In this document: positions 1 through 64,000 of the stretch, piece by piece | Layout of the letters: the number at the start of each line of letters is the position of its first letter | How positions within the stretch are numbered: the first letter of the stretch is position 1 | Assembly: GCF_000230675.1 (NCBI RefSeq) | Contig: NZ_AGIK01000006.1 | Location: 62,001-126,000, forward strand | DNA: 64,000 nucleotides | Reading direction: 5' to 3' | From: Synechococcus sp. WH 8016 | Lineage (GTDB): Bacteria > Cyanobacteriota > Cyanobacteriia > PCC-6307 > Cyanobiaceae | The notes under the pieces: generated by a model | The model's database searches: none | Told to the model about the DNA's origin: nothing | What the model saw: the letters and a program-made list of their open reading frames with translations, nothing else | Translations under genes and position numbers: made by a program

Positions 1-387
1 GGTGGCGAAATCCTTCACCACCACGAGATCCTCAATACGCGCCATGAGGGCGGTACGGAGGGCTGAACGACGCTCCTTACGGTTCATCGCAAGGTTGTAG
101 GACCGGGGCTTCGGTCCAAAAATGATGCCGCCACCCGGACGCAGTGGAGTGCGAACAGATCCCTGGCGTGCGCGGCCCGTACCTTTTTGTTTGTAGGGCT
201 TGCGTCCACCACCTCTCACCTCTGATCGGGTCAGGGTGCTTGCGGTGCCTTGGCGGCTATGGGCCTGCTGACGCAGCACTGCGCGATGCATCAGGTCAAG
301 GGCACTGGTTTCCTTGGCAACCTTCAAGTCAAGGCTTGCCTTGCCAGCTTCTTTCCCTTGCCAATCGCGAACGATGCAGTTAGCCAT
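1..387 (-). CDS. rplD: 50S ribosomal protein L4 (partial, C-terminus beyond window)
   Basis: Large-subunit ribosomal protein L4, which binds 23S rRNA near the exit tunnel. Only the first 129 codons are in the window. The translation begins [20 protein letters not shown] and contains the family's conserved basic loop ([20 protein letters not shown]) near residues 58-77, followed by [11 protein letters not shown]. The ATG overlaps the rplC stop by one base (TGATG), so the two are translationally coupled. This is the usual L3-L4 order of the S10 operon. The identity is secure. Confidence 0.97.
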
Positions 388-1043
388 CACTTACCTCCTT
401 TAGCGGGCTTGGCGCCCACCCGGTTTGCGGGACGGATGTTCAGCAATGAACCTGGTTTCCCGGGAACAGAACCTTTCACCACAAGAAGGTTGCGATCGCT
501 GTCAATTTTCAGGATCGTCAAACCACGGGTGGTGATTTTTTTGCCGCCGTAGCGACCGGACATCCGCTTGCCTGGATAGATCCTGCCTGGCGTTGTGCCG
601 GCACCGATCGAACCGGGTTGGCGATGATTTTTGGAGCCGTGCGTCATAGGACCACGACTGAAACCATGGCGCTTTTGCAGACCAGCAAAGCCACGACCCA
701 TGGTGTCGCCACTGACGTCTACTTTTTGGCCAGCCGTGAAATCACCCACGGTGATGGCGCCACCCACCTGAATCCCGTCGAGATCGTCGACGCGGTATTC
801 ACAGAGGTGGCGAAGGAGATCTTCGCCGGATTTGGCGAGATGGCCTTTCGCAGGCTTATTGATCAGCTTTTCGCGAATGTCGCCAAAGCCAATCTGTACG
901 GCTTGGTAGCCGTCAGTGTCTGAACTTTTGAGCTGGGTGATGCGGCAAGGACCCGCTTCGATCAATGTGACCGGAACGGCTTTTCCTTGCTCGTCGAAGA
1001 ATTGGGACATGCCCAATTTCTTCCCAAGAATGCCGATAGACAT
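387..1043 (-). CDS. rplC: 50S ribosomal protein L3
   Basis: Ribosomal protein L3, 218 aa, which binds 23S rRNA and is placed early in 50S assembly. It starts [20 protein letters not shown] and carries the conserved central block ([20 protein letters not shown], then [10 protein letters not shown]) around residues 118-145, with the glutamine methylated in other bacteria inside that block. It is the first gene of the minus-strand ribosomal operon here; rplD follows with a one-base overlap. The promoter should lie in the divergent gap between this start and ndhN. Confidence 0.98.
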
Positions 1044-1432
1044 GGAGGTAAGAACGCCAGCGTGAACAACCGCTTAATCACAAAGGAATGAAGAGGCCTA
1101 AAAGGGCGCTGATCGTATTAACGCAGTCATGACCGTCATCCTCTCGCCAATGGCGAACAAGAAGGCGGATTGGGGCTAGCGAGCGAATCAGCTGGCTGAG
1201 ACTTTCCGTGCAATGGTTTGCTCGGTGAGTTTCTCGGCAGGACCACCAATGAATTGGTGAGGCTGCTCTGGCCTAGGGATCCGGCGCAAACGCCGAACCT
1301 GCTCTGCGATCTGGAGGCCCGGCTAGCGGGCGGGCACAGTTCAACAGTGCAAACAAAGACACTACAGCATTGCGATCAAGCCCCTAACTGGTGGCGTTTA
1401 ACTGCCAGAATCCTGTTATTCGATCCAATTTC
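1044..1432. other. Divergent intergenic region rplC / ndhN
   Basis: A gap of 389 bases between two divergently transcribed genes. It should hold the promoters of the ribosomal operon (minus) and of ndhN-ldpA (plus). I see no tRNA, strong hairpin or repeat. An open frame crosses part of it on the plus strand but lacks a convincing start or recognisable protein, so I do not call a gene. Confidence 0.5.
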
Positions 1433-1894
1433 ATGCCGCTGCTGCTGTCTGGTCGTGGTTTCCGCCGTGAGCTGGAGTCGGCAGGTTGCATGGCTGTGTT
1501 TGCGCCCCTCGAGGGTGGTGCTGAAACGCGTTTGTTGCGCCGATTGCGCGGAGCTGGGTATCGCACGCAGCTTTCCTCTGCCCGCGGTCTGGGCGATCCA
1601 GAGGTGTTTTTATTCCAAAAACATGGCATTCGTCCGCCCCACCTCGGGCATCAAAGTGTTGGCCGCGGTGCGGCTGTGGGGGAGGTTCAGGAGGTGATGC
1701 CACTCCTTGGTGAAGCGATGTTGGGGACGAAACCGGTTGCGTTATGGCTGCTTGAAGGCCAAGTCCTATCGCGCTCAGAATTGTCAGCCCTGTGTGATCT
1801 GTGTCGTCGAGAGCCTCGTTTGAAAGTGGTGGTTGAAATGGGAGGCGCGCGAAGCCTTCGTTGGCAACCCATGAATGAGCTTCTGAACAACTGA
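1433..1894 (+). CDS. ndhN: NAD(P)H-quinone oxidoreductase subunit N (NDH-1)
   Basis: Subunit of the cyanobacterial NDH-1 complex in the thylakoid membrane, which serves cyclic electron flow and respiration; NdhN belongs to the peripheral oxygenic-type subunits. The 153-aa product starts [15 protein letters not shown] and contains the family blocks [50 protein letters not shown] and [10 protein letters not shown] chose the ATG at 1433 over an upstream in-frame start at 1391 because marine Synechococcus homologues begin at MPLLL. ldpA follows after 8 bases, so the two are probably cotranscribed. Confidence 0.93.
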
Positions 1895-1902
1895 ATTCCA
1901 CC

Positions 1903-2934
1903 GTGACCACTGCTCTGCAGAGAGCGGATCCCGGTGAGCTCGCTCTGGCGAATGGATCCTGGGTCAAGTTGATCTGCGGAGCCAGCAACCAAGATTTGGC
2001 CACGATCGGAGATCTTTGCGCGCTCTTCGCTGTTGCAGGCGTTCACTGCGTGGACGTGGCTGCAGACGCTGCCGTTGTGCGTGCTGCTCGTGAGGGACTC
2101 GACTGGGCCTGGGAGCGCACCAGGCGACGCCCCTGGTTGATGGTGAGTGTGAGTGACGGACATGATGCCCATTTCCGCAAGGCGGTTTTTGATCCAGACC
2201 TTTGCCCTCCAGATTGCTCACGGCCTTGTGAGCGCGTGTGTCCAGCCGATGCCATCCGGGCAGGTGTCGGCGTTGATGAACGGCTTTGCTACGGGTGCGG
2301 TCGCTGTTGGCCGGCATGCCCGCCCCAAATCATTCAATCCTTGGATCGTCGGGTGGGCCTGCATGACTTGGCTTCCCTTCTTCAATCCTTGCGTCCCGAT
2401 GCTTTGGAAATTCATACGGCGCCAGGGCGCATGCCTGCTTTTCAGGCAACCCTGGAACAGGTTCGTCTCGCGGATGTCCCCCTGAGGCGGCTGTCAGTGA
2501 GTTGTGGACTGGAAGGCCATCAGGTCACGGTGGAGTCGCTTTCCAGAGAACTGTGGCAGCGCCATCAAGCCTTGCGTGCGCATCAACAACGCCCGCTTTG
2601 GCAGCTTGATGGTCGTCCCATGAGCGGTGACCTTGGGGTTGGGACGGCCCGTGCCGCCGTTGGTTTGTGGGAGCGGCTTCAGCCCTTGGCGCCGCCTGGT
2701 CCCCTGCAGTTGGCTGGTGGGACCAATACAGCAACGGTTGGATTGCTGCCATCCCAAGGGGGAGCGATGGGACCTGCTGGTGTTGCTTTTGGTGGGGTGG
2801 CGAGGGCGCTGGTGCAGCCCTTTTTTCAAGCGGCGCAAGACCGGGGATGTCGTTTGCGCGACTGGCCGGATGGCTGGGCTCAGTCTCTGCAAGCTGCTCG
2901 CCTGATGATTGCTCCCTGGTTGCGGCGTAGCTGA
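1903..2934 (+). CDS. ldpA: Light-dependent period protein LdpA (Fe-S protein)
   Basis: LdpA is an iron-sulfur protein that links cellular redox state to the circadian clock in Synechococcus elongatus. The 343-aa product has two ferredoxin-like cysteine clusters around residues 100-150 (CPPDCSRPCERVCP and CYGCGRCWPACPP), consistent with two [4Fe-4S] centres. The start is GTG at 1903, eight bases after ndhN. The C-terminal half is an Ala/Gly/Leu-rich globular region including GGTNTATVGLLPSQGG. Assignment rests on the cysteine pattern and overall similarity; the clock role is known from the freshwater homologue only. Confidence 0.88.
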   Translation: MTTALQRADPGELALANGSWVKLICGASNQDLATIGDLCALFAVAGVHCVDVAADAAVVRAAREGLDWAWERTRRRPWLMVSVSDGHDAHFRKAVFDPDLCPPDCSRPCERVCPADAIRAGVGVDERLCYGCGRCWPACPPQIIQSLDRRVGLHDLASLLQSLRPDALEIHTAPGRMPAFQATLEQVRLADVPLRRLSVSCGLEGHQVTVESLSRELWQRHQALRAHQQRPLWQLDGRPMSGDLGVGTARAAVGLWERLQPLAPPGPLQLAGGTNTATVGLLPSQGGAMGPAGVAFGGVARALVQPFFQAAQDRGCRLRDWPDGWAQSLQAARLMIAPWLRRS

Positions 2935-3000
2935 TCGCACTCCAACCTCCTGCTCCTCTTGCTATGACTGTTTTCGGTCCGATTGCTGGCCGGCTGAGCC

Positions 3001-4632
3001 ATGACGACCGAGCGCATTACCGACGACTTAAACCGACTCGTTTCTTTGCTTCCAGCAGAGCTTCAAGCCTCGTTGGCTTCCCCGGAGTCCAGAGACCAAC
3101 TGCTCGAGGTGGTTCTCGACCTTGGACGTGTTCCAGAAGCTCGATATTCAGGTGGGTCCACCCCCCTTGGAACCAGCACCATTACGCGCGCCGATCTGCA
3201 GGCGATGGTGGAACGTCTCGGCCAGTTTGGCTCTGATAACAGGGCGGGCATTGAGCGAACCTTGCATCGGATCAGTGCCATCCGTAACCGCCGAGGGGAG
3301 GTGGTGGGTTTGACCTGCCGCGTTGGTCGCGCGGTGTTCGGGACGGTGGCGATGGTGCGCGATCTTCTCTATAGCGGTGAGTCCTTGCTTCTGATGGGCC
3401 GGCCCGGGGTCGGGAAGACAACGGCCTTGCGCGAGATCGCTCGCGTTCTCTCCGATGATCTGGGGAAGCGTGTTGTGGTGATCGACACCAGCAATGAAAT
3501 AGCGGGGGATGGCGATATCCCCCACCCTGCGATTGGTCGAGCGCGGCGCATGCAGGTGGCACGCCCAGAGCTTCAGCATCACGTGATGATCGAGGCCGTG
3601 GAAAACCACATGCCTGAGGTGATCGTGATTGACGAAATCGGCACCGAGTTGGAAGCGCGTGCAGCCCGCACGATCGCGGAACGGGGGGTGACGTTGGTGG
3701 CGACAGCGCACGGCAATGCCCTGTCCAACTTGATCAAAAATCCAACCCTGTGCGATCTCATTGGTGGCATTGAATCCGTCACCCTGGGCGACGATGAGGC
3801 GCGTCGTCGTCGCAGTCAAAAAACGGTGCTGGAGCGGGCGGCGGAACCGACCTTCTCAATGGCCGTTGAGATACACAGTCGTAGTCATTGGGCCGTGTAT
3901 CGAGAGGTGGGACGAGCGGTTGATGCCTTGCTACGCGGGCATGTTCCCAGTCCTGAAGAGCGGAAGATGGCCTCCGATGGACGCGTTCTGCGCGTTGAAC
4001 CCCAGGTGTCTCCCTCGCCCTTGCGTCGCCCTTCCTTGGCGCCGGTCCCGCTTCCAGATCCCGTTGATCCAAACCCACATCAACCCGTGGAGATGGGGTC
4101 TGCACCGTCAGCGTTAAAGGAGGCTCAGGCGCCGTCAACGCTGCTTCAGGTTCTCTGTTGTGGCCTGAGCGAGCAACGGCTGGATGAAGCGGTTCGCCGA
4201 CATGACTGGGCTGTGCAAGCGGTGGATGATCTCGTGCAGGCCGATGTGGTGCTGAGCGTTCGCCAAGGACTTGGCCGTCAACCTGAGCTGCGTCGTCAAG
4301 CGAGAGACGCAGGCGTTCCCATCTTGGTGATCAAATCCGACACCCTCCCTCAAGTGGAGAGGGCCTTGGAGCGTTTGTTGATGCGCCGTGATCATGGAGT
4401 GAGCGATCGAGACTCTGCGGACTCTGGTGATCAGTCCGATGCCTCTGCTGCTCTTGAGGAATGCCGTCTGGCCGTTGAGCAGGTGGTGGTTCCGCAAGGC
4501 CGTCCCGTGGAGCTGCTTCCCCGCAACGACGATGTGCGCCAAATGCAGGCAGAGCTCGTTACGCGCTACCGCCTTCGTAGCGATGTGTATGGCACCAGTG
4601 GTCAGCGGCGACTGAGAGTGTTTCCACCTTGA
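3001..4632 (+). CDS. Ycf45-like AAA ATPase with C-terminal R3H domain
   Basis: A 543-aa ATPase of the Ycf45/SpoIIIAA-related family, conserved in cyanobacteria and some plastids. The Walker A motif GRPGVGKTT is near residues 133-141 and a Walker B-like VIVIDEIG near 204-211. A variable linker rich in Pro and Ser (about 320-380) precedes a second domain and a C-terminal R3H-type domain (VELLPRNDDVRQMQAELVTR). The conserved Arg of the R3H signature is present, but Ala stands where the His is expected. R3H domains bind single-stranded nucleic acid, so a DNA/RNA-handling ATPase is plausible; the precise function is unknown. Confidence 0.85.
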   Translation: MTTERITDDLNRLVSLLPAELQASLASPESRDQLLEVVLDLGRVPEARYSGGSTPLGTSTITRADLQAMVERLGQFGSDNRAGIERTLHRISAIRNRRGEVVGLTCRVGRAVFGTVAMVRDLLYSGESLLLMGRPGVGKTTALREIARVLSDDLGKRVVVIDTSNEIAGDGDIPHPAIGRARRMQVARPELQHHVMIEAVENHMPEVIVIDEIGTELEARAARTIAERGVTLVATAHGNALSNLIKNPTLCDLIGGIESVTLGDDEARRRRSQKTVLERAAEPTFSMAVEIHSRSHWAVYREVGRAVDALLRGHVPSPEERKMASDGRVLRVEPQVSPSPLRRPSLAPVPLPDPVDPNPHQPVEMGSAPSALKEAQAPSTLLQVLCCGLSEQRLDEAVRRHDWAVQAVDDLVQADVVLSVRQGLGRQPELRRQARDAGVPILVIKSDTLPQVERALERLLMRRDHGVSDRDSADSGDQSDASAALEECRLAVEQVVVPQGRPVELLPRNDDVRQMQAELVTRYRLRSDVYGTSGQRRLRVFPP

Positions 4633-4706
4633 ATCAGGGATTCGTTGTGAGAGGTGGATTGACGAAGGTCACTATGTTGTGGGTAACTATGTATGCACTA
4701 GCAGGG

Positions 4707-4723
4707 ACCACCAGTTTGGTGGT
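4707..4723 (+). other. Short stem-loop upstream of tRNA-Gln
   Basis: ACCACCA at 4707-4713 pairs with TGGTGGT at 4717-4723 around a three-base loop. There is no downstream T-run, so it is not a classical terminator. It sits between the Ycf45-like gene and tRNA-Gln and could slow read-through. The function is unproven. Confidence 0.3.
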
Positions 4724-4739
4724 GCTGAGCTGGGGTTAA

Positions 4740-4811
4740 TGGGCCGTCGCCAAGCGGTAAGGCAGCGGGTTTTGGTCTCGCCATTCCTAGGTTCGAATCC
4801 TAGCGGCCCAG
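4740..4811 (+). tRNA. tRNA-Gln (anticodon TTG)
   Basis: Cloverleaf of 72 nt. The 5' TGGGCCG pairs fully with CGGCCCA at the 3' end, followed by discriminator G, as expected for glutamine. The anticodon loop centres on TTG within GGGTTTTGGTCTC, and the T arm reads CTAGGTTCGAATCCTAG. CCA is not encoded. It lies 16 bases before the next coding sequence. Confidence 0.97.
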
Positions 4812-4827
4812 TTTTTCCGGATTCCCG

Positions 4828-5592
4828 GTGTCACTACAGCCTCTCCTCGTTTTCGATTTCGACGGGGTGATCCTCGACGGGATGGACGAATACTGGTCGA
4901 GTTCCCGAGCAGCTTGCCGATCCCTGCTCCAGGGGGCGCTCCTGCCGGAGCACACACCGAACAGTTTCCGTCAGTTGCGTCCATGGGTGCACCACGGCTG
5001 GGAGATGGTCCTGATCGCTGCCTTGCTTCAAGAGTCCGATGGACCGTTGCAGCGTCTTGGTGTCGATGCTTTTGCCGCTGATTATGACCAGCAGCTCCAA
5101 GCCTGTCTCCATCGGTTTGGATGGAAGACACCGCTGCTTCAAGACTCCCTGGAACGCGTTCGTCGTCAGGCCGTGTCTGCTGATCGTTCCGGCTGGGTGG
5201 CATTGCATCAGCCGTTTGAGGGGGTGCCGGAGCGTTTGTCGCGCTTGGAGGAGGAGGGGGTGGCTTGGTCTGTGCTCACCACAAAAGGGCGTGATTTCAC
5301 GGCCGAGTTGCTTGATGCTTTCCAGCTTCGACCCGTACGCCTTGATGGCAGAGAGTCCGGGCCAAAGCCTGAGGTGTTGGTGCGATTGCGCCGTGAATGG
5401 GCGCTGAGGGGGTTTGTGGAAGATCGGCGGGCCACCCTTGAAGCGGTGTTGGAGACTCCAGGGCTAGAGGGGCTGCAGTGCTTTTTGGCCGATTGGGGAT
5501 ACCTGCGTCCGGCAGACCGAGAGGGGTTGCCGGAAGGGCTTGATTTGCTTTCGGCCAGCCAATTTGCAGCCCCCTTGGCGATCTGGCCCTGA
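4828..5592 (+). CDS. HAD-superfamily hydrolase
   Basis: A 254-aa protein opening with a typical HAD motif I (LLVFDFDGVILDG, nucleophile Asp plus Asp at +2) at residues 6-18. Motif II is probably in SVLTTKGRDFTAELLD near 151-166, and GPKPEVL near 187-193 supplies the motif III Lys. Motif IV is likely the FLADWG segment near 219-224. Substrate is unknown; many such proteins are phosphatases. The start is GTG at 4828, immediately after tRNA-Gln. It is cytosolic, with no signal peptide. Confidence 0.8.
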   Translation: MSLQPLLVFDFDGVILDGMDEYWSSSRAACRSLLQGALLPEHTPNSFRQLRPWVHHGWEMVLIAALLQESDGPLQRLGVDAFAADYDQQLQACLHRFGWKTPLLQDSLERVRRQAVSADRSGWVALHQPFEGVPERLSRLEEEGVAWSVLTTKGRDFTAELLDAFQLRPVRLDGRESGPKPEVLVRLRREWALRGFVEDRRATLEAVLETPGLEGLQCFLADWGYLRPADREGLPEGLDLLSASQFAAPLAIWP

Positions 5593-5601
5593 TTCGATAA
5601 C

Positions 5602-5614
5602 GTACATGTGTACT
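5602..5614. promoter_or_regulatory. Candidate LexA (SOS) box upstream of recA
   Basis: GTACATGTGTACT fits the cyanobacterial LexA consensus RGTACNNNDGTWCB except for the first position, where C replaces the purine. It lies about 130 bases before the recA start and just after the end of the HAD gene. Position and match make it a reasonable SOS operator, but no binding evidence is available from sequence. Confidence 0.6.
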
Positions 5615-5745
5615 AGATGAGACAAGTGGTGTTGGCCGGGGCACTGGATGATCTGTCCAGTGTTGAGTCGACTTCAGTTTGCGGGTCTTCCGCCGGCTGA
5701 ATCGGCGACCTGCGGCACCTGTTTGCTCCTTAACTGTTCATTGCT

Positions 5746-6894
5746 ATGCCAGCCGACGTGAAAGCCGCTCAGTCCTCCCAAGGAAATCCCCGTCCAGGGG
5801 AAAAGGACAAGGCCTTGGACCTTGTGCTCGGTCAAATCGAGCGAAATTTTGGGAAGGGTTCGATCATGCGTTTGGGAGATGCCTCCCGAATGCGGGTGGA
5901 AACCATCTCCACGGGGGCTCTCACTCTGGATCTAGCCCTTGGTGGTGGGTACCCCAAGGGGCGAGTGGTGGAGGTCTATGGACCTGAAAGTTCAGGAAAA
6001 ACCACGCTCACGCTTCATGCCATCGCTGAGGTGCAAAAGCGTGGAGGGGTGGCGGCCTTCGTCGATGCCGAGCACGCCCTTGATCCTGTCTATGCGGCTT
6101 CTCTCGGCGTTGACATTGAAAATCTGCTGGTCTCCCAACCGGATACGGGTGAGATGGCGCTTGAGATCGTCGATCAGTTGGTTCGCTCTGCTGCGGTCGA
6201 CATTGTGGTGGTCGACTCGGTTGCCGCGCTGACACCTCGCGCTGAGATTGAGGGGGAAATGGGGGATTTGGCTGTTGGAGCGCAAGCGCGCCTGATGAGC
6301 CAAGCCATGCGCAAGATCACTGGCAACATTGGCAAGTCAGGTTGCACCGTGATCTTCCTGAACCAGCTTCGCTTGAAGATCGGAGTGACCTACGGCAATC
6401 CCGAAACCACCACTGGCGGCAATGCACTGAAGTTTTACGCCTCGGTAAGACTCGATATTCGCCGGATCCAAACCCTGAAGCGCGGCACTGAGGAGTACGG
6501 CATTCGGGCGAAGGTCAAGGTGGCGAAAAACAAGGTGGCACCTCCGTTTCGCATTGCTGAGTTCGATATTTTGTTTGGGCGTGGGATCAGCACGCTCGGA
6601 TGTGTTCTCGACTTGGCCGAGGAAACGGGTGTGGTGACGCGCAAAGGGGCCTGGTACAGCTACGAGGGCGACAACATTGGTCAAGGTCGTGACAACACCA
6701 TCGGCTGGCTCGAGCAAAACCCTGATGCCAAGGAGGCCATCGAAGTGCTTGTGCGTCAGAAGTTGACCGAAGGATCGGAAGTGACGGCGAATTCGATGCG
6801 TCCTTTGGCTGCTGCGGCCCGGTCAGCTGCAGCTAAGCCTGCGGCGAAACCGGCTGACACGGATAAAAAGTCCGCTGTTGATGGGGCTGCTTAG
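5746..6894 (+). CDS. recA: Recombinase RecA
   Basis: RecA, 382 aa, forms ATP-dependent filaments on single-stranded DNA for homologous recombination and promotes LexA self-cleavage. Visible landmarks are Walker [10 protein letters not shown] at residues 79-87, the Walker B region [20 protein letters not shown], the L2 loop [20 protein letters not shown], and FGRGIST in the C-terminal part. The last about 40 residues are Ala/Lys-rich, as is common. A candidate LexA box is upstream. The 3' end overlaps the convergent DUF1815 gene by four bases. Confidence 0.99.
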
Positions 6895-7244
6895 CGGCTG
6901 GCGGTTTCAGGAGTGCTGCCCGTGGTGGCGCGCTCCTGAATGGTGGTAGCGATGCGTTGAAGCTCCTGAATGGCTTCAGCGCCCTCAAATTTCACGAGTT
7001 CTCGTCCATTGCGGGATTCAACCCAGCTGATCCCGAAATCGGAGACAAGAAAACGCACGAGGTGTTGATCCCCGAGTTCGGCTACGAACGATGCGCCATG
7101 GCCGTCATGGCCTTGGCCGTCATCGCAGCCGTAGCAGGTGGCGACGATCCCTTGCTTTTGAAGACTTGAAGCAAGGGCATGAAGGCTCATGACCAAGTCT
7201 TGAACGACGGTGCGGTACTGATCGGCAAGGCGTGAAAACATCAC
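6891..7244 (-). CDS. DUF1815 family protein
   Basis: A 117-aa conserved cyanobacterial protein of unknown function. Recognisable features are the N-terminal [20 protein letters not shown], a [16 protein letters not shown] segment, and [14 protein letters not shown] followed by [15 protein letters not shown]. It has no signal peptide or transmembrane segment. It is convergent with recA, with overlapping stop codons. Adjacent in-frame ATGs at 7244 and 7241 are both possible starts. Confidence 0.85.
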
Positions 7245-7254
7245 GGGCTCAGGA

Positions 7255-7277
7255 AACCTTTAGGAATTCTAAAGGTT
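7255..7277. terminator. Stem-loop between DUF2839 and DUF1815 genes
   Basis: AACCTTTAG (7255-7263) and CTAAAGGTT (7269-7277) form a 9-bp stem with a five-base loop. A run of four T follows on the plus strand; on the minus strand only short T-tracts follow. It may terminate or attenuate minus-strand transcription between the two small genes. This is a weak call. Confidence 0.35.
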
Positions 7278-7330
7278 TTGACCGGGGTTTTGTTGAGCGC
7301 CTTCTGGTTGGGCGGCTTTCGGCTGAAGCG

Positions 7331-7570
7331 TTAGGGCATGTCTGCCAGCGTCCACCAGCCCGCCGCCGGTCCGATGAAGCGCACCACGATCCAAAACACC
7401 ACCAGCCCTCCAATGCCGATCCAGGCTCCCCGGGTTGTGAGGGCAACAAATTGCTGGGATTGGCTGCGGGTTAACGGCAACCAAGCAACGATTCGCTCGC
7501 TGTCCTTGGGGTCAGATTTGCGTTGCTTGGGAGGTAGTCCCTGGCTGTTGCGACGTCGAGCTTCTCCCAT
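7331..7570 (-). CDS. DUF2839 family small membrane protein
   Basis: A 79-aa protein beginning MGEARRRNSQGLPPKQRK, the typical opening of the cyanobacterial DUF2839 family. A basic, soluble N-terminus is followed by one probable transmembrane helix (GAWIGIGGLVVFWIVVRFIG). I chose the ATG at 7570 rather than 7597 because the family begins at MGEARRR. Function is unknown; topology suggests a small thylakoid or plasma-membrane protein. Confidence 0.8.
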   Translation of the reverse strand: MGEARRRNSQGLPPKQRKSDPKDSERIVAWLPLTRSQSQQFVALTTRGAWIGIGGLVVFWIVVRFIGPAAGWWTLADMP

Positions 7571-7611
7571 CGAGGCAGGCTGATTGGCAGATATCAAGAC
7601 TAGAGAGGGTG

Positions 7612-9066
7612 TCAGTCCGGCAACAGCCTCTGGAGGGGAGACCAGGGTTCGAGGGCGCGCAGGACCTGCTTGCCCCAGCTCCGTGCACGGACCCTCCCAT
7701 CCAAAATGGCCAGCCGTCCGCCGCTCTGCCTTAAGGGCGCGATCGCTGGAACCAGCTTTGCTAGCGCTTCCGGCAGAAGTAAGTCACGGAACCAATCCCT
7801 CCCGAGCTTTTTCAACGATTCCACCCGAGCAGCCGTGAGCGGATCTTCCAAGCTGGAGACAGGAAGCAGGGCAACGATGAGCTGATCCAAGGCCGGTAGC
7901 TGGTTCTGATGGTTCATCCACCACGACCAACTGCAGCAGATCACTCCGTTGGCTTCCGGTGCTGTGCCTTGATGAATCACTCTGCTGCCAAATTCTCCAG
8001 CGAGTTCGCTGGTGAGTTTTTGCCTTAGCCCTGGATCGTCCAGGAGAACCAGGGTCAGTCCGCGCCGCCCAAGAATCAAGCGCCGACATTGATCGAGCAG
8101 ATGCTCCGCATAGATCGCCGTATTCGGCAACGGTTGCCGTCTGGGGGCGAACAACCGCAGCGGTTCCGTGTGCATTCGATCGTGGAGCTGGATGTCCACC
8201 ACGGCCCCTGACTCTGGCGTCCGTTCAGCGGTATGCCTGGGCCGCTCCAGGGATACACCATCCGTTTGCAGAAGAATCGAAGGGTGTTGCTCCAGCAGAG
8301 AACGAAGCGTTTGTAGCGGTTCTAGGGGTTGAAGCGTCCAAGTCCATTGCAGCAGGTTGTGGTCGAGATGCGCCCAGCTGGCCCATTGCGAACTCTGGAG
8401 CGTTAACAACTCAGTCCAGGGCTCTGGCGCAGACCCAAGCAAACCGATCAAGTCGCGCAGGCTCACCAATGCGCTGCTTGGCATGGGCAGCTCGCAACTG
8501 GATCGGCTGGAGACGGCGAACAATTGGCGGCTGAGGCGCTCGTGTAGGTCGAGGAGAGCAGGACCTGCTGTTGGGTAGGCCTGACGCAACCGATCCCAAT
8601 CCTGGGTCGCGATGGTGAGCCCCATCGCTTGGCGCAGGTGGTGCGCCAACGATTCCGCTTCAGGAATGATCAACTGATGCGAAGGTTTGAAGCCGCCTTG
8701 GCGGTGAACTTTGACCAGTTCGGCCGGAGAGAGCAGCCAGAGTTGTGGGCCGGGGGGAGCAGAGCTGCCACTCCAACAGGCAAGCCTTAGGCCACCCTGG
8801 CGAAGACGGGGCAGTTCCACTTGAAGAAAGCGTTGCCGTTGGCGTTCATCGAGCACCAGCACACAGTCTTTGGAATGCAGGCAAAGAGGAACGAGCAACC
8901 CCAGCCACCAGCGATCCCGCTCACCCGCAGATAACCGGATGCGGGTGCGATCTTGTCTGCGCAAGCTGCGACCGATCAGACGGCTAAGCGTCAGATGGTG
9001 CTCCCATGGCATCTCCTCGAGATGGAGAAGTTGCTTGAGCTGCTGATGGGCTTGGACTTCCAGCAT
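7612..9066 (-). CDS. DinG/helicase-C2-like protein
   Basis: A 484-aa protein whose C-terminal part resembles the second helicase domain of DinG-type superfamily 2 helicases: SLKKLGRDWFRDLLLPEALAKL followed by RQSGGRLAILDGRVRARSWG near residues 445-465, equivalent to the family's GRLIR..D.G...LDxR end. I see no intact Walker A or iron-sulfur cysteine cluster in the N-terminal half, so the enzyme may be divergent or inactive. It could act in DNA repair; recA lies two genes away, but no operon link exists. Confidence 0.6.
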   Translation of the reverse strand: MLEVQAHQQLKQLLHLEEMPWEHHLTLSRLIGRSLRRQDRTRIRLSAGERDRWWLGLLVPLCLHSKDCVLVLDERQRQRFLQVELPRLRQGGLRLACWSGSSAPPGPQLWLLSPAELVKVHRQGGFKPSHQLIIPEAESLAHHLRQAMGLTIATQDWDRLRQAYPTAGPALLDLHERLSRQLFAVSSRSSCELPMPSSALVSLRDLIGLLGSAPEPWTELLTLQSSQWASWAHLDHNLLQWTWTLQPLEPLQTLRSLLEQHPSILLQTDGVSLERPRHTAERTPESGAVVDIQLHDRMHTEPLRLFAPRRQPLPNTAIYAEHLLDQCRRLILGRRGLTLVLLDDPGLRQKLTSELAGEFGSRVIHQGTAPEANGVICCSWSWWMNHQNQLPALDQLIVALLPVSSLEDPLTAARVESLKKLGRDWFRDLLLPEALAKLVPAIAPLRQSGGRLAILDGRVRARSWGKQVLRALEPWSPLQRLLPD

Positions 9067-9132
9067 CCAAGGAGCCTAAGCAGTGCCCTGAATGGGTTTG
9101 GTTCATGCGGATCGATCGATCAACATGGGTGA

Positions 9133-10029
9133 ATGAGCGAAATCGATCCGATGGATCTGGGGCAAGCGGTGCAGCCGTGGTCGATTCAGCGCGTCGGCGT
9201 GGTGGGGATGGGCTTGATCGGTGGTTCGATCGCCCTTGACCTCAGCCAACAAGGGGTTGAGGTGCAAGGCCTGGTTCACCGTGAAGTCACCGCGGAACGG
9301 GCCCGCAGTAGAGGGCTTGCCCCACTGGTGAGCACGGATCCCAGCTGTCTTCAAGATTGCGACCTGGTGATCCTGGCCCTCCCCTTGGCCTTGTTGCTGG
9401 CACCGGAAGAGAGCCTGCTGAAGGCCCTCCCAGAGCAGGCGGTGGTCACTGATGTGGGCTCTGTGAAGGCAGAGGTCCTAGCGGTTTGGCGCGATCTTCA
9501 TCCGCGCTTTGTGGGGAGTCATCCCATGGCGGGAACGGCTCAAGCAGGGGTTGATTCTGGTTTTCCAGGACTTTTTTGTGGCCGTCCTTGGGTGTCAACA
9601 CCTGAGTCTGCGACGGATCCAGTGGCGCTTGAGCTGATCCACCAGTTGGCCTTGCGGCTCGGTAGTCATTGGCTCACAGCTGATGCGGCCCGTCATGACC
9701 AAGCCGTGGCGCTGATCTCCCATCTCCCCGTCATCGTGAGTGCTGCTTTATTGCGGGCGGTAGGAGAAGAACGGGATCCTGCTGTGCTGGATCTGGCCAG
9801 GACCTTGGCGTCGAGCGGTTTTGCCGATACGAGCCGAGTGGGGGGTGGCAACCCGGCTCTCGGGACTGCCATGGCGGCGCACAACACGCAAGCGGTGCTT
9901 CGCTCCTTAGCGGCTTATCGCTGGAGTTTGGAGCAGCTGGAAGAAGCGATCCTTGAGGGGCATTGGGCTCAGCTCGAGAAAGAGCTGGAAAAAACGCAGT
10001 CGCTACGACCGCAGTTCCTTTCGGAGTAG
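9133..10029 (+). CDS. tyrA: Prephenate/arogenate dehydrogenase
   Basis: A 298-aa NAD(P)-dependent dehydrogenase of tyrosine biosynthesis; cyanobacterial TyrA enzymes typically prefer arogenate and NADP. The dinucleotide-binding motif GMGLIGGS is at residues 25-32. The catalytic region includes VVTDVGSVKAEV and FVGSHPMAGTAQAG (His of the HPMAG motif), with SSGFADTSRVGGGNP later. It has the single-domain size without a fused chorismate mutase or ACT domain. The gene is convergent with the crtD-like gene. Confidence 0.93.
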   Translation: MSEIDPMDLGQAVQPWSIQRVGVVGMGLIGGSIALDLSQQGVEVQGLVHREVTAERARSRGLAPLVSTDPSCLQDCDLVILALPLALLLAPEESLLKALPEQAVVTDVGSVKAEVLAVWRDLHPRFVGSHPMAGTAQAGVDSGFPGLFCGRPWVSTPESATDPVALELIHQLALRLGSHWLTADAARHDQAVALISHLPVIVSAALLRAVGEERDPAVLDLARTLASSGFADTSRVGGGNPALGTAMAAHNTQAVLRSLAAYRWSLEQLEEAILEGHWAQLEKELEKTQSLRPQFLSE

Positions 10030-10038
10030 CGGAGGGTT

Positions 10039-11568
10039 TCAACTGTTGAGCTCAAGGGTTTGGCCGCGTTGAGCGAGCAATTGCCTGCAAGCCATGAAGG
10101 CAGACAGGGTGACCCCTGCTGTTCCCTCACCTGGATGAATGGAATCTCCACAGAGCCAGAGCCCAGGCATTGGCGTGCGGCTCGCCAGGCCAAAAGGTCC
10201 GAAACGGCTGGGGGATTGCCCCAAACCGCCGACGATGCCGTTGGGCCGACCGGTCCAGCGCAGAAAGCCCCTCGGTGTAGCCAGCTCCTGATGACGCCAG
10301 GTGTGATCCGACAAGCCCAAGGCGGCTTCCACCTCGTTGCGGATCTTGGTTTGACAGGCCTTTTTTTTGCTTTGGTACGCCGTTTCTGAGCCCGAGAACC
10401 AACCCATAGGGGTTGTAAACACGCTGGCAATCACGGTGGCTTGCCCTTTCGGCGCTCGGCCATCTCCCTCTCGGCTGATCGAGATAAACACTGAGCCAGG
10501 ATCGCTTGCATCCCGTTGGTAATGGCCTGGACAGTCGTTTGGCAGATAGGCCCTGTCGATGGCGCCATAAAACACCAGTGCCCCACTGGGGGCCTCGAGC
10601 TCGGTGAGGTGTTGGCGATAGGGCGCTGGCATCGGCCTCTGGTCAGCGCTGTGTTCAGGAGCGATCAGCTCAGGGAGGCATTGAGGCGGGAGGGTGCTGA
10701 TGACGTCGCCAGCGTGAAAGATCTGCTCTTTCCGGTCTGGTCCTTCAACGCGAAGTTGCCAGCCTGACCCATCTGAGTTTTGCTGCAGTTGCTGGACGCG
10801 GTGACGCAGAAGCATGGTCCCTCCATCGCGCTTCAACCCAGATGCCAGCAGTTCACTGAGCACTTGCATGGATCCGTGAAGGTGCCATAGGCCCAGAGGG
10901 GCTTGGGTCATTTGCAACACCGTCGCTCCGTAAAGCGCTGCGGTCTGATCGGCGGGCTGTTGGGAGTAAAGCCGGAGTTGTAGATCGAGAAAGCGCCGCA
11001 GGCGTTGATCACTGCCGCAGCCAGACAGCGTTAAAAGGTCTTTGACTGTGCAGAGACTCAGAGGTGCGCTGAGCAGATTGCCTGGATTGATCGCTGCCAG
11101 TGTTTGCTTGAAATCCCAGCCATTGCGAATCGGTAAGACCGGGTCGGAAGCCGCAAAGAGCCAATTGCTTTGGTGAAGAAAGCTGCAGAGCTGCCAGAAC
11201 CTTTCGCTGCCTGGAAATTGTTGTTGCCGTTCCTGCTTCCAGCGCAGGGGGTCGTGCCAAAGGTGCACGGGCGGGGATCCATCGGCCAGGTCGACGACGC
11301 AGCCTGGATCCAGTAGTTCCGCCTCTGGTAATGGCAGATCCAGATGTTGAAAGATGCGGGCGTGGCTGCCACCAGGTTCGAGCCCTGCCACTTGGGTGGC
11401 ACCAACATCAAAGGTGTACGCCCCTCGACGGAAGGTGCCTGCACAGCCCCCAGGCTGATAATGCGCTTCTAAAAGGGTGACCGAAACACCGTCGCGTGCC
11501 AGCAGGGCCGCTGCCGTGAGTCCAGCGATGCCACCGCCGACCACGATCACGTCGTCGCGTTTTTGCAT
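10039..11568 (-). CDS. crtD: CrtD-like carotenoid desaturase/isomerase (FAD-dependent)
   Basis: A 509-aa flavoprotein of the phytoene desaturase/CrtISO family. The FAD-binding motif DDVIVVGGGIAGLTAAALLA is at residues 5-24, followed by E(34)AHYQPGGCAGTFRRG and FDVGATQVAGLEPGG, a block I associate with the cyanobacterial C-3',4' desaturase CrtD. The C-terminal flavin signature is PMPGLWLCGDSIHPGEGTAG. CrtISO and CrtO-type relatives are alternatives. It is probably membrane-associated and works in carotenoid biosynthesis. The gene is divergent from the ketosamine kinase gene. Confidence 0.72.
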   Translation of the reverse strand: MQKRDDVIVVGGGIAGLTAAALLARDGVSVTLLEAHYQPGGCAGTFRRGAYTFDVGATQVAGLEPGGSHARIFQHLDLPLPEAELLDPGCVVDLADGSPPVHLWHDPLRWKQERQQQFPGSERFWQLCSFLHQSNWLFAASDPVLPIRNGWDFKQTLAAINPGNLLSAPLSLCTVKDLLTLSGCGSDQRLRRFLDLQLRLYSQQPADQTAALYGATVLQMTQAPLGLWHLHGSMQVLSELLASGLKRDGGTMLLRHRVQQLQQNSDGSGWQLRVEGPDRKEQIFHAGDVISTLPPQCLPELIAPEHSADQRPMPAPYRQHLTELEAPSGALVFYGAIDRAYLPNDCPGHYQRDASDPGSVFISISREGDGRAPKGQATVIASVFTTPMGWFSGSETAYQSKKKACQTKIRNEVEAALGLSDHTWRHQELATPRGFLRWTGRPNGIVGGLGQSPSRFGPFGLASRTPMPGLWLCGDSIHPGEGTAGVTLSAFMACRQLLAQRGQTLELNS

Positions 11569-11604
11569 CAGGCCATGCTGACAGTTGCGTTAGGGCGATC
11601 GTGA

Positions 11605-12477
11605 ATGCGAAGGCAACTGCTGGAGGCGTTGCAAAACGATTGTGGTCAGCTCCAGGGCTGTGAGTGCAAGACCCTGGAGCCTGCTGGCAGTGCCTCCACC
11701 TGGCGTGCTCACTTATCGGATGGGCGATCCCTCTTCCTGAAGCTGGCGTCACCAGCCATGCTCCACGTGGAAGCCCGGGGGCTCCGCTCCCTCAAGCCTT
11801 GGGCTGACCCTGAGCTGCTGTTGATCCCTGATCCGCTTGGAGTGGTTCCGGTGGGAGAGCGAGCGGCGTTGATTTTGCCCTGGCTTGAGTCCGGGCGAGG
11901 GGATCAACATCAACTAGGGCGAGGGTTAGCCCTCCTTCATCGAGCGTCTGCTGACGCTGGGTTGGATCGATTTGGTTGGGATGAAGAGGGCTTTATTGGC
12001 TTGGGGCCGCAACCAGCTGGTTGGTTGCCGTCTTGGGGTGATGCGTTTGTGAGCTTGCGACTGATCCCCCAGCTTCAGTTGGCATCCAACTGGGGATTGG
12101 CTCTGGATCCACTCGAACCGTTGCTTGCAGCCACAAGGATTTGGTTGGATCAACATCAGCCCGAGCCCTGCCTCGTGCATGGCGATCTGTGGGGAGGAAA
12201 CGCGTCAGTGCTCGTTGATGGACGGGGAGCCTTGATCGACCCGGCCTGTTGGTGGGCTGATCGGGAGGTGGATCTAGCGATGACTCACCTGTTTGGTGGA
12301 TTCAGTGCCCGCTTTTACCAGGGCTATCAACAGGAATGGCCGCTAGATCCCAACCATGACGATCGGATCGTCGTTTACAACCTCTATCACCTGTTGAATC
12401 ACGCCAATCTGTTTGGAGGTGGCTACCAAAAAAAATGCCTCACAGCAATCGATGCCATGAGGTCAATGTTGTTGTGA
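11605..12477 (+). CDS. Fructosamine/ketosamine-3-kinase family protein
   Basis: A 290-aa kinase-fold protein. The conserved catalytic block VHGDLWGGNASV near residues 191-202 and the metal-binding IDPACWWADREVDLAM near 211-226 are diagnostic, as is FLKLASPAMLHVEARGL (ATP-binding Lys and Glu). The family phosphorylates sugar adducts on amines so that they break down, repairing glycated proteins. Length matches bacterial members. The substrate in this organism is not known. Confidence 0.9.
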   Translation: MRRQLLEALQNDCGQLQGCECKTLEPAGSASTWRAHLSDGRSLFLKLASPAMLHVEARGLRSLKPWADPELLLIPDPLGVVPVGERAALILPWLESGRGDQHQLGRGLALLHRASADAGLDRFGWDEEGFIGLGPQPAGWLPSWGDAFVSLRLIPQLQLASNWGLALDPLEPLLAATRIWLDQHQPEPCLVHGDLWGGNASVLVDGRGALIDPACWWADREVDLAMTHLFGGFSARFYQGYQQEWPLDPNHDDRIVVYNLYHLLNHANLFGGGYQKKCLTAIDAMRSMLL

Positions 12478-12501
12478 TTGAGAGAGAAAATCCGCCCCGT
12501 T

Positions 12502-12888
12502 TTAGCCGAGGTATTCGCTACGTAGGGTCTGAACGCGATTCACCAAAGCGGTGCGCTTTTCACTGGTGGTGAGATTTTTCCAGCTCCATTGGCCCACCAC
12601 CACAACGCCGAGAAGCTCGAGGAGCCCTGGGACGACAGGAAGAAGATTGATGGTGTCGAGAATGCCCTTAATCAGAATTTGGGCAACGATGACAGCTGCA
12701 AAAATTCCAACCACTTTGCCGATACGACCGGCTTGGCTCCAATCCACCTTGTCTAAGGTCTCGTTGACTTTTCCGAGAATTTCGCTGTAGCGCTCAGAAA
12801 AGTTGGCGGTTTCAGTGTTGGTGGATGATTCGCTGGTGTTAGCGGTCCAAGTTGACTCACTCGCCGGGGTGGTGGACTCCTCGCTCAT
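12502..12888 (-). CDS. CAAD-domain membrane protein
   Basis: A 128-aa protein with a Ser/Thr-rich, acidic N-terminus (1-30), an amphipathic stretch (SERYSEILGKVNETLDKVDW), then two hydrophobic segments (IVGIFAAVIVAQILIKGIL-like and VVPGLLELLGVVVVGQW) and a basic tail. This is the CAAD domain, which anchors some cyanobacterial aminoacyl-tRNA synthetases to thylakoids and also occurs as free proteins related to plant CURT1. The free form here is likely a thylakoid membrane protein. Confidence 0.82.
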   Translation of the reverse strand: MSEESTTPASESTWTANTSESSTNTETANFSERYSEILGKVNETLDKVDWSQAGRIGKVVGIFAAVIVAQILIKGILDTINLLPVVPGLLELLGVVVVGQWSWKNLTTSEKRTALVNRVQTLRSEYLG

Positions 12889-12977
12889 GGAACTAATGCT
12901 TAGTGCAGATTTTGGCTGAGATTATCGGTCTTTTTTCACAAGCGCCATCCCAGTTGATCATTGGTGCTGAATGCCTA

Positions 12978-13442
12978 ATGGTTCTCCGTCACGATCTTCT
13001 GGCTCCCGCACCTGCAGAAGGCTGTGCTCTGTTGCTCGGAGAGGAGCATGGCTTGGCGGATTCAGCCTCGGACGATTGGTGCGTGCAGTTGATCTGGCCT
13101 TGCCGAAACATGGTGGGTCGTCAAGAAAAAGATCGTTTTGAGCTCGACCCCCGTGAGCAAATTGCCGCGCAACGTTGGGCGCGATCGCGCTCATTAAAAG
13201 TGCTTGGGAGTGCCCATTCCCATCCGGGAGCTTCGGTGGTGCCTAGTCGAAGAGATCGTCTTTGGGCTGGGAGCTCAGGATTGATGCTGATCATGGGAAA
13301 CAACCATGCCCTTGCGGCTTGGTGGCTGGAGGTCGAGGCTCCCCATTGCGCTCTCGCCGACGTTCATCCTCTGCCGATTCGGGTCATGGGGGAGACTCCT
13401 CTGACGTCCCTTCCAGGAGATCCTGGGATTCGCCATGACTGA
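12978..13442 (+). CDS. JAMM/Mov34 metalloprotease (Mec+-like)
   Basis: A JAB1/MPN/Mov34 (JAMM) zinc metallopeptidase. The metal-binding set is visible: Glu in EGCALLLGEE and the motif SAHSHPGASVVPSRRD (H-x-H-x(8+)-D). Bacterial relatives such as Mec+ clip residues from the C-terminus of ubiquitin-fold sulfur carriers. The ATG at 12978 is preferred; an in-frame GTG at 12903 would add 25 residues. It overlaps the next gene, a MoeB-rhodanese protein, by eight bases, which supports a shared role in sulfur-carrier activation. Confidence 0.85.
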   Translation: MVLRHDLLAPAPAEGCALLLGEEHGLADSASDDWCVQLIWPCRNMVGRQEKDRFELDPREQIAAQRWARSRSLKVLGSAHSHPGASVVPSRRDRLWAGSSGLMLIMGNNHALAAWWLEVEAPHCALADVHPLPIRVMGETPLTSLPGDPGIRHD

Positions 13443-14598
13443 AGCGGGGGGTGCTCCTCAGCTAAGTGGAGAGGAGAAGACCAGATATGCCCGCCATATC
13501 ACCCTCCCCGAAGTGGGCGTTGCCGGACAACAACGCTTAAAAGCAGGCTCGGTGTTGTGCATAGGTGCTGGTGGCCTGGGTTCGCCGCTCCTGCTTTATT
13601 TGGCGGCGGCAGGGGTGGGTCGCATCGGGGTTGTGGATGATGACCTTGTTGAGCCCTCCAACCTGCAACGTCAGGTGATCCATGGCACGGGAACGGTGGG
13701 CCAGGCCAAAACGTCATCAGCGCGTTCTCGAATAAAAGATCTCAATCCCTTTTGTCGGGTTGAAGAGCATGGCGTCCGCTTGTCGGCCAGCAATGCGCTG
13801 GAGCTGGTTTCTGCGTACGACGTGGTGGTGGACGGAACGGATAATTTCGCCAGTCGCTATTTGATTAATGACGCCTGCGTCTTGACCAAGCGACCGTTCG
13901 TTTATGGCTCGGTCCAGCGCTTTGAAGGGCAAGTGAGTGTGTTCAATCTTGGGAGTGAATCACCGGATTATCGAGACCTGGTGCCGGAGCCGCCGCCGCA
14001 AGGGCTCGTCCCCTCCTGCGCTGATGGAGGAGTGATGGGTGTGATGCCTGGCTTGATTGGCCTGATTCAGGCCGCTGAGGTCATCAAGCTGATCACCGGA
14101 ATTGGGACCCCCCTTGATGGTCGGTTGCTCTTAGTGGATGGCTTGTCGATGCGGTTTCGCGAGCTCACCTTGCGAAGAAGGCCAAGTCGCGCCCCCATCG
14201 AAAAGCTGATTGACTACCAAGCGTTCTGCACGGCCGGAGATTCGATCTCCGGGGAGACATCGAATCTGATGAAAAGCATTTCTGTGGTTGAGCTCAAAGC
14301 CCTGTTGGATCAGAACCAAGACTTGGCTTTGATCGATGTGCGCAATCCAGCAGAAGTTGAGGTTGCTGTGATCGCTGGCTCCGAATTGATCCCGTTGTCC
14401 ACGCTTGAGAGTGATGAGGTGATCGAACGCATCCAGGCCATCGCGGCGAGCCAAACGGTTTATGTGCACTGCAAACTGGGAGGACGTTCGGCTAAGGCGG
14501 TAGAGCTTCTTGCCAGCCACGGCATCGATGCGGTCAACGTGGAAGGCGGGATTGATGCCTGGTCAGAGCAGATTGACCCTTCCGTTCCGCGCTATTGA
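13435..14598 (+). CDS. moeB: MoeB/ThiF-type adenylyltransferase fused to rhodanese domain
   Basis: A 387-aa E1-like enzyme with an N-terminal ThiF/MoeB domain (GAGGLGS nucleotide motif near 44-50, DDDLVEPSNLQRQ near 68-80) and a C-terminal rhodanese domain (LIDVRNPAEVEVA and active-site YVHCKLGGRS). It should adenylate the C-terminus of a MoaD/ThiS-like sulfur carrier and pass sulfur from the rhodanese cysteine. The CxxC zinc pair of E. coli MoeB is replaced (SPDYRDLVPEPPP), a form I believe common in cyanobacteria. It is translationally coupled to the JAMM peptidase. Confidence 0.9.
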   Translation: MTEAGGAPQLSGEEKTRYARHITLPEVGVAGQQRLKAGSVLCIGAGGLGSPLLLYLAAAGVGRIGVVDDDLVEPSNLQRQVIHGTGTVGQAKTSSARSRIKDLNPFCRVEEHGVRLSASNALELVSAYDVVVDGTDNFASRYLINDACVLTKRPFVYGSVQRFEGQVSVFNLGSESPDYRDLVPEPPPQGLVPSCADGGVMGVMPGLIGLIQAAEVIKLITGIGTPLDGRLLLVDGLSMRFRELTLRRRPSRAPIEKLIDYQAFCTAGDSISGETSNLMKSISVVELKALLDQNQDLALIDVRNPAEVEVAVIAGSELIPLSTLESDEVIERIQAIAASQTVYVHCKLGGRSAKAVELLASHGIDAVNVEGGIDAWSEQIDPSVPRY

Positions 14599-14604
14599 GC
14601 GCGA

Positions 14605-15798
14605 TTAGTAATCGACACCGCGCTTGAGATCAACGCCCTGCTCGGCGTAATGCTTATGGCACACCATCTCTGAATGAACGCTCGCAAGGTCGAAATAGGC
14701 GGGCTGATGTTTGCACCGGCCGGTAATGATCACTTCCGTCTCTGTTGGCTTACGGAGCAAGGCCTGAACGATCGGCTCAACCGGAAGAAGTTCGAGATCC
14801 ACGGTGGGATTTAACTCATCAAGGATCACGGTTTTGTACAGCCCGCTCGCGATCGCAGCCCTGGCGATTTCCCAGGCCCGTTCCGCTTCCACGTAGTCGA
14901 TGGGTTGTTGCTGGCCTCGCCAAACGATGGCATCACGCCCTGAACGGAGGTGATCCACTAAGTGGGGATAACTCTCACGCAAGGCTGCGATCGCCGCATC
15001 TTCGGTGTACCCACTTCCACCTTTGAGCCATTGGAGGATCAGAACGCGATGGCTTTTGTCCTGGCTGATGCCTCTGCCGATCGCTTGCAGGGCTTTCCCA
15101 AGGGCACTGGTGGATTTCCCCTTTCCTTCACCGGTATAAATCTCGATGCCGCCTGCTGTGACAAACGACAGCGCGGCGTTGTTGTCCACCTCGGGGCGTC
15201 GGTGCGCGCGCATCTCAGAGTGCAGATCGGCGATCTCTACCAACCGGCGTGGAGCTCCACGTCCGGTGACGATGATTTCCATCCCTTCCGGTCTGCTCTT
15301 CAGCGACCGGATCACATCTTCGGTTTCGAGGAGGCCAAGATCCAAGACTGGATTCAGTTCATCGAGAACCACCACGGAGTACAAAGCGCTCGCAATGGCG
15401 CCTTTGGCGATGTCCCAACCCCGTTGAGCTTCCTGTCGGTCGAAGCGTTTGACCTCGTCCACACTAAAATAGTCTCCCCGACCGGTTCGCACCTGATCGA
15501 TCAAGTGGGGGAAGCCCTGTTGCAGAGCTTCGATCGCGGCGTCTTCGTCGTAAGCCCGACCTGGACCTTTTAAGAATCGAAGCAGCAGAACTCTGGTGCG
15601 CCTTTGCTCGCAGATCCCGAGCCCAATCGTTCGGAGGACAACGCCTAAGGCTGCTTGGCTTTTGCCTTTGCCCTCGCCGTCATACACGTGGAGTTGACCG
15701 AGGCTCCGCTCACGGCTGTCAGCAGCGGTGACGATTCCAACGCCGCGATTGCTGCGAGCACGGTTGGCTTGAGACGTATTGGATGAGACTGCATCCAT
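14605..15798 (-). CDS. cobO: Double corrinoid adenosyltransferase (CobO-CobO fusion)
   Basis: A protein of 397 aa containing two tandem copies of the CobO/BtuR-type ATP:corrinoid adenosyltransferase fold. The first P-loop is DGEGKGKSQAALG (about residue 42) and the second TGEGKGKSTSALG (about 223). Each half also has VVLDELNPVLDL / VILDELNPTVDL and an IIVTGRG / VIITGRC segment ending in HSEM. Family members are normally about 200 aa single-domain proteins. The product should make adenosylcobalamin precursors. The ATG at 15798 is preferred over TTG at 15807. Confidence 0.88.
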   Translation of the reverse strand: MDAVSSNTSQANRARSNRGVGIVTAADSRERSLGQLHVYDGEGKGKSQAALGVVLRTIGLGICEQRRTRVLLLRFLKGPGRAYDEDAAIEALQQGFPHLIDQVRTGRGDYFSVDEVKRFDRQEAQRGWDIAKGAIASALYSVVVLDELNPVLDLGLLETEDVIRSLKSRPEGMEIIVTGRGAPRRLVEIADLHSEMRAHRRPEVDNNAALSFVTAGGIEIYTGEGKGKSTSALGKALQAIGRGISQDKSHRVLILQWLKGGSGYTEDAAIAALRESYPHLVDHLRSGRDAIVWRGQQQPIDYVEAERAWEIARAAIASGLYKTVILDELNPTVDLELLPVEPIVQALLRKPTETEVIITGRCKHQPAYFDLASVHSEMVCHKHYAEQGVDLKRGVDY

Positions 15799-15870
15799 TG
15801 GCAGCAAAAGGATGAGTCTTCTTACGCTGGGAGCATACAGAGATTTGAAGCGAAGGCATTGACCAACGTG

Positions 15871-16698
15871 ATGTTCCGCCAGCTCGAAGCTTTGTCAGAG
15901 CTGGAATGTGACGTCTTGGAGCGGTTGCGTGATTTCTTGGCCGCTCAGAAGCATGTGTGTGTGGCTTACTCAGGTGGTGTTGACAGCAGCCTCGTCGCAG
16001 CCATCGCCCATGAGCAGCTTGGTGACCAGGCCTTAGCGATTACGGGCGTTTCGCCCTCCCTCGCTCCCCATCTCCTGTTGGAAGCGCGCCAGCAGGCGGC
16101 CTGGCTTGGGATGCGGCACCAGGAGGTCTCCACCCTTGAGCTTGAGGATCCGAGTTACACCAGTAACCCGCAGGATCGTTGCTATGCCTGCAAGCGAGAG
16201 CTGCATCGTCATCTGGCTCCGATTGCTGCGGAAGCCAACGGCGCCCTCGTGCTTGATGGGGTGAATCAGGACGATCTGGGAGATCATCGTCCGGGGATTG
16301 CGGCGGCGAAGGAAGCCGGTGTTCGCTCTCCTCTGGCTGAACTTGGGATCACAAAGGCGACTGTCCGACGCTTGTCTTGGGCTCTTGGTTTTCCTTGGTG
16401 GGATAAGCCTGCGCAGCCTTGCCTGGCCTCCCGTTTCCCCTACGGAGAAGCCATCAGCAGTGAGCGTCTCCAGCGGGTTGGGCAGGCTGAGGCCTGGCTG
16501 ATTGACCAGGACTTCGATCAGGTTCGGGTCCGTAGTCACGGACTCGCCGCGCGTGTGGAGGTTCCCGAGGACCGCATTGCCGATTTGTTGCAGCCTTCGC
16601 TGCGGCGTGAGCTCGTGAAAACCCTTCTCAGTCTTGGCTTCACCTCGGTGAGTGTGGATGTGGAAGGGCTTGTGAGCGGCAAGCTCAATCGCGGCTAG
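15871..16698 (+). CDS. larE: ATP-dependent sacrificial sulfur transferase LarE family
   Basis: A protein of about 275 aa of the PP-loop ATP pyrophosphatase family. The PP-loop VAYSGGVDSSLVA is near residues 31-43. Downstream are CYACKRELHRHLAP and KPAQPCLASRFPYG; the latter holds the cysteine that donates sulfur in Lactobacillus LarE during synthesis of the nickel-pincer cofactor. No larB or larC is in the window, so the substrate could differ. In-frame TTG 15859 and GTG 15868 are alternative starts. Confidence 0.88.
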   Translation: MFRQLEALSELECDVLERLRDFLAAQKHVCVAYSGGVDSSLVAAIAHEQLGDQALAITGVSPSLAPHLLLEARQQAAWLGMRHQEVSTLELEDPSYTSNPQDRCYACKRELHRHLAPIAAEANGALVLDGVNQDDLGDHRPGIAAAKEAGVRSPLAELGITKATVRRLSWALGFPWWDKPAQPCLASRFPYGEAISSERLQRVGQAEAWLIDQDFDQVRVRSHGLAARVEVPEDRIADLLQPSLRRELVKTLLSLGFTSVSVDVEGLVSGKLNRG

Positions 16699-16777
16699 GT
16701 GATCAAACGCCCACTTGGTTACGACTGTGGCGCTGGTTCCCCACCCTGAATAGTTTTTATCAAGATGAATTCTTCTT

Positions 16778-18172
16778 GTGGCACTGCATCAATCCCGTCA
16801 TCATCTCCGTGACAGTGAGGAGCAGGCGTTGGTTGATGCCATGCTCTCTCCTCTGCCGAAACATCACTTTCCTGGAGTAGGGCGGGAAGGAAACTCCACA
16901 GTGCAACTTTTAAAAGAAGAGTTGCTCCTCGATGGGAATAGTAAGCAGAACTTAGCCACTTTTTGTCAGACTTATCAGGCGCAAAGCGCGATGGAGTTGA
17001 TGGCTCTGGGAGTGGATAAAAATCTCATCGATAAAGATGAATATCCGCAGACGGCTGAGCTTGAGAGTCGCTGTGTTTCGATGATGGCCGACTTATGGAA
17101 TGCTCCTGGCGCTGCAGTTGGATGCTCCACCATTGGGAGCAGCGAAGCGGCCATGCTCGGCGGGATGGCCGCGAAGTGGCGTTGGCGAAAGCGTCGCGAG
17201 GCGGCTGGCTTGCCAACAGATAAGCCCAACATGGTGTGTGGCAGCGTGCAGATCTGCTGGAAGAAGTTTGCGCGCTATTGGGATATTGAAATGCGTGAAT
17301 TAGAGATGCTTGCTGGTGAATTATGTATCAGTCCTGAGCGTGTTATCGAGGCTGTGGATGAGAACACGATTTTTGTTGTACCCACGCTTGGGGTGACGTA
17401 TCACGGCCTTTATGAAGACATTGAGTCCATCAGCAAGGCTTTGGATGACCTTCAGGCTCGGACGGGCCTTGATGTGCCCATTCACGTGGATGCGGCCAGT
17501 GGTGGCTTTCTTGCTCCGTTCTGCGCACCGGATCTCCCCCTGTGGGACTTTCGCTTGGAACGCGTGAAATCGATTAATGCTTCAGGTCATAAATTTGGTC
17601 TGGCACCCCTGGGCGTGGGCTGGGTTCTCTGGCGTAGTCAGGATGATCTGCCCGATGAGCTGGTCTTTCACGTGACCTATCTGGGTGGAGACATGCCGAC
17701 ATTCCAGATTAATTTTTCAAGGCCGGCAGGTCAGGTGATCGCTCAATATCACGAATTTGTGCGCTTAGGTCGAGAGGGCTATCGCATGCTTCACATGGCC
17801 AGTCATGCCAATGCGCAGTACTTCGCCGAAAAATTAAGGGAGATGGACCTTTTCAAAATCATCCATGACGGTGCTCCCGACCAGGGCATTCCCACCGTGG
17901 TTTGGACTCTTGATGACAATCCGGATCATGGCTTCAATCTCTATGACTTTGCCGATCGCTTGCGGATGCGTGGCTGGCAGGTGCCTGCCTATCCCTTTAC
18001 GGGAGAACTGGAATCAACAGCCTTCCAACGAATTTTGGTGAAGCGAGACTTCACTCGCGACATGGCGGACCTGCTTCTGCAAGACATCAGGCAAGCCATT
18101 GAACATTTTCAAAAGCACCCGATTACGAACAATCTGCTCGCCGCAGAGGCGGCGTCTTACAACCACCTCTGA
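16778..18172 (+). CDS. gad: Glutamate decarboxylase
   Basis: A 464-aa PLP-dependent group II decarboxylase that converts glutamate to GABA. Landmarks: CSTIGSSEAAMLGGMAAKWR, the PLP-contacting HVDAASGGFLAPF (Asp and Ala/Ser), and the Schiff-base lysine in SINASGHKFGLAPLGVGW near residue 273. The length matches bacterial GadA/B. The start is GTG at 16778. It provides a GABA shunt route or acid tolerance; speD lies convergent downstream. Confidence 0.95.
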   Translation: MALHQSRHHLRDSEEQALVDAMLSPLPKHHFPGVGREGNSTVQLLKEELLLDGNSKQNLATFCQTYQAQSAMELMALGVDKNLIDKDEYPQTAELESRCVSMMADLWNAPGAAVGCSTIGSSEAAMLGGMAAKWRWRKRREAAGLPTDKPNMVCGSVQICWKKFARYWDIEMRELEMLAGELCISPERVIEAVDENTIFVVPTLGVTYHGLYEDIESISKALDDLQARTGLDVPIHVDAASGGFLAPFCAPDLPLWDFRLERVKSINASGHKFGLAPLGVGWVLWRSQDDLPDELVFHVTYLGGDMPTFQINFSRPAGQVIAQYHEFVRLGREGYRMLHMASHANAQYFAEKLREMDLFKIIHDGAPDQGIPTVVWTLDDNPDHGFNLYDFADRLRMRGWQVPAYPFTGELESTAFQRILVKRDFTRDMADLLLQDIRQAIEHFQKHPITNNLLAAEAASYNHL

Positions 18173-18187
18173 ACCCAGGTCTTGCAC

Positions 18188-18694
18188 TCAGGCAGCGATC
18201 GGAACGGCCGGCATGCGCTCGGTTGTTCCAAGCGCTGCCGGTGTTTCCCGTAAGAAGCTGCGTAGGGCGTGACGACCAGCCCCTAGGTCTTCGCACAGCA
18301 CCTCACAGGCTTTCTCCGGCATGGTGTGGTCACCACAGGTAAAAACATCCACGGCCGCGTATCCGTTTTCAGGCCAGGTGTGAATGGAGATGTGGGATTC
18401 AGCCAGGAGTGCCAGACCTGTCACCCCTTGGGGTTCGAAGCGGTGGGTGATCAGGTTGAGCAGAGTTGCACCAGCACGCTGGGCTGCTGTCGTGATGGTG
18501 TGTCTGAGAAAAGTTTCGTCGTCGAGCTTTGAAGGATCGCAGTCGTAGAGCTCGAGAATGCAGTGTTTGCCAACCATGTCGGTTGCACTGGTGTCGGTGG
18601 CACTGCGCGTGGTCGCGTCGGAGCTGAGGTCTGTAGCGCTCTCTTTCGTCGCCCATCCCGGGTTGGGATGCAGGCTGAACAAGGACTGCTCCAT
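18188..18694 (-). CDS. speD: S-adenosylmethionine decarboxylase proenzyme
   Basis: Class 1B (prokaryotic) AdoMetDC, made as a proenzyme that self-cleaves before Ser in [12 protein letters not shown] to generate the pyruvoyl cofactor. [16 protein letters not shown] supplies the catalytic Cys. The product feeds spermidine synthesis. The 168-aa form from ATG 18694 has about 40 residues (Ser/Thr-rich, with SATD repeats) ahead of the usual [14 protein letters not shown] opening; an internal start at that Met is possible. Confidence 0.93.
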
Positions 18695-18724
18695 CAAGAA
18701 TCTTCATGTAAATGGCCCGCGACC

Positions 18725-19843
18725 CTACCGCGTCTCGGACTGTGATCTCAAGCTGTCTGCCTCGAGAATCTGCGACTGCTCAAGCCATCCGCCTTCAAAG
18801 GCGTCGAGATGGGTGGCACTAACAAGGCATTGATGGTTTTCTCCAACGGCCTCGAGGAGGGCCAGCTGCCGTGTGGGGTCGAGTTCTGCCAAGACGTCAT
18901 CCAGCAAAAGAAGGGGAGGTTCGCCGCAGAGTTCTCCGACCAGTTGTAACTCCGCCATCTTCAAGGCCAGCACCAGGGTGCGTTGTTGGCCAGATGAGCC
19001 GAAACGTCTTGCCGCGGTTCCATTGATCCGCATTTCGATTTCGTCGCGATGAGGTCCAACTCGGCAGCTGCCTAAACGTTCTTCTTCCTTGCGTTGGTCT
19101 CGGAGCTGTTGCTCAATCGCCAGTCGCCAGGATTCCTCCTGCTCTTCTCCGATCAAGGCACTGCCAGGGGTGTAGCAAAGCTGAAGTTGCTCCCGTCCTT
19201 CACTCAGCCTGTCCTGCCACACAGCGGCTAGGGGCTCTAGTCGGGCAAGGGCTCGCAGACGCCTGCGATGAATGCGTGTGCTCACAAGAGCCATTTGGCT
19301 ATCAAAGCTTTCGAGGAGCGCTTGCGGTTCCATTCCTGTGGATAACCCTCCCCGTCGCCAGAATTGGGCCCGCTGTCTCAGCAAGCGCCCGTAGCGACTG
19401 ATGAGATCGGCATAAACAGGCTCCAGCTGAAGCACAACACGATCGAGCCACTGGCGGCGCAGGGCGGGCTCGCCTCTCACGAGATGCAGGTCGAGGGCGC
19501 TGAAGCCCACGCAGCGCAGAGGACCAATCAAGTCCAGCTGTCGTTGCAGTGGTTTCCCGTTGCGCTTGGCTTGGCGGCCGCCACGGCGACGCAGCTCCAG
19601 TTCAAGGATCTGCTGGTCTGCGCAGGTTGCCTTTAGCAGGGCACGGCTGGCGTCCCAATGGATGAGATCTCCATCCTGGCTGGCTCGGTGCGAGCGCAGG
19701 CTGCCGAGGAGCTCCACGGATTCCAGCAGGTTTGATTTGCCCACACCGTTGCTACCGATCACCAGGAGGCGTGGTGCCTTGATCTCCAGCTGCAGGTTGC
19801 TGTGGTTGCGAAAGCCCTGCAGTTGAAGCTGGAGAAGCCGAAT
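18725..19843 (-). CDS. recF: DNA replication/repair protein RecF, probable ATT start
   Basis: RecF, an SMC-like ATPase that loads RecA at gaps. The P-loop is [19 protein letters not shown], the signature [18 protein letters not shown], and Walker [17 protein letters not shown]. The frame is open up to a stop just beyond 19843 but holds no ATG, GTG or TTG that would include the first strand: reading from ATT at 19843 gives [20 protein letters not shown], which aligns with the normal MxLxxLxLxxFRNY opening with I in place of M. A GTG at 19762 would start inside the strand before the P-loop. Confidence 0.9.
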
Positions 19844-19926
19844 TGGTCCGAATGCGTCGTGTCGCTAAGGTACTTGGATCGGCCGGTTTTGCCGATCAAT
19901 ACCCGCAGCTGTTGCGACAGCCGCAG

Positions 19927-20000
19927 GGGCATGTAGCTCAGTTGGATAGAGCATCAGATTCCGGTTCTGAGGGTCGGGGGTTCGAGTCCCTCCATGCTCG
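19927..20000 (+). tRNA. tRNA-Arg (anticodon CCG)
   Basis: Cloverleaf of 74 nt. Acceptor GGGCATG pairs with CATGCTC (one G-T), discriminator G. The D arm is GCTCAGTTGGATAGAGC, the anticodon stem TCAGA/TCTGA encloses TTCCGGT with anticodon CCG, and the T arm is GGGGGTTCGAGTCCCTC. CCA is not encoded. Confidence 0.97.
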
Positions 20001-20021
20001 TCATCAATCAGGCTCCAGCCT

Positions 20022-20483
20022 TCATCGGAGCCTTAAGCCCATGGCGCGAATTCCGCCAGGGTCAAGGATGAAACCTTGTTTCTTCAATCCCTCCAGTGCA
20101 ATGGCGGGAGCGGAGATCGAGATGCTGCAGCCTGGTAATTCTTTTTTCAAGCGTGTAAGGGCGTGATGCACTAACGCGTTCAGCAGCGAGTTCTGATCGT
20201 CGCCAGGAGAGGCGGCGAGGTTCCAGAGATTGGCATTCAAGGCCAGATCGCTTGTGGCTCGAATGAAGCCAACCAGCGCTTGATCGCGCTCGTCGATGAT
20301 GCTGAGTTGCCAGAGGCTGCGACTGAGCGCCAAGGGCCAACGCTCCACTGGATGCGCTGGCTCACCGCAGGACATCAGCAGGGCATTGATCGCCTCACCG
20401 CTCGGATGGGGCTCGGTCTGCAGCCGGTAATGGGCAGGCAGTCGTGGTGCCGCGGCCTGCTGTCGGAACGGAAGCGGTGACAC
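20022..20483 (-). CDS. GNAT-family N-acetyltransferase
   Basis: A 153-aa protein with the GNAT core: an N-terminal substrate-binding portion, the strand-turn ALVGFIRATSDLALNANLWNL near the middle, then an acetyl-CoA-binding helix region (SLLNALVHHALTRLKKELPG) and the terminal GLKKQGFILDPGGIRAMGL. The canonical Q/RxxGxG/A loop is weak (SPGDDQNSLL). Substrate is unknown. It starts just after (minus strand) the end of ppc. Confidence 0.7.
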   Translation of the reverse strand: MSPLPFRQQAAAPRLPAHYRLQTEPHPSGEAINALLMSCGEPAHPVERWPLALSRSLWQLSIIDERDQALVGFIRATSDLALNANLWNLAASPGDDQNSLLNALVHHALTRLKKELPGCSISISAPAIALEGLKKQGFILDPGGIRAMGLRLR

Positions 20484-23400
20484 TCAGCCTGTATTGCGCA
20501 TGCCTGCTGCGATTCCGTTGATGGTGAGAAGCGCACCTCGCAGGAGCTCACTGCGGCTGTAGGTGCGCCCGTCTCCATCGCTGCTGGGCGATTCACTCAT
20601 CGGTGGTTGACGGTTTTGATCTCTCAGGCGGCGCAACAACGCCACTTGCAGAAAACCAAGCGGAACGATCGTGCGATTGCGTAGGTCAACCGAGAGCTGT
20701 AGGGCTGGATCGGCATCAAGAAGTCTCTCTTGGCCTGTGATGGCCAACACAAGCCCCTTGGTTCGGGCGTATTCATCGGCCACCGTGGCGTAAATCTTCT
20801 CAAACGCATCATGGTGTTCGGCACTGCCCAAACTGGTCACGTAATGACGCGCTAAATCGAGATCCACCTTGGAGAGAGTCATCTCCACTTTGGAGATCAG
20901 CATGCGGAAGAAAGGCCAGCGCTGATGCAAGGTGCGCAACAAGGTGAGTTGGTCTGGATCCGCCTCAAGCTCTTCACTCAGGGCTGAACCCACCCCAAAC
21001 CAGCTGGGAAGCAAGAAGCGGCTCTGGGTCCAGCCGAACACCCAGGGAATAGCCCTCAGGCTGGAAAGGTCTCGGGCGCCTGTTTTCCTGCGTGCGGGGC
21101 GACTGGAAATCTGCAGTTTGCTGATTTCTTCAATGGGCGTGACCTGTTGAAAAAAGGCCACTAGATCAGGGTTGTCGTGCACCAAGGCTCGGTAATGGCG
21201 GCGAGAGCTTTTGGCGAGCCTGGACATCAATTCATTCCAGCTCGGTGTCGCATCGAGTTGGTTGGTCACCAGGCTGTTTTGGATCACCGCGGTGGTCACG
21301 GTCTCAAGGTTGTACAGAGCCAGCTCCGGCAGGCTGTACTTCGAGGCCAGAACTTCGCCCTGCTCCGTGATCTTGATGCGTCCCTGCAGGGTCCCGCTGG
21401 GCTGAGCCAAGATCGCTTGGTAGGCCGGGCCTCCACCACGTCCTACAGAGCCACCACGCCCGTGGAATAGACGCAGGGCAATGCCCTGACGAGAGGCCAA
21501 ATCTTGCAAGGCAATTTGGGCTTGATGGATTTCCCAGTTGCTGGAGAGGAATCCCGAATCCTTATTGCTATCGGAGTACCCGAGCATGAGCTCCTGCAGA
21601 AGCAGCCCCTGGGTGCCGACCTGGGGCAGCAAATCTCGATAGAGCGGGGTCTGGAACAGTTGCTCCATCACCTCAGGGGCCCTTTGTAGATCCTCCACGG
21701 TCTCGAACAGTGGAACAACAAGCAGGTCGGCATGGCGGGCCGAAGGATCCACCAATCCCGCTTCTTTGGCGAGCAGCAGCACCTCGAGCAAATCGGAGAC
21801 GCTGTGACTCATCGAGATCACGTAGGTGCCGCAAATACGGCTGCCGAATTCATCCTGCAAACGGTGCAGCATCCGGAACACATCCACCGTTTCAGCTGTG
21901 GCTGCGGACCAGCTAACCGCCGGAGGAATCAAGGGACGACGCGTTTGCAATTCCTCCATCAACCAGGCCACACGCTCTGCTTCGTCCATCTCTCCGTAAG
22001 CACGATCGGGATTGATGTACCGGCTCAGTTCGTCAAGGGCATCACTGTGTCGCGTGCTCTCTTGCCGGATGTCGAGACCTGCGAGTGAAAACCCAAAGAT
22101 GTGCACTTGGGTGAGCAGTGTGTCGAGGGGTTCACAGCTCAGATCTGTGTTAACCAAACTGGTGCGGATCAGTTCCAGTTCGCTGCTGAACTCAGCGATG
22201 GAGCCGTAGTGCAGAGCATCACCTGGGGTGTTTCCTGGAGCACAAGATGGCAATCCTTCAGGCGGGGTTCGCCAGCCAGCATCAGCCAGTTGCTGGTTGC
22301 GCAATTGCGTGAGTCGCAGGCGCTCCAGCACGAAGCTGAGCTTGAGCCGATAGGGCTCAAGCCGGTATCGGGTGGCGCGCTCCTCGTAAACGTCTGGGAA
22401 GCGCAGTCGGTCCATTTCCAACGATTCGAGCAGGGGAGCACTCACCTGGCTCCATTGCATGGAAATGCTGAGTTGATTGCGAAGGTGTTGAACGGCGCTC
22501 ACGTACCGGTCAAGCATTAACTGGCGCTGATAACAGGCTGTACGCCAGGTGATTTCAGTGGTGACGGAGGGGTTTCCATCCCGGTCGGACCCCACCCACG
22601 ATCCAAACGTGCAAAACGATGACGAAGGAACCCTGACGTCTGGATAGCTCGCCGCAAGGGACGCGACGATCCGCCGCCGCAGCTGCGGCATGGCATTGAA
22701 CAGAACCTGTTGGAAGTAATGAAGGGCGTAGTCCACTTCATCCAAAACCGATGGCTTGAACTGATGGAGCTCATCGGTTCGCCACCAAAGCCGGATCTCT
22801 TCTTCCAGCTGCAGTCGCACGCTGTCCGTTGCCCCTGAGGGTGTCAGCGGCTGCGTCTCAAGTTGCTGGAGGAGACTGGCAACGCGTCGCTGTTTGTGGC
22901 GCACGGTATGGCGCACGATTTCCGTGGGGTGGGCTGTGAAGACCAAACGGATATCGAGTTCTTGGAGCAGGGCCTCAAGCTTGGCTGGGGGAACGTTGAG
23001 ACGTCTGAGGCGCTCAAATAATTCTCGAAACGTTGCTGGTTCGGTCTGGGTGGCCAGAGGCGGAGCAAATGGATCGACATGCTCTGCCTGGTCCTGGGAT
23101 CGATTAATGCTCTCGAGATAGGTGTCCTCTTCGATGCGTTGTTCGAGGATGTTGACGAGTTGGAAATACAACGAGAACGCTCTTGCCGCAGCGATGGCCT
23201 CGGCAAGATCCATCTCCTTGATCAGATCGATCAGTGCATCGGTTCCCGCTGGATGTTCACCAGGAAGCACCGGATCACTGAGCTGCTTCATGCGCAGCAG
23301 TCGCTCGGCCTGCTCCGGTGGACATTCGCTGCGCAGAACGGTTTGCCACAGGTCTTCAACAAGAGCAAGCCGTTGCTGCAGGAGCTGTCCACCGCCTGTT

Positions 23401-23495
23401 TCGTGGCCATCAGCCCTGGGCTGTGTGCTCTCAGGAATCAGGGCTGAGGACGAATGCATCGATGGGAAACCGCTATCAGATGGAGTCATGATCAT
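20484..23495 (-). CDS. ppc: Phosphoenolpyruvate carboxylase
   Basis: A 1003-aa PEP carboxylase, which adds bicarbonate to PEP to form oxaloacetate for anaplerosis. Active-site blocks: [20 protein letters not shown] (catalytic His), [19 protein letters not shown], the glycine loop [20 protein letters not shown], and the C-terminal [10 protein letters not shown]. Length is usual for cyanobacteria. Its ATG overlaps the gshA stop (ATGA), so ppc follows trpE-gshA in one likely operon. Confidence 0.98.
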
Positions 23496-24637
23496 CCCAA
23501 AGCGTCAGCAAGGGATTGGTCGATCGGCTGTTCTTCCCGTTCCATCTCGAGGATGCCAGTGCGGAATTCCTCTTCAAGGCTGCGTCCATTCTCGATTCCT
23601 TTGAGCCAACGCATGGCTTGATTCCCTTCCGCAAGAACGGATTCGAGAGGGAGCAGAGAGGAGGCCAGTTCCAGGTCGTGCGCTAGAGGCATCACGGCCT
23701 TGATCATCTCCCGCAGCCAGTCGCGACATAAGCGTTGGCGCCCATCACGCCAATCATGCAGCTGTGCATCAAGGCTATGCCTGGCGGCAGCGGCGTCATT
23801 GGTATCGCTGAGCACCATCAGCTGTTCGGCATTCAGTTCACTCGCCTTGAAGGGGTCGAGTTGATCGGGCTCCTGAAGCAACATCAACACGCGCAGTTCC
23901 ATCAGGGCTGTAATCGCCAGAAGCAGATCTGGATTGGTGACTAAATCGCAGATCCGCAGTTCGATTCGATTGAGATCAAAGGGCCGTTGTGGACCATTGG
24001 GACGGACTGAGGTCCATAGATGGCGCACGTTATGCATGCGCCCCTCCACCAGCTGGGTGTCCGTCCATTCCACGAAATGCTCGAGATCGCGAAAGAGGGG
24101 AACCTGTTTGGGAGTGAGGGGGAATTGCAGCCAACGTTGTGAATGGGCGCCGGTGATCTGGCGGTTGAGAAAGGGTGAACTGGCGCTCAGGGCAAGCAGA
24201 AGGGCTGCTTCACAACGCACAAGCCGAAGCGCGGGGAATAAATCGGCTGGGTCACTGATCCCCAGGTTGATATGAATGCTGGCTGTGACGACCGTGGTGC
24301 CGTAGGTGGCTTCGATGAGGTCGTGATACGGGTCGTTTGGATTGGATCGTTCAAATCGCGAGGCATCACCCAAGGTGAGAGTGCTGCCTGGGAGCAAGGT
24401 GAGATCACGTTCTGCCAGCCACGTCCGGAGGCGGCGGCGCGGCGCGAGCAGGGCCTCCTTGAGCTTTCCGTAATCGGATTCAGGCTCTGTGATGTACTCC
24501 AGATTGCGGTGGTCTGGCTCAACGCAAAATTCAGTGAGGTCTTGCTTGACCAGCTCGGCAACACCAACATTTTCACCGTCGCTCCGACCGGTGAATAGCT
24601 CCACTTCAAACCCTTTGAGTCTGAGCTTTTGGATCAT
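23492..24637 (-). CDS. gshA: Glutamate-cysteine ligase (cyanobacterial type)
   Basis: A 381-aa first enzyme of glutathione synthesis. The cyanobacterial family is recognised by [20 protein letters not shown] at the N-terminus, [36 protein letters not shown] and [20 protein letters not shown]. It overlaps trpE upstream and ppc downstream by four bases each, which indicates tight translational coupling. Cytosolic. Confidence 0.93.
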
Positions 24638-26166
24638 GACTCTGCATCCTCAAGGCAAGCGAGAGCAGTGAGCATGGCGCGGGCCTTGTTCAGGGTTTCT
24701 TGGTACTCAGAAGCGGGGTCGGAATCGGCGACGACGCCAGCGCCGGCTTGCACTTGAATGTTCCACCCCCCCTTCGGATGAGGACGGACCACCATGGTGC
24801 GGATGGTGATAGCCGTATTCAGAGCGCCGGCCAGATCAACAGAACCGTAGACGCCGGAGTAAGGCCCTCGAGCATCGGGCTCCAACTGATGAATGAGCTG
24901 CATGGCCCTGATCTTTGGAGCGCCGCTCACCGTTCCCGCTGGGAACGAGGCCATCAGCAAGTCCCATACGTCACGTCCTTGAGCCAATCGTCCTTCCACC
25001 TGGCTGACGATGTGCATCACATGGGAGTAGCGCTCGATCACCATCAGCTCCTTGACATCCACCGTGCCAGCGGCGCAGACCCGGCCTAGGTCATTGCGGC
25101 CAAGGTCAACCAACATCACGTGCTCCGCCCGTTCTTTGGGATCAGCAAGGAGATCCACTTCAAAATTTCGGTCTTCCAGTTCATTGCGCCCGCGTGGGCG
25201 CGTGCCAGCGATGGGCCTAAGGCTGGCACGAATACCTCCCTGGTCTGGTTCTGCCTTGACCATCACTTCAGGGCTTGAGCCGATCAGGTACCAGTCCCCG
25301 AAATCAAAGAAGGCCATGTAAGGGGATGGATTGACCATCCTCAAGCTCCGGTAGATCTCTAAGGGTGGTTGCGAGACGCGTGTTTCCAGCCGTTGGCTGA
25401 TCACGAGCTGGAAGGCGTCTCCTGCGGCGATGTGTTCTTGGGCCGTGGCAACGGCTTGTTGATAATTTTCTGGGGATCGATTGCTCTCTGTTTCAGGGGT
25501 AGGCCTCGCATCAGGCTTCCAGCGCAGGGGACGCACCTGGGGGAGAGGTGATGCCATGCGGTTTTCAAGCCCATCGATGCGACCCATGGCTTCGTCCCAG
25601 GCTTGATCTGCGGTCTTGGCCGCGGCCCTCGTGCTGCTCAAATCTCCATAGGCCACAGCCGTGATCAAACGCTTCACTTGATCGATGATCAAGATGCTGT
25701 CCATCAGCATCCAAATGCCGTCAGGAGGGGCGTCCTCGTCGGCTTGATGCACGGGAACGCTGGGTTCAATCCAGCGGATCAGCTCATATCCCCACATCCC
25801 ATACAACTGCCCAAGGGGTGGCAGCCCTGGGAGGGAGACAGGCTTGTAGGCATTCGTGCATTCACGAAGAACGTCTAGGGGATTGCCTTGAAAGCTCTCT
25901 TCGTAGCCGTCTCGCCAGCGGCGGGTTAGGGCATTCCCTCTGGCTGAGAGTGTCCATAAAGGATCACAGGCAATCACACTCCAACGTCCAAGGTTCTCGC
26001 CACCTTCGACAGATTCGAGTAAAACCCCAGGCGGGTGGCCTTCACCGACCTTGAGCCAGGTGGTGAGAGGGGTTTCCAGATCAGCGGGCCAGCTATGGGC
26101 TACGGGAATGAAGGTTGCCCCGCAGCGTGCTGCTTCAAAAAAGGCGGAGCGGTCGGGGCAGAGCAT
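24634..26166 (-). CDS. trpE: Anthranilate synthase component I
   Basis: A 510-aa chorismate-binding enzyme that makes anthranilate for tryptophan. The C-terminal chorismate domain shows DAFQLVISQRLETRV, PIAGTRPRGRNELEDRNFE, LVDLGRNDLGRVCAAGTVDV and FPAGTVSGAPKIRAMQLIHQLE. The N-terminal domain carries the LLESVEGGENLGRWS allosteric Trp-site motif. It is followed by gshA with a four-base overlap; psaD lies upstream on the same strand after 47 bases. Confidence 0.96.
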   Translation of the reverse strand: MLCPDRSAFFEAARCGATFIPVAHSWPADLETPLTTWLKVGEGHPPGVLLESVEGGENLGRWSVIACDPLWTLSARGNALTRRWRDGYEESFQGNPLDVLRECTNAYKPVSLPGLPPLGQLYGMWGYELIRWIEPSVPVHQADEDAPPDGIWMLMDSILIIDQVKRLITAVAYGDLSSTRAAAKTADQAWDEAMGRIDGLENRMASPLPQVRPLRWKPDARPTPETESNRSPENYQQAVATAQEHIAAGDAFQLVISQRLETRVSQPPLEIYRSLRMVNPSPYMAFFDFGDWYLIGSSPEVMVKAEPDQGGIRASLRPIAGTRPRGRNELEDRNFEVDLLADPKERAEHVMLVDLGRNDLGRVCAAGTVDVKELMVIERYSHVMHIVSQVEGRLAQGRDVWDLLMASFPAGTVSGAPKIRAMQLIHQLEPDARGPYSGVYGSVDLAGALNTAITIRTMVVRPHPKGGWNIQVQAGAGVVADSDPASEYQETLNKARAMLTALACLEDAES

Positions 26167-26213
26167 GAGGAGATTGTCGCAACCGACCGCTGGGCATCAT
26201 GGCCGAACGCAGG

Positions 26214-26645
26214 TCAGGAGTCGAACGTGTTGCGGCCGCTGAACTTGATGTTTGCAGGATTGGGATTCGCTCCGATTCTCCTGGGGTTGTGTCCCACCAT
26301 GGGCCGTCCCTCGTTGACCTTCTCCGAGAAGACACCATCCAATGGATGGAGGAACTCGGTGTCACCACCAGGGAAGATCCGATAGATCTTGAAGTCTTCG
26401 ATCCGAGGCTTGAACTTGGTGCGGAGTTGGGTGCCCAAGGCCAAGCACTGTTCTTTGCGGGCGAAATACATGATGTTTTCGCCAGAAACCATCATCGCGG
26501 CTCCGCCTGTGGGCAGTTCAAACGCTTGCGCGCTTTTGCTGGTCCAGGTGATCGCGTACTTCTCTTCCGTTTCAGCGGAATTGAGCAGCCCGCCGGTGCT
26601 TCCGATGTACTGGGGGAGCTGACCGGTTAAAGCGGATGCTGTCAT
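26214..26645 (-). CDS. psaD: Photosystem I subunit II (PsaD)
   Basis: A 143-aa stromal-side photosystem I subunit that docks ferredoxin and stabilises PsaC. Recognised by [24 protein letters not shown]-like opening, [24 protein letters not shown], and the basic C-terminal region [24 protein letters not shown] then VGHNPRRIG. Length matches cyanobacterial PsaD. A GAGGAAAG ribosome-binding site lies just upstream of the ATG. Confidence 0.98.
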
Positions 26646-26738
26646 AGCTTTCCTCGGAATTCGGCATGCCGTGATGTCAAAAAATTAGCATCGCGGTTCG
26701 GCCCTGATCGCCCTTCTGGCCTGGAAGCTTCACACCCG

Positions 26739-28148
26739 TCAACAATGCGGGGCTAAAGGGAAAAATACAGTCAAACCACGATCTCGTCGCTGGGTGAGTC
26801 GGCCGCCTAGTCGGGCGAGTAAACGCCGGGTAGCGGTCTGACTGAGCTGCAAACTTCCCGTGTCTGGATTCCAGCTCAGTACGGGGCCAAGTTGGGCGAT
26901 GGGTTCTGGACTGGCTCCCTCTTCTCCACGTTCTGCAGGACTCTGGCCATGCAGTTGCAACTTGAGACGTGCTCCAGCGGGTTGCAGGGTCAGAACGAGC
27001 TGGCTCCCACTGGGAAGACCTCGACTGCAACGGTCGACCAGGCCTCCCAGCATCGGCTCTAGGCGACTTGGATCGCTGAGAACGGACGGCAGGTTGCTGG
27101 CGATGGAAAGACTGAGCTCGATGCCGCGCCGCTGGAGCTGCTGTTCCCAGGAGGGCGTTAAGAGGCTGATCATGCTGCCGAGATCAGTCTGAGCCAGCAC
27201 GGAGGGGCTTTCTGGCTGGCGTTGTAGCTCTGCCGCCTGAAAGATCAGGCCAAAACGGTCAATTTGTTCGCTGCATTCGGTGTCGATCATCTGAAGGCGC
27301 TTGATCGCGGTTTCGGGCAAGTCATGGCGCCTCAACAAGGAGCGGATCAGGGTGCGAATCGTTGAAAGAGGTGTTCGCACTTCATGGGCGATGGCCTCAA
27401 GCAAGGACAACTCCTCATCCACCTTGTTCGCCGCTGAGTCTTGTTCACTCGTTTTTTGTGGGTGCTGTTGGCTCTCGGCAGGAGCTGATGCCGATGCCTG
27501 CAAGGTTACGGTGGGAGCCATGCTCGCGAGTCGCACCGCCAGGCTTGGCCAGAAGGTTTGCCCGAGGACACAGCTGCTTTGCAGAGGGCCGAGCGCTTCG
27601 AGGGCTTGATGAAGAGCCAGTGCTTGATCGGGGGCATCCTGTTTCAGCCTTTGTTCAATCAGCCCAAGCACGGTGCCAAGGATTTCAGGCTCACTGCGCA
27701 TGAGCAGCTGCCGTTGGTTTGGTTCTCCATGGAGGGCTAAGGCAATTTGCACCTTGGCTGTGATCACAACCAACAGCGGGTCGTGGCTGTCCCCCTCATG
27801 AAGGGGCAGGTGCCTGAAGGTCGATGCCTGGAGTGACTGGGTGGCTCTTCCCTGGCTCTGGCCAGCTCTTAAGAGGTCTGGAGGCAGGAGGCTTGTGGTG
27901 GGCGAGGTGAGAGCTCCGAGTGCCTGCGGTGCCCAGACCCATCCCTGCAGGCTGTTCAAGAGCTGGGGTGAATACAGCGCGGGCAAGGGGGCCGCAAGCC
28001 AAACGCCGGCTGGGGCTTGTTCGTTCTGTTGAAGCGTTTCCTGAAGCGTTTCCAACGCAGCCCACCACATCCGCCGCGCCGTTGAGTCATCGGAGCATCC
28101 CGCGCTCACGCCCTGGGCCATCTGTTGGTGAATGCTCTGGAGCAACAT
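26739..28148 (-). CDS. Sensor histidine kinase, divergent ATPase domain
   Basis: A protein of about 469 aa. The N-terminal 200 residues are an unrecognised, probably soluble sensing region rich in Leu and Gln. A clear H-box (EAIAHEVRTPLSTIRTLIRS, His about residue 257) marks the dimerisation domain. The C-terminal ATPase domain is degenerate: LGGLVDRCSRGLPSG replaces the usual N-box Asn, and the G1 box is not recognisable, though GGRLTQRRDRGLTVFFPL ends like a kinase. It may have little kinase activity. No response regulator is adjacent. GTG 28151 is an alternative start. Confidence 0.75.
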   Translation of the reverse strand: MLLQSIHQQMAQGVSAGCSDDSTARRMWWAALETLQETLQQNEQAPAGVWLAAPLPALYSPQLLNSLQGWVWAPQALGALTSPTTSLLPPDLLRAGQSQGRATQSLQASTFRHLPLHEGDSHDPLLVVITAKVQIALALHGEPNQRQLLMRSEPEILGTVLGLIEQRLKQDAPDQALALHQALEALGPLQSSCVLGQTFWPSLAVRLASMAPTVTLQASASAPAESQQHPQKTSEQDSAANKVDEELSLLEAIAHEVRTPLSTIRTLIRSLLRRHDLPETAIKRLQMIDTECSEQIDRFGLIFQAAELQRQPESPSVLAQTDLGSMISLLTPSWEQQLQRRGIELSLSIASNLPSVLSDPSRLEPMLGGLVDRCSRGLPSGSQLVLTLQPAGARLKLQLHGQSPAERGEEGASPEPIAQLGPVLSWNPDTGSLQLSQTATRRLLARLGGRLTQRRDRGLTVFFPLAPHC

Positions 28149-28155
28149 CACTGGC

Positions 28156-29427
28156 TCATCGGTTCAGGGACCGCTTGGAGCGCCTTGACACCGAAAGACA
28201 TAGGCCTAAGGCGAGGAAATTCACGACCATGGCGCTTCGGCCGTAACTCATAAACGGAAGGGGGATGCCAGTCACAGGACCCAGGCCAATGGTCATGAAG
28301 ATGTTCACGACCACTTGAAACATCAGCATGGTGGCGACACCAATCACCACGAGTGATTCGAAATCAGAACGGCTTTGCCCGGCCACCTGCAGGAGGCGCC
28401 CCATTAAGAGGGCAAATCCGATCACAACGAGCAGCGTTCCTAAGAATCCAGTCTCTTCTCCAAGGGCACTGAAGATGAAGTCGGTGTGTTGTTCAGGAAT
28501 AAAGCGCAATTTCGTGAGTTGCCCTTGAAGCAGCCCCATCCCAAACAAGCCACCCGATCCAATGCCAACGGTGCTTTGCAACAGGTGATAGCCACCCCCG
28601 AGGGGGTCTTTGGCCGGGTCCAGAAACAGCACGAGGCGATCGCGCTGATAGTCCTGTAAGCCGTGCATCCACATCCAAGGGGTGACGAGGGCCGCCGCCG
28701 ATTGCATGATCATCACCAGTACGAGCGCCACCCGTTTCCAGGGCAATGATCGGTAGGCAATGATCATGGTTAAAGGGATCCAGGCCGCGAGTCCCCAGGG
28801 GAACAGACCTGCGAGCAGGGCCGTCGCCAAGGGTGAGAGCAGCAGCACGAGCCACTCAATCGGCATGCCAGACCAATAGAGCATCGTGAGAAGCAGCGCT
28901 CCAAAAACGAGCGATGTTCCGAGGTCAGGCTGGATGAACACCAGAAACCAAGGAATCGAGATGATTCCCAGCGGACGCAGCAGATCGACGGGCCGTTCGA
29001 CAGGGTGCCGATCGAGCACGGCCGCCAGCAAAAGAATCGCCGACAATTTTGCGAACTCGGACGGCTGCACGTGCACTCCGCCGATGCTGATCCAGCGTTG
29101 AGCGCCAAGCGCAGTGGTGCCGATCAGGCGAACGGCCACCAGGCTGATCACCGTGATGGCGTAGATCGGAATCAGCAGTGGTTTCAGCCGAAGCAAGGGA
29201 AGCCTGGCGAGCACCAGCGCGATCACAACTCCCACAGCAGCCGTGATCCAGTGGTGATACCAGTCGGCGTAATCAGCTTGGCGCTGGGTGCTTGCGATCA
29301 AGAGACCCGCCACCATAACCATGGCGAGGGGGACACCCCATAACACCGGCTCCTTGAGTCGCCAGCCTTTGCGTCGGCGGTTGAGAGCGAACAGGCTGTG
29401 TTCACGACTCATCGGGCCCATTTTCAT
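28156..29427 (-). CDS. rodA: Rod-shape peptidoglycan polymerase RodA
   Basis: A 423-aa SEDS-family glycosyltransferase with about ten membrane helices. Family motifs: RWISIGGVHVQPSEFAKLSAILLLA, FIQPDLGTSLVFGALLL, HFIFSALGEE-type segment QHTDFIFSALGEETGF, and GIPLPFMSYGRSAM. It polymerises lipid II in the elongasome with a PBP2 partner not in this window. Three in-frame Met (29427, 29421, 29412) could start it. The mrp gene precedes it by two bases on the same strand. Confidence 0.95.
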   Translation of the reverse strand: MKMGPMSREHSLFALNRRRKGWRLKEPVLWGVPLAMVMVAGLLIASTQRQADYADWYHHWITAAVGVVIALVLARLPLLRLKPLLIPIYAITVISLVAVRLIGTTALGAQRWISIGGVHVQPSEFAKLSAILLLAAVLDRHPVERPVDLLRPLGIISIPWFLVFIQPDLGTSLVFGALLLTMLYWSGMPIEWLVLLLSPLATALLAGLFPWGLAAWIPLTMIIAYRSLPWKRVALVLVMIMQSAAALVTPWMWMHGLQDYQRDRLVLFLDPAKDPLGGGYHLLQSTVGIGSGGLFGMGLLQGQLTKLRFIPEQHTDFIFSALGEETGFLGTLLVVIGFALLMGRLLQVAGQSRSDFESLVVIGVATMLMFQVVVNIFMTIGLGPVTGIPLPFMSYGRSAMVVNFLALGLCLSVSRRSKRSLNR

Positions 29428-29429
29428 GC

Positions 29430-30506
29430 TCAGCTGATCGCTTGAAGGCTGTTGGCAACTGTCTCAGCCAGCTCTTTGAAGGCCTGTGCACTCACGGAGC
29501 TGGGGTGGCTGATGCTGATAGGTCGGCCTTGATCGCCTCCCTCTTGCACGGACATTTCCATCGGGATCTGGGCTAACAGAGGCACGTCGAAGGCGTCCGC
29601 CAATGTTTGTCCGCCCCCGGATCCAAACAGGGCATAGCTCCTGTCGGGCTGATCAGGTGGGATGAAGGCGCTCATGTTCTCAACGACGCCAAGAACCGGG
29701 ACGCCCATCTGAAGGAACATGGCCAAGCCTCGCCTGGCATCTTGCAACGCCACTTTTTGCGGCGTGGTCACGATCACCACTCCTGCCATGGGAACGGCCT
29801 GGGCCAGGGAAAGTTGGGCATCGCCAGTTCCAGGTGGAAGATCGACGACCAGCACATCGCGCTCGCTCCAGTCCACCTGATACAGAAACTGGCGAATAAT
29901 CCCGTTCAGCATCGGTCCACGCCAGATGACTGGTTGGTTTTCTTCGATCAACAACCCCATCGAGACCACGGCGACCCCGCAGCTCTCCAGTGGGATCATC
30001 CGCTGCTCATCACCAGAGCCATTGACCTCGGGGCTTTGATCGGCAACGCCAAGCATGATCGGTGCATTAGGGCCGTAAATATCAGCATCGAGTAAGCCAA
30101 CACGGAGTCCCTGTTTTGCCAGGGAGCAAGCAAGATTGACCGCCACAGTGCTTTTGCCCACGCCTCCTTTCCCACTGCTAACGGCAATGACTTGTTTGAC
30201 CCCTGGGATGGGCTGGCGTTCGGCTGCTTGGCCATGGCCGGCTTGACCAATGCCTCCTTGAGAAGGAGGGGTGCCTACTTCAATTTGGACATCTTGAATG
30301 GTTTCAAGGGCTAAAAGTCGTTCCCGTGCCTCAGCGACGATCCTGTCCCGTTGGCCTTGGGCAAAGCCAGGCAGATTGAGACGGAGCACCGCTCGGGGGG
30401 GATCCACTCGCACGCGATCCAGCCAGCCGAGATCCACAACAGAGCGATTGCTCCCTGCATCCACGATCCCTTTCAGCAACTCAGCTGCCTTTTCTGCTAT
30501 GGCCAT
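29430..30506 (-). CDS. mrp: Mrp/ApbC family Fe-S cluster carrier ATPase
   Basis: A 358-aa P-loop NTPase for Fe-S cluster handling. An N-terminal MIP18/DUF59-like domain (1-85) precedes the deviant Walker A SGKGGVGKSTVAVNLACSLA near residues 111-130. Then come LLDADIYGPNAPIMLG, VDLPPGTGDAQLSLAQ and VENMSAF; the family's C-terminal CxxC is not evident here, since FIPPDQPDRSYALFGSGGG follows. Loss of the CxxC seems to be real in this reading and could mean altered cluster binding. Confidence 0.93.
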   Translation of the reverse strand: MAIAEKAAELLKGIVDAGSNRSVVDLGWLDRVRVDPPRAVLRLNLPGFAQGQRDRIVAEARERLLALETIQDVQIEVGTPPSQGGIGQAGHGQAAERQPIPGVKQVIAVSSGKGGVGKSTVAVNLACSLAKQGLRVGLLDADIYGPNAPIMLGVADQSPEVNGSGDEQRMIPLESCGVAVVSMGLLIEENQPVIWRGPMLNGIIRQFLYQVDWSERDVLVVDLPPGTGDAQLSLAQAVPMAGVVIVTTPQKVALQDARRGLAMFLQMGVPVLGVVENMSAFIPPDQPDRSYALFGSGGGQTLADAFDVPLLAQIPMEMSVQEGGDQGRPISISHPSSVSAQAFKELAETVANSLQAIS

Positions 30507-30620
30507 GCATCTGTTGCGTTGGGGTGGATCCTAGGGGCGCCGCCCATGACAGTCCTTCACACATGCTTGTCGGGACCGCTGTCAGGCTGAAATGGTCGTT
30601 TGATCGTTCATCGCCATTTC

Positions 30621-31706
30621 ATGGTTCGCTCTCTCCTTAAGCGCCTCAAGGGCAAGATCTTGCTCTCCTCGGATGCCACGGGGGAGCGACCACCTTCCGA
30701 TTCCCGCACGCGAGCCAGGGCGCTGGTGCAGGGCCTCCAAGATGAAATTTGCGCTGGCCTCGAGCAACTGGATGGCAGTGCCCATTTTCAGGAGGAGAGT
30801 TGGGATCGTCCGGAAGGAGGTGGTGGACGTTCGCGGGTGATGACCGAGGGGCGGGTGTTTGAGCAGGGAGGGGTGAACTTTTCCGAGGTACACGGCAAAG
30901 AATTGCCACCGTCGATCCTCAAGCAGCGTCCTGAGGCCAAAGGGCATCCCTGGTTCGCAACCGGAACGTCGATGGTGTTGCACCCTCGCAATCCCTTCAT
31001 TCCGACTGTTCATTTGAACTATCGCTACTTCGAGGCGGGCCCTGTTTGGTGGTTTGGAGGGGGTGCCGATCTCACGCCTTTTTATCCGTTCCTCGAGGAT
31101 GCCCGCCACTTCCATCGAGAGCACCAGCGGGCCTGTGATTCCATCGACCCCAAGCTTTACACCGTGTTTAAGCCTTGGTGCGATGAATATTTCTTCCTGA
31201 AGCACCGCCAGGAGACACGGGGGATCGGGGGGATTTTCTACGACTACCAAGATGGAAGTGGTCGCCTGTATCGAGGCCAGGACGCAGAGGGACCTGCGGC
31301 GCGTCAAGCCGCAGAAATCGGCGCGTGCCCACTGGGTTGGGACCAATTGCATGACCTGGCACGCGCTTGTGGACAAGCCTTCTTGCCTGCCTACACCCCG
31401 ATTGTGGAGAAGCGCAATCCACTCCCCTATGGAGAGAGAGAACGTCAATTTCAGCTCTACCGGCGTGGCCGCTACGTGGAGTTCAATCTGGTCTGGGATC
31501 GGGGCACGATTTTTGGACTGCAGACCAACGGTCGTACGGAATCGATCTTGATGTCTCTTCCTCCGATGGCACGCTGGCAGTACGGCTATCGAGCCCCTGA
31601 AGGATCCCGGGAGGAATTACTCACAGACCTGTTTACCCGTCCGCAGGATTGGTTTGGAGATTCGACCCTTGAGGACCGTTGCCGCCCTCATCAGGCGATT
31701 GATTAA
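30621..31706 (+). CDS. hemF: Oxygen-dependent coproporphyrinogen III oxidase
   Basis: A 361-aa aerobic oxidase that decarboxylates coproporphyrinogen III to protoporphyrinogen IX on the route to heme, chlorophyll and bilins. Signature blocks: [22 protein letters not shown] near 140-161, YKxxC-like region [21 protein letters not shown], and [28 protein letters not shown] at 30621 is preferred over in-frame TTG at 30600. The 3' end overlaps the convergent amidase-like gene by 74 bases. Confidence 0.97.
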
Positions 31707-32532
31707 CGCCTTGCTCCAAGGCATCCACCACACGTAGCGCTAAGCATTCGATCGTTTGGAGTTGCGTGTTGGGGTCGCGGAGCTTTTGCTCTAAGGGCGG
31801 TTCCAGCATTCCAATTTCGAGAATGCCGATTCCCCGCCGTGGCCCGCCTAAACCACCTCGGAACAGTCTCGGGAAGCGCCCAAAGGCCTTGCCCAGGCTT
31901 TCGTCAATCGTGTTGAGGGGTCTGTTGATGGCTGGAATGAGGCCTGAGCCGAATCCATAGGGGCTATAGGCATCGAAATGAATTTCGAGGATGTATTCGC
32001 CTTTGGCTGAACGCACCCTCGCCTGCGACCAGTTGGTCTTGGGGTGATTGTCATTCCGGATCGTGAGTGCGGGTGGGTTGTAGGCGCTGATATTGAGAGC
32101 TCGGGCCTTCCCTTGGCGAACCACGGCCTTCTGAACCTTCAAATTCCAGTACAGCTCGTCGCGCATGCGTGCATCCATCGGAGCTTGCTTCTTCACTCCA
32201 ACAGCAAATCCAGGCGTGCCTGCACTGTTCATCCCCTGGGAGTCGGCATGCCCCGCCATGACGACAATGGGGGCGTCTTTTGCTAGTGGGGTCGTCCCCA
32301 CCCAACGGCCAGGCTTACGGGTCCTCGCTCCCAGCAACGGGTCAGGGTTGGCTGGAGCTGGGCAGGCTGATGGCTTAACAACCGTCCTGTCTGTCTTCTC
32401 AGCGGTGCTGTCTGGACTCCAAAGGTTCTGCTCTTTTGCCTGCGTGAGCACCAGGGCGGCCATAGTCAGCACGGTGACGCCGATCGGGATGGTGACCCGT
32501 TTGCGCTGCAGCCAGGCCGGAATGGAGGGCAT
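31633..32532 (-). CDS. N-acetylmuramoyl-L-alanine amidase-like protein
   Basis: A 299-aa protein with an N-terminal signal anchor ([18 protein letters not shown], about residues 15-32) and a region resembling the amidase_3 zinc hydrolase: [12 protein letters not shown] supplies a His, [11 protein letters not shown] a second, and [15 protein letters not shown] the Glu. It should act on peptidoglycan outside the plasma membrane. It ends inside hemF (convergent overlap 74 bp) and follows the ccb-like gene by five bases. Confidence 0.7.
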
Positions 32533-32537
32533 TGGTT

Positions 32538-33092
32538 TCAGATGGGGGAGGAGAGCAAAGAGCCATCGCTGGCGAGTTCAAGGGGTTCGCCTAAAGCCAG
32601 CTCGAGGGCGATCAATTCGTCGCGGTGCGCACGAAGCCTGAGGGTGCTTCCTTCTTGGGGTGCTGGTTCGATCAAACGGATTTGGATGCCTTCCTGACGG
32701 GCTGCCCGTCGGCTGTAAACCCAACCGGCGAGGGGCCCAAGCAGGATGAGCGAGAGCGGCCACCAGGAAAGCGATGGGTTGAGCTCACGCAGCACGAGTC
32801 CGAGGCAGCCTGCGCCAACCCCGCCAAGAATGGAAAGCAACACTGCTAAAGGGTTGCTGGAGGCCACGCGCCCGCGATATTCGAGCAAACAGCGCTCTGC
32901 ATCGCCGCCATCGCGAATCCAACCGCGACTCTCGAGCCACGTGCAGAGTCCTTCCATGACTTCAAGCGCGGGCCTGGGGGAGTGCACCTCCACCACGGTG
33001 GTGCGATCTTTGCTGGCGGCTCGCAAGAAGAACACGAGTCCAATGGCCAACAGCAGAGTCAGCAACAATGTGGATGTCTGTGTGGTTGGCAT
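32538..33092 (-). CDS. Cofactor assembly of complex C subunit B (CCB2/CCB4-like)
   Basis: A 184-aa membrane protein with an N-terminal helix (LLLTLLLAIGLVFFLRAASKDRT) and a central hairpin of two helices (NPLAVLLSILGGVGAGCLGLVL and WPLSLILLGPLAGWVYSRRAA). The pattern matches the CCB2/CCB4 family, which helps attach heme c-i to cytochrome b6 in plants and algae. The C-terminal domain carries LRLRAHRDELIALELALGE. It is probably in an operon with the downstream amidase-like gene. Confidence 0.75.
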   Translation of the reverse strand: MPTTQTSTLLLTLLLAIGLVFFLRAASKDRTTVVEVHSPRPALEVMEGLCTWLESRGWIRDGGDAERCLLEYRGRVASSNPLAVLLSILGGVGAGCLGLVLRELNPSLSWWPLSLILLGPLAGWVYSRRAARQEGIQIRLIEPAPQEGSTLRLRAHRDELIALELALGEPLELASDGSLLSSPI

Positions 33093-33123
33093 CCGCCGCG
33101 CTTGGTCTTTTGGTCCACCTGTT

Positions 33124-33507
33124 CTAGGTGGTCAGGGGGTCATGTTCGAGGAGCCAGCGCTGCCATGGTTCCATCAACCGCTCAGCCTCGGCTCTGGCCT
33201 CCTCATGGAGATGGAGCATGCGGCGAGGACGGCCGCGGCTTGGACAGCGCTTGCTGTAGCACTCAAGCAGTTCTTGCTGATTTAAAAAGTCAACGGCCTG
33301 GTGCAGGACGGTTTCAGACACGCGCAACTGTGGATGTTCCCGTTGAAGTCTCTGGAGCAGTCCAGAGGGATAGCTGTCGTGCTGGAGAAGGCAGGCCAAG
33401 ATCCAGCACACCGCCAGTTCGAGATCTAAAAACAGTGGTGGTGGTTGCTGAAAATAATGTTCGATATCGGCCAGGCAGTTGTGAGTGGCGCTGCGACGGT
33501 GGAGCAT
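33124..33507 (-). CDS. Putative winged-helix regulator (PadR-like)
   Basis: A 127-aa protein starting MLHRRSATHNCLADIEHYF. The segment LDLELAVCWILACLLQHDSYPSGLLQRLQRE, then LRVSETVLHQAVDFLNQQELLECY and RGRPRRMLHLHEEAR, follows the helix-turn-helix-wing pattern of PadR-type regulators. An upstream in-frame start at 33525 would add six residues. Targets are unknown, and the family assignment is tentative. Confidence 0.6.
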   Translation of the reverse strand: MLHRRSATHNCLADIEHYFQQPPPLFLDLELAVCWILACLLQHDSYPSGLLQRLQREHPQLRVSETVLHQAVDFLNQQELLECYSKRCPSRGRPRRMLHLHEEARAEAERLMEPWQRWLLEHDPLTT

Positions 33508-33633
33508 AAAGCCGATTGATCTCAAGTTGGTCTAGCTCGGTCTCGGTTTGATTTTCAAGCCGCGAATGGGAAAACATTCCGCGTGCGGACAGGAGGTCAA
33601 AGTGGTGAGCTGGGTCCCCACTTCTCTGTTGCC

Positions 33634-34278
33634 ATGACTGACATCACTGCACAGCCTCGAGCGTTTGCTGTTTTCGATGGCGATCTTGATGCGGACTGGG
33701 CGGAGCGTTACAGCCATGCCACCGCTCTCGCCGTGGATACGGAAGCGATGGGTTTGATTCATGGACGGGATCGTCTCTGTCTGGTTCAAATCTGTGATGC
33801 CGAAGATCAGGTGTCCTGCGTTCGCATCGCCCTGGGGCAAACCGAGGCCCCACGCTTGAAAACGTTGATGGAACAGGCCTCGATCGAGAAGGTGTTCCAT
33901 TTCGCCCGCTTTGATGTGGCGGCGCTTGCGACCGGGCTGGGCATCAGGGTGAACCCCATTTTCTGCACCAAGGTTGGGAGTCGGTTAGCCCGCACCTACA
34001 GCCCTCGCCATGGACTCAAGGAGGTGGTGATGGAGCTGGTGGGTGTGGAGCTGGATAAGCAGGCCCAAAGCAGTGATTGGGGTCGTGTGGATGAACTCAG
34101 CCACACCCAACTCGCCTATGCGGCGAACGATGCGCGCTATTTACTCCCCGCCCGAGACCGCCTCAAGGAGATGTTGCAGCGTGAGGGGCGCTGGGACCTT
34201 GCCGAGCGTTGCTTTGCTTGCATTCCGGTGATGTCTGATCTCGATCGCTTTCGCTTCACCCAGACCTTTGAGCATTGA
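33634..34278 (+). CDS. Ribonuclease D-like 3'-5' exonuclease
   Basis: A 214-aa single-domain DEDDy exonuclease. Exo I is LAVDTEAMGLIHGRDRLCLVQI, Exo II HFARFDVAALA, and Exo III LAYAANDARYLLPARDRL with the conserved Tyr/Asp. It lacks the C-terminal HRDC domains of full-length RNase D, which is usual for this short cyanobacterial form. The ATG at 33634 is preferred over the upstream 33583 start because homology begins there. It likely trims RNA ends. Confidence 0.88.
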   Translation: MTDITAQPRAFAVFDGDLDADWAERYSHATALAVDTEAMGLIHGRDRLCLVQICDAEDQVSCVRIALGQTEAPRLKTLMEQASIEKVFHFARFDVAALATGLGIRVNPIFCTKVGSRLARTYSPRHGLKEVVMELVGVELDKQAQSSDWGRVDELSHTQLAYAANDARYLLPARDRLKEMLQREGRWDLAERCFACIPVMSDLDRFRFTQTFEH

Positions 34279-34313
34279 GGCCCTAGGCCTCTGCCGTGCT
34301 GGTGGCCTGGACT

Positions 34314-34583
34314 TCAATCCTCCAGCATGAATTTCTCATCCAGGGGCTCTGCTTCGAGCAAGCGGTCGAGGACTTGCCCCTGATCGTGATCTCCTTGTGA
34401 GCGTTCGTTTTGTGCGTCTGCAAGCAGGGTTGTGGCCACCTCTTTGCGAGACATCAAATCCTTGGCGCCTATCTTGCTGGCAGCAAGTTCAACCCTTCGG
34501 CGGGCTGACGACTGGCTGATGCCAAGTTCGGTGGCCAGTTCCGCGCAGAGCCTGAGGTAGTCATGGTCCTGAATCGCGGGCAT
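34314..34583 (-). CDS. Small conserved hypothetical protein with HTH-like segment
   Basis: An 89-aa acidic protein that I do not recognise. ELATELGISQSSARRRVELAASKIG (residues 15-39) has the spacing of a helix-turn-helix. The rest is hydrophilic, ending EAEPLDEKFMLED. It has no signal peptide. It stands alone between the RNase D-like and LpxB-like genes. A DNA-binding or small regulatory role is only a guess. Confidence 0.6.
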   Translation of the reverse strand: MPAIQDHDYLRLCAELATELGISQSSARRRVELAASKIGAKDLMSRKEVATTLLADAQNERSQGDHDQGQVLDRLLEAEPLDEKFMLED

Positions 34584-34603
34584 GGCTGAAGGACGATTGC
34601 CTC

Positions 34604-35854
34604 TCAGTATCCGTGGCCGAGCGGCAGTTGGATCAGAACTCGCTTAGCGATGGCTTCACTGCCACCGGCAGGCCCCATGCGTTGCCGACCTCTTCGACCC
34701 ATTTGCAATCTCAAAGACGGGTCCTCGAGGAGCTTTTTCAGGCGTGTGTTGAGCTCATGGCTCGATTGGCAAGAACGCACCGCTCCGCCGAGCAAGCGAC
34801 TTTGGCGTTTTGCGAACCCTTGGGTGAATTGAGGTCCTTTCCCAGGAAGGGAGAGAGCGGGAATGCCCAAGCCGACGAGTTGCTCGGTAGCTGTTCCTGC
34901 CGTGGCGACGCCCACTTCAGCCCATGGAGCCCAAAGCTCGAACTGTCCGGTCCCTAAGAGGACAAGGACTTGCCCCCTTAGCCAGCAGGCTCCCGCCTGC
35001 AACGCATCACTGGGTGGTGGACTGGATCGAAATCCTTGGCGCTTGAGTTCTGAGCCAAGGGCTTGAAGGCTTGCCGTGCTGCCAAGCGCGACCAGCACGG
35101 CAATCGGTCGGTCGCTGGGCAACGGTGCCAACCCGAGCAGTAAGCGGCTGAAGTTGCGCTCCGCTTCTGGCATGCGGCTTCCGCACAGCAGCAGGATGCG
35201 CCTGCAGCGACTCAGGCTGGCAGGGGCGGTTGCATTGCTCAACCCATCCATCATCGGATTGCCAGGGGCTTCCGCGCGGACCCCATGCTTTCGCAGTCCT
35301 CGCGCTGTTAAGCGGTCACGGGTGACCACCAAACGGCAGCGTTTGTTGCGCATGAGCAGCCATTCCCACGGATCCCATTCGCTCCCTTTGAGGGCGTGAT
35401 AGTGATCGCTGAGGTCACGACCAGGGCCGCTGGACCAGGTGTAATCGCTTTTTGGGGTGCCCACAAAGGCGAAGGGCCGTCCCGAACCCCAAGCCATCAA
35501 GAGCGGGAGCAGGTCTCCCACGGCAAGGACGGCGTCAATCTCAGTGCGGAGTTTGCGCAGGCATCGCCACTGCTGCCATGTGAGCAGGGGTAGCCCAGCG
35601 ATTAAATCCGCAAAGAGGCCACTCAGGCTTTGGTTGCTAAATCCGCCACTTGGGAGCGGCGCAGCGGGCCCAACTTGTTGGACCCAGCCTTTTTCGATGG
35701 CTTGCCTGAAGCTTCCGCCCGTCCCAACCAGTGGCAACACCTTCAGGGTTAGTTGCGGACGTTGGGTCCGAAGTGCCTCGATGATCTTTAAGGCGATGAG
35801 GTCTTCCCCGTGCCCATTGCTGATGAGCAGCAGGGAACCTGAACCCTCGCTGAT
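34604..35854 (-). CDS. Lipid-A-disaccharide synthase-related protein, start uncertain
   Basis: A protein of about 417 aa resembling the LpxB-related glycosyltransferase family of cyanobacteria and plants. Landmarks: ISNGHGEDLIALKIIEAL, VLAVGDLLPLLMAWGSGRP, FVGTPKSDYTWSSGPG, RKHGVRAEAPGNPMMDGL and GVATAGTATEQLVGLGIPALSLPG. No ATG, GTG or TTG exists in frame between the antisense of tRNA-Cys and the first conserved residues; the boundary given is an ATC seven codons before SLLLISNG, and ATT at 35887 is another choice. Function is unknown. Confidence 0.75.
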   Translation of the reverse strand: MSEGSGSLLLISNGHGEDLIALKIIEALRTQRPQLTLKVLPLVGTGGSFRQAIEKGWVQQVGPAAPLPSGGFSNQSLSGLFADLIAGLPLLTWQQWRCLRKLRTEIDAVLAVGDLLPLLMAWGSGRPFAFVGTPKSDYTWSSGPGRDLSDHYHALKGSEWDPWEWLLMRNKRCRLVVTRDRLTARGLRKHGVRAEAPGNPMMDGLSNATAPASLSRCRRILLLCGSRMPEAERNFSRLLLGLAPLPSDRPIAVLVALGSTASLQALGSELKRQGFRSSPPPSDALQAGACWLRGQVLVLLGTGQFELWAPWAEVGVATAGTATEQLVGLGIPALSLPGKGPQFTQGFAKRQSRLLGGAVRSCQSSHELNTRLKKLLEDPSLRLQMGRRGRQRMGPAGGSEAIAKRVLIQLPLGHGY

Positions 35855-35887
35855 ACGATCCGCTAGTGGAGCTGAGGCTCCCTGAAT

Positions 35888-35958
35888 GGCGGCATGGCCA
35901 AGTGGTAAGGCAGAGGATTGCAAATCCTTTATCCCCAGTTCGAATCTGGGTGCCGCCT
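35888..35958 (+). tRNA. tRNA-Cys (anticodon GCA)
   Basis: Cloverleaf of 71 nt. GGCGGCA pairs perfectly with TGCCGCC, with discriminator T as expected for cysteine. The anticodon loop TTGCAAA gives GCA, and the T arm is CCCAGTTCGAATCTGGG. CCA is not encoded. It lies immediately outside the 5' end of the oppositely oriented LpxB-like gene. Confidence 0.97.
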
Positions 35959-36019
35959 TTGATCTCAAAAGACCCGAACGAGATCTTTTTATGATTTGGC
36001 GTATCTTCACGCTACGCAA

Positions 36020-36257
36020 AATCCTCGAATGTCTTGCTCAGAATCTGTCTCATTTGAGATGGGTAGTTGGCTCTGCGTTGAAGGGCACTCGTGGGGCTTG
36101 CGCTTGTCTCCCTTAGGCATCTTCCCAGATCTTCGTGAGGACAACGCTTGATCGTGCGCTTGGGTTCGTGCCTCGCAAAGGGGTGCTTGGTTGTTGGGGA
36201 TGAGGGTTGAGCCTTGAGGCGTTGGCTCTTGTGAATGACGCGCTGGAGGTCGAGGGT
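36020..36257. other. Gene-free region downstream of tRNA-Cys
   Basis: No convincing coding sequence on either strand. A long minus-strand open frame crosses it but gives a low-complexity, Arg/Pro-rich translation without family features. The region is downstream of the terminator of the candidate small RNA and may be simple spacer. Confidence 0.4.
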
Positions 36258-36455
36258 TAAGCGAAAAAAAAGCCCCAGGAGCGTTCGATCTCCTAGGGCC
36301 TGAGTCGTTCTCATGCGACCGCACCGTTCTATCCGAATTGCTGAGTATTTGTGCTTACGGAATGCCGGCGGTTGAGGTTCGGTTCTCCGTGGCAGCTCCC
36401 GTTCACTCGCGCCTGATCTGCCTTTGTGCCTGGGTGGCGATGGAGGGGTTTCAGC
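36258..36455 (-). ncRNA. Candidate small RNA of unknown family
   Basis: On the minus strand a non-coding stretch of about 190 bases ends in a strong intrinsic terminator at 36264-36300. A -10-like TGTATTTT (minus strand, about 36466-36459) lies at the proper distance from a start near 36450. No tRNA, tmRNA tag, SRP core (GGAAGCAG) or RNase P motif is visible. The size would fit 6S RNA, but I cannot establish the pairing pattern. The boundaries are estimates. Confidence 0.45.
36264..36300 (-). terminator. Strong Rho-independent terminator (minus strand)
   Basis: Read on the minus strand: CCCTAGGAG, an eight-base loop, CTCCTGGGG and then a run of eight T. The nine-pair stem (one G-T) with a long T-run is a classical terminator. 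No minus-strand protein gene precedes it closely, which is why a small RNA is proposed upstream. Confidence 0.8.
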
Positions 36456-36488
36456 AGCAAAATACAAGTTCTTTGCGAGGAAGATCAG

Positions 36489-37262
36489 GTGAAAAATATT
36501 AGAAATAGGGTTTGTATTTTGCTTGAAGAAGAGCAAGCTGGTCGAAAAAGCACGTATGTTGTTAAGGCTATTGGGCTTTTAATTGTCTTCTCCATTCTGC
36601 TGGCAATTCTTGCGACGGAGCCGGCGGTTCGTGGCCCTTATCTTGATCTTTTGGCGAAATTAGACCTGGTCGTCGCAATCTTGTTTCTTGTGGAATACCT
36701 TTCCCGTTTATGGATTGCGCCGCTCCGAGACGGGGCGCGAAAAGGAGTGAGAGGCGCCTTGGATTTCGCGATCACTCCAATGGCGATTCTTGATCTTGTT
36801 GCGATTGCGCCAACGATCCTTGGATTTATTAGTCCTGAGCTCTATCTGCTTCGACTGATTCGTCTTGTGCGAATTGGCAAGATAGGGCGTTCTAAGCGCT
36901 TTCAGAAAAGTGTGAAGCACTTTAATCACGCTATTACGTCGAAAAAGGAAGAATTGCAAATTTCTGCCATCTATTCGGCTGTCGTGATTTGCATCAGTAG
37001 TGCATTGATGTATTTGGTTGAAGGAAGCGTGCAAACCGAGCAATTTGGCTCCATCCCTCGGTGCTTATGGTGGTCAGTGATTACCGTAACGACGGTTGGC
37101 TATGGAGATGTATCTCCAGAAACAGCAGCTGGAAAGATTGTTGCTGCGATGACGGCATTGTTTGGGATTGCTGTGATCGCAATCCCTATTGGCATTATTT
37201 CTTCTGGATTCACAGATTCTCTGAGTTTAGAAAAAACGGATTTAGATTCCAAGAGTGGTTGA
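36489..37262 (+). CDS. Voltage-gated potassium channel family protein
   Basis: A 258-aa six-helix ion channel subunit. S1-S3 fall in the first 125 residues, an S4-like voltage sensor LYLLRLIRLVRIGKIGRSKRF follows, and the pore loop carries the K+ selectivity filter TTVGYGD between S5 and S6. There is no RCK domain. GTG at 36489 is chosen because a GAGGAAG ribosome-binding site precedes it by four bases; a frame start at 36426 would add 21 unlikely residues. The gene is more AT-rich than its neighbours. Confidence 0.88.
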   Translation: MKNIRNRVCILLEEEQAGRKSTYVVKAIGLLIVFSILLAILATEPAVRGPYLDLLAKLDLVVAILFLVEYLSRLWIAPLRDGARKGVRGALDFAITPMAILDLVAIAPTILGFISPELYLLRLIRLVRIGKIGRSKRFQKSVKHFNHAITSKKEELQISAIYSAVVICISSALMYLVEGSVQTEQFGSIPRCLWWSVITVTTVGYGDVSPETAAGKIVAAMTALFGIAVIAIPIGIISSGFTDSLSLEKTDLDSKSG

Positions 37263-37271
37263 GATTGCAGC

Positions 37272-37303
37272 CCAACCACTAGAAGACCTGATCTCTTGGT
37301 TGG
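37272..37303 (+). terminator. Weak stem-loop after K+ channel gene
   Basis: CCAACCA (37272-37278) pairs with TGGTTGG (37297-37303) around an 18-base loop, followed by a T-rich but interrupted tract. It is a possible weak terminator for the channel gene. Confidence 0.3.
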
Positions 37304-37349
37304 CATGTGTTCTGTTTGTTTAATACGGTCAAATAAAAAATTTTGAAAT

Positions 37350-37862
37350 CTAGAAATGAGCCTCTGCTTTGTAGATCTCACCATTGATGTGCAGAGCGCT
37401 GCAGCGCAAAACTCTGTCTTTCAAGCTGCATTCTCCGTTGTTAGCGGCCCAAGCCTTGGGTAAGCCCGTTGCAATTCCATTGGAGTTGAATGAAGCTTCT
37501 GCCACGCTTGAGACTGCGCTTTGCCACGACTGGGCTTCTAAGCGACAGGTTCCAGCGCTGCATTTCAAAGGTGATTCTCCCTGTGTTGTCAGTGTGACGA
37601 ACGTGAGCTGCCTACGGGAATTTTTGGTGCTGCCGTGACCAATCAAGCGGACCGCTACGACGGAGGCACTGCGTCCTTTGAGCTGCAAGGTGATGCAAGC
37701 AGAGCTTTCTTGCTTGCTGCCGGTGAAGGAACACTCCTTCGTGTTCGTTTCATAGCGGCCAATTTTGAGATTCGGATCGGCAGCAGCCCCTCTTAAGGGA
37801 AAGCTCATCGCGCTGCTCAGCAGCAGCAAGGTGCTGAGGTGCAAAGCAAGAGAGCGATCCAT
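37350..37862 (-). CDS. Secreted hypothetical protein with signal peptide
   Basis: A 170-aa protein that I do not recognise. It opens with a signal peptide (MDRSLALHLSTLLLLSSAMS, cleavage likely after RGAA-A near residue 28). The mature part has eight or so cysteines (KECSFTG, SACITL, KCSAGTC, ECSLKD, LRCSAL) that could form disulfides in the periplasm. The first of two adjacent Met codons is at 37865. Downstream of a small Cys-rich protein gene on the same strand. Confidence 0.65.
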   Translation of the reverse strand: MDRSLALHLSTLLLLSSAMSFPLRGAAADPNLKIGRYETNTKECSFTGSKQESSACITLQLKGRSASVVAVRLIGHGSTKNSRRQLTFVTLTTQGESPLKCSAGTCRLEAQSWQSAVSSVAEASFNSNGIATGLPKAWAANNGECSLKDRVLRCSALHINGEIYKAEAHF

Positions 37863-37884
37863 CATCTGTTCAGTAATCCTTTGT

Positions 37885-38064
37885 TCAGTAGTCGTTATCA
37901 GCGACGCAAATCCCCATGCATCGGATGCCATTGCTGGCGGTGCGACGGCAGTGGGGACAAAGGACCTTTTCGCTTTGGTCTGTTGTGACCCCATCTCCTG
38001 CTCGATCGGCATCGGAGCTGGATGGTTTGCTCGTTTGCATGATGGATTCTGCGATCGATGCCAT
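37885..38064 (-). CDS. Small conserved zinc-ribbon-like protein
   Basis: A 59-aa protein starting MASIAESIMQTSKPSSSDAD and ending in the conserved tail CPHCRRTASNGIRCMGICVADNDY, which has two Cys pairs (CPHC and CMGIC) and resembles a short cyanobacterial family with a possible zinc ribbon. The ATG at 38064 is preferred over longer frames. Function is unknown. Confidence 0.65.
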   Translation of the reverse strand: MASIAESIMQTSKPSSSDADRAGDGVTTDQSEKVLCPHCRRTASNGIRCMGICVADNDY

Positions 38065-38113
38065 GGCGAGCGCTGCTTTACGACGATCATGGCGTGAACA
38101 GTGAAAGGCCGGC

Positions 38114-39073
38114 GTGACGGGAATCGGATTTGGGACTTGGGCCTGGGGCAATCAATTGCTGTGGGGTTACCAGCCGGAGCGTGATGATCCCGATCTTGCG
38201 GCCACTCTGAGAGCAGCTGTTCAAGGCGGATTGTCGCTTGTGGACACCGCCGATTCCTATGGAACAGGACGCCTCAATGGGCGTAGCGAACGGTTGCTGG
38301 GTCAGTTTCTGCGTGCCATGGATCCTGTTCAGTCCCAAAAGCTCAAGGTGGCAACCAAGTTGGCTCCATTCCCTTGGCGGCTGGGACGCGGCGGGTTTAA
38401 GCGTGCGTTTGATGCCAGTAAAGAGCGTTTGGGAGGACGTTTGGATCGAATTCAATTGCATTGGAGCACGGCTCGCTATGCCCCTTGGCAAGAGTTGCCT
38501 TTGCTCGATGGGCTTGGGGACCTCGTCGAGCAAGGCTTGGTGCCAGAACTGGGCTTGTCCAACGTGGGGCCCAAGCGTCTTCGCTTCCTCCATGAACATC
38601 TCTTGAACAGAGGGATCTCCTTAAAAAGCGTGCAAGTTCAGCTGTCTCTGCTTGCTCCTGAACCGGTTCTCCATGGCGAGTTGGCGGACGTGTGCCGGGA
38701 GCTTGGTGTTGAGTTATTGGCCTATAGCCCCCTAGCCCTCGGGATTTTGGCGATTCCTCCGGGAGCGCAAGGCACCACCGCAACGATGTTGCGTTCAAGG
38801 TTGTTTCAGCGTCTGCTCCCAGCCAGTGAGGGCTTGCGTGCCGTCATGGTTGAGATCGCTGCAAGCCGAAGCGCTTCGATGGCCCAAGTGGCTTTGAATT
38901 GGTGCCGGGCCCATGGTGCTTGTCCGATTCCAGGATTGCGCCGCCCAGCCCAAGTAATTGATGTCACTCAAGCTTTGCAATGGTCGCTGAGTGAAACCGA
39001 GAGGCAAGCTTTGGATCAAGCCAGTCAAAAAACAGTGGCACGCATGCCAGCTAATCCATTTCAGAGTGCCTGA
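38114..39073 (+). CDS. Aldo/keto reductase family oxidoreductase
   Basis: A 319-aa TIM-barrel NADPH-dependent reductase. Visible are GFGTWAWGNQL, VDTADSYGTGRLNGRSERLLG (catalytic Asp and Tyr), KVATKLAPFPWR (Lys), DRIQLHWS (His region, with a W-S change after the His) and GLSNVGPKRL. The cofactor-binding end is CPIPGLRRPAQVID. Start GTG at 38114. Substrate is unknown; it is convergent with the next gene, overlapping by 13 bases. Confidence 0.9.
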   Translation: MTGIGFGTWAWGNQLLWGYQPERDDPDLAATLRAAVQGGLSLVDTADSYGTGRLNGRSERLLGQFLRAMDPVQSQKLKVATKLAPFPWRLGRGGFKRAFDASKERLGGRLDRIQLHWSTARYAPWQELPLLDGLGDLVEQGLVPELGLSNVGPKRLRFLHEHLLNRGISLKSVQVQLSLLAPEPVLHGELADVCRELGVELLAYSPLALGILAIPPGAQGTTATMLRSRLFQRLLPASEGLRAVMVEIAASRSASMAQVALNWCRAHGACPIPGLRRPAQVIDVTQALQWSLSETERQALDQASQKTVARMPANPFQSA

Positions 39074-39687
39074 TCAGCAGGATCAGGATCAGGACTTACA
39101 ACCACTGGCAAAGAGGATGCTTTGCCCTGGAATGGAATGACCTTGACCGGAGATGGATTGGACGTCTCTTCCTGCGCCTTGGATTGTTCACAGGCATTCA
39201 AAGCTTCTTGAAGAAGAGAATCAAATGTGGCTCCTGGCAGACGATGCCGGGCGATTTCAAGAAATGTTCTTGGTAGGGACTCCCCTGCAGCGCTCAGGAC
39301 CGCTGGGTTTTCACGGCGCTGCTGTTGCTCCTCTTCAATGGCACGAAGGAAACGATGGGTCACGTCTCGCTTGGTGCAGGCCTTAATCAGGGTGTCGCGG
39401 TCGGCAATTGGCTGATCCGCAATCTCTTCAAGTTCAACAATCCTGCGCTCGAGGCTCTCGAGAACTTCAGCAGCTTCTTTGGTGATGTTGGCGAGTTGTC
39501 CGTCCGACAGGAAGGGCATATCGGCTACAAAGACCTTTCCATGATCTTTGAGGGCTAGAAAAGTAGGCCTGGCCCCTTGTCGATGGCCTGATGCACGGTC
39601 ATAATTCCCGCCTAGAGGCCTCCGTGGAGGCGTAGGACCAGCAGAAGATCGTCTACGGGTCGTTCTCTGAATTTTATCGAAAGCCAT
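39061..39687 (-). CDS. Conserved hypothetical protein
   Basis: A 208-aa hydrophilic protein that I do not recognise. The N-terminus is Arg/Pro-rich and probably disordered (1-45); residues 55-130 are helical and likely coiled coil (LANITKEAAEVLESLERRIVELEEIADQP). The tail is Pro/Ser-rich. No signal or membrane segment. It overlaps the 3' end of the aldo/keto reductase gene by 13 bases. Confidence 0.6.
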   Translation of the reverse strand: MAFDKIQRTTRRRSSAGPTPPRRPLGGNYDRASGHRQGARPTFLALKDHGKVFVADMPFLSDGQLANITKEAAEVLESLERRIVELEEIADQPIADRDTLIKACTKRDVTHRFLRAIEEEQQQRRENPAVLSAAGESLPRTFLEIARHRLPGATFDSLLQEALNACEQSKAQEETSNPSPVKVIPFQGKASSLPVVVSPDPDPADQAL

Positions 39688-39825
39688 TTCTAGTTAAAGA
39701 TTTAACGCTCTGCTTGCGGCTAATGCCGAAGTGCCATAGCAACACTAACGATTCATACCCTAAATGGGTTTGAGAGCGCAGCCAGTTTTATGAGCTGACG
39801 TCTTCTATCGAATAGGGGGCGGAAT

Positions 39826-40866
39826 TCATGTTGGAAGTCCCAACACGGGTCCGTTTCCATCCCCGCCTGTTGAACGTTCGATCCGTCCGATGGTCCAGGC
39901 CTGAAGCCCCTGTGATTCGCATGCTTTCTCAGCGACCGCAACCCCTTCTTCGGGGACGATTAAGCAGTAACCAATGCCGAGATTGAAGGTATGCCAGAGG
40001 TCTCGTTCGGGGATGTCGCCATGGGATTGCAACCAGTCATAGACAGCCGGGCGTACCCAGCTCGAAGGGTCCACGCTTGCTTGTAAACCGTTCGGTAGGC
40101 AACGAGGCAGGTTTTCTGGAAGCCCGCCTCCTGTGATGTGAGCCATTCCGTGAAGGGGTGTTCCTGCTTCGAGCAGGGTTTTCACAAGACGTCCATAGAG
40201 CTGTGTGGGGGTGAGCAAGGTCTCGATCAGAGGTTGATCGTCGGGACCGAATCTGGTTTCAGCATTGGCGCCAGCTTGGGTGAGCACCCTGCGCACCAGG
40301 CTGAAGCCATTGCTGTGAATGCCGCTGCTGGCAATGCCCAGAATGCGATCGCCCGCGCGGATCTGCCGCCCGTCTATCAGCTGCTCTTCTTCAACAACAG
40401 CCACGCAGAAGCCTGCTAGGTCGTAACGCCCTGGTGGATAGAACCCTGGCATTTCAGCGGTTTCACCACCCAACAAAGCGCAGCCACTCATGCGACATCC
40501 CTCGGCAATGCCCTCCACCACCGTGGCCATCGCTTCAGGGCTCAAAGCTCCAGTGGCCATGTAGTCGAGGAAAAAGAGGGGTTCTGCCCCACTGGTGATC
40601 ACGTCGTTGACACACATGGCGACAAGGTCGATCCCCACGTCGTGATGCCGGCCATGGTCTTGAGCGAGTTCAAGCTTGGTGCCAACGCCATCAGTCCCTG
40701 ACACCAACAGGGGTTTCTTGAGTCCTGCGGGAAGGCGCATCAGGCCGCCAAAACCACCGAGTCCGCCCACGACCTCTGGCCGGTGCGTGGCTTCCACGCT
40801 CTTGCGGATTCTGTTGACGAAGGCGCGCCCCGCCTCCACATCGACCCCAGCGGTTTTGTAGTCCAT
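39826..40866 (-). CDS. purM: Phosphoribosylformylglycinamidine cyclo-ligase (AIR synthetase)
   Basis: A 346-aa enzyme that closes the imidazole ring in purine synthesis using ATP. It starts [20 protein letters not shown] and shows [84 protein letters not shown] and [13 protein letters not shown], all typical of PurM. Length is normal. It is monocistronic in this context, with a 337-base gap upstream. Confidence 0.98.
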
Positions 40867-41203
40867 TCAAAAATGCTTCACTTCAATGATCCTCCTCTTT
40901 CATGGCTCGTGCTGTGCCTGATCTGGGATCGTCCGAGCCATTGATGAGTGTGGCTTTTCTCTGAGATCAGGCTCCCTAATGCGTTATTCGTTCTGTTGTG
41001 TTGCGTAGCCCTGTGCGGGTGTGACATCTCAGGGTTGCGTCAATGATTTCGTTCAAGCGAGATGTCTCAGCGTTCCTGAACACGATTGAAAAAGGTTTTT
41101 AGCTTGCTCAAAGTTTGAAACGAGAGATCGTTCGGACCAGACGACCTTTACCGCTTTGTTTTCGGACAAGGGTCGCTCTAACAAGGCCGAACCATCGACT
41201 TGC
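40867..41203. other. Divergent intergenic region purM / rlpA
   Basis: 337 bases between divergent genes, expected to hold both promoters. It contains the inverted repeat GACATCTC (41023-41030) / GAGATGTC (41059-41066) with a 28-base spacer. No RNA gene is recognised. The rlpA reading frame continues upstream of its chosen start without homology. Confidence 0.45.
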
Positions 41204-41713
41204 ATGCACCGATCTTTCCCCTTCGCAACGCTCGCCACTGGGCTCTTCGCTACAGGCTTTGCCCTGTTTCCAGTGTTGGCGCGTGATGTACCCACCATTG
41301 ATCTCTACGACCCTTTCGAACCCTTGAGCTCGGAGTCCGTTCAGGCCTCTGCTCCAACAGCCCCGGCGGTGGCTTCTCCCCCTGCCGTCGCTCCGCCGAA
41401 ACCTGCCAAAACGTTGGTTGTTTCCACCTCAACCGGAGAAGCCAGCTGGTACGGACCTGGCTTTTTTGGCAATCGCACCGCTAATGGAGAGGTGTTCAGG
41501 CCAGGAACCATGACCGCAGCGCATCGCACGTTGCCTTTTGGAACGAAAGTGAAGGTGACGAATCTGAGAAACGGCAAAGAAACGATCGTACGAATCAATG
41601 ACAGGGGCCCATTCAGTGGCCATCGCGTCATCGATATCGCCCATGGCGCTGCCCAGCACCTTGGGTTGGTGTCAAGCGGCATTGCTCAAGTGCGCCTCGA
41701 GGTGCTCCGCTGA
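41204..41713 (+). CDS. rlpA: RlpA-like septal ring lytic transglycosylase
   Basis: A 169-aa secreted protein starting MHRSFPFATLATGLFATGFA with a signal peptide, then a Pro/Ala/Val-rich linker and a C-terminal double-psi beta barrel: GEASWYGPGFFGNRTANGE, MTAAHRTLPFGTKVKVTNL and VRINDRGPFSGHRVIDIAHGAA. The last two blocks carry the conserved catalytic Asp/His region of RlpA, which cleaves denuded peptidoglycan glycans. There is no SPOR domain. The stop codon is overlapped by or adjacent to the panC-cmk start. Confidence 0.85.
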   Translation: MHRSFPFATLATGLFATGFALFPVLARDVPTIDLYDPFEPLSSESVQASAPTAPAVASPPAVAPPKPAKTLVVSTSTGEASWYGPGFFGNRTANGEVFRPGTMTAAHRTLPFGTKVKVTNLRNGKETIVRINDRGPFSGHRVIDIAHGAAQHLGLVSSGIAQVRLEVLR

Positions 41714-41715
41714 GC

Positions 41716-43260
41716 ATTCAGGTTTGTCAATCCCTGCATGAACTTCAACGTTGGCGTCAATCCTGTGACGCCTTCGTGCATTTTGTCCCAACGATGGGGG
41801 GGCTTCATCACGGCCACGCAAGCCTGATTGCGGCGGCCTCCCGCCCAAAGGCAGGTGCGGCAGAGACTTTGGTGAGCGTGTTCGTCAATCCTTTGCAGTT
41901 CGGTGCAAATGAGGATTTCGCTCGCTACCCACGAACCTTGGAAGCGGACTGCGAACTGGCGGAGCTGTCTGGTGCTTCTGCAATCTGGTGTCCAGACGAG
42001 CAGCAGATTTACCCCGGTGGGATGGCTGAATCCTGGAGGGTTCAGGCGCCGAAATCGTTGCAGTCACGATTGTGCGGATCAACAAGGCCTGGTCACTTCG
42101 ATGGTGTCGTCACAGTGGTGTGCCGACTGTTGGCATTGGCTAGGCCGCATCAGTTGTTTTTGGGGGAAAAGGATTGGCAGCAACTCACCATTCTTCGCCG
42201 CATGGTGGTGGACTTGGGCTTGGACGTCCGGGTGCGCAGTGTGCCCACCGTGAGGGATGGTGATGGTCTGGCTAGCAGTTCGCGCAACCGCTACCTCAAC
42301 GCTCAAGAGCGTCAGCAAGGGGTGTTGTTTGCCCAGGTTCTACGCGATGCGAAATCTGCGTTCTTGAGTAGCAGCATGTCGCCGGACCCTGGTCAAGTTC
42401 GCCGTCATCTTGAGGAGGGAGGACTCGGAGTGGAATACGTCGACGTTGTTGACCCCTGGCTCTTACAGCCTTCCCAGCCCCATGAGGCATCCATTAATTT
42501 GCTTGCAGCTGCTGTTCGATGTGGCAGCACTCGCCTGATTGATCATGTCTTTTTAATGACGCGTTCTCCCCTCGTTGCCATTGATGGTCCTGCTGGTGCT
42601 GGTAAAAGCACGGTGACCAGGGCCTTTGCTGAGCGCCTCGGACTGGTCTACCTCGATACAGGAGCGATGTATCGCGCCGTGACGTGGTTGGTGCTCGAGC
42701 AGGGAATTGATCCTGCGGATTCTGCGGCTGTGGACGCTGTGTTGCGGGATCTCGAGGTCGAACTTGCGCCCTTGCAGCAAGGTGTGCAGGCGGTGCGTGT
42801 CAATGGCCACGAGGTCACCGATGCCATTCGCGATCCGCAGGTGACGGCGTCGGTATCAGCGGTCGCGGCCCACGCTTGTGTTCGTGCTGCGCTGACTGCC
42901 CAGCAGCAGCGCATGGGCGCAGCGGGCGGTCTTGTCGCTGAAGGTCGTGACATTGGCACTGCAGTGTTTCCGGATGCAGAGCTCAAGGTGTTTCTCACTG
43001 CAACGCCGAAAGAGCGCGCTCGACGCCGTGCCCTCGATTTGGAGGAGAGAGGACATGAGGTGCCAGCTCTGCCCGACCTAGAAGCACAGATTGTTGAACG
43101 CGATCGCCTTGACAGCACCCGTGAGGTGGCGCCCCTGCTTCAGGCCGACGATGCCGTCGAGTTGATCAGCGATGGCATGAGCATCGACCAGGTGATTGAT
43201 GCCTTGGAAGATCTGTTCCGCCGTCGGGTGGCGGAAGAGGTTTGGCCAACCCCCGCCTAA
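41716..43260 (+). CDS. panC/cmk: Bifunctional pantoate-beta-alanine ligase / cytidylate kinase, probable ATT start
   Basis: A fusion known in cyanobacteria. The N-terminal PanC domain shows FVPTMGGLHHGHASLI, FVNPLQFGANEDFARYPR, FLGEKDWQQLTILRRMV and SSSRNRYLN. From about residue 277 the CMK domain begins with VAIDGPAGAGKSTVTRAFA and has YLDTGAMYRAVTW and LVAEGRDIGTAVFPDAELK. The GTG at 41776 would remove the first strand of PanC; ATT at 41716 places I in the expected Met position (IQVCQSLHELQRWRQ), three bases after the rlpA stop. CTG at 41710 is another near-cognate choice. Confidence 0.93.
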   Translation: MQVCQSLHELQRWRQSCDAFVHFVPTMGGLHHGHASLIAAASRPKAGAAETLVSVFVNPLQFGANEDFARYPRTLEADCELAELSGASAIWCPDEQQIYPGGMAESWRVQAPKSLQSRLCGSTRPGHFDGVVTVVCRLLALARPHQLFLGEKDWQQLTILRRMVVDLGLDVRVRSVPTVRDGDGLASSSRNRYLNAQERQQGVLFAQVLRDAKSAFLSSSMSPDPGQVRRHLEEGGLGVEYVDVVDPWLLQPSQPHEASINLLAAAVRCGSTRLIDHVFLMTRSPLVAIDGPAGAGKSTVTRAFAERLGLVYLDTGAMYRAVTWLVLEQGIDPADSAAVDAVLRDLEVELAPLQQGVQAVRVNGHEVTDAIRDPQVTASVSAVAAHACVRAALTAQQQRMGAAGGLVAEGRDIGTAVFPDAELKVFLTATPKERARRRALDLEERGHEVPALPDLEAQIVERDRLDSTREVAPLLQADDAVELISDGMSIDQVIDALEDLFRRRVAEEVWPTPA

Positions 43261-43263
43261 CGG

Positions 43264-43752
43264 TTAGCGCTCAGTTGTTGGAGCCAAGAGGTCGTCTAGA
43301 AGGCCTTCGCAGGCATCTTCGAGTAGATCGAGCACATGTTCGAAGCCCTGCTCACCTCCGTAATAGGGATCTGGAACCTCGAGCGTGTCTGCCCGACGCG
43401 CATGGCTGAGCATGAGGCGAATCTGGGCTGTGCTTCTGGGGCCGAATTCTTTGGCCATGCTGGTCACACTGCGCAGGTTGTCCCGATCCATGGTGAGAAC
43501 GTGATCAAAACTCTCTAGGTCGCCGCGTTCGAGTTGGCGGGCACGACTGGGCAGATGAATCCCTCGCCGCATGGCGGCTGCTTGCATGCGCTGATCGGCT
43601 GGATTTCCTACATGCCACCCACCGGTACCAGCGGAATCAACAAGAAACTGGTCCGTGAGCTCTCTCTGCTCGATGAGGTGAAGAAACACGCCTTCAGCGG
43701 CGGGTGAACGGCAGATATTGCCGAGACAGACAAATAGCAACTTTGTTGTCAT
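43264..43752 (-). CDS. Low-molecular-weight protein tyrosine phosphatase
   Basis: A 162-aa LMW-PTP. The catalytic P-loop VCLGNICRSP (C-x5-R) is at residues 8-17, and the general-acid Asp lies in EVPDPYYGGEQGF near residue 127. The ATG overlaps the rpcF stop codon (ATGA), so the phosphatase is the last gene of a probable rpcT-rpcE-rpcF operon. Its substrate is unknown, and a link to phycobilisome control is only suggested by position. Confidence 0.93.
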   Translation of the reverse strand: MTTKLLFVCLGNICRSPAAEGVFLHLIEQRELTDQFLVDSAGTGGWHVGNPADQRMQAAAMRRGIHLPSRARQLERGDLESFDHVLTMDRDNLRSVTSMAKEFGPRSTAQIRLMLSHARRADTLEVPDPYYGGEQGFEHVLDLLEDACEGLLDDLLAPTTER

Positions 43753-44384
43753 GAGGCCTTCAGGCGTTGCAGTGCCAACTTTGCCCTGAGACGCACCACG
43801 CCCACCTCTTCAGACTCCCCCGCAAGGGTGTTCAGCGTGCTGCTGGCTTGATCACGAATGTTCCCAAGAATCCTGCAATGGAGGAGGCAAAACTCCAACC
43901 CGTAGGCCACGGCGTAGCGCACGACCCACTCTCCATCCTCCCCTGCATCAATCAGGGCCTGAAGACAACGCTCTGTTCTGTCTGGCGAATGGATCGAAGC
44001 TCCACTGATGGCGGCCAAACCTTTGGCCGCGGCGCGACGCACGCTCGGGGCGATGTCCTGTTGGAGGGCCTGAATCAGCACATCGGTGCCGCGAGGATCC
44101 TTCAGTTCGGCCAAGGCGCGAATCGCCCATGCCCTAGCGCCGTAATCATGGGCATTGAGATTGCGAAGCAGGATCGGCACTACATCAGGGCCAAGGGCAA
44201 TCAGTCCTCCCATCGCCACCGCTCCCACCGCTGGGTTGTTGAAGCTGAGCACTTCGATCAGTTTTGGCGCTGCCTTGAGATCCTTCAGGGTCGATAGCGA
44301 TCGGGTGGCTTGGATCAGATCTGGAGTTGTGCGGGCACGATCGAGCTCTCGAATCGCGCTGCTTAGAAGGTCGGAGTGCGTCAC
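43749..44384 (-). CDS. rpcF: Phycobilin lyase subunit RpcF (E/F clan, HEAT repeats)
   Basis: A 211-aa HEAT-repeat protein equivalent to CpcF, the second subunit of the heterodimeric lyase that attaches a bilin to Cys-84 of the phycocyanin alpha chain. HEAT units such as VLSFNNPAVGAVAMGGLIALG, NAHDYGARAWAIRALAEL and APSVRRAAAKGLAAI are clear, with EWVVRYAVAYGLEF near the end as in CpcF. It starts with GTG overlapping the rpcE stop. RpcF rather than CpcF because rpcBA encodes R-phycocyanin in such strains (inference). Confidence 0.85.
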   Translation of the reverse strand: MTHSDLLSSAIRELDRARTTPDLIQATRSLSTLKDLKAAPKLIEVLSFNNPAVGAVAMGGLIALGPDVVPILLRNLNAHDYGARAWAIRALAELKDPRGTDVLIQALQQDIAPSVRRAAAKGLAAISGASIHSPDRTERCLQALIDAGEDGEWVVRYAVAYGLEFCLLHCRILGNIRDQASSTLNTLAGESEEVGVVRLRAKLALQRLKAS

Positions 44385-45190
44385 AACAGTGAATCCATGG
44401 CGTCCAAAACCTTGGAATCGCCAGATTGTTCGGCCAATCCACGTAAGGCAACCAATTTGAGGCTGTTCTCAGCGGCGGTGGCTTGAATGGCTGGAAGGGA
44501 GGGGAGCCATCCTGTGGCCCCGAGATCGAGCAGCGCTCCACGGCGAACGAGCGGTGTTGGATCGTTGAGCAGTTGTTCCAACTGTTGGGCCCATTGCCCG
44601 TCTTGGGTGAGCTGCAGCATCGCTCGACACGCTGCACTACGAATCAAAGCTCGAGCGTGGTTGCAAAAGGGACGAATCACATTCAGCACGTCGGCTCCGT
44701 TGCTGCCAATCGATCCAAGCGCTTCAAGAATGGCTTCACAGGGCTCTTGCAACAGAGCTGAGTTCGGACGTTCTTGGCCAGCGATGGTTGGCCCGCTGGC
44801 GAGAAGGGAGCAAAGCGCTTTTACGGCGTTGGGGGCTTGCATCGAACCCAAGCTGCGTGCGGCTGCTTCTCGGATGCCGTAGTCATTGGATTGAAGGAGG
44901 CCTGAAAGGATGTCGGACGTCGAGGTCTCTTGGAGCCAACCCAGAGAGCGAATGGCATTGAGTGCAACCCCGCGACGATCTTGATCGTCTGGATGCTCCT
45001 GAAAAGTTTGCAGGGTTTTTAGGAGCAGGGGCACCGTCTGGGGATGTCGACTGCGCATCCTTCCGAGCCACCATGCGGCGTAGTACTGGTCAGACAGATC
45101 TGCTTCTTGCTGCAGATTGCTGATGACTTGCTCTTCACTGAGGGGAGGGTGGTCGGCAGCGTCTGTAGTTGGAGTGTTGATTATGTCCAT
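44381..45190 (-). CDS. rpcE: Phycobilin lyase subunit RpcE (E/F clan)
   Basis: A 269-aa CpcE-type HEAT-repeat subunit. CpcE landmarks include QYYAAWWLGRMRSRHPQTVPLLL, LNAIRSLGWL, NDYGIREAAARSLG and EPCEAILEALGSIG. With RpcF it should form the lyase for the phycocyanin alpha subunit. ATG at 45190 is preferred; in-frame ATG 45214 would extend it deeper into rpcT. It overlaps rpcT by ten bases upstream and rpcF by four downstream. Confidence 0.87.
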   Translation of the reverse strand: MDIINTPTTDAADHPPLSEEQVISNLQQEADLSDQYYAAWWLGRMRSRHPQTVPLLLKTLQTFQEHPDDQDRRGVALNAIRSLGWLQETSTSDILSGLLQSNDYGIREAAARSLGSMQAPNAVKALCSLLASGPTIAGQERPNSALLQEPCEAILEALGSIGSNGADVLNVIRPFCNHARALIRSAACRAMLQLTQDGQWAQQLEQLLNDPTPLVRRGALLDLGATGWLPSLPAIQATAAENSLKLVALRGLAEQSGDSKVLDAMDSLL

Positions 45191-45771
45191 TGCGCAGGGA
45201 TTTCCTCGCCCCATGTTTTGGTGCGTAAAAACCGAAACTCGCCCGCGATGGATCCCCAGCAGCGTTCATGGGTGACCGGGTCATGCCCTCGGTCGAGTGT
45301 TTCTAAAGCATCACCTTTGAGATGAAAGGTGCTGACTAAAACCGTGTCTTTCCCATCGCGTCGCACGATGCATTGGCATCCCGGTTCCATTTCACCGCGG
45401 TAGCCGCCATCAACCTCTGTGACTTGGTAATGGCATTGATCCATGGAGATCAGATCCTTGTCTTGAATTTGTCCTCGACAATCTGGATCAAACGTCGCTT
45501 CTGCAAAGCGATCCGGGTCCAGGAAGGTGTGGTTCCAGAGCTTGATCACTCCTGGGGATCGTTCTTCTGCTCTGATGACCCTTAAGCGGTAGGGATGGCT
45601 GGGATCTACGGCATAGGTCTGCTCCAGCAAAATCGATCCAGGTTGTAAGTGGAGGAGAGGTGTGTAGCGCAGAAAGATGTGAGCAAAAAAAGGCGGATTT
45701 TCGAATGCCTGCTCTTGGTTGCTGTATTCACCACAAATCTGCTGAACAAAACGGCGTACGGATGGCGTCAT
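45181..45771 (-). CDS. rpcT: T-type bilin lyase (CpcT/RpcT-like)
   Basis: A 196-aa CpcT/CpeT-family lyase. Conserved parts: ICGEYSNQEQAFENPPFFAHIFLRYTPL, LLEQTYAVDPSHPYRLRVIRAEE, a cysteine-containing FDPDCRGQIQDKDLISMDQCHYQ, and GEMEPGCQCIVRRDGKDTVLVS. CpcT attaches bilin at the beta-chain Cys-153 of phycocyanin, and its place next to rpcBA supports that target. A second T-type gene, cpeT, lies at 58793-59398. Confidence 0.87.
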   Translation of the reverse strand: MTPSVRRFVQQICGEYSNQEQAFENPPFFAHIFLRYTPLLHLQPGSILLEQTYAVDPSHPYRLRVIRAEERSPGVIKLWNHTFLDPDRFAEATFDPDCRGQIQDKDLISMDQCHYQVTEVDGGYRGEMEPGCQCIVRRDGKDTVLVSTFHLKGDALETLDRGHDPVTHERCWGSIAGEFRFLRTKTWGEEIPAQWT

Positions 45772-45797
45772 GTTCCGCTTTTAGGAGTTGGTTGACA

Positions 45798-45830
45798 ATA
45801 AAAAAGAGCCCCTGGATGGGGGCCCCTTTT
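45798..45830 (-). terminator. rpcBA terminator
   Basis: Minus strand: GGGCCCC, loop CATCCA, GGGGCTC and then six T. A seven-pair GC-rich stem just after the rpcA stop and before rpcT. It should end or strongly reduce read-through of the abundant rpcBA message into the lyase genes. Confidence 0.8.
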
Positions 45831-45857
45831 GACCAAAAACTCTTGGATTGATTTAGA

Positions 45858-46346
45858 TCAGATCAGAGCGTTAATGGCGTAGTCGATGTAGCTGTTGGCT
45901 TCAGTGCCGGCATTGCCAGACAGACCGTGGTTGGCCTTGATGTACTTAAGGGCTTCCACATACCAGGATGGAGAAAGCTCAAAGGTGCGGTTGATCTCAT
46001 CGAGACCAGCGATCAGGTAATCGTCCATGGGGCCTGTGCCACCAGCCACCAGGCAGTAGGTGATCATGCGCAAGTAGTAACCGATATCACGGGCACACTT
46101 GGCTTTGCCTTCAGTGGTGGTGGAGTAGTTCGAACCCTGCATCTGAGTGGTGTAGGGGAACTTGGTGTAAACGGCTTGAGCGGCACCGTTCACCAAGGAG
46201 TCAGCCTTGGCGGTGAGACCTTTGGCAGCCTCGAGGCTGGCTTTGGCGCGATTGAAACGGCCAGAAGCAGCCTGAACTTCAGTGTTGCTGAGGAAGCGGC
46301 CTTGTGAATCGGCTGCTGCTACAGCTTCGGTGAGGGGAGTTTTCAT
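45858..46346 (-). CDS. rpcA: Phycocyanin alpha subunit
   Basis: A 162-aa globin-like phycobiliprotein starting [20 protein letters not shown]. The bilin-binding Cys-84 is in [34 protein letters not shown] and the end [14 protein letters not shown] are typical of phycocyanin alpha. It pairs with RpcB in the disc nearest the core. Named rpc rather than cpc on the basis of the marine context. Confidence 0.95.
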
Positions 46347-46386
46347 TGTTGAAAAGGGATTGAATCGTCGAGTCGGCTATGCCTGA

Positions 46387-46905
46387 TCAGGCCACTGCAG
46401 CAGCAGCGCGGTCGAAATAGGTGCCGATTTCACTGGAGAGGGAAGAGCAATCACCTGAGGAGATGCCGGCTTTGTCGTTGACGATTGCCAGGGCAGCTTC
46501 TTTCATCAAGTTGACGCCAGCTGCAACGGAGGCGCCTGGTGTGCCCAAAGCCAAGTAGGTCTCGCGCAGACCGTTCAGGCAACGATCATCAAGGACAGAA
46601 GCGTCACCTGTGAATGCTGAGTAGGTGACGTAGCGCAGGATGATCTCCATGTCGCGAAGGCAAGCAGCCATGCGACGACTGGTGTAAGCATTGCCACCAG
46701 GAGCGATCAATGCAGGCTGCTGAGCAAACAGCTGGCGAGCAGCGTTGGCAACGATTGTGGAAGCGTTGCTGGAGAGACGACTCACAGAGTCGAGTCGCTT
46801 GTCGCTGTCGGAAACCATTGCCGACAGGGCATCGATTTCGCTGGAACTGATGAACTGGCCCCGGGCATCGGCCTGGGCGACAACCTTAGTGAAGGCGTCG
46901 AACAT
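46387..46905 (-). CDS. rpcB: Phycocyanin beta subunit
   Basis: A 172-aa beta subunit starting [20 protein letters not shown]. Bilin sites Cys-82 ([15 protein letters not shown]) and Cys-153 ([13 protein letters not shown]) are both present. [14 protein letters not shown] has the methylated Asn position of phycobiliproteins in the conserved loop (SGGNAY-like PGGNAY at about 70-74). It is cotranscribed with rpcA after 40 bases. Promoter expected in the gap to pebB. Confidence 0.95.
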
Positions 46906-47089
46906 GGGAGAACTCCTTGGAACTGTCTGGAGGGGAAAAAGTCTTCAGACCTGGATGAGGACGGCACGGAAGCTGTGCCCATCCCGTCGGAACTGATTCT
47001 GACTAAAGAGGCTTGTCGCCCCCGACAGCTGTTCATAATGTTTAACTCCCCAGGTGGCAGAGGCCATCTGCCCAGGGCGTTTTCTCCCC

Positions 47090-49245
<2,156 letters not shown>

Positions 49246-49246
<1 letters not shown>

Positions 49247-49464
49247 TAATTGGAGGCTTTCACCGTTCGAACTTGTTCTTCGAGTTGATGAAGGATTTGG
49301 GTGAGACGTTGAAGCTCTGGGTGCTCCGCAATGGAGGCATCGATGCGTTTCTGAGGGAGTTTGAGCTTTTGACCCATGCCAATCACATCTTTGCGTAGCC
49401 GTTCCATGTAGGCCGTGAGCTCTTCAATCGACTCTTGAAGTTCGCTCAAAGATGATTCAGCCAT
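49246..49464 (-). CDS. Small coiled-coil protein of the phycobilisome region
   Basis: A 72-aa protein of unknown function, almost wholly helical and charged (LSELQESIEELTAYMERLRKDV, then QLEEQVRTVKASN), suggesting a coiled coil. Its TAA overlaps the cpeU-like ATG by one base (TAATG), so the two are coupled. Possibly a marine-Synechococcus-specific phycobilisome gene; no function can be read from sequence. Confidence 0.7.
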
Positions 49465-50357
<893 letters not shown>

Positions 50358-50398
50358 GTCATCCGGTTTTTCTTTTTTTAACGCAAACCTCCATCTAA

Positions 50399-50905
<507 letters not shown>

Positions 50906-50935
50906 AGACGTTGGTTTAGGTCCTTAAACGGAACG

Positions 50936-50963
50936 AAAGGAGGCCAATTGGCCTCCTTTTTTT
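50936..50963 (+). terminator. cpeBA terminator
   Basis: AAAGGAGGCC AATT GGCCTCCTTT forms a perfect stem followed by a T-run (seven T in all). It lies 31 bases after the cpeA stop. The A-run at the 5' side also makes it potentially bidirectional. Confidence 0.9.
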
Positions 50964-51061
50964 ATGCCACTTCCCAAGCTAGCGATGAAGTGGATTGGTT
51001 TTCTAGTAGATTTATAGGGACGATTTGATGGGTTTCAAGCGTCTTTCATTGCTTTGATTTC

Positions 51062-51676
51062 ATGGCTTCTTCGAATGACCAGCGTCGTGAATTGGATGAT
51101 CTCTTCGCTGATCTAGCCCATCCCAATCCGAGGATTCAGCAAGAGGCTTATACAGCAATGGTTGATGATTGGCCGGAAGAATCTGTTCCACGCTTGTTGT
51201 CTTTACTCGATCAACCAGATGTTTCTTTGCGCCGCGCCGCGGTGCGTGGTTTAGGTGCTTTTGGAGTGTCGACTCTGCACCCCCTAGCTGACTTGTTTGC
51301 TCAGAGCACCGATGCAACGGTGCGGGCAAGTTGTGTGAAAGCCTATGCGCAGATCGCTTCAAACTATCCAGAGCAAGACTTCAGCTCCGAGGCGATGTCT
51401 CTCTTAGAAGTTGCTCTCGATGATGCCTCGCCAGTTGTTTCTCAGTCTGCCGTGATGGCATTGGGCCAAGTGGGCACGCAAGCACTCCCTCTTTTGATTC
51501 GCATTTGTAAGGGTGGCAATATTGCTCATATTCAGTCTGCAGCGATGGCATTAGCAGAAATTCCAGATCCTGCGGCGGAACAGTGCTTAAGAGACATTTT
51601 GGCTGACCCTGAAACAGATCCACTCTCGCGTGAGACCGTCGATGCTTCTTTAAGTCGGATGATTGGCCAAAGGTAA
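51062..51676 (+). CDS. cpeZ: CpeZ, HEAT-repeat chaperone-like protein for phycoerythrin
   Basis: A 204-aa E/F-clan protein. In Fremyella, CpeZ assists CpeY and stabilises phycoerythrin. HEAT units are evident: DDLFADLAHPNPRIQQEAYTAMVDDWPEESVPRLL, LLDQPDVSLRRAAVRGLGAFG, ATVRASCVKAYAQI and ASPVVSQSAVMALGQVG. Length and context next to cpeBA fit CpeZ. It is plus-strand downstream of the cpeBA terminator, so it needs its own promoter or read-through. Confidence 0.82.
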   Translation: MASSNDQRRELDDLFADLAHPNPRIQQEAYTAMVDDWPEESVPRLLSLLDQPDVSLRRAAVRGLGAFGVSTLHPLADLFAQSTDATVRASCVKAYAQIASNYPEQDFSSEAMSLLEVALDDASPVVSQSAVMALGQVGTQALPLLIRICKGGNIAHIQSAAMALAEIPDPAAEQCLRDILADPETDPLSRETVDASLSRMIGQR

Positions 51677-51713
51677 TGCCAGGGGAAGATGATCGCTGAG
51701 GCTTGGCAATCGA

Positions 51714-52640
51714 TTAATCATTTTCGTCGCGAGATAGTTGATTGATTGCAAGGTTGAAAATGGTAATCACGCTGCTGTCTTGTTCCTGCTCAAGTTCTGT
51801 GCGAAGTCTCGAGATCACCTGCGGATCCCTAAGTTTCATGAGTGAAAGTGCTGCATTCTTTCGTACTTGAGCATCTTGATCGCGCAACATTGGTAGTAGG
51901 AGTGGGGCTCCCCAGTTGGTGTCATGAAGCTTCCCTAGCAATGTGGTTGCCTCGGCTCGAACCTCTTCTTCTGGATCCTTCAGGGCATTTTGCAGAAGTT
52001 CACGGGCGTCAAGATCGTCAAGTTGTTGGATCTGATCACCCAGTGCTGCAATGGCGGCTGTTCTCACTTGTGCATGTTCTGAACAGGCTGCTTTGCGCAG
52101 GGCTTCTGGTGCTTTTGCTCCCACAAAAGACAACCCCCAACTCGCTAGTCCAATTTGCATTTGACTGCTTTTAGGGTTGATGAGCACATCAAGAAGGCCA
52201 TCAACCGACGCTGCACCAATGCATGCCATGGCACCCACTGCAGACCCTTGGACGACAGGATCTGGATCCTCCAATAGAGCTTCAAGGAGATCGGGTAGTG
52301 CTTTCACGTCATTAATTAACGTCAGCGTTTTGGCAGCAGCTCGACGAACGGTGACGTTTTCGTGCCGTCGCATCGCAATGCAAAGTGAGGGCACGGCAGC
52401 GCTGCCGACCGCACCCAAACTTTCCGCAAAAGTAAGTCGTAATAAGCCACGTTTATCACCTAATCCAGCCACCATTTTTTCGATGGCATCACTGTCGCCT
52501 GCAGGTATTTCTCCTTGGCGCAACTGTTGCTTAAGTCCTTCGGCAAGCTGCGCTGCTTCTTCTCCACTCAGTTGGATTTGATCAGAGCTATTGGGCTGAG
52601 CTGAAGGGTGTGACACTGGAGGATGAACGCGATAGTCCAT
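51714..52640 (-). CDS. cpeF: CpeF (MpeV-type) bilin lyase
   Basis: A 308-aa HEAT-repeat lyase. CpeF (called MpeV in early marine Synechococcus work) attaches the doubly linked phycoerythrobilin at Cys-50/61 of the beta chain. Repeats are clear, e.g. KRGLLRLTFAESLGAVGSAAVPSLCIAM, NVTVRRAAAKTLTLIND, DPDPVVQGSAVGAMACIG and EEVRAEATTLLGKL. The N-terminus (1-30) is Pro/Ser-rich. It is convergent with cpeZ and divergent from the unknown gene at 52688. Confidence 0.75.
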   Translation of the reverse strand: MDYRVHPPVSHPSAQPNSSDQIQLSGEEAAQLAEGLKQQLRQGEIPAGDSDAIEKMVAGLGDKRGLLRLTFAESLGAVGSAAVPSLCIAMRRHENVTVRRAAAKTLTLINDVKALPDLLEALLEDPDPVVQGSAVGAMACIGAASVDGLLDVLINPKSSQMQIGLASWGLSFVGAKAPEALRKAACSEHAQVRTAAIAALGDQIQQLDDLDARELLQNALKDPEEEVRAEATTLLGKLHDTNWGAPLLLPMLRDQDAQVRKNAALSLMKLRDPQVISRLRTELEQEQDSSVITIFNLAINQLSRDEND

Positions 52641-52687
52641 TATCGACCTCGTTCGATCGCTATGGTCATGAAAGCAACGAGATTTGT

Positions 52688-53122
52688 GTGACCAGCTACG
52701 TTCTCTCTCACAATCTTCAAGTCCAAGATTCTTCTGTTCCTGCCCTTGGCTTCGAGGAGCTTGCGATTGCTTTAAAGAATGAAGACGCCTCCTTCACCTC
52801 GGTAGAGGCGTTAACACATCCTCATTGGAAGTTAAAAATCGAATCTTCTCTCGATCCTGAGACGTTTGGAAAACGTCTCAGCTCGTCTTGGCGTGCTGTT
52901 CGAAAAAGCATGGGTCATGGCACGAACCATGCTGTGATGGCTTTGGGCGGCCGCAAAGACAGCCCCGGCAATCCCGGTGCCCCCCTTCAGGAAGGAGGCT
53001 GGGGGGTTGATGTTGTTGAGACCAACGACTCTGATGCGTTTTTAATCGCAATCAATTGGAGTGGGTTGATCTCGGGGCGCCCTGCGGATGGGGTGATTCA
53101 GGTGATTGATCAGCAGGGTTGA
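52688..53122 (+). CDS. Unknown phycobilisome-region protein
   Basis: A 144-aa protein, start GTG (VTSYVLSHNLQVQDSSVPAL). I do not recognise a domain; it is mostly helical in the first half (LGFEELAIALKNEDASFTSVEAL), then has a Gly-rich stretch (MALGGRKDSPGNPGAPLQEG) and ends WGVDVVETNDSDAFLIAINWSG. An upstream in-frame ATG at 52610 would overlap cpeF. It lies convergent to the CpcD-like small gene. Likely a conserved but uncharacterised marine Synechococcus gene. Confidence 0.65.
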   Translation: MTSYVLSHNLQVQDSSVPALGFEELAIALKNEDASFTSVEALTHPHWKLKIESSLDPETFGKRLSSSWRAVRKSMGHGTNHAVMALGGRKDSPGNPGAPLQEGGWGVDVVETNDSDAFLIAINWSGLISGRPADGVIQVIDQQG

Positions 53123-53137
53123 TCAGTCGCTTGTTCT

Positions 53138-53431
53138 TTAGTTTCGGCGCTTACGACCAGATCGCTTGGACGAGTTATTGCTGGAAGTCTCAGCCTTGTC
53201 CGCTTTGGAAGAAGCTGCCTTCTTTTGGGGCGTCTCTCCTCCGAGGCCTGATCCTGCGGATGCGCCGAAGCCCATGTCGATTGATTCGATTAAAAGGCCT
53301 TTGCTATGCATTGCCTGGATTGTCCTTGCAAGATGCTGGAGCGGAACTCTGATCACCTGTTGAGAGGAAAGACGAGAGCCCTGCTCAATCGTGGTTTTCA
53401 CTAAGACGGAAGAAGACTGTGTAGGGCCCAT
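53138..53431 (-). CDS. Small CpcD-domain-like protein with basic tail
   Basis: A 97-aa protein. Residues 18-52 (GSRLSSQQVIRVPLQHLARTIQAMHSKGLLIESID) follow the CpcD/rod-cap linker pattern (aromatic/basic, VP, then xxMxxIxxxGGxIxSI). The tail is Lys/Ser/Arg-rich and probably disordered, ending RSGRKRRN. CpcD domains cap or terminate rods and also occur in FNR. It could cap a rod or bind the phycobilisome core; the function is inferred from similarity only. Confidence 0.62.
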   Translation of the reverse strand: MGPTQSSSVLVKTTIEQGSRLSSQQVIRVPLQHLARTIQAMHSKGLLIESIDMGFGASAGSGLGGETPQKKAASSKADKAETSSNNSSKRSGRKRRN

Positions 53432-53577
53432 GTGTGCGAATCGAACCTTTCACTAGCCTCTCGCAGTTTTTTCCTTTGGCGAGAGTTGCTTAATTTTCGT
53501 TAGAGATTGATTTTGGCCCTCGCATGTCTCAGCATCCTTCAGACTTAGTGGATTAAGACCCAAAGGTGGCGACAGCG

Positions 53578-54894
53578 ATGAGTGGTGCTTTCGACAATAT
53601 CCATCCTGGACTGACGCAGCCTGACGCAATCCGAATGCTGTTGACGCCAATCGATCAGTTGGAGTCGCAGAGCGACCCTTACATGGCGGCTGCGCATCTG
53701 CTCAATTTTCCTGGTCAATCCACGGAGCAGGCATTGTTGGCTCTTGTTGACGATCAGGACCAGTCTCAGCCGAGGCGTCTAGCGCGTCGTAAGGCTGTGG
53801 AAGTTTTAGGCCGCTTGAAATGTCAGGACGCCATCCCTGCAATCGGTCGTTGTTTGAATAGTGATGATCCCTATCTTGTTGAGAATTCAGCATGGGCTCT
53901 CGCTCAACTTGATTGCCAAGTTGATGCATTACACGAAACCATGATTTCGTTGGTGTCCCGTTCTGATCAAAATCAACGTGTCCTAATCCAGAGTTTGGCG
54001 AGTCTTCAAGTGGCCTCTGCTGCTGGGGTGATCGAGCCATTGCAGGACAGTGAAACTCCCGGAGTTCGTGGCGCTGCCATCAGTGCTTGCATCAAGTTGG
54101 GCGCCTCCTGTGATCGTCTCGATGTGCTCCAACAGCATTTTTTGCTGTCAAATCAGATGGATCGGCAGTCTGGAATTCAGGATGCGATTGATTGTGGTGC
54201 TAGAGATTTACTTCCTGCTATTTTGCAGGCCCCAGTGTCTCCCGTGTTCAGAATGCGGGCGCTTCGTGCGCTTTGGCCAGAAGGGGATTTGATCTTTGGT
54301 GAGTTATCGCTGGTTTCAGTTGTGGATGCTCTGCTTAATGATCATCCTAGTGATTTGGAATTGGTCCATGAATATGATCAAGCTCCTACAAATGAATTTC
54401 TGATTCAAGAATTTTTTGGAACGGATTTTAGTCGTTGTTATTTGGCCCTTCAAACTCTCTGTGATCGATCAGCTGTTGAAATATGGCCGCTGCTTCATCA
54501 GCGTTGGACTGAGGAAGCTCATAATGATTATGGTGCACACTATTTTTTTGTAAAGCTGTTTGGAAGTCGTTGTGACTGGCCTAAGGAGGCGTTGCCTGTT
54601 ATTGAACAGATCTTAAATGAAGCAATCTTATCTCAACGTCCGCAATTCATGAAATCGAAGTCTGCTGCAGTCTTGTCAATGTATCGGTTGGGAGTTGGTT
54701 TTGAACAAGAAAGGCTCATTCAACTCTTGTCATCTGATTCGATGCCTTTTTGGGAGGTGAGATATGCTGTTTTGATGCTTTTGTCTGATTCGAAGTTCGA
54801 TTTGGACCGGGACCGTTGCCTTGAATGCTCAGCCGTTGATCCTCATCCTTTTGTTGCCGCTCGAGCCAAGGCGATGACGAGTGATTCTATTTAG
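53578..54894 (+). CDS. cpeY: CpeY bilin lyase (E/F clan)
   Basis: A 438-aa HEAT-repeat lyase. CpeY attaches phycoerythrobilin to Cys-82 of CpeA, helped by CpeZ. Typical opening repeats: AAAHLLNFPGQSTEQALLALVDDQ, RLARRKAVEVLGRLKCQDAIPAIGRCL and DPYLVENSAWALAQL; the C-terminal third includes DYGAHYFFVKLFG. GTG at 53566 is an alternative start four codons earlier. This gene is more AT-rich than the neighbouring phycobiliprotein genes. Confidence 0.8.
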   Translation: MSGAFDNIHPGLTQPDAIRMLLTPIDQLESQSDPYMAAAHLLNFPGQSTEQALLALVDDQDQSQPRRLARRKAVEVLGRLKCQDAIPAIGRCLNSDDPYLVENSAWALAQLDCQVDALHETMISLVSRSDQNQRVLIQSLASLQVASAAGVIEPLQDSETPGVRGAAISACIKLGASCDRLDVLQQHFLLSNQMDRQSGIQDAIDCGARDLLPAILQAPVSPVFRMRALRALWPEGDLIFGELSLVSVVDALLNDHPSDLELVHEYDQAPTNEFLIQEFFGTDFSRCYLALQTLCDRSAVEIWPLLHQRWTEEAHNDYGAHYFFVKLFGSRCDWPKEALPVIEQILNEAILSQRPQFMKSKSAAVLSMYRLGVGFEQERLIQLLSSDSMPFWEVRYAVLMLLSDSKFDLDRDRCLECSAVDPHPFVAARAKAMTSDSI

Positions 54895-54922
54895 CAGTGG
54901 TGATTGCTTTCCTTTTAAACAT

Positions 54923-54948
54923 AAAAAAGGGGCGAAATGATTCGCCCC
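54923..54948 (-). terminator. mpeBA terminator
   Basis: On the minus strand GGGGCGAA, TCAT, TTCGCCCC is followed by TTTTTT. An eight-pair stem 33 bases after the mpeA stop; it should end the mpeBA transcript, and it faces the convergent cpeY gene. Confidence 0.88.
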
Positions 54949-54980
54949 AAGTCGTTATGGATGAAAAACTCGGCTGAGAA

Positions 54981-55478
54981 TCAGGCGAGTGAATTGATCA
55001 CATAGTCAAGTGCACCGTTGTACTCGGTGAGAGCCTGGGGGCTCAGGTCACGAGGGGCACAACCGTCGTTACGCATGTGGGTGAAACCAGCAACGTAGGT
55101 GCCGGGGTCGATGCTGAGGGCCTTGTAAACCTCGCGCTGACCATTGATAGCCAGTTCGTCGAGAGGGCCTGTGCCGCCGACAACCAAGGAGTAGTTGATG
55201 AGACGGAGGTAGTGCACGAAATCGCGCTTGCACTTCTCTTTGCCTTCAGTCGCGCACTGGCGAGGCTGGCGGCCGGTGGCGCCGTTGGGGTACTGGGTGT
55301 ACACAGCGTCAACAGCACGCTGAGCAATCGCATCGTAGTTCTGAGCGATTTTTTCAGCAGCCTCGAGACGGGCAGCAGCGCGTTGCAGGGAACCCTGTAC
55401 AGCTTCCAGGTCAGAGCTGGTAGGGAAGCGAGATCCGCTGTCAGCGGATCCGATGGCGGTGGTCAGGACAGACTTCAT
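54981..55478 (-). CDS. mpeA: Phycoerythrin II alpha subunit
   Basis: A 165-aa class II phycoerythrin alpha chain, specific to marine Synechococcus. It has three bilin cysteines, Cys-75 ([13 protein letters not shown]), Cys-83 ([13 protein letters not shown]) and Cys-140 ([12 protein letters not shown]), against two in CpeA; the extra Cys-75 is the mark of PE-II. It starts [20 protein letters not shown]. Confidence 0.95.
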
Positions 55479-55519
55479 TGATTTTAGAGATGTGTTTGGT
55501 TGAAAATCTCAGATGAGCT

Positions 55520-56104
<585 letters not shown>

Positions 56105-56202
56105 TCACCCCGGAACCGTAACTTCATCTGCCAGCTAGAAATCATTCCCCTCTGGCTTCTCAATACAAGTTTGCACTTAAAATATGAAGAAACTATGAAG
56201 CC

Positions 56203-57411
56203 TCAGCCCATTTTCTCCAAGACCTGAGTACACGACCATCTCAAGGGCTCCCAGGGATGGGTCTCTGCAAGCTCTTTGAGAAGAGGTTTTTGGTCATCGA
56301 GTTGAAGACGAAGGCAACTCCATGCGGCCGCAATTCTTGATTTTGAGTACTGAGGACCGGTTTCTTGCAGGGCTCGTCTCACCAGGTTGCTGCGTTCCTG
56401 CAGCTCGAGTAGGCCAACGCAGCTGGCCAGGAGATAGTGCACTCCATAGTCGCTTCCCTGGTTCTCCTCAAGATCGTCGATGAGAGCCAGGCGTTCCGTC
56501 GCTGGCATCTCGCACAAGGCTTTGGCGGCTTCGTATTGACGCGCCTCGTCGCGGTGTTGAAGTCCAGCCCGTATCGCTTCTGCTTCTGAGGGGATCGGAG
56601 AGGGGTTGGCGAGAGCAAGCGTGCGCGGATCATCCCTCAGGAGCGTTTCAAGCAAGGCGTCTGAATGGGTTTTGTTGATGTCTTCTCTGTTGCCTTCGGT
56701 TTGGGCTTTGGTAATGAGGAAGGCGCTTTTGGCCCGTAGCGGCATCGAAACAGGACAGCGGGTGAGCGCTTCTAAGGCCGCCAAGTGTTGAGCATCGCCT
56801 AAATCAATGACTGCCGCTCTGCGTCGTCCTGGATTGGTGTCTTGTAATTGACTCAGCAGTGGCCTCAAGCTTTCGTCTCGATTGGTTAGCCGTAGGGCAT
56901 GGGCGTGGGCCGCTCCTGCGACTAAAGGATTTAAATCTCCGCGCAGTTCCGCAATCTCATCGTTGCTATCTGGAAGGTTCAGACGCGTAAAGGCTTGAAT
57001 AACGGCCCGCTTTTGGTTGTCAGGACCGTTCAGTGCAGTCAGTAATTGCTGCTGCTGGGTTTCGGTGAGTGATGCGCCAATGCGTGCAATGGAATCAACA
57101 GCGTTAACGACCGTTGGTTCATCTTGATCAGTCAGAGCCTCAATCAAGACAGGGAGAGCCGTCTTTTGTTTTCGTCTGCCCAGAGCTTCAAGAGCTTTTC
57201 GTCGGGTGATTCGTTCATAGAGGTCATCGCTTTCCTTTGATGCAACCTCAATCAATCGGTCAAGAGACTGTTGCGATGTGCAGGCTCCTAGGCGTGAGGC
57301 AGCTAAGTACTTAACACCGGGATTATCGAGTTGGCTTGGATCAGTAATAATGAGATTGAGAGCATTCTCCTCACTCATTCCCGAAAATAATGTGTCAAAG
57401 CGCTCACTCAT
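56203..57411 (-). CDS. mpeY: MpeY/MpeQ-type bilin lyase for phycoerythrin II
   Basis: A 402-aa HEAT-repeat lyase of the CpeY/MpeY/MpeZ group, upstream of mpeBA. MpeY attaches phycoerythrobilin to MpeA Cys-83; the paralogue MpeQ is a lyase-isomerase that gives phycourobilin. Repeats: GVKYLAASRLGACTSQQSLDRLIEV, YERITRRKALEALGRRKQKTALPVLIEAL and EPTVVNAVDSIARIG, with DYGVHYLLASCVGLL near 340. MpeY is preferred over MpeQ because split rpcE-rpcF genes tend to co-occur with it; sequence alone does not settle this. Confidence 0.7.
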   Translation of the reverse strand: MSERFDTLFSGMSEENALNLIITDPSQLDNPGVKYLAASRLGACTSQQSLDRLIEVASKESDDLYERITRRKALEALGRRKQKTALPVLIEALTDQDEPTVVNAVDSIARIGASLTETQQQQLLTALNGPDNQKRAVIQAFTRLNLPDSNDEIAELRGDLNPLVAGAAHAHALRLTNRDESLRPLLSQLQDTNPGRRRAAVIDLGDAQHLAALEALTRCPVSMPLRAKSAFLITKAQTEGNREDINKTHSDALLETLLRDDPRTLALANPSPIPSEAEAIRAGLQHRDEARQYEAAKALCEMPATERLALIDDLEENQGSDYGVHYLLASCVGLLELQERSNLVRRALQETGPQYSKSRIAAAWSCLRLQLDDQKPLLKELAETHPWEPLRWSCTQVLEKMG

Positions 57412-57528
57412 TGCCTACAGGGAAGAATGGGATTTTGATGCCGGCACTTGTCTTAATGCCCGACGAGGCCAGAGCCTTTGGCTCGGGTTGATCCTTTTCT
57501 CTATAGTAGGGGTCAGCCTCATTGGTGA

Positions 57529-57840
57529 ATGAATGTGACGTCCGCATCTTCTGCATTGAGCGAGATCAACCGCTTTGTCAAAGCATTTGATTTGGATGAT
57601 GCTCTGAATACTATTTCCAGTATCGAGGATCTCAAAAAACTTCTCGTGGATTTTGATAGCCCGCTTTCCGGATCGTTAATCCCCCTTGAGCAGGCAACGC
57701 GGACCCCAAAGATTCTTGTTGACTCTGGTACAACTCAGCTGGGAATCCGATGGAGAACGCTTCAGTGTCCTGGTGGGCCTATTGTTCTACAAATGATTTG
57801 CGAAAAAGTTAATTTTGCCCTTTGGATTGAGGAGTGTTGA
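57529..57840 (+). CDS. Unknown 103-aa phycobilisome-region protein
   Basis: A small protein I do not recognise. Helical N-terminal half (LSEINRFVKAFDLDDALNTI, then SIEDLKKLLVDFD), followed by a beta-rich part (GTTQLGIRWRTLQCPGGPIVLQMI) and one C-terminal Cys. Divergent from mpeY and followed within three bases by the Nif11-like gene, so the two are a probable operon. Confidence 0.65.
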   Translation: MNVTSASSALSEINRFVKAFDLDDALNTISSIEDLKKLLVDFDSPLSGSLIPLEQATRTPKILVDSGTTQLGIRWRTLQCPGGPIVLQMICEKVNFALWIEEC

Positions 57841-57842
57841 GT

Positions 57843-58448
57843 ATGTCATCGTCTGAACTTGACCGGTTTATCCAAGCTGTCGTTGATGATCACGGCATTG
57901 CGACTGGAATTAAGCCTCTTGCTACCCATTATGATCTCGTCGCTTATGCAAACATCAGGGGCTTCTCAATCACATTGGTTGAATGGGGAAGGCATCTTGC
58001 GATGGATTGGCTTAAATCTGCCGATGCAGAATTGGAATTGCTTCAGCTTGCCGATCCTGCCCATTGGAGTTGGGCTTTTAGGCAACTGTCGAGTTGGCGT
58101 CCTTTGTTAATGGAAGGCACCCTTTCTGAGGGGTTGTTGGGAACGGCCAATTTTGCCTCCATCTCTGAGTCCGATGATCAAAATGGGTTTCAGGGAACGG
58201 ATGCTGTTGCTCAGCAAGAAAAGCCCCTCACGGATTCTGAGCGAGATGCGGCCCTGGAATCTTTCATTGAAATGCTTAAAAGTAGGCCTGACTTAAAAGA
58301 TCAAGTGAAGTTTGCACGGGATCAGGATGCAGTGATTGAACTTGCGAACGCACAAGGCTTTCCGGTTGATTCGTTGACATTATTACGTCGTTGGAACAAG
58401 GTATCTGACTTCTCCAAGCCGACTTGGTTTGGTTGGTTTGACGAGTAA
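57843..58448 (+). CDS. Tandem Nif11-like domain protein
   Basis: A 201-aa protein with two Nif11-type segments: LDRFIQAVVDDHGIATGIKP to YANIRGFSITLVEWGRHL (residues 6-50) and LESFIEMLKSRPDLKDQVKF to ANAQGFPVDSLTLLRRW (about 137-185). Each shows the family helix, the D/A-x-A-x-x-x-GF element and the following helix. Nif11 domains are best known as leader peptides of cyanobacterial RiPPs, but here they are fused to a Trp-rich middle and an acidic linker. ATG 57843 is preferred over GTG 57834. The stop is five bases from the convergent cpeR stop. Confidence 0.7.
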   Translation: MSSSELDRFIQAVVDDHGIATGIKPLATHYDLVAYANIRGFSITLVEWGRHLAMDWLKSADAELELLQLADPAHWSWAFRQLSSWRPLLMEGTLSEGLLGTANFASISESDDQNGFQGTDAVAQQEKPLTDSERDAALESFIEMLKSRPDLKDQVKFARDQDAVIELANAQGFPVDSLTLLRRWNKVSDFSKPTWFGWFDE

Positions 58449-58453
58449 TTTAT

Positions 58454-58762
58454 TTAGCTGATTTCTGCATAACGAGTTTGCGATGTTCCGCGCTTTGCCC
58501 AATAGGTCACAATGGCTTCTCCCCCTGGGCGGGGGACTGGAGCATTGGCTCGAAGAATTTTGAATGTTCGGTTTGGTCCCATTGGCCAATTGCCTGCAGC
58601 TGAAACGGAACGAATTCTGCCACCAAGTAATTCAATACAACGCTCAAACTTTTCGAGTTGACTTTGATCAACAGTCTCGAAAATAAAATCTGTTCCAACA
58701 CAAATCAAGTGTTGCGACCGGATCCAAGCTTTTAATTGTTTTTCCGCATCTAGCGCGGACAT
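58454..58762 (-). CDS. cpeR: CpeR, probable phycoerythrin operon activator
   Basis: A 102-aa protein matching CpeR, which is required for green-light expression of phycoerythrin genes in Fremyella. Recognised by LKAWIRSQHLICVGTDFIFETVDQSQLEKFERC, NWPMGPNRTFKILRANAPVPRPG and VTYWAKRGTSQTRYAEIS. It is the last gene of the minus-strand series that includes cpeT and cpeS, as in the freshwater cpeCDESTR order. It starts 30 bases after the cpeT stop. Confidence 0.85.
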   Translation of the reverse strand: MSALDAEKQLKAWIRSQHLICVGTDFIFETVDQSQLEKFERCIELLGGRIRSVSAAGNWPMGPNRTFKILRANAPVPRPGGEAIVTYWAKRGTSQTRYAEIS

Positions 58763-58792
58763 TCAAACCACATGCTTGCTTGATCAACCATC

Positions 58793-59398
58793 TTATCGAA
58801 GCCAGTCGAGGTTTAGAGAGTCGCCAAGGGATGTCACTCGTTTAAATTTTAAGGGTCCGTGTTCGGAGCCCCATTTTTGCGCATGGGTTTCTGGATCAAA
58901 ACCGCGATCACGGCTAACCCAAGTTGTGCTGTCTACATCAACCTCGCTGATCAGATAGGTCAATTGCCCATCGCGCGGGACCAAACACTTGTGGCCTGGC
59001 TCCACTTCTCCCCGATAACATCCAGTTTCGACTTCATGAAAATGCATATCGCATCCACAACGTGGTGTGAGGGACTCCACTTTGAGGCTTCGGAGTAACT
59101 CTGGACGCTGTCCTGAGCCGGCAAGCCTTAGTGCATCAGCAAATCCAAAATTTTCAACAACAAAGATGTCTTGAATTTGCTGGAGTCGATGAATCCCTTG
59201 TCGATAGGGACTCCAGGGATCATGGTCGTAGCTTTGTTCTGAGTAGAAGCCAGGTCCTTTTAAGGTTTCCCATGGTAGGGGCCTGAAATAGATATTAATG
59301 TGAGCGAAGTCTTTTGGGTTGTCCTGAGATTGCTCAAAATTGCTGTAATGTCCAGCCAGTGTTTTGGCAAATCTCAATAATGCTTCTTTAGAGCTCAT
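58793..59398 (-). CDS. cpeT: CpeT, T-type bilin lyase
   Basis: A 201-aa CpeT-family lyase, the second T-type protein here. ALLRFAKTLAGHYSNFEQSQDNPKDFAHINIYFRPL, FYSEQSYDHDPWSPYRQGIHRL, CGCDMHFHEVETGCYRGEVEPGHKCLVPRDG are typical. CpeT is thought to act on the beta chain Cys-165 of phycoerythrin. Between cpeS and cpeR, as in the freshwater operon. Confidence 0.88.
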   Translation of the reverse strand: MSSKEALLRFAKTLAGHYSNFEQSQDNPKDFAHINIYFRPLPWETLKGPGFYSEQSYDHDPWSPYRQGIHRLQQIQDIFVVENFGFADALRLAGSGQRPELLRSLKVESLTPRCGCDMHFHEVETGCYRGEVEPGHKCLVPRDGQLTYLISEVDVDSTTWVSRDRGFDPETHAQKWGSEHGPLKFKRVTSLGDSLNLDWLR

Positions 59399-59413
59399 CG
59401 ATTATTGATGTAG

Positions 59414-59953
59414 TTACTGAATGTTTAAGCGTCTTACTTCTGATGCAAATGAAGTTTGTAGGATTCCCGAGCCTGCGGATGTCCGAAGGACGGAGGACCG
59501 ACAGCGTACGTTTTCTGATACAAACCAAATCCTTTCTTCTGCAATGGATTGCTCATATTGAGTCTTGAGCAGAAAGGTGCCATCTTCGAGAAATTTATAG
59601 TCGGAAACTGCGAATTCAGATTCTGCGTACCCTACGCTTCTGATGATTTTTCCTTCGGTCTCGTTGGTGGCGAGGGGAACGAGGAGGCAAGACCCAGATG
59701 TGACATCGCTGGGATCGTCAGGTTCCCAATCACTTTCTGCTTTCCATTCCATTTGAAATGGGCAGGTTGCGGTTGCCTTGCAATCTAAGTTTGATGATTC
59801 GATTAGTTCTTGAATACTGCTAGAAGAGGGATCAACACTTTTGATCTCTACTTCACTTAGCACGTCTTCAAATTGTTGGAAGGCTAGAGAGTGCCCAGAG
59901 CGCATCGAGCGCCATTTGCCTTCGCTTTGATGGACGAAAGTCTCAATATTCAT
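59414..59953 (-). CDS. cpeS: CpeS, S/U-type bilin lyase
   Basis: A 179-aa lyase of the CpcS/CpeS clan. The N-terminus EGKWRSMRSGHSLAFQQFEDV and the C-terminal AEERIWFVSENVRCRSSVLR match the family signatures GxWxSxRxxH and IERxWFxxxNxR. CpeS attaches phycoerythrobilin at Cys-82 of the beta chain. The start overlaps the stop of the preceding small open frame (59943-60215). Confidence 0.88.
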   Translation of the reverse strand: MNIETFVHQSEGKWRSMRSGHSLAFQQFEDVLSEVEIKSVDPSSSSIQELIESSNLDCKATATCPFQMEWKAESDWEPDDPSDVTSGSCLLVPLATNETEGKIIRSVGYAESEFAVSDYKFLEDGTFLLKTQYEQSIAEERIWFVSENVRCRSSVLRTSAGSGILQTSFASEVRRLNIQ

Positions 59954-60215
59954 TCAGGTGTGCATCAATCGTTGCCGAGGTGGCAGACGGATGAGGTTGA
60001 TTGATATGCACCATATTCACCATGGAGTCAATCATCATTGACATGGCCATAGGAACGCCAGAAACAGAATCATGAAAACTCTCGTTTTGCCCTGATGTTT
60101 TCCTGTTGGAAGTGTTTCTAAAGATTGGCATGTCGTTTGGAGTGATTGAAGGTGCTAACGGCTTTGGCTGGGAAAACGCCAGATTGGGCCCTGTGAACGA
60201 CCAGGGTCCAATCAT
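59943..60215 (-). CDS. Small hypothetical protein coupled to cpeS
   Basis: A 90-aa Met/Ser-rich open frame (MIGPWSFTGPNLAFSQPKPL to a VPMAMSMMIDSMVNMVHINQ stretch) between cpeE and cpeS. It is in the minus-strand operon and its stop overlaps the first codons of cpeS by 11 bases, which favours a translated gene. No domain is recognised, and chance cannot be excluded. Confidence 0.5.
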   Translation of the reverse strand: MIGPWSFTGPNLAFSQPKPLAPSITPNDMPIFRNTSNRKTSGQNESFHDSVSGVPMAMSMMIDSMVNMVHINQPHPSATSATIDAHLNEY

Positions 60216-60255
60216 GACCGATTCGATCTGCTCAATGAGCAAATCTCTCTAAGGG

Positions 60256-60990
60256 TTAAGCATTCGCAATAGAGATGATGCGACCGCGCTGGGCTTGGAT
60301 GCTTCTGATCGTTGTGGACAGGGAGTTGTAGCTGACAACTGATCTTTGGGCTGAACGACGCGCCGTTCCGAGCTGCACACGTGACGTCCAAATGATCGTG
60401 TAGCGACCACCACCGCCAACGGCCTTCCGAGCACCAGCGGCTGTTGGATTGGTGTTCGAAGCAATGCTGCTCAGCAAAATGGATGTTTTGCTGCCATCAA
60501 AGCCTGCATAGCCAGGGTCAATGGCGATGTTGCGTTGGTAAGCAACGGTGGTTTCGCCAACCACTGATTTGGCTGTTCTGGCATAGGGAACCGTGTCGAT
60601 CCCAAAATTCTTGAGATACTCGTCGCTGTAGGTGTAGCTAGCGATCTCAGCTTCAAATCCCTCTGTGGCAAGTCTGTTGACGTGCTCGCTGATCTCAGCC
60701 TGATTGCGCGGAGGACGTCCCATCAGGTGCTTGAAGTTCAGTTCGACAAAGCGATAAGGATTGTTGGGCTCGAGTGTGTAACGCCGATAGGTCTCGGATT
60801 GAGCCAAGGAAGTGATCAGCCCCTGAACGGTGAGATCACCGTTCATGAACAGCGCATCGATGGAAGGACAAACATCCAGCTCCATCAGATAACGGTTGCC
60901 GAACACCTGACGATAAGCGGCTTTGAGAACAACGGAGGCTTGTTCGGTGTCTTGGTTTGCGGCGCAGGTGAGGGTCAGAGGGGCAGTCAT
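60256..60990 (-). CDS. cpeE: Phycoerythrin I rod linker CpeE
   Basis: A 244-aa linker. Residues about 15-150 are a phycobilisome linker domain (ASVVLKAAYRQVFGNRYLMEL, YRFVELNFKHLMGRPPRNQAEISEHV), and residues 190-244 a CpcD-type domain ending STTIRSIQAQRGRIISIANA. CpeE joins phycoerythrin hexamers in the rod. A hairpin with a T-run lies between it and mpeD upstream, so its level may be lower than that of MpeD. Confidence 0.9.
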   Translation of the reverse strand: MTAPLTLTCAANQDTEQASVVLKAAYRQVFGNRYLMELDVCPSIDALFMNGDLTVQGLITSLAQSETYRRYTLEPNNPYRFVELNFKHLMGRPPRNQAEISEHVNRLATEGFEAEIASYTYSDEYLKNFGIDTVPYARTAKSVVGETTVAYQRNIAIDPGYAGFDGSKTSILLSSIASNTNPTAAGARKAVGGGGRYTIIWTSRVQLGTARRSAQRSVVSYNSLSTTIRSIQAQRGRIISIANA

Positions 60991-61003
60991 TGTTGGGGGG
61001 AGG

Positions 61004-61045
61004 GAAAAAAGAAGGCTTCATCACAGACGGGGGTCGGATGAAGCC
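61004..61045 (-). terminator. Terminator-like hairpin between mpeD and cpeE
   Basis: Minus strand: GGCTTCATC, a 14-base loop, GATGAAGCC, then TTCTTTTTTCCC. Nine pairs plus a T-rich tract resemble an intrinsic terminator, but cpeE follows closely with the same orientation. It probably acts as a partial terminator or processing stop within the operon. Confidence 0.65.
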
Positions 61046-61092
61046 AATGTGCGTCGAAGAAGTTGGAAGGGATGGGTGAATCCCTCCTTAGG

Positions 61093-62739
61093 TCACATCA
61101 CCTCGGTGATGGAGACGATCCGACCTCCGCGGCGGTGGATGTACTTCATCTGGCTGGTCATGTCCTTGCCAGACACCAAGTAGCTGGCATTGGGAGTTCT
61201 TTGGCGTCCACCTGCGGGCTGTGCTTGCACAACGATGCGGAACCGTCTCTTGGTGGGATCAGGGGAGCCAGCAATCGCGCTATTGCGGTTGCTGCGGACG
61301 GTTGTTGTGCGCCATCCACTGGGCACCGTCTTGGTGGCGACTGAGGTGACAAGGGAAGAGCTGTTCGCTACGGAGTCACTTGCTGCATAGCCTTCAGAGA
61401 GAGACAGATGGCGGTTGAAGGCCAGCTGGGAGCGTCCCTGCTCAGAGAGGATGCGCATGTAAGGAACGGTGTCCTCACCAAACGTGCTCTGGTATTCGGC
61501 GCTGTCGATGTAGCTATTGATTTCTGCTTCGTATCCTTCGTTTGCAAGGATTTGGATGTGCTCGCTCACCTCTGCTTGTGAGATGGGTGCACGTCCCAAA
61601 ATGTGCTTGAAGTTCAGTTCAACGAAGCGGTAGGGAGCATTCGATTCAAAGAAACGACGAACGTATTCGGAAGACAAACAGATCCCACGAACCAACTCAC
61701 GGGTGCTGTAGTAGCCCTCGGTGAACTTGCTTTCAGCAGCCAAGGCCCTCTCTGACTCCATCAAATGGGGATTGCCCATGACCTGGCGGTAGGCAGAACG
61801 GATCAATGCGTTGATTTGGTCCGCAGTGTCACCAGGGCAGCGTTGGAACACTTCCTGTTCCCGCTGACCAAGACCGAAGCCCACGTAGGCATCGCCACGG
61901 GCTGGCATCGAGTCGCCGCCATCGCTGGACTTGCGCACCTTGGAGGTGAATTTGACACCGGTTCCAGAGCCGCTGCTCTTGGCTCCACGGGAAGCCGAGA
62001 CGGAGCTGGGAAGCTGAATGTATGGAACGGCACCACGTGCGAGTGTGTTGCTCAGCTGACTGCGGGCGCCAACGGCACTGTCGCTGATGGCAAAGCCGCG
62101 CTCAAGAGCCGCGATATTGACAAAGCTGCTTGTGGGGATACCAGCCGCAGACGTGAATGAACGGGTGTAGGGAACAACGTCGTTGCCGAACACTTCAGCG
62201 TATTCAGCTGAATCAACGATGAAATCAATCACCGCATCGTGACCAGCGCTTGCTAGCAAGGTGATGTGCGCTGACATCTCACCTTGAGAAAGAGGAGGGC
62301 GACCAAGCAAATGCTTGATGTTCAGCTCAACTCCGCGCATGGGTGCAACGCCTTGGAAGAAACGCGCGCGATAAAACTCAGTTTTTGCAAGTGCCCGCAC
62401 GAATTCGCGCACGTTCCGCTCGCCATTGCAGAACTGAGCCTCCAATTCTCTCGAGCGCTCATGTTCCATCACATGGGCATTGCCATAAACCTGGCGGTAG
62501 GCGGCATTGATGGCAGCTTCGAGCCCAGCTGCGTCATCGACGGCATAACGCTGCATCGTTCCGCCATGGGGACAATCTTCGTGATTGCGAGGGCCAATCG
62601 CAATTTTCATTGAGGCGCAGGATTGGCGCAGAAACTCAGCGTTGCTCAGGGCTGGCTTGTTTGCTGCATTGCGATTCCTGCTGAATGAGACAGGGTTCGA
62701 ATTGAGGGAGCTGGCTCCGAAACCTTGAGAGGCAGACAT
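61093..62739 (-). CDS. mpeD: Chimeric phycoerythrin II linker MpeD (two linker domains + CpcD)
   Basis: A 548-aa linker, the same length as published for WH8102 MpeD (a fusion of an MpeC paralogue with CpeD). Residues about 60-210 are one linker domain (GVELNIKHLLGRPPLSQGEMSAH), 295-430 a second (RFVELNFKHILGRAPISQAEVSEH), and 495-548 a CpcD domain ending KYIHRRGGRIVSITEVM. N-terminal Cys-41 and Cys-56 (NHEDCPHGG) are candidates for a bound phycourobilin. MpeD joins PE-I to PE-II in the rod. Confidence 0.9.
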   Translation of the reverse strand: MSASQGFGASSLNSNPVSFSRNRNAANKPALSNAEFLRQSCASMKIAIGPRNHEDCPHGGTMQRYAVDDAAGLEAAINAAYRQVYGNAHVMEHERSRELEAQFCNGERNVREFVRALAKTEFYRARFFQGVAPMRGVELNIKHLLGRPPLSQGEMSAHITLLASAGHDAVIDFIVDSAEYAEVFGNDVVPYTRSFTSAAGIPTSSFVNIAALERGFAISDSAVGARSQLSNTLARGAVPYIQLPSSVSASRGAKSSGSGTGVKFTSKVRKSSDGGDSMPARGDAYVGFGLGQREQEVFQRCPGDTADQINALIRSAYRQVMGNPHLMESERALAAESKFTEGYYSTRELVRGICLSSEYVRRFFESNAPYRFVELNFKHILGRAPISQAEVSEHIQILANEGYEAEINSYIDSAEYQSTFGEDTVPYMRILSEQGRSQLAFNRHLSLSEGYAASDSVANSSSLVTSVATKTVPSGWRTTTVRSNRNSAIAGSPDPTKRRFRIVVQAQPAGGRQRTPNASYLVSGKDMTSQMKYIHRRGGRIVSITEVM

Positions 62740-62796
62740 GGGGGGTTGAGGGAGAGGGAAGGGAGAGGTGGTCGCTCAGGGCGACTGGGAAGGGCA

Positions 62797-62823
62797 GATT
62801 GGCGTTGCATGCAAACGCCAATC
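62797..62823 (-). other. Intercistronic stem-loop between cpeC and mpeD
   Basis: GATTGGCGTT (62797-62806) and AACGCCAATC (62814-62823) form a ten-pair stem with a seven-base GCATGCA loop, 12 bases after the cpeC stop. No T-run follows on the minus strand, so RNA protection or processing is more likely than termination. Confidence 0.55.
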
Positions 62824-62834
62824 CAGGATTCGGG

Positions 62835-63719
62835 TTAGTTCGAGGGGGTGATGCTGGCGATCTTCCCGCCTTCGGCATGAATGCGTTTGAACTGCTCAGA
62901 GAGCTTGTCAAAGGGCACGTAATACACGCGATTTGAGCGGGTGTATCGAGAGATGCGGCGCACGTTGTTGGCGCTGTAGCCAGTGACTTCGACCCGATAG
63001 GTCTTGCCTTCGTCGCCAGCACCAACGCCGAGACGTGTTGGCGCATCTTGGAGATTCTTGGAAGGTCGGAAACTCCAGCCCTGGGTCTCGATGGAGGACG
63101 GCGGTACCACCGCGAGAGGACGGTTCTGATAAGCAGCACCACCCAACTTGCTGGTGATTCCTGAGAGGTCGCCTTTCAAGCTGCTGCTGCTGTTGCCACG
63201 CAGAAGCTGGAAGCTCCATGTGAACTCCTGCATGGTGGCGCAGCTTTCGGTCTTCCATCCCCGCTGATAGGGAACAGTCCATTCACCAAAGGTGTTTTGG
63301 TAATCGTCTGAGTCGAGGAAGCTGTCGATATCGGCGCTAAAACCCTTGCTATCCAGGCGTTCGGCGTGAGTGCGCATCTCCTGGAAATCCACAGGCGCAC
63401 GACCAAGAAGATGGCGGAAGGCCAGTTCGATATAGCGATAACGAGGACAGGCATCAAAAAAGCGAGAGCTGTAAAGCTCGCTCTTGGCAACGACGCGAAC
63501 AAACTCGCGAACACTGATTTCGCCAAGTTTGAACTGGGATTCGGCTACGAGCTGACGCTCGCTGTCCATCACGTAGGCATTGCCGAGTACCTGCTTGTAC
63601 ACGGCTGTGATGATTTGCTCCTTTTTGGCGTCTTCATCGCCTGGAATCAGTTCAAGGGGAGCTTCGCTCTCTGCGGAGAAGCGCTCAACGCCGAGTAACG
63701 AAGCGGGACCGAAAGGCAT
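62835..63719 (-). CDS. cpeC: Phycoerythrin I rod linker CpeC
   Basis: A 294-aa linker starting MPFGPASLLGVERFSAESEA. The linker domain (residues about 30-170) has ITAVYKQVLGNAYVMDSERQL, VREFVRVVAKSELYSSRFF and YIELAFRHLLGRAPVDFQEM. A CpcD domain follows (YRVEVTGYSANNVRRISRYT to LSEQFKRIHAEGGKIASITP). The MPFGPAS opening and lack of an N-terminal bilin Cys favour CpeC over MpeC. It heads the linker operon. Confidence 0.88.
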   Translation of the reverse strand: MPFGPASLLGVERFSAESEAPLELIPGDEDAKKEQIITAVYKQVLGNAYVMDSERQLVAESQFKLGEISVREFVRVVAKSELYSSRFFDACPRYRYIELAFRHLLGRAPVDFQEMRTHAERLDSKGFSADIDSFLDSDDYQNTFGEWTVPYQRGWKTESCATMQEFTWSFQLLRGNSSSSLKGDLSGITSKLGGAAYQNRPLAVVPPSSIETQGWSFRPSKNLQDAPTRLGVGAGDEGKTYRVEVTGYSANNVRRISRYTRSNRVYYVPFDKLSEQFKRIHAEGGKIASITPSN

Positions 63720-63749
63720 AGAGCTCGCTGGGTGTTCGCTCTATATGTT

Positions 63750-63768
63750 CTGACAACCCTTTTGTCAG
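63750..63768. other. Small inverted repeat in cpeC leader
   Basis: CTGACA (63750-63755) and TGTCAG (63763-63768) around a seven-base loop, about 30 bases upstream of the cpeC start. It could be an operator half-site pair or a 5' UTR hairpin; nothing proves a function. Confidence 0.35.
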
Positions 63769-63840
63769 CAGGGCGATTCTTTATAAAGCTCAATCAATTG
63801 TGTTGGAGTGTTGCGTGACATGACCATTTTGGCTTTGCGT

Positions 63841-63871
63841 CGGCGGCTGGCCTGATAAGTGGTAGCCGCCG
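63841..63871. other. GC-rich stem-loop upstream of cpeC
   Basis: CGGCGGCT (63841-63848) pairs with AGCCGCCG (63864-63871) around a 15-base loop, 20 bases after the stop of the partial gene to the right. No T-run follows. It may end that gene's transcript inefficiently, or serve as a processing hairpin. Confidence 0.4.
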
Positions 63872-63891
63872 AAACTGTCGCGAAAGCTAGT

Positions 63892-64000
63892 TCAGGACAG
63901 TGATTCAAGCGCTTCACGCGTGTTTTTACGCGTCATTGGGTTCCAGCAGTCCAGCTCGAGATAAGGACGAGCGCGCAAGGCTCCTAATTGCTCTGCTAGG
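63892..64000 (-). CDS. Partial coding sequence, C-terminal 36 residues only
   Basis: On the minus strand a frame enters from the right edge and ends with TGA at 63892-63894. The tail reads LAEQLGALRARPYLELDCWN and then PMTRKNTREALESLS. Composition is protein-like, but the fragment is too short to assign. It is oriented like cpeC, so it is the gene upstream of the linker operon. Confidence 0.55.
   Translation of the reverse strand, partial: LAEQLGALRARPYLELDCWNPMTRKNTREALESLS

Follow-up and report, generated by a model that had tools for sequence, protein, structure and literature searches.

The unk9–unk8/unk7 Locus

The DNA analyzed here (64,000 nucleotides of Synechococcus sp. WH 8016, called the window throughout) carries two small genes, unk9 and a fused unk8/unk7, between mpeY and cpeR on contig 6 of a 2.69-Mb genome. 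The genes and the main features around them are the following.

56203..57411, minus strand: mpeY, divergent neighbor, coding for a CpeY-type HEAT-repeat lyase
57478..57507, plus strand: possible unk9 promoter TTGGCT-18-TATAGT, from a consensus scan and at chance level
57529..57840, plus strand: unk9, open reading frame of 103 aa, with homologues in 34 of 197 relatives, adjoining mpeY at most loci examined
57834–58448, plus strand: second open reading frame, 204 aa counted from GTG
57843..58448, plus strand: fused unk8/unk7, 201 aa from the ATG at 57843 (alignment A3)
58454..58762, minus strand: cpeR, convergent neighbor, named from its position in a published map and belonging to no Pfam family

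Both reading frames of the pair reported in the initial annotation are real (57529–57840 and 57834–58448). Its description of the pair as divergent from mpeY and convergent with cpeR was also confirmed, the stops of unk8/unk7 and cpeR being exactly 5 bases apart and cpeR being a name given by position. The preferred start of the fused gene is the ATG at 57843, two bases past the unk9 stop, because an AGGAG motif precedes it by 8 bases (57830–57834) and because the relatives align from this codon. The mpeY product reaches 231 bits against the CpeY profile, below the cut-off of 600, and is 64% identical to the product of the WH7803 gene at the matching place; for cpeR the corresponding value is 80%. 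The gap between mpeY and unk9 measures 117 bases, and its conservation stops at the 98% relative. Promoter and terminator scans around the pair were near chance (promoter consensus found twice, 1.7 expected), and no Rfam match over 48000–64000 reached its gathering score. The mpeY/unk9/unk8-unk7/cpeR layout is not due to chance, since the arrangement recurs in relatives. Comparison of Unk9, Unk8/7, and MpeY with WH7803 found synonymous sites saturated, and comparison with the 98% relative gave dN/dS of 0.08–0.33, depending on method and gene and based on too few changes for a conclusion.

The pair was initially taken as unknown. It had already been named: according to the available text of Six et al. 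(2007; PMC2246261), unk7–unk9 occur only in phycoerythrin II (PEII) strains, PF07862 is given for Unk7 and Unk8, and unk7 and unk8 are fused in WH7803. The genes of the window are the same genes at the same place, with the same PEII specificity, the same PF07862 assignment and the same fusion; what is added here is that Unk9 is seen as a third Nif11 protein. The text of PMC2246261 also calls the WH7803 fused gene “reversed with regard to unk9,” whereas in the record CT971583.1 it lies directly downstream of unk9 on the same strand, as in the window. The part of the initial claim that stood concerns function: none was found for Unk7, Unk8, or Unk9 in the open-access literature, subscription journals being outside the scope, and the accessible text of a 2017 paper (PMC5318389) has them as conserved hypothetical proteins.

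Two further small genes of the window recur in close relatives. They lie between a cpeZ-like gene and cpeY and code for a DUF2656 protein (52610–53122, 131 bits) and for a 97-aa product that matches no Pfam family (53138–53431).

The Fused Unk8/Unk7 Protein

Nif11 is a small protein module familiar chiefly as the leading segment of modified natural peptides. The fused protein contains two such modules, each followed by a conserved piece of its own.

57843..57986, plus strand: Nif11 domain 1 (Unk8 half), PF07862 at 37.7 bits
58062..58118, plus strand: Unk8 signature HWSWAFR...WR.LLM.G, from 15 aligned Unk8 sequences
58119..58217, plus strand: linker between the halves, holding the gene boundary in split genomes
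58254..58370, plus strand: Nif11 domain 2 (Unk7 half), PF07862 at 30.0 bits
58380..58445, plus strand: Unk7 signature tail LLRRW...DFS.PTW.GWF, from 14 Unk7 sequences

The PF07862 profile search that had been proposed as a check thus succeeded on both segments (cut-off 23.8 bits), and the whole protein scored 63.1 bits over two stretches. It also matches NCBIfam TIGR03798 (51.3 bits, cut-off 32.3) and is about 60% identical over its full length to the fused protein of WH7803. In the Unk8 signature, H, W, W, A, F, R, R, L, and M are invariant and S, W, and G nearly so (n = 15, including the outgroup locus L069); in the Unk7 tail, W, D, F, T, W, G, W, and F are invariant. Alignment A3, like A5 and A6, was built from a smaller choice among the source loci of A2, the Unk9 alignment.

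The one solved relative found, by NMR, is the Nif11 leader 9zn4, to which the Unk8/7 profile matches at E = 1.9e-4 and the Unk7 half superposes in VIA-align with Z 4.2 (58 aligned residues, 2.7 Å). A Foldseek search of the PDB with the fused model returned four rows, the best at E 8.4. The linker has a pLDDT below 50 at residues 98–120.

Both halves were found at 40 loci, fused at 11 and split at 29, some genomes being represented twice. A tree of the three Unk parts (identical rows removed, 35 of 39 kept; L069–L072 and L102 not in it) separates fused from split tips with support of 0.94. In a tree of MpeB and MpeA, support is 0.995 for separating the split tips from a group made up of the fused tips and L069. 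The placement of L069, the sole outgroup, within the fused tips is weakly supported (0.69–0.85). The trees hint at an older fused form that was split a single time, on the thin evidence of one long-branch outgroup that itself has no Unk7.

Unk9 as a Third Nif11 Protein

The initial annotation had described a double Nif11 protein beside a 103-aa protein. The two Nif11 domains hold, and the divergent Nif11 character of the 103-aa protein itself escaped it: the N-terminus of Unk9 is a third Nif11 domain, newly recognized here and followed by a conserved beta domain.

57550..57663, plus strand: divergent N-terminal Nif11 domain of Unk9, approximately aa 8–45, three helices in the model
57664..57840, plus strand: C-terminal beta domain of Unk9, from alignment A2, conservation, and five strands in the model

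Taken alone, Unk9 of the window has no match in Pfam (PF07862 none at E ≤ 1) or NCBIfam. PF07862 is found at E ≤ 1 in 9 of the 23 aligned members, the best at 3.4e-4, where the alignment (A2) comprises the window and 22 of 28 other loci (L090, L096, L100, L104, L105, and L111 left out; the 36-residue Rhodococcus sequence L112 was dropped from the homologue loci). Profile–profile comparison used the first 53 columns of A2, leaving out the clear relative L071. It scored 33.4 against six Nif11 leaders of the same genome (best shuffle 18.1), 28.4 against the Unk7 profile (best shuffle 21.1), and 24.2 against the Unk8 profile (best shuffle 16.7), and none of 200 column shuffles reached the observed score against any of the three Nif11 alignments. 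The more distant relative at L071 has a Nif11 match of 44 bits over residues 1–47 and keeps the C-terminal pattern of Unk9; Unk9 of L069 has no Nif11 match.

The predicted structure has three helices followed by five strands (pLDDT 88.7). Cys80, Cys91, and Cys103 are invariant across the 23 rows of A2, and a Gly-Gly-Pro of the beta domain lies between two model strands. No fold could be named for the model: the best Foldseek match in the PDB was at E 0.34, the best VIA match was profilin (Z 4.3) with sensor domains tied, and the best match in a viral structure library was at E 0.041. A sequence search of the PDB gave myosin at E 2.3 and nothing else, and PHROGs gave one weak match (16.5 bits).

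Profile evidence and model together point to a set of three modules, namely Nif11 plus beta domain (Unk9), Nif11 plus HWSWAFR...WR (Unk8), and Nif11 plus W...DFS.PTW.GWF (Unk7). Signature positions of all three are mostly invariant in the rows aligned.

Comparison with RiPP Precursors

Since Nif11 modules are known from peptide leaders, Unk9 might be a prochlorosin-like RiPP precursor, whose leader would run up to Gly82-Gly83 and whose 20-aa core LanM would modify in trans. The Nif11-like N-terminus, the invariance of Gly-Gly and the two Cys of the tail all fit such a precursor, the genome contains a LanM, and by TIGR03798 the fused protein would count as a RiPP precursor, although window Unk9 and three other Unk9 proteins have no match to that family. 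The remainder of the sequence behaves otherwise. Conservation is higher behind the Gly-Gly, with a mean top-residue frequency of 0.83, than in the Nif11 part, with 0.50. Having 11 of 20 columns at least 90% conserved, this tail ranks first among the three stretches compared, and in the model the Gly-Gly itself sits between two strands. Window Unk9 has no Ser or Thr in the tail, other rows 0–2. Neither L069 nor L071 retains both Cys, while L070 and L072 do end in Cys; aligned Unk7 and Unk8 rows have no GG near the end. LanM, the maturase searched for, is present in 10 of the 34 Unk9 genomes, once as a fragment (G006), and is absent from WH7803. A precursor role is thus very improbable, and, as far as sequence tells, Unk9 is not a lanthipeptide precursor, given the distribution of LanM, the conserved post-Gly-Gly stretch and the lack of Ser and Thr in the window. 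The initial annotation had seen neither a precursor core nor a modifying enzyme, and on both points it agrees with these data: the post-Gly-Gly stretch is conserved instead of variable, and no RiPP enzyme was found among the neighbors examined, the single LanM being on another contig.

The Nif11 leaders of RiPPs (prochlorosins; the MppE leader, PDB 9zn4) share with the Unk proteins the Nif11 helical bundle, as the profile match and the VIA-align superposition above show. They differ in that the Unk proteins lack a cleavage site followed by a variable core, carry a conserved signature after each Nif11 and occur in 24 of 34 cases in genomes without LanM.

The source genome has 13 Nif11 places. 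Its LanM (DUF4135, 332.8 bits) is located on contig 2 at 35691–36863, and about 10 kb from it lies a prochlorosin-like Nif11 precursor (L001) that ends in GG plus a Cys-containing tail.

Distribution and Linkage to Phycoerythrin II

Among 400 genomes of the family, MpeA (the PEII alpha subunit, E ≤ 1e-55) was found in 70, Unk9 (E below 1e-20) in 68, and both in 67, after weak Unk9 profile matches (E 1e-6 to 1e-3) resembling Nif11 leaders had been set aside. The three genomes with MpeA and no Unk9 (G016, G595, G603) are all 72–73% complete, and in G016 (73%) the start of a contig cuts mpeY, right at the spot where unk9 is to be expected. G030 alone has Unk9 without MpeA, and its MpeA match ends at a contig end. 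In 59 of the 67 genomes unk9 and mpeA lie on one contig, in each case 2.1–5.5 kb apart.

Among 197 relatives, Unk9 is present in 34, all within the 35 MpeA-positive genomes (at least 71% identity, one a partial copy), and Unk8/7 in 31 of the 34. The figure of 35 leaves aside an alpha subunit of G185 (66% identical, no Cys75, other family), and that of 31 leaves aside weak, Nif11-leader-like matches in G026, G029, G074, and G076. Neither Unk8 nor Unk7 was found in the Unk9 genomes G038, G092, and G119, which argues against the trio being a single fixed machine. The search of 386 genomes of the phylum gave 21 with a match, all from the same family.

In the samples searched, Unk9 is restricted to PEII genomes; since the genomes are related, the counts describe a pattern and not independent trials, and co-occurrence with PEII is common to anything PEII-specific. 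With the tie to PEII in the available text of PMC2246261, the 67 genomes having both proteins support the link to phycoerythrin that was drawn initially. Small proteins of this set are found in every PEII-bearing near-complete genome searched and are kept despite loss of mpeY, and they make a short list of knock-out candidates. PEII is an antenna protein that harvests light in marine Synechococcus. Marine Synechococcus is the second most abundant oceanic phototroph, as stated in the available text of PMC3877281.

Carriage of the pair by phages or viruses was considered and rejected: 28 pattern stretches in viral contigs yielded no confirmed Unk9 relative, and phage records had no match to Unk9 or Unk8/7.

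Two other records are mentioned here. L098 (DJYX01000159.1), filed as Deltaproteobacteria bacterium UBA6967, is a marine Synechococcus-type phycoerythrin-II region and is probably misbinned. G185, outside the family, has beside an MpeB-like beta gene a second phycoerythrin alpha gene (L116, 10029–10514), whose product is 64–66% identical to MpeA and has no Cys75. This genome has no Unk9, and its second alpha subunit perhaps represents an early branch of the PEII duplication.

Loss of mpeY

At most loci examined unk9 is divergent from mpeY, and Unk9 with Unk8/7 might therefore be obligate partner subunits of the lyase MpeY, as CpcF is for CpcE. This is improbable in view of four genomes (G017, G025, G003, G027) that have no mpeY between mpeB and unk9, G027 with at most a decayed trace, and that nevertheless keep unk9, unk8, and unk7 open; MpeY can hardly be the sole partner when it is lost and the three genes stay. 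Loss of mpeY is likewise reported for strain BIOS-E4-1 in the accessible text of PMC9705338. The best MpeY match in the four genomes is located elsewhere and is 45–48% identical. It is probably MpeZ, since the second MpeY paralogue of G008 and G054, which carry both, shows the same 45–48%, and MpeZ could be a partner in its turn.

At locus L080 of G017, about 1.3 kb (5086–6446) have no recognized gene where mpeY would be.

Divergent Loci and the Neighborhood of cpeR

Genus g9 (L070, L071, L072) and genome G078 (L069) have PEII alpha subunits of only 71–74% identity, with Cys75 present. Here Unk9 or a relative follows pebB, a phycoerythrobilin synthesis gene, at all four loci, and pebA precedes pebB at the two where this was tested (L069, L071). 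At L069 the genes pebA-pebB-unk9-unk8 are packed together, and unk9 overlaps the pebB stop. Unk7 was not found in three g9 genomes tested nor in G078, and Unk8 was not found in those three g9 genomes. With these pebB-linked genomes lacking Unk7, and g9 also Unk8, Unk9 gives the impression of being the oldest or the least dispensable of the three, Unk8 and Unk7 that of later additions or losses.

In three further g9 records (L113, L114, L115), the contigs that carry mpeBA and PEII-type linkers are separate from those of the Unk9 relative and pebB. Sponge symbionts with mpeBA are reported in the available text of PMC6363710, and genus g9 may be such symbionts.

The convergence with cpeR, five bases from stop to stop, raises the thought that the pair might regulate PEII expression or serve it as a light sensor, for example by controlling or titrating CpeR. 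Sensor domains are among the weak VIA rows of the Unk9 model (Z 3.6–4.2). As far as the accessible text of PMC3877281 goes, Unk10, a small protein with an N-terminal Nif11, belongs to the chromatic acclimation island together with fciA and fciB and occurs in island-bearing strains and in strains of pigment type 3c; it is likened to the trio here by description, not sequence, namely by its N-terminal Nif11 and its tie to PEII pigment genes. Regulation is nonetheless unlikely, as Pfam finds no significant DNA-binding domain and no cpeR-like gene was seen at the outgroup loci L069–L072, where pebB is the neighbor.

Proposed Function

We propose that Unk9 and Unk8/7 are an aid to PEII maturation or assembly that uses Nif11 as a docking module, with a probability of about 0.5. 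The proposal starts from the domains and their conservation, the confinement to PEII genomes across the sampled sets and the linkage to mpeY/mpeBA or pebB; binding, partner and site of action are its conjectural parts. Each of the three modules joins a Nif11 helical bundle to its own conserved C-terminal piece. The bundle would keep its docking role with no peptide to deliver and would hold a bilin lyase or an unfinished alpha subunit, and the C-terminal pieces would stabilize either the apo-subunit or the bilin while chromophores are attached or rods assembled. A precedent from outside Nif11 is the structured NHLP leader MprE7, a helix face of which binds its enzyme (available text of PMC12455567). 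The beta domain of the Unk9 model has no fold match that points to a ligand, which would count against a maturation aid. In E. coli, MpeV acts on CpeB and MpeB with CpeS and CpeZ, and the available text of PMC7948978 mentions no Unk protein, so the trio would not be needed for every attachment.

The closest functional likeness is to CpeZ, described in the accessible text of PMC7948978 as a chaperone-like helper of phycoerythrin lyases, accessory and not itself a lyase; the role proposed for the Unk proteins would be accessory in the same sense. CpeZ differs in structure: the two cpeZ-like genes of the window (51062–51676 and 51714–52640, named in this analysis) code for HEAT-repeat proteins, and Unk9 and Unk8/7 have no HEAT repeats. 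Nor does Pfam find other bilin lyase features in them (CpeS or CpeT domain).

The PEII specificity and the place in the rod gene region would also suit small structural components of the PEII rod that resemble linkers or caps. Such a role is improbable as well, for Unk9 and Unk8/7 contain no PBS_linker_poly or CpcD domain, whereas the three linkers of the window are readily detected.

A narrower and quite unlikely form of the maturation proposal concerns Cys75 of MpeA, taken in it as the single bilin site distinctive of phycoerythrin II. Nif11 modules would have been recruited without peptides as a stand-alone docking system for this site. It is no better than a long shot that Unk9, with Unk8 and Unk7 where present, presents MpeA, or the bilin made by PebA and PebB, to a lyase for Cys75. 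A paper from 2017 lists MpeA-Cys75 among the possible sites of MpeU and assigns no lyase. Alignment showed the Cys75 loop in 10 of 10 PEII alpha subunits, each taken from a genome with Unk9, and no such loop in the alpha subunits of 13 hand-chosen genomes that lack Unk9, among them the PEII-like subunit of G185. The loop thus tracks Unk9, a pattern that PEII itself explains equally.

The text available of a paper from 2022 (PMC9723758) calls a Nif11 protein iron-responsive. Nif11-cupin proteins (TIGR03890) resemble the Unk proteins in that Nif11 is joined to a folded domain and not to a short core. They are distinct from Unk8/7, which reaches 22.2 bits with TIGR03890 (cut-off 159.45), and from Unk9, the beta domain of which has about 58 aa and matches no Pfam or NCBIfam family. 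One Nif11-cupin protein is encoded in the source genome on contig 1 at 997950 (L004), with a TIGR03890 score of 289 bits.
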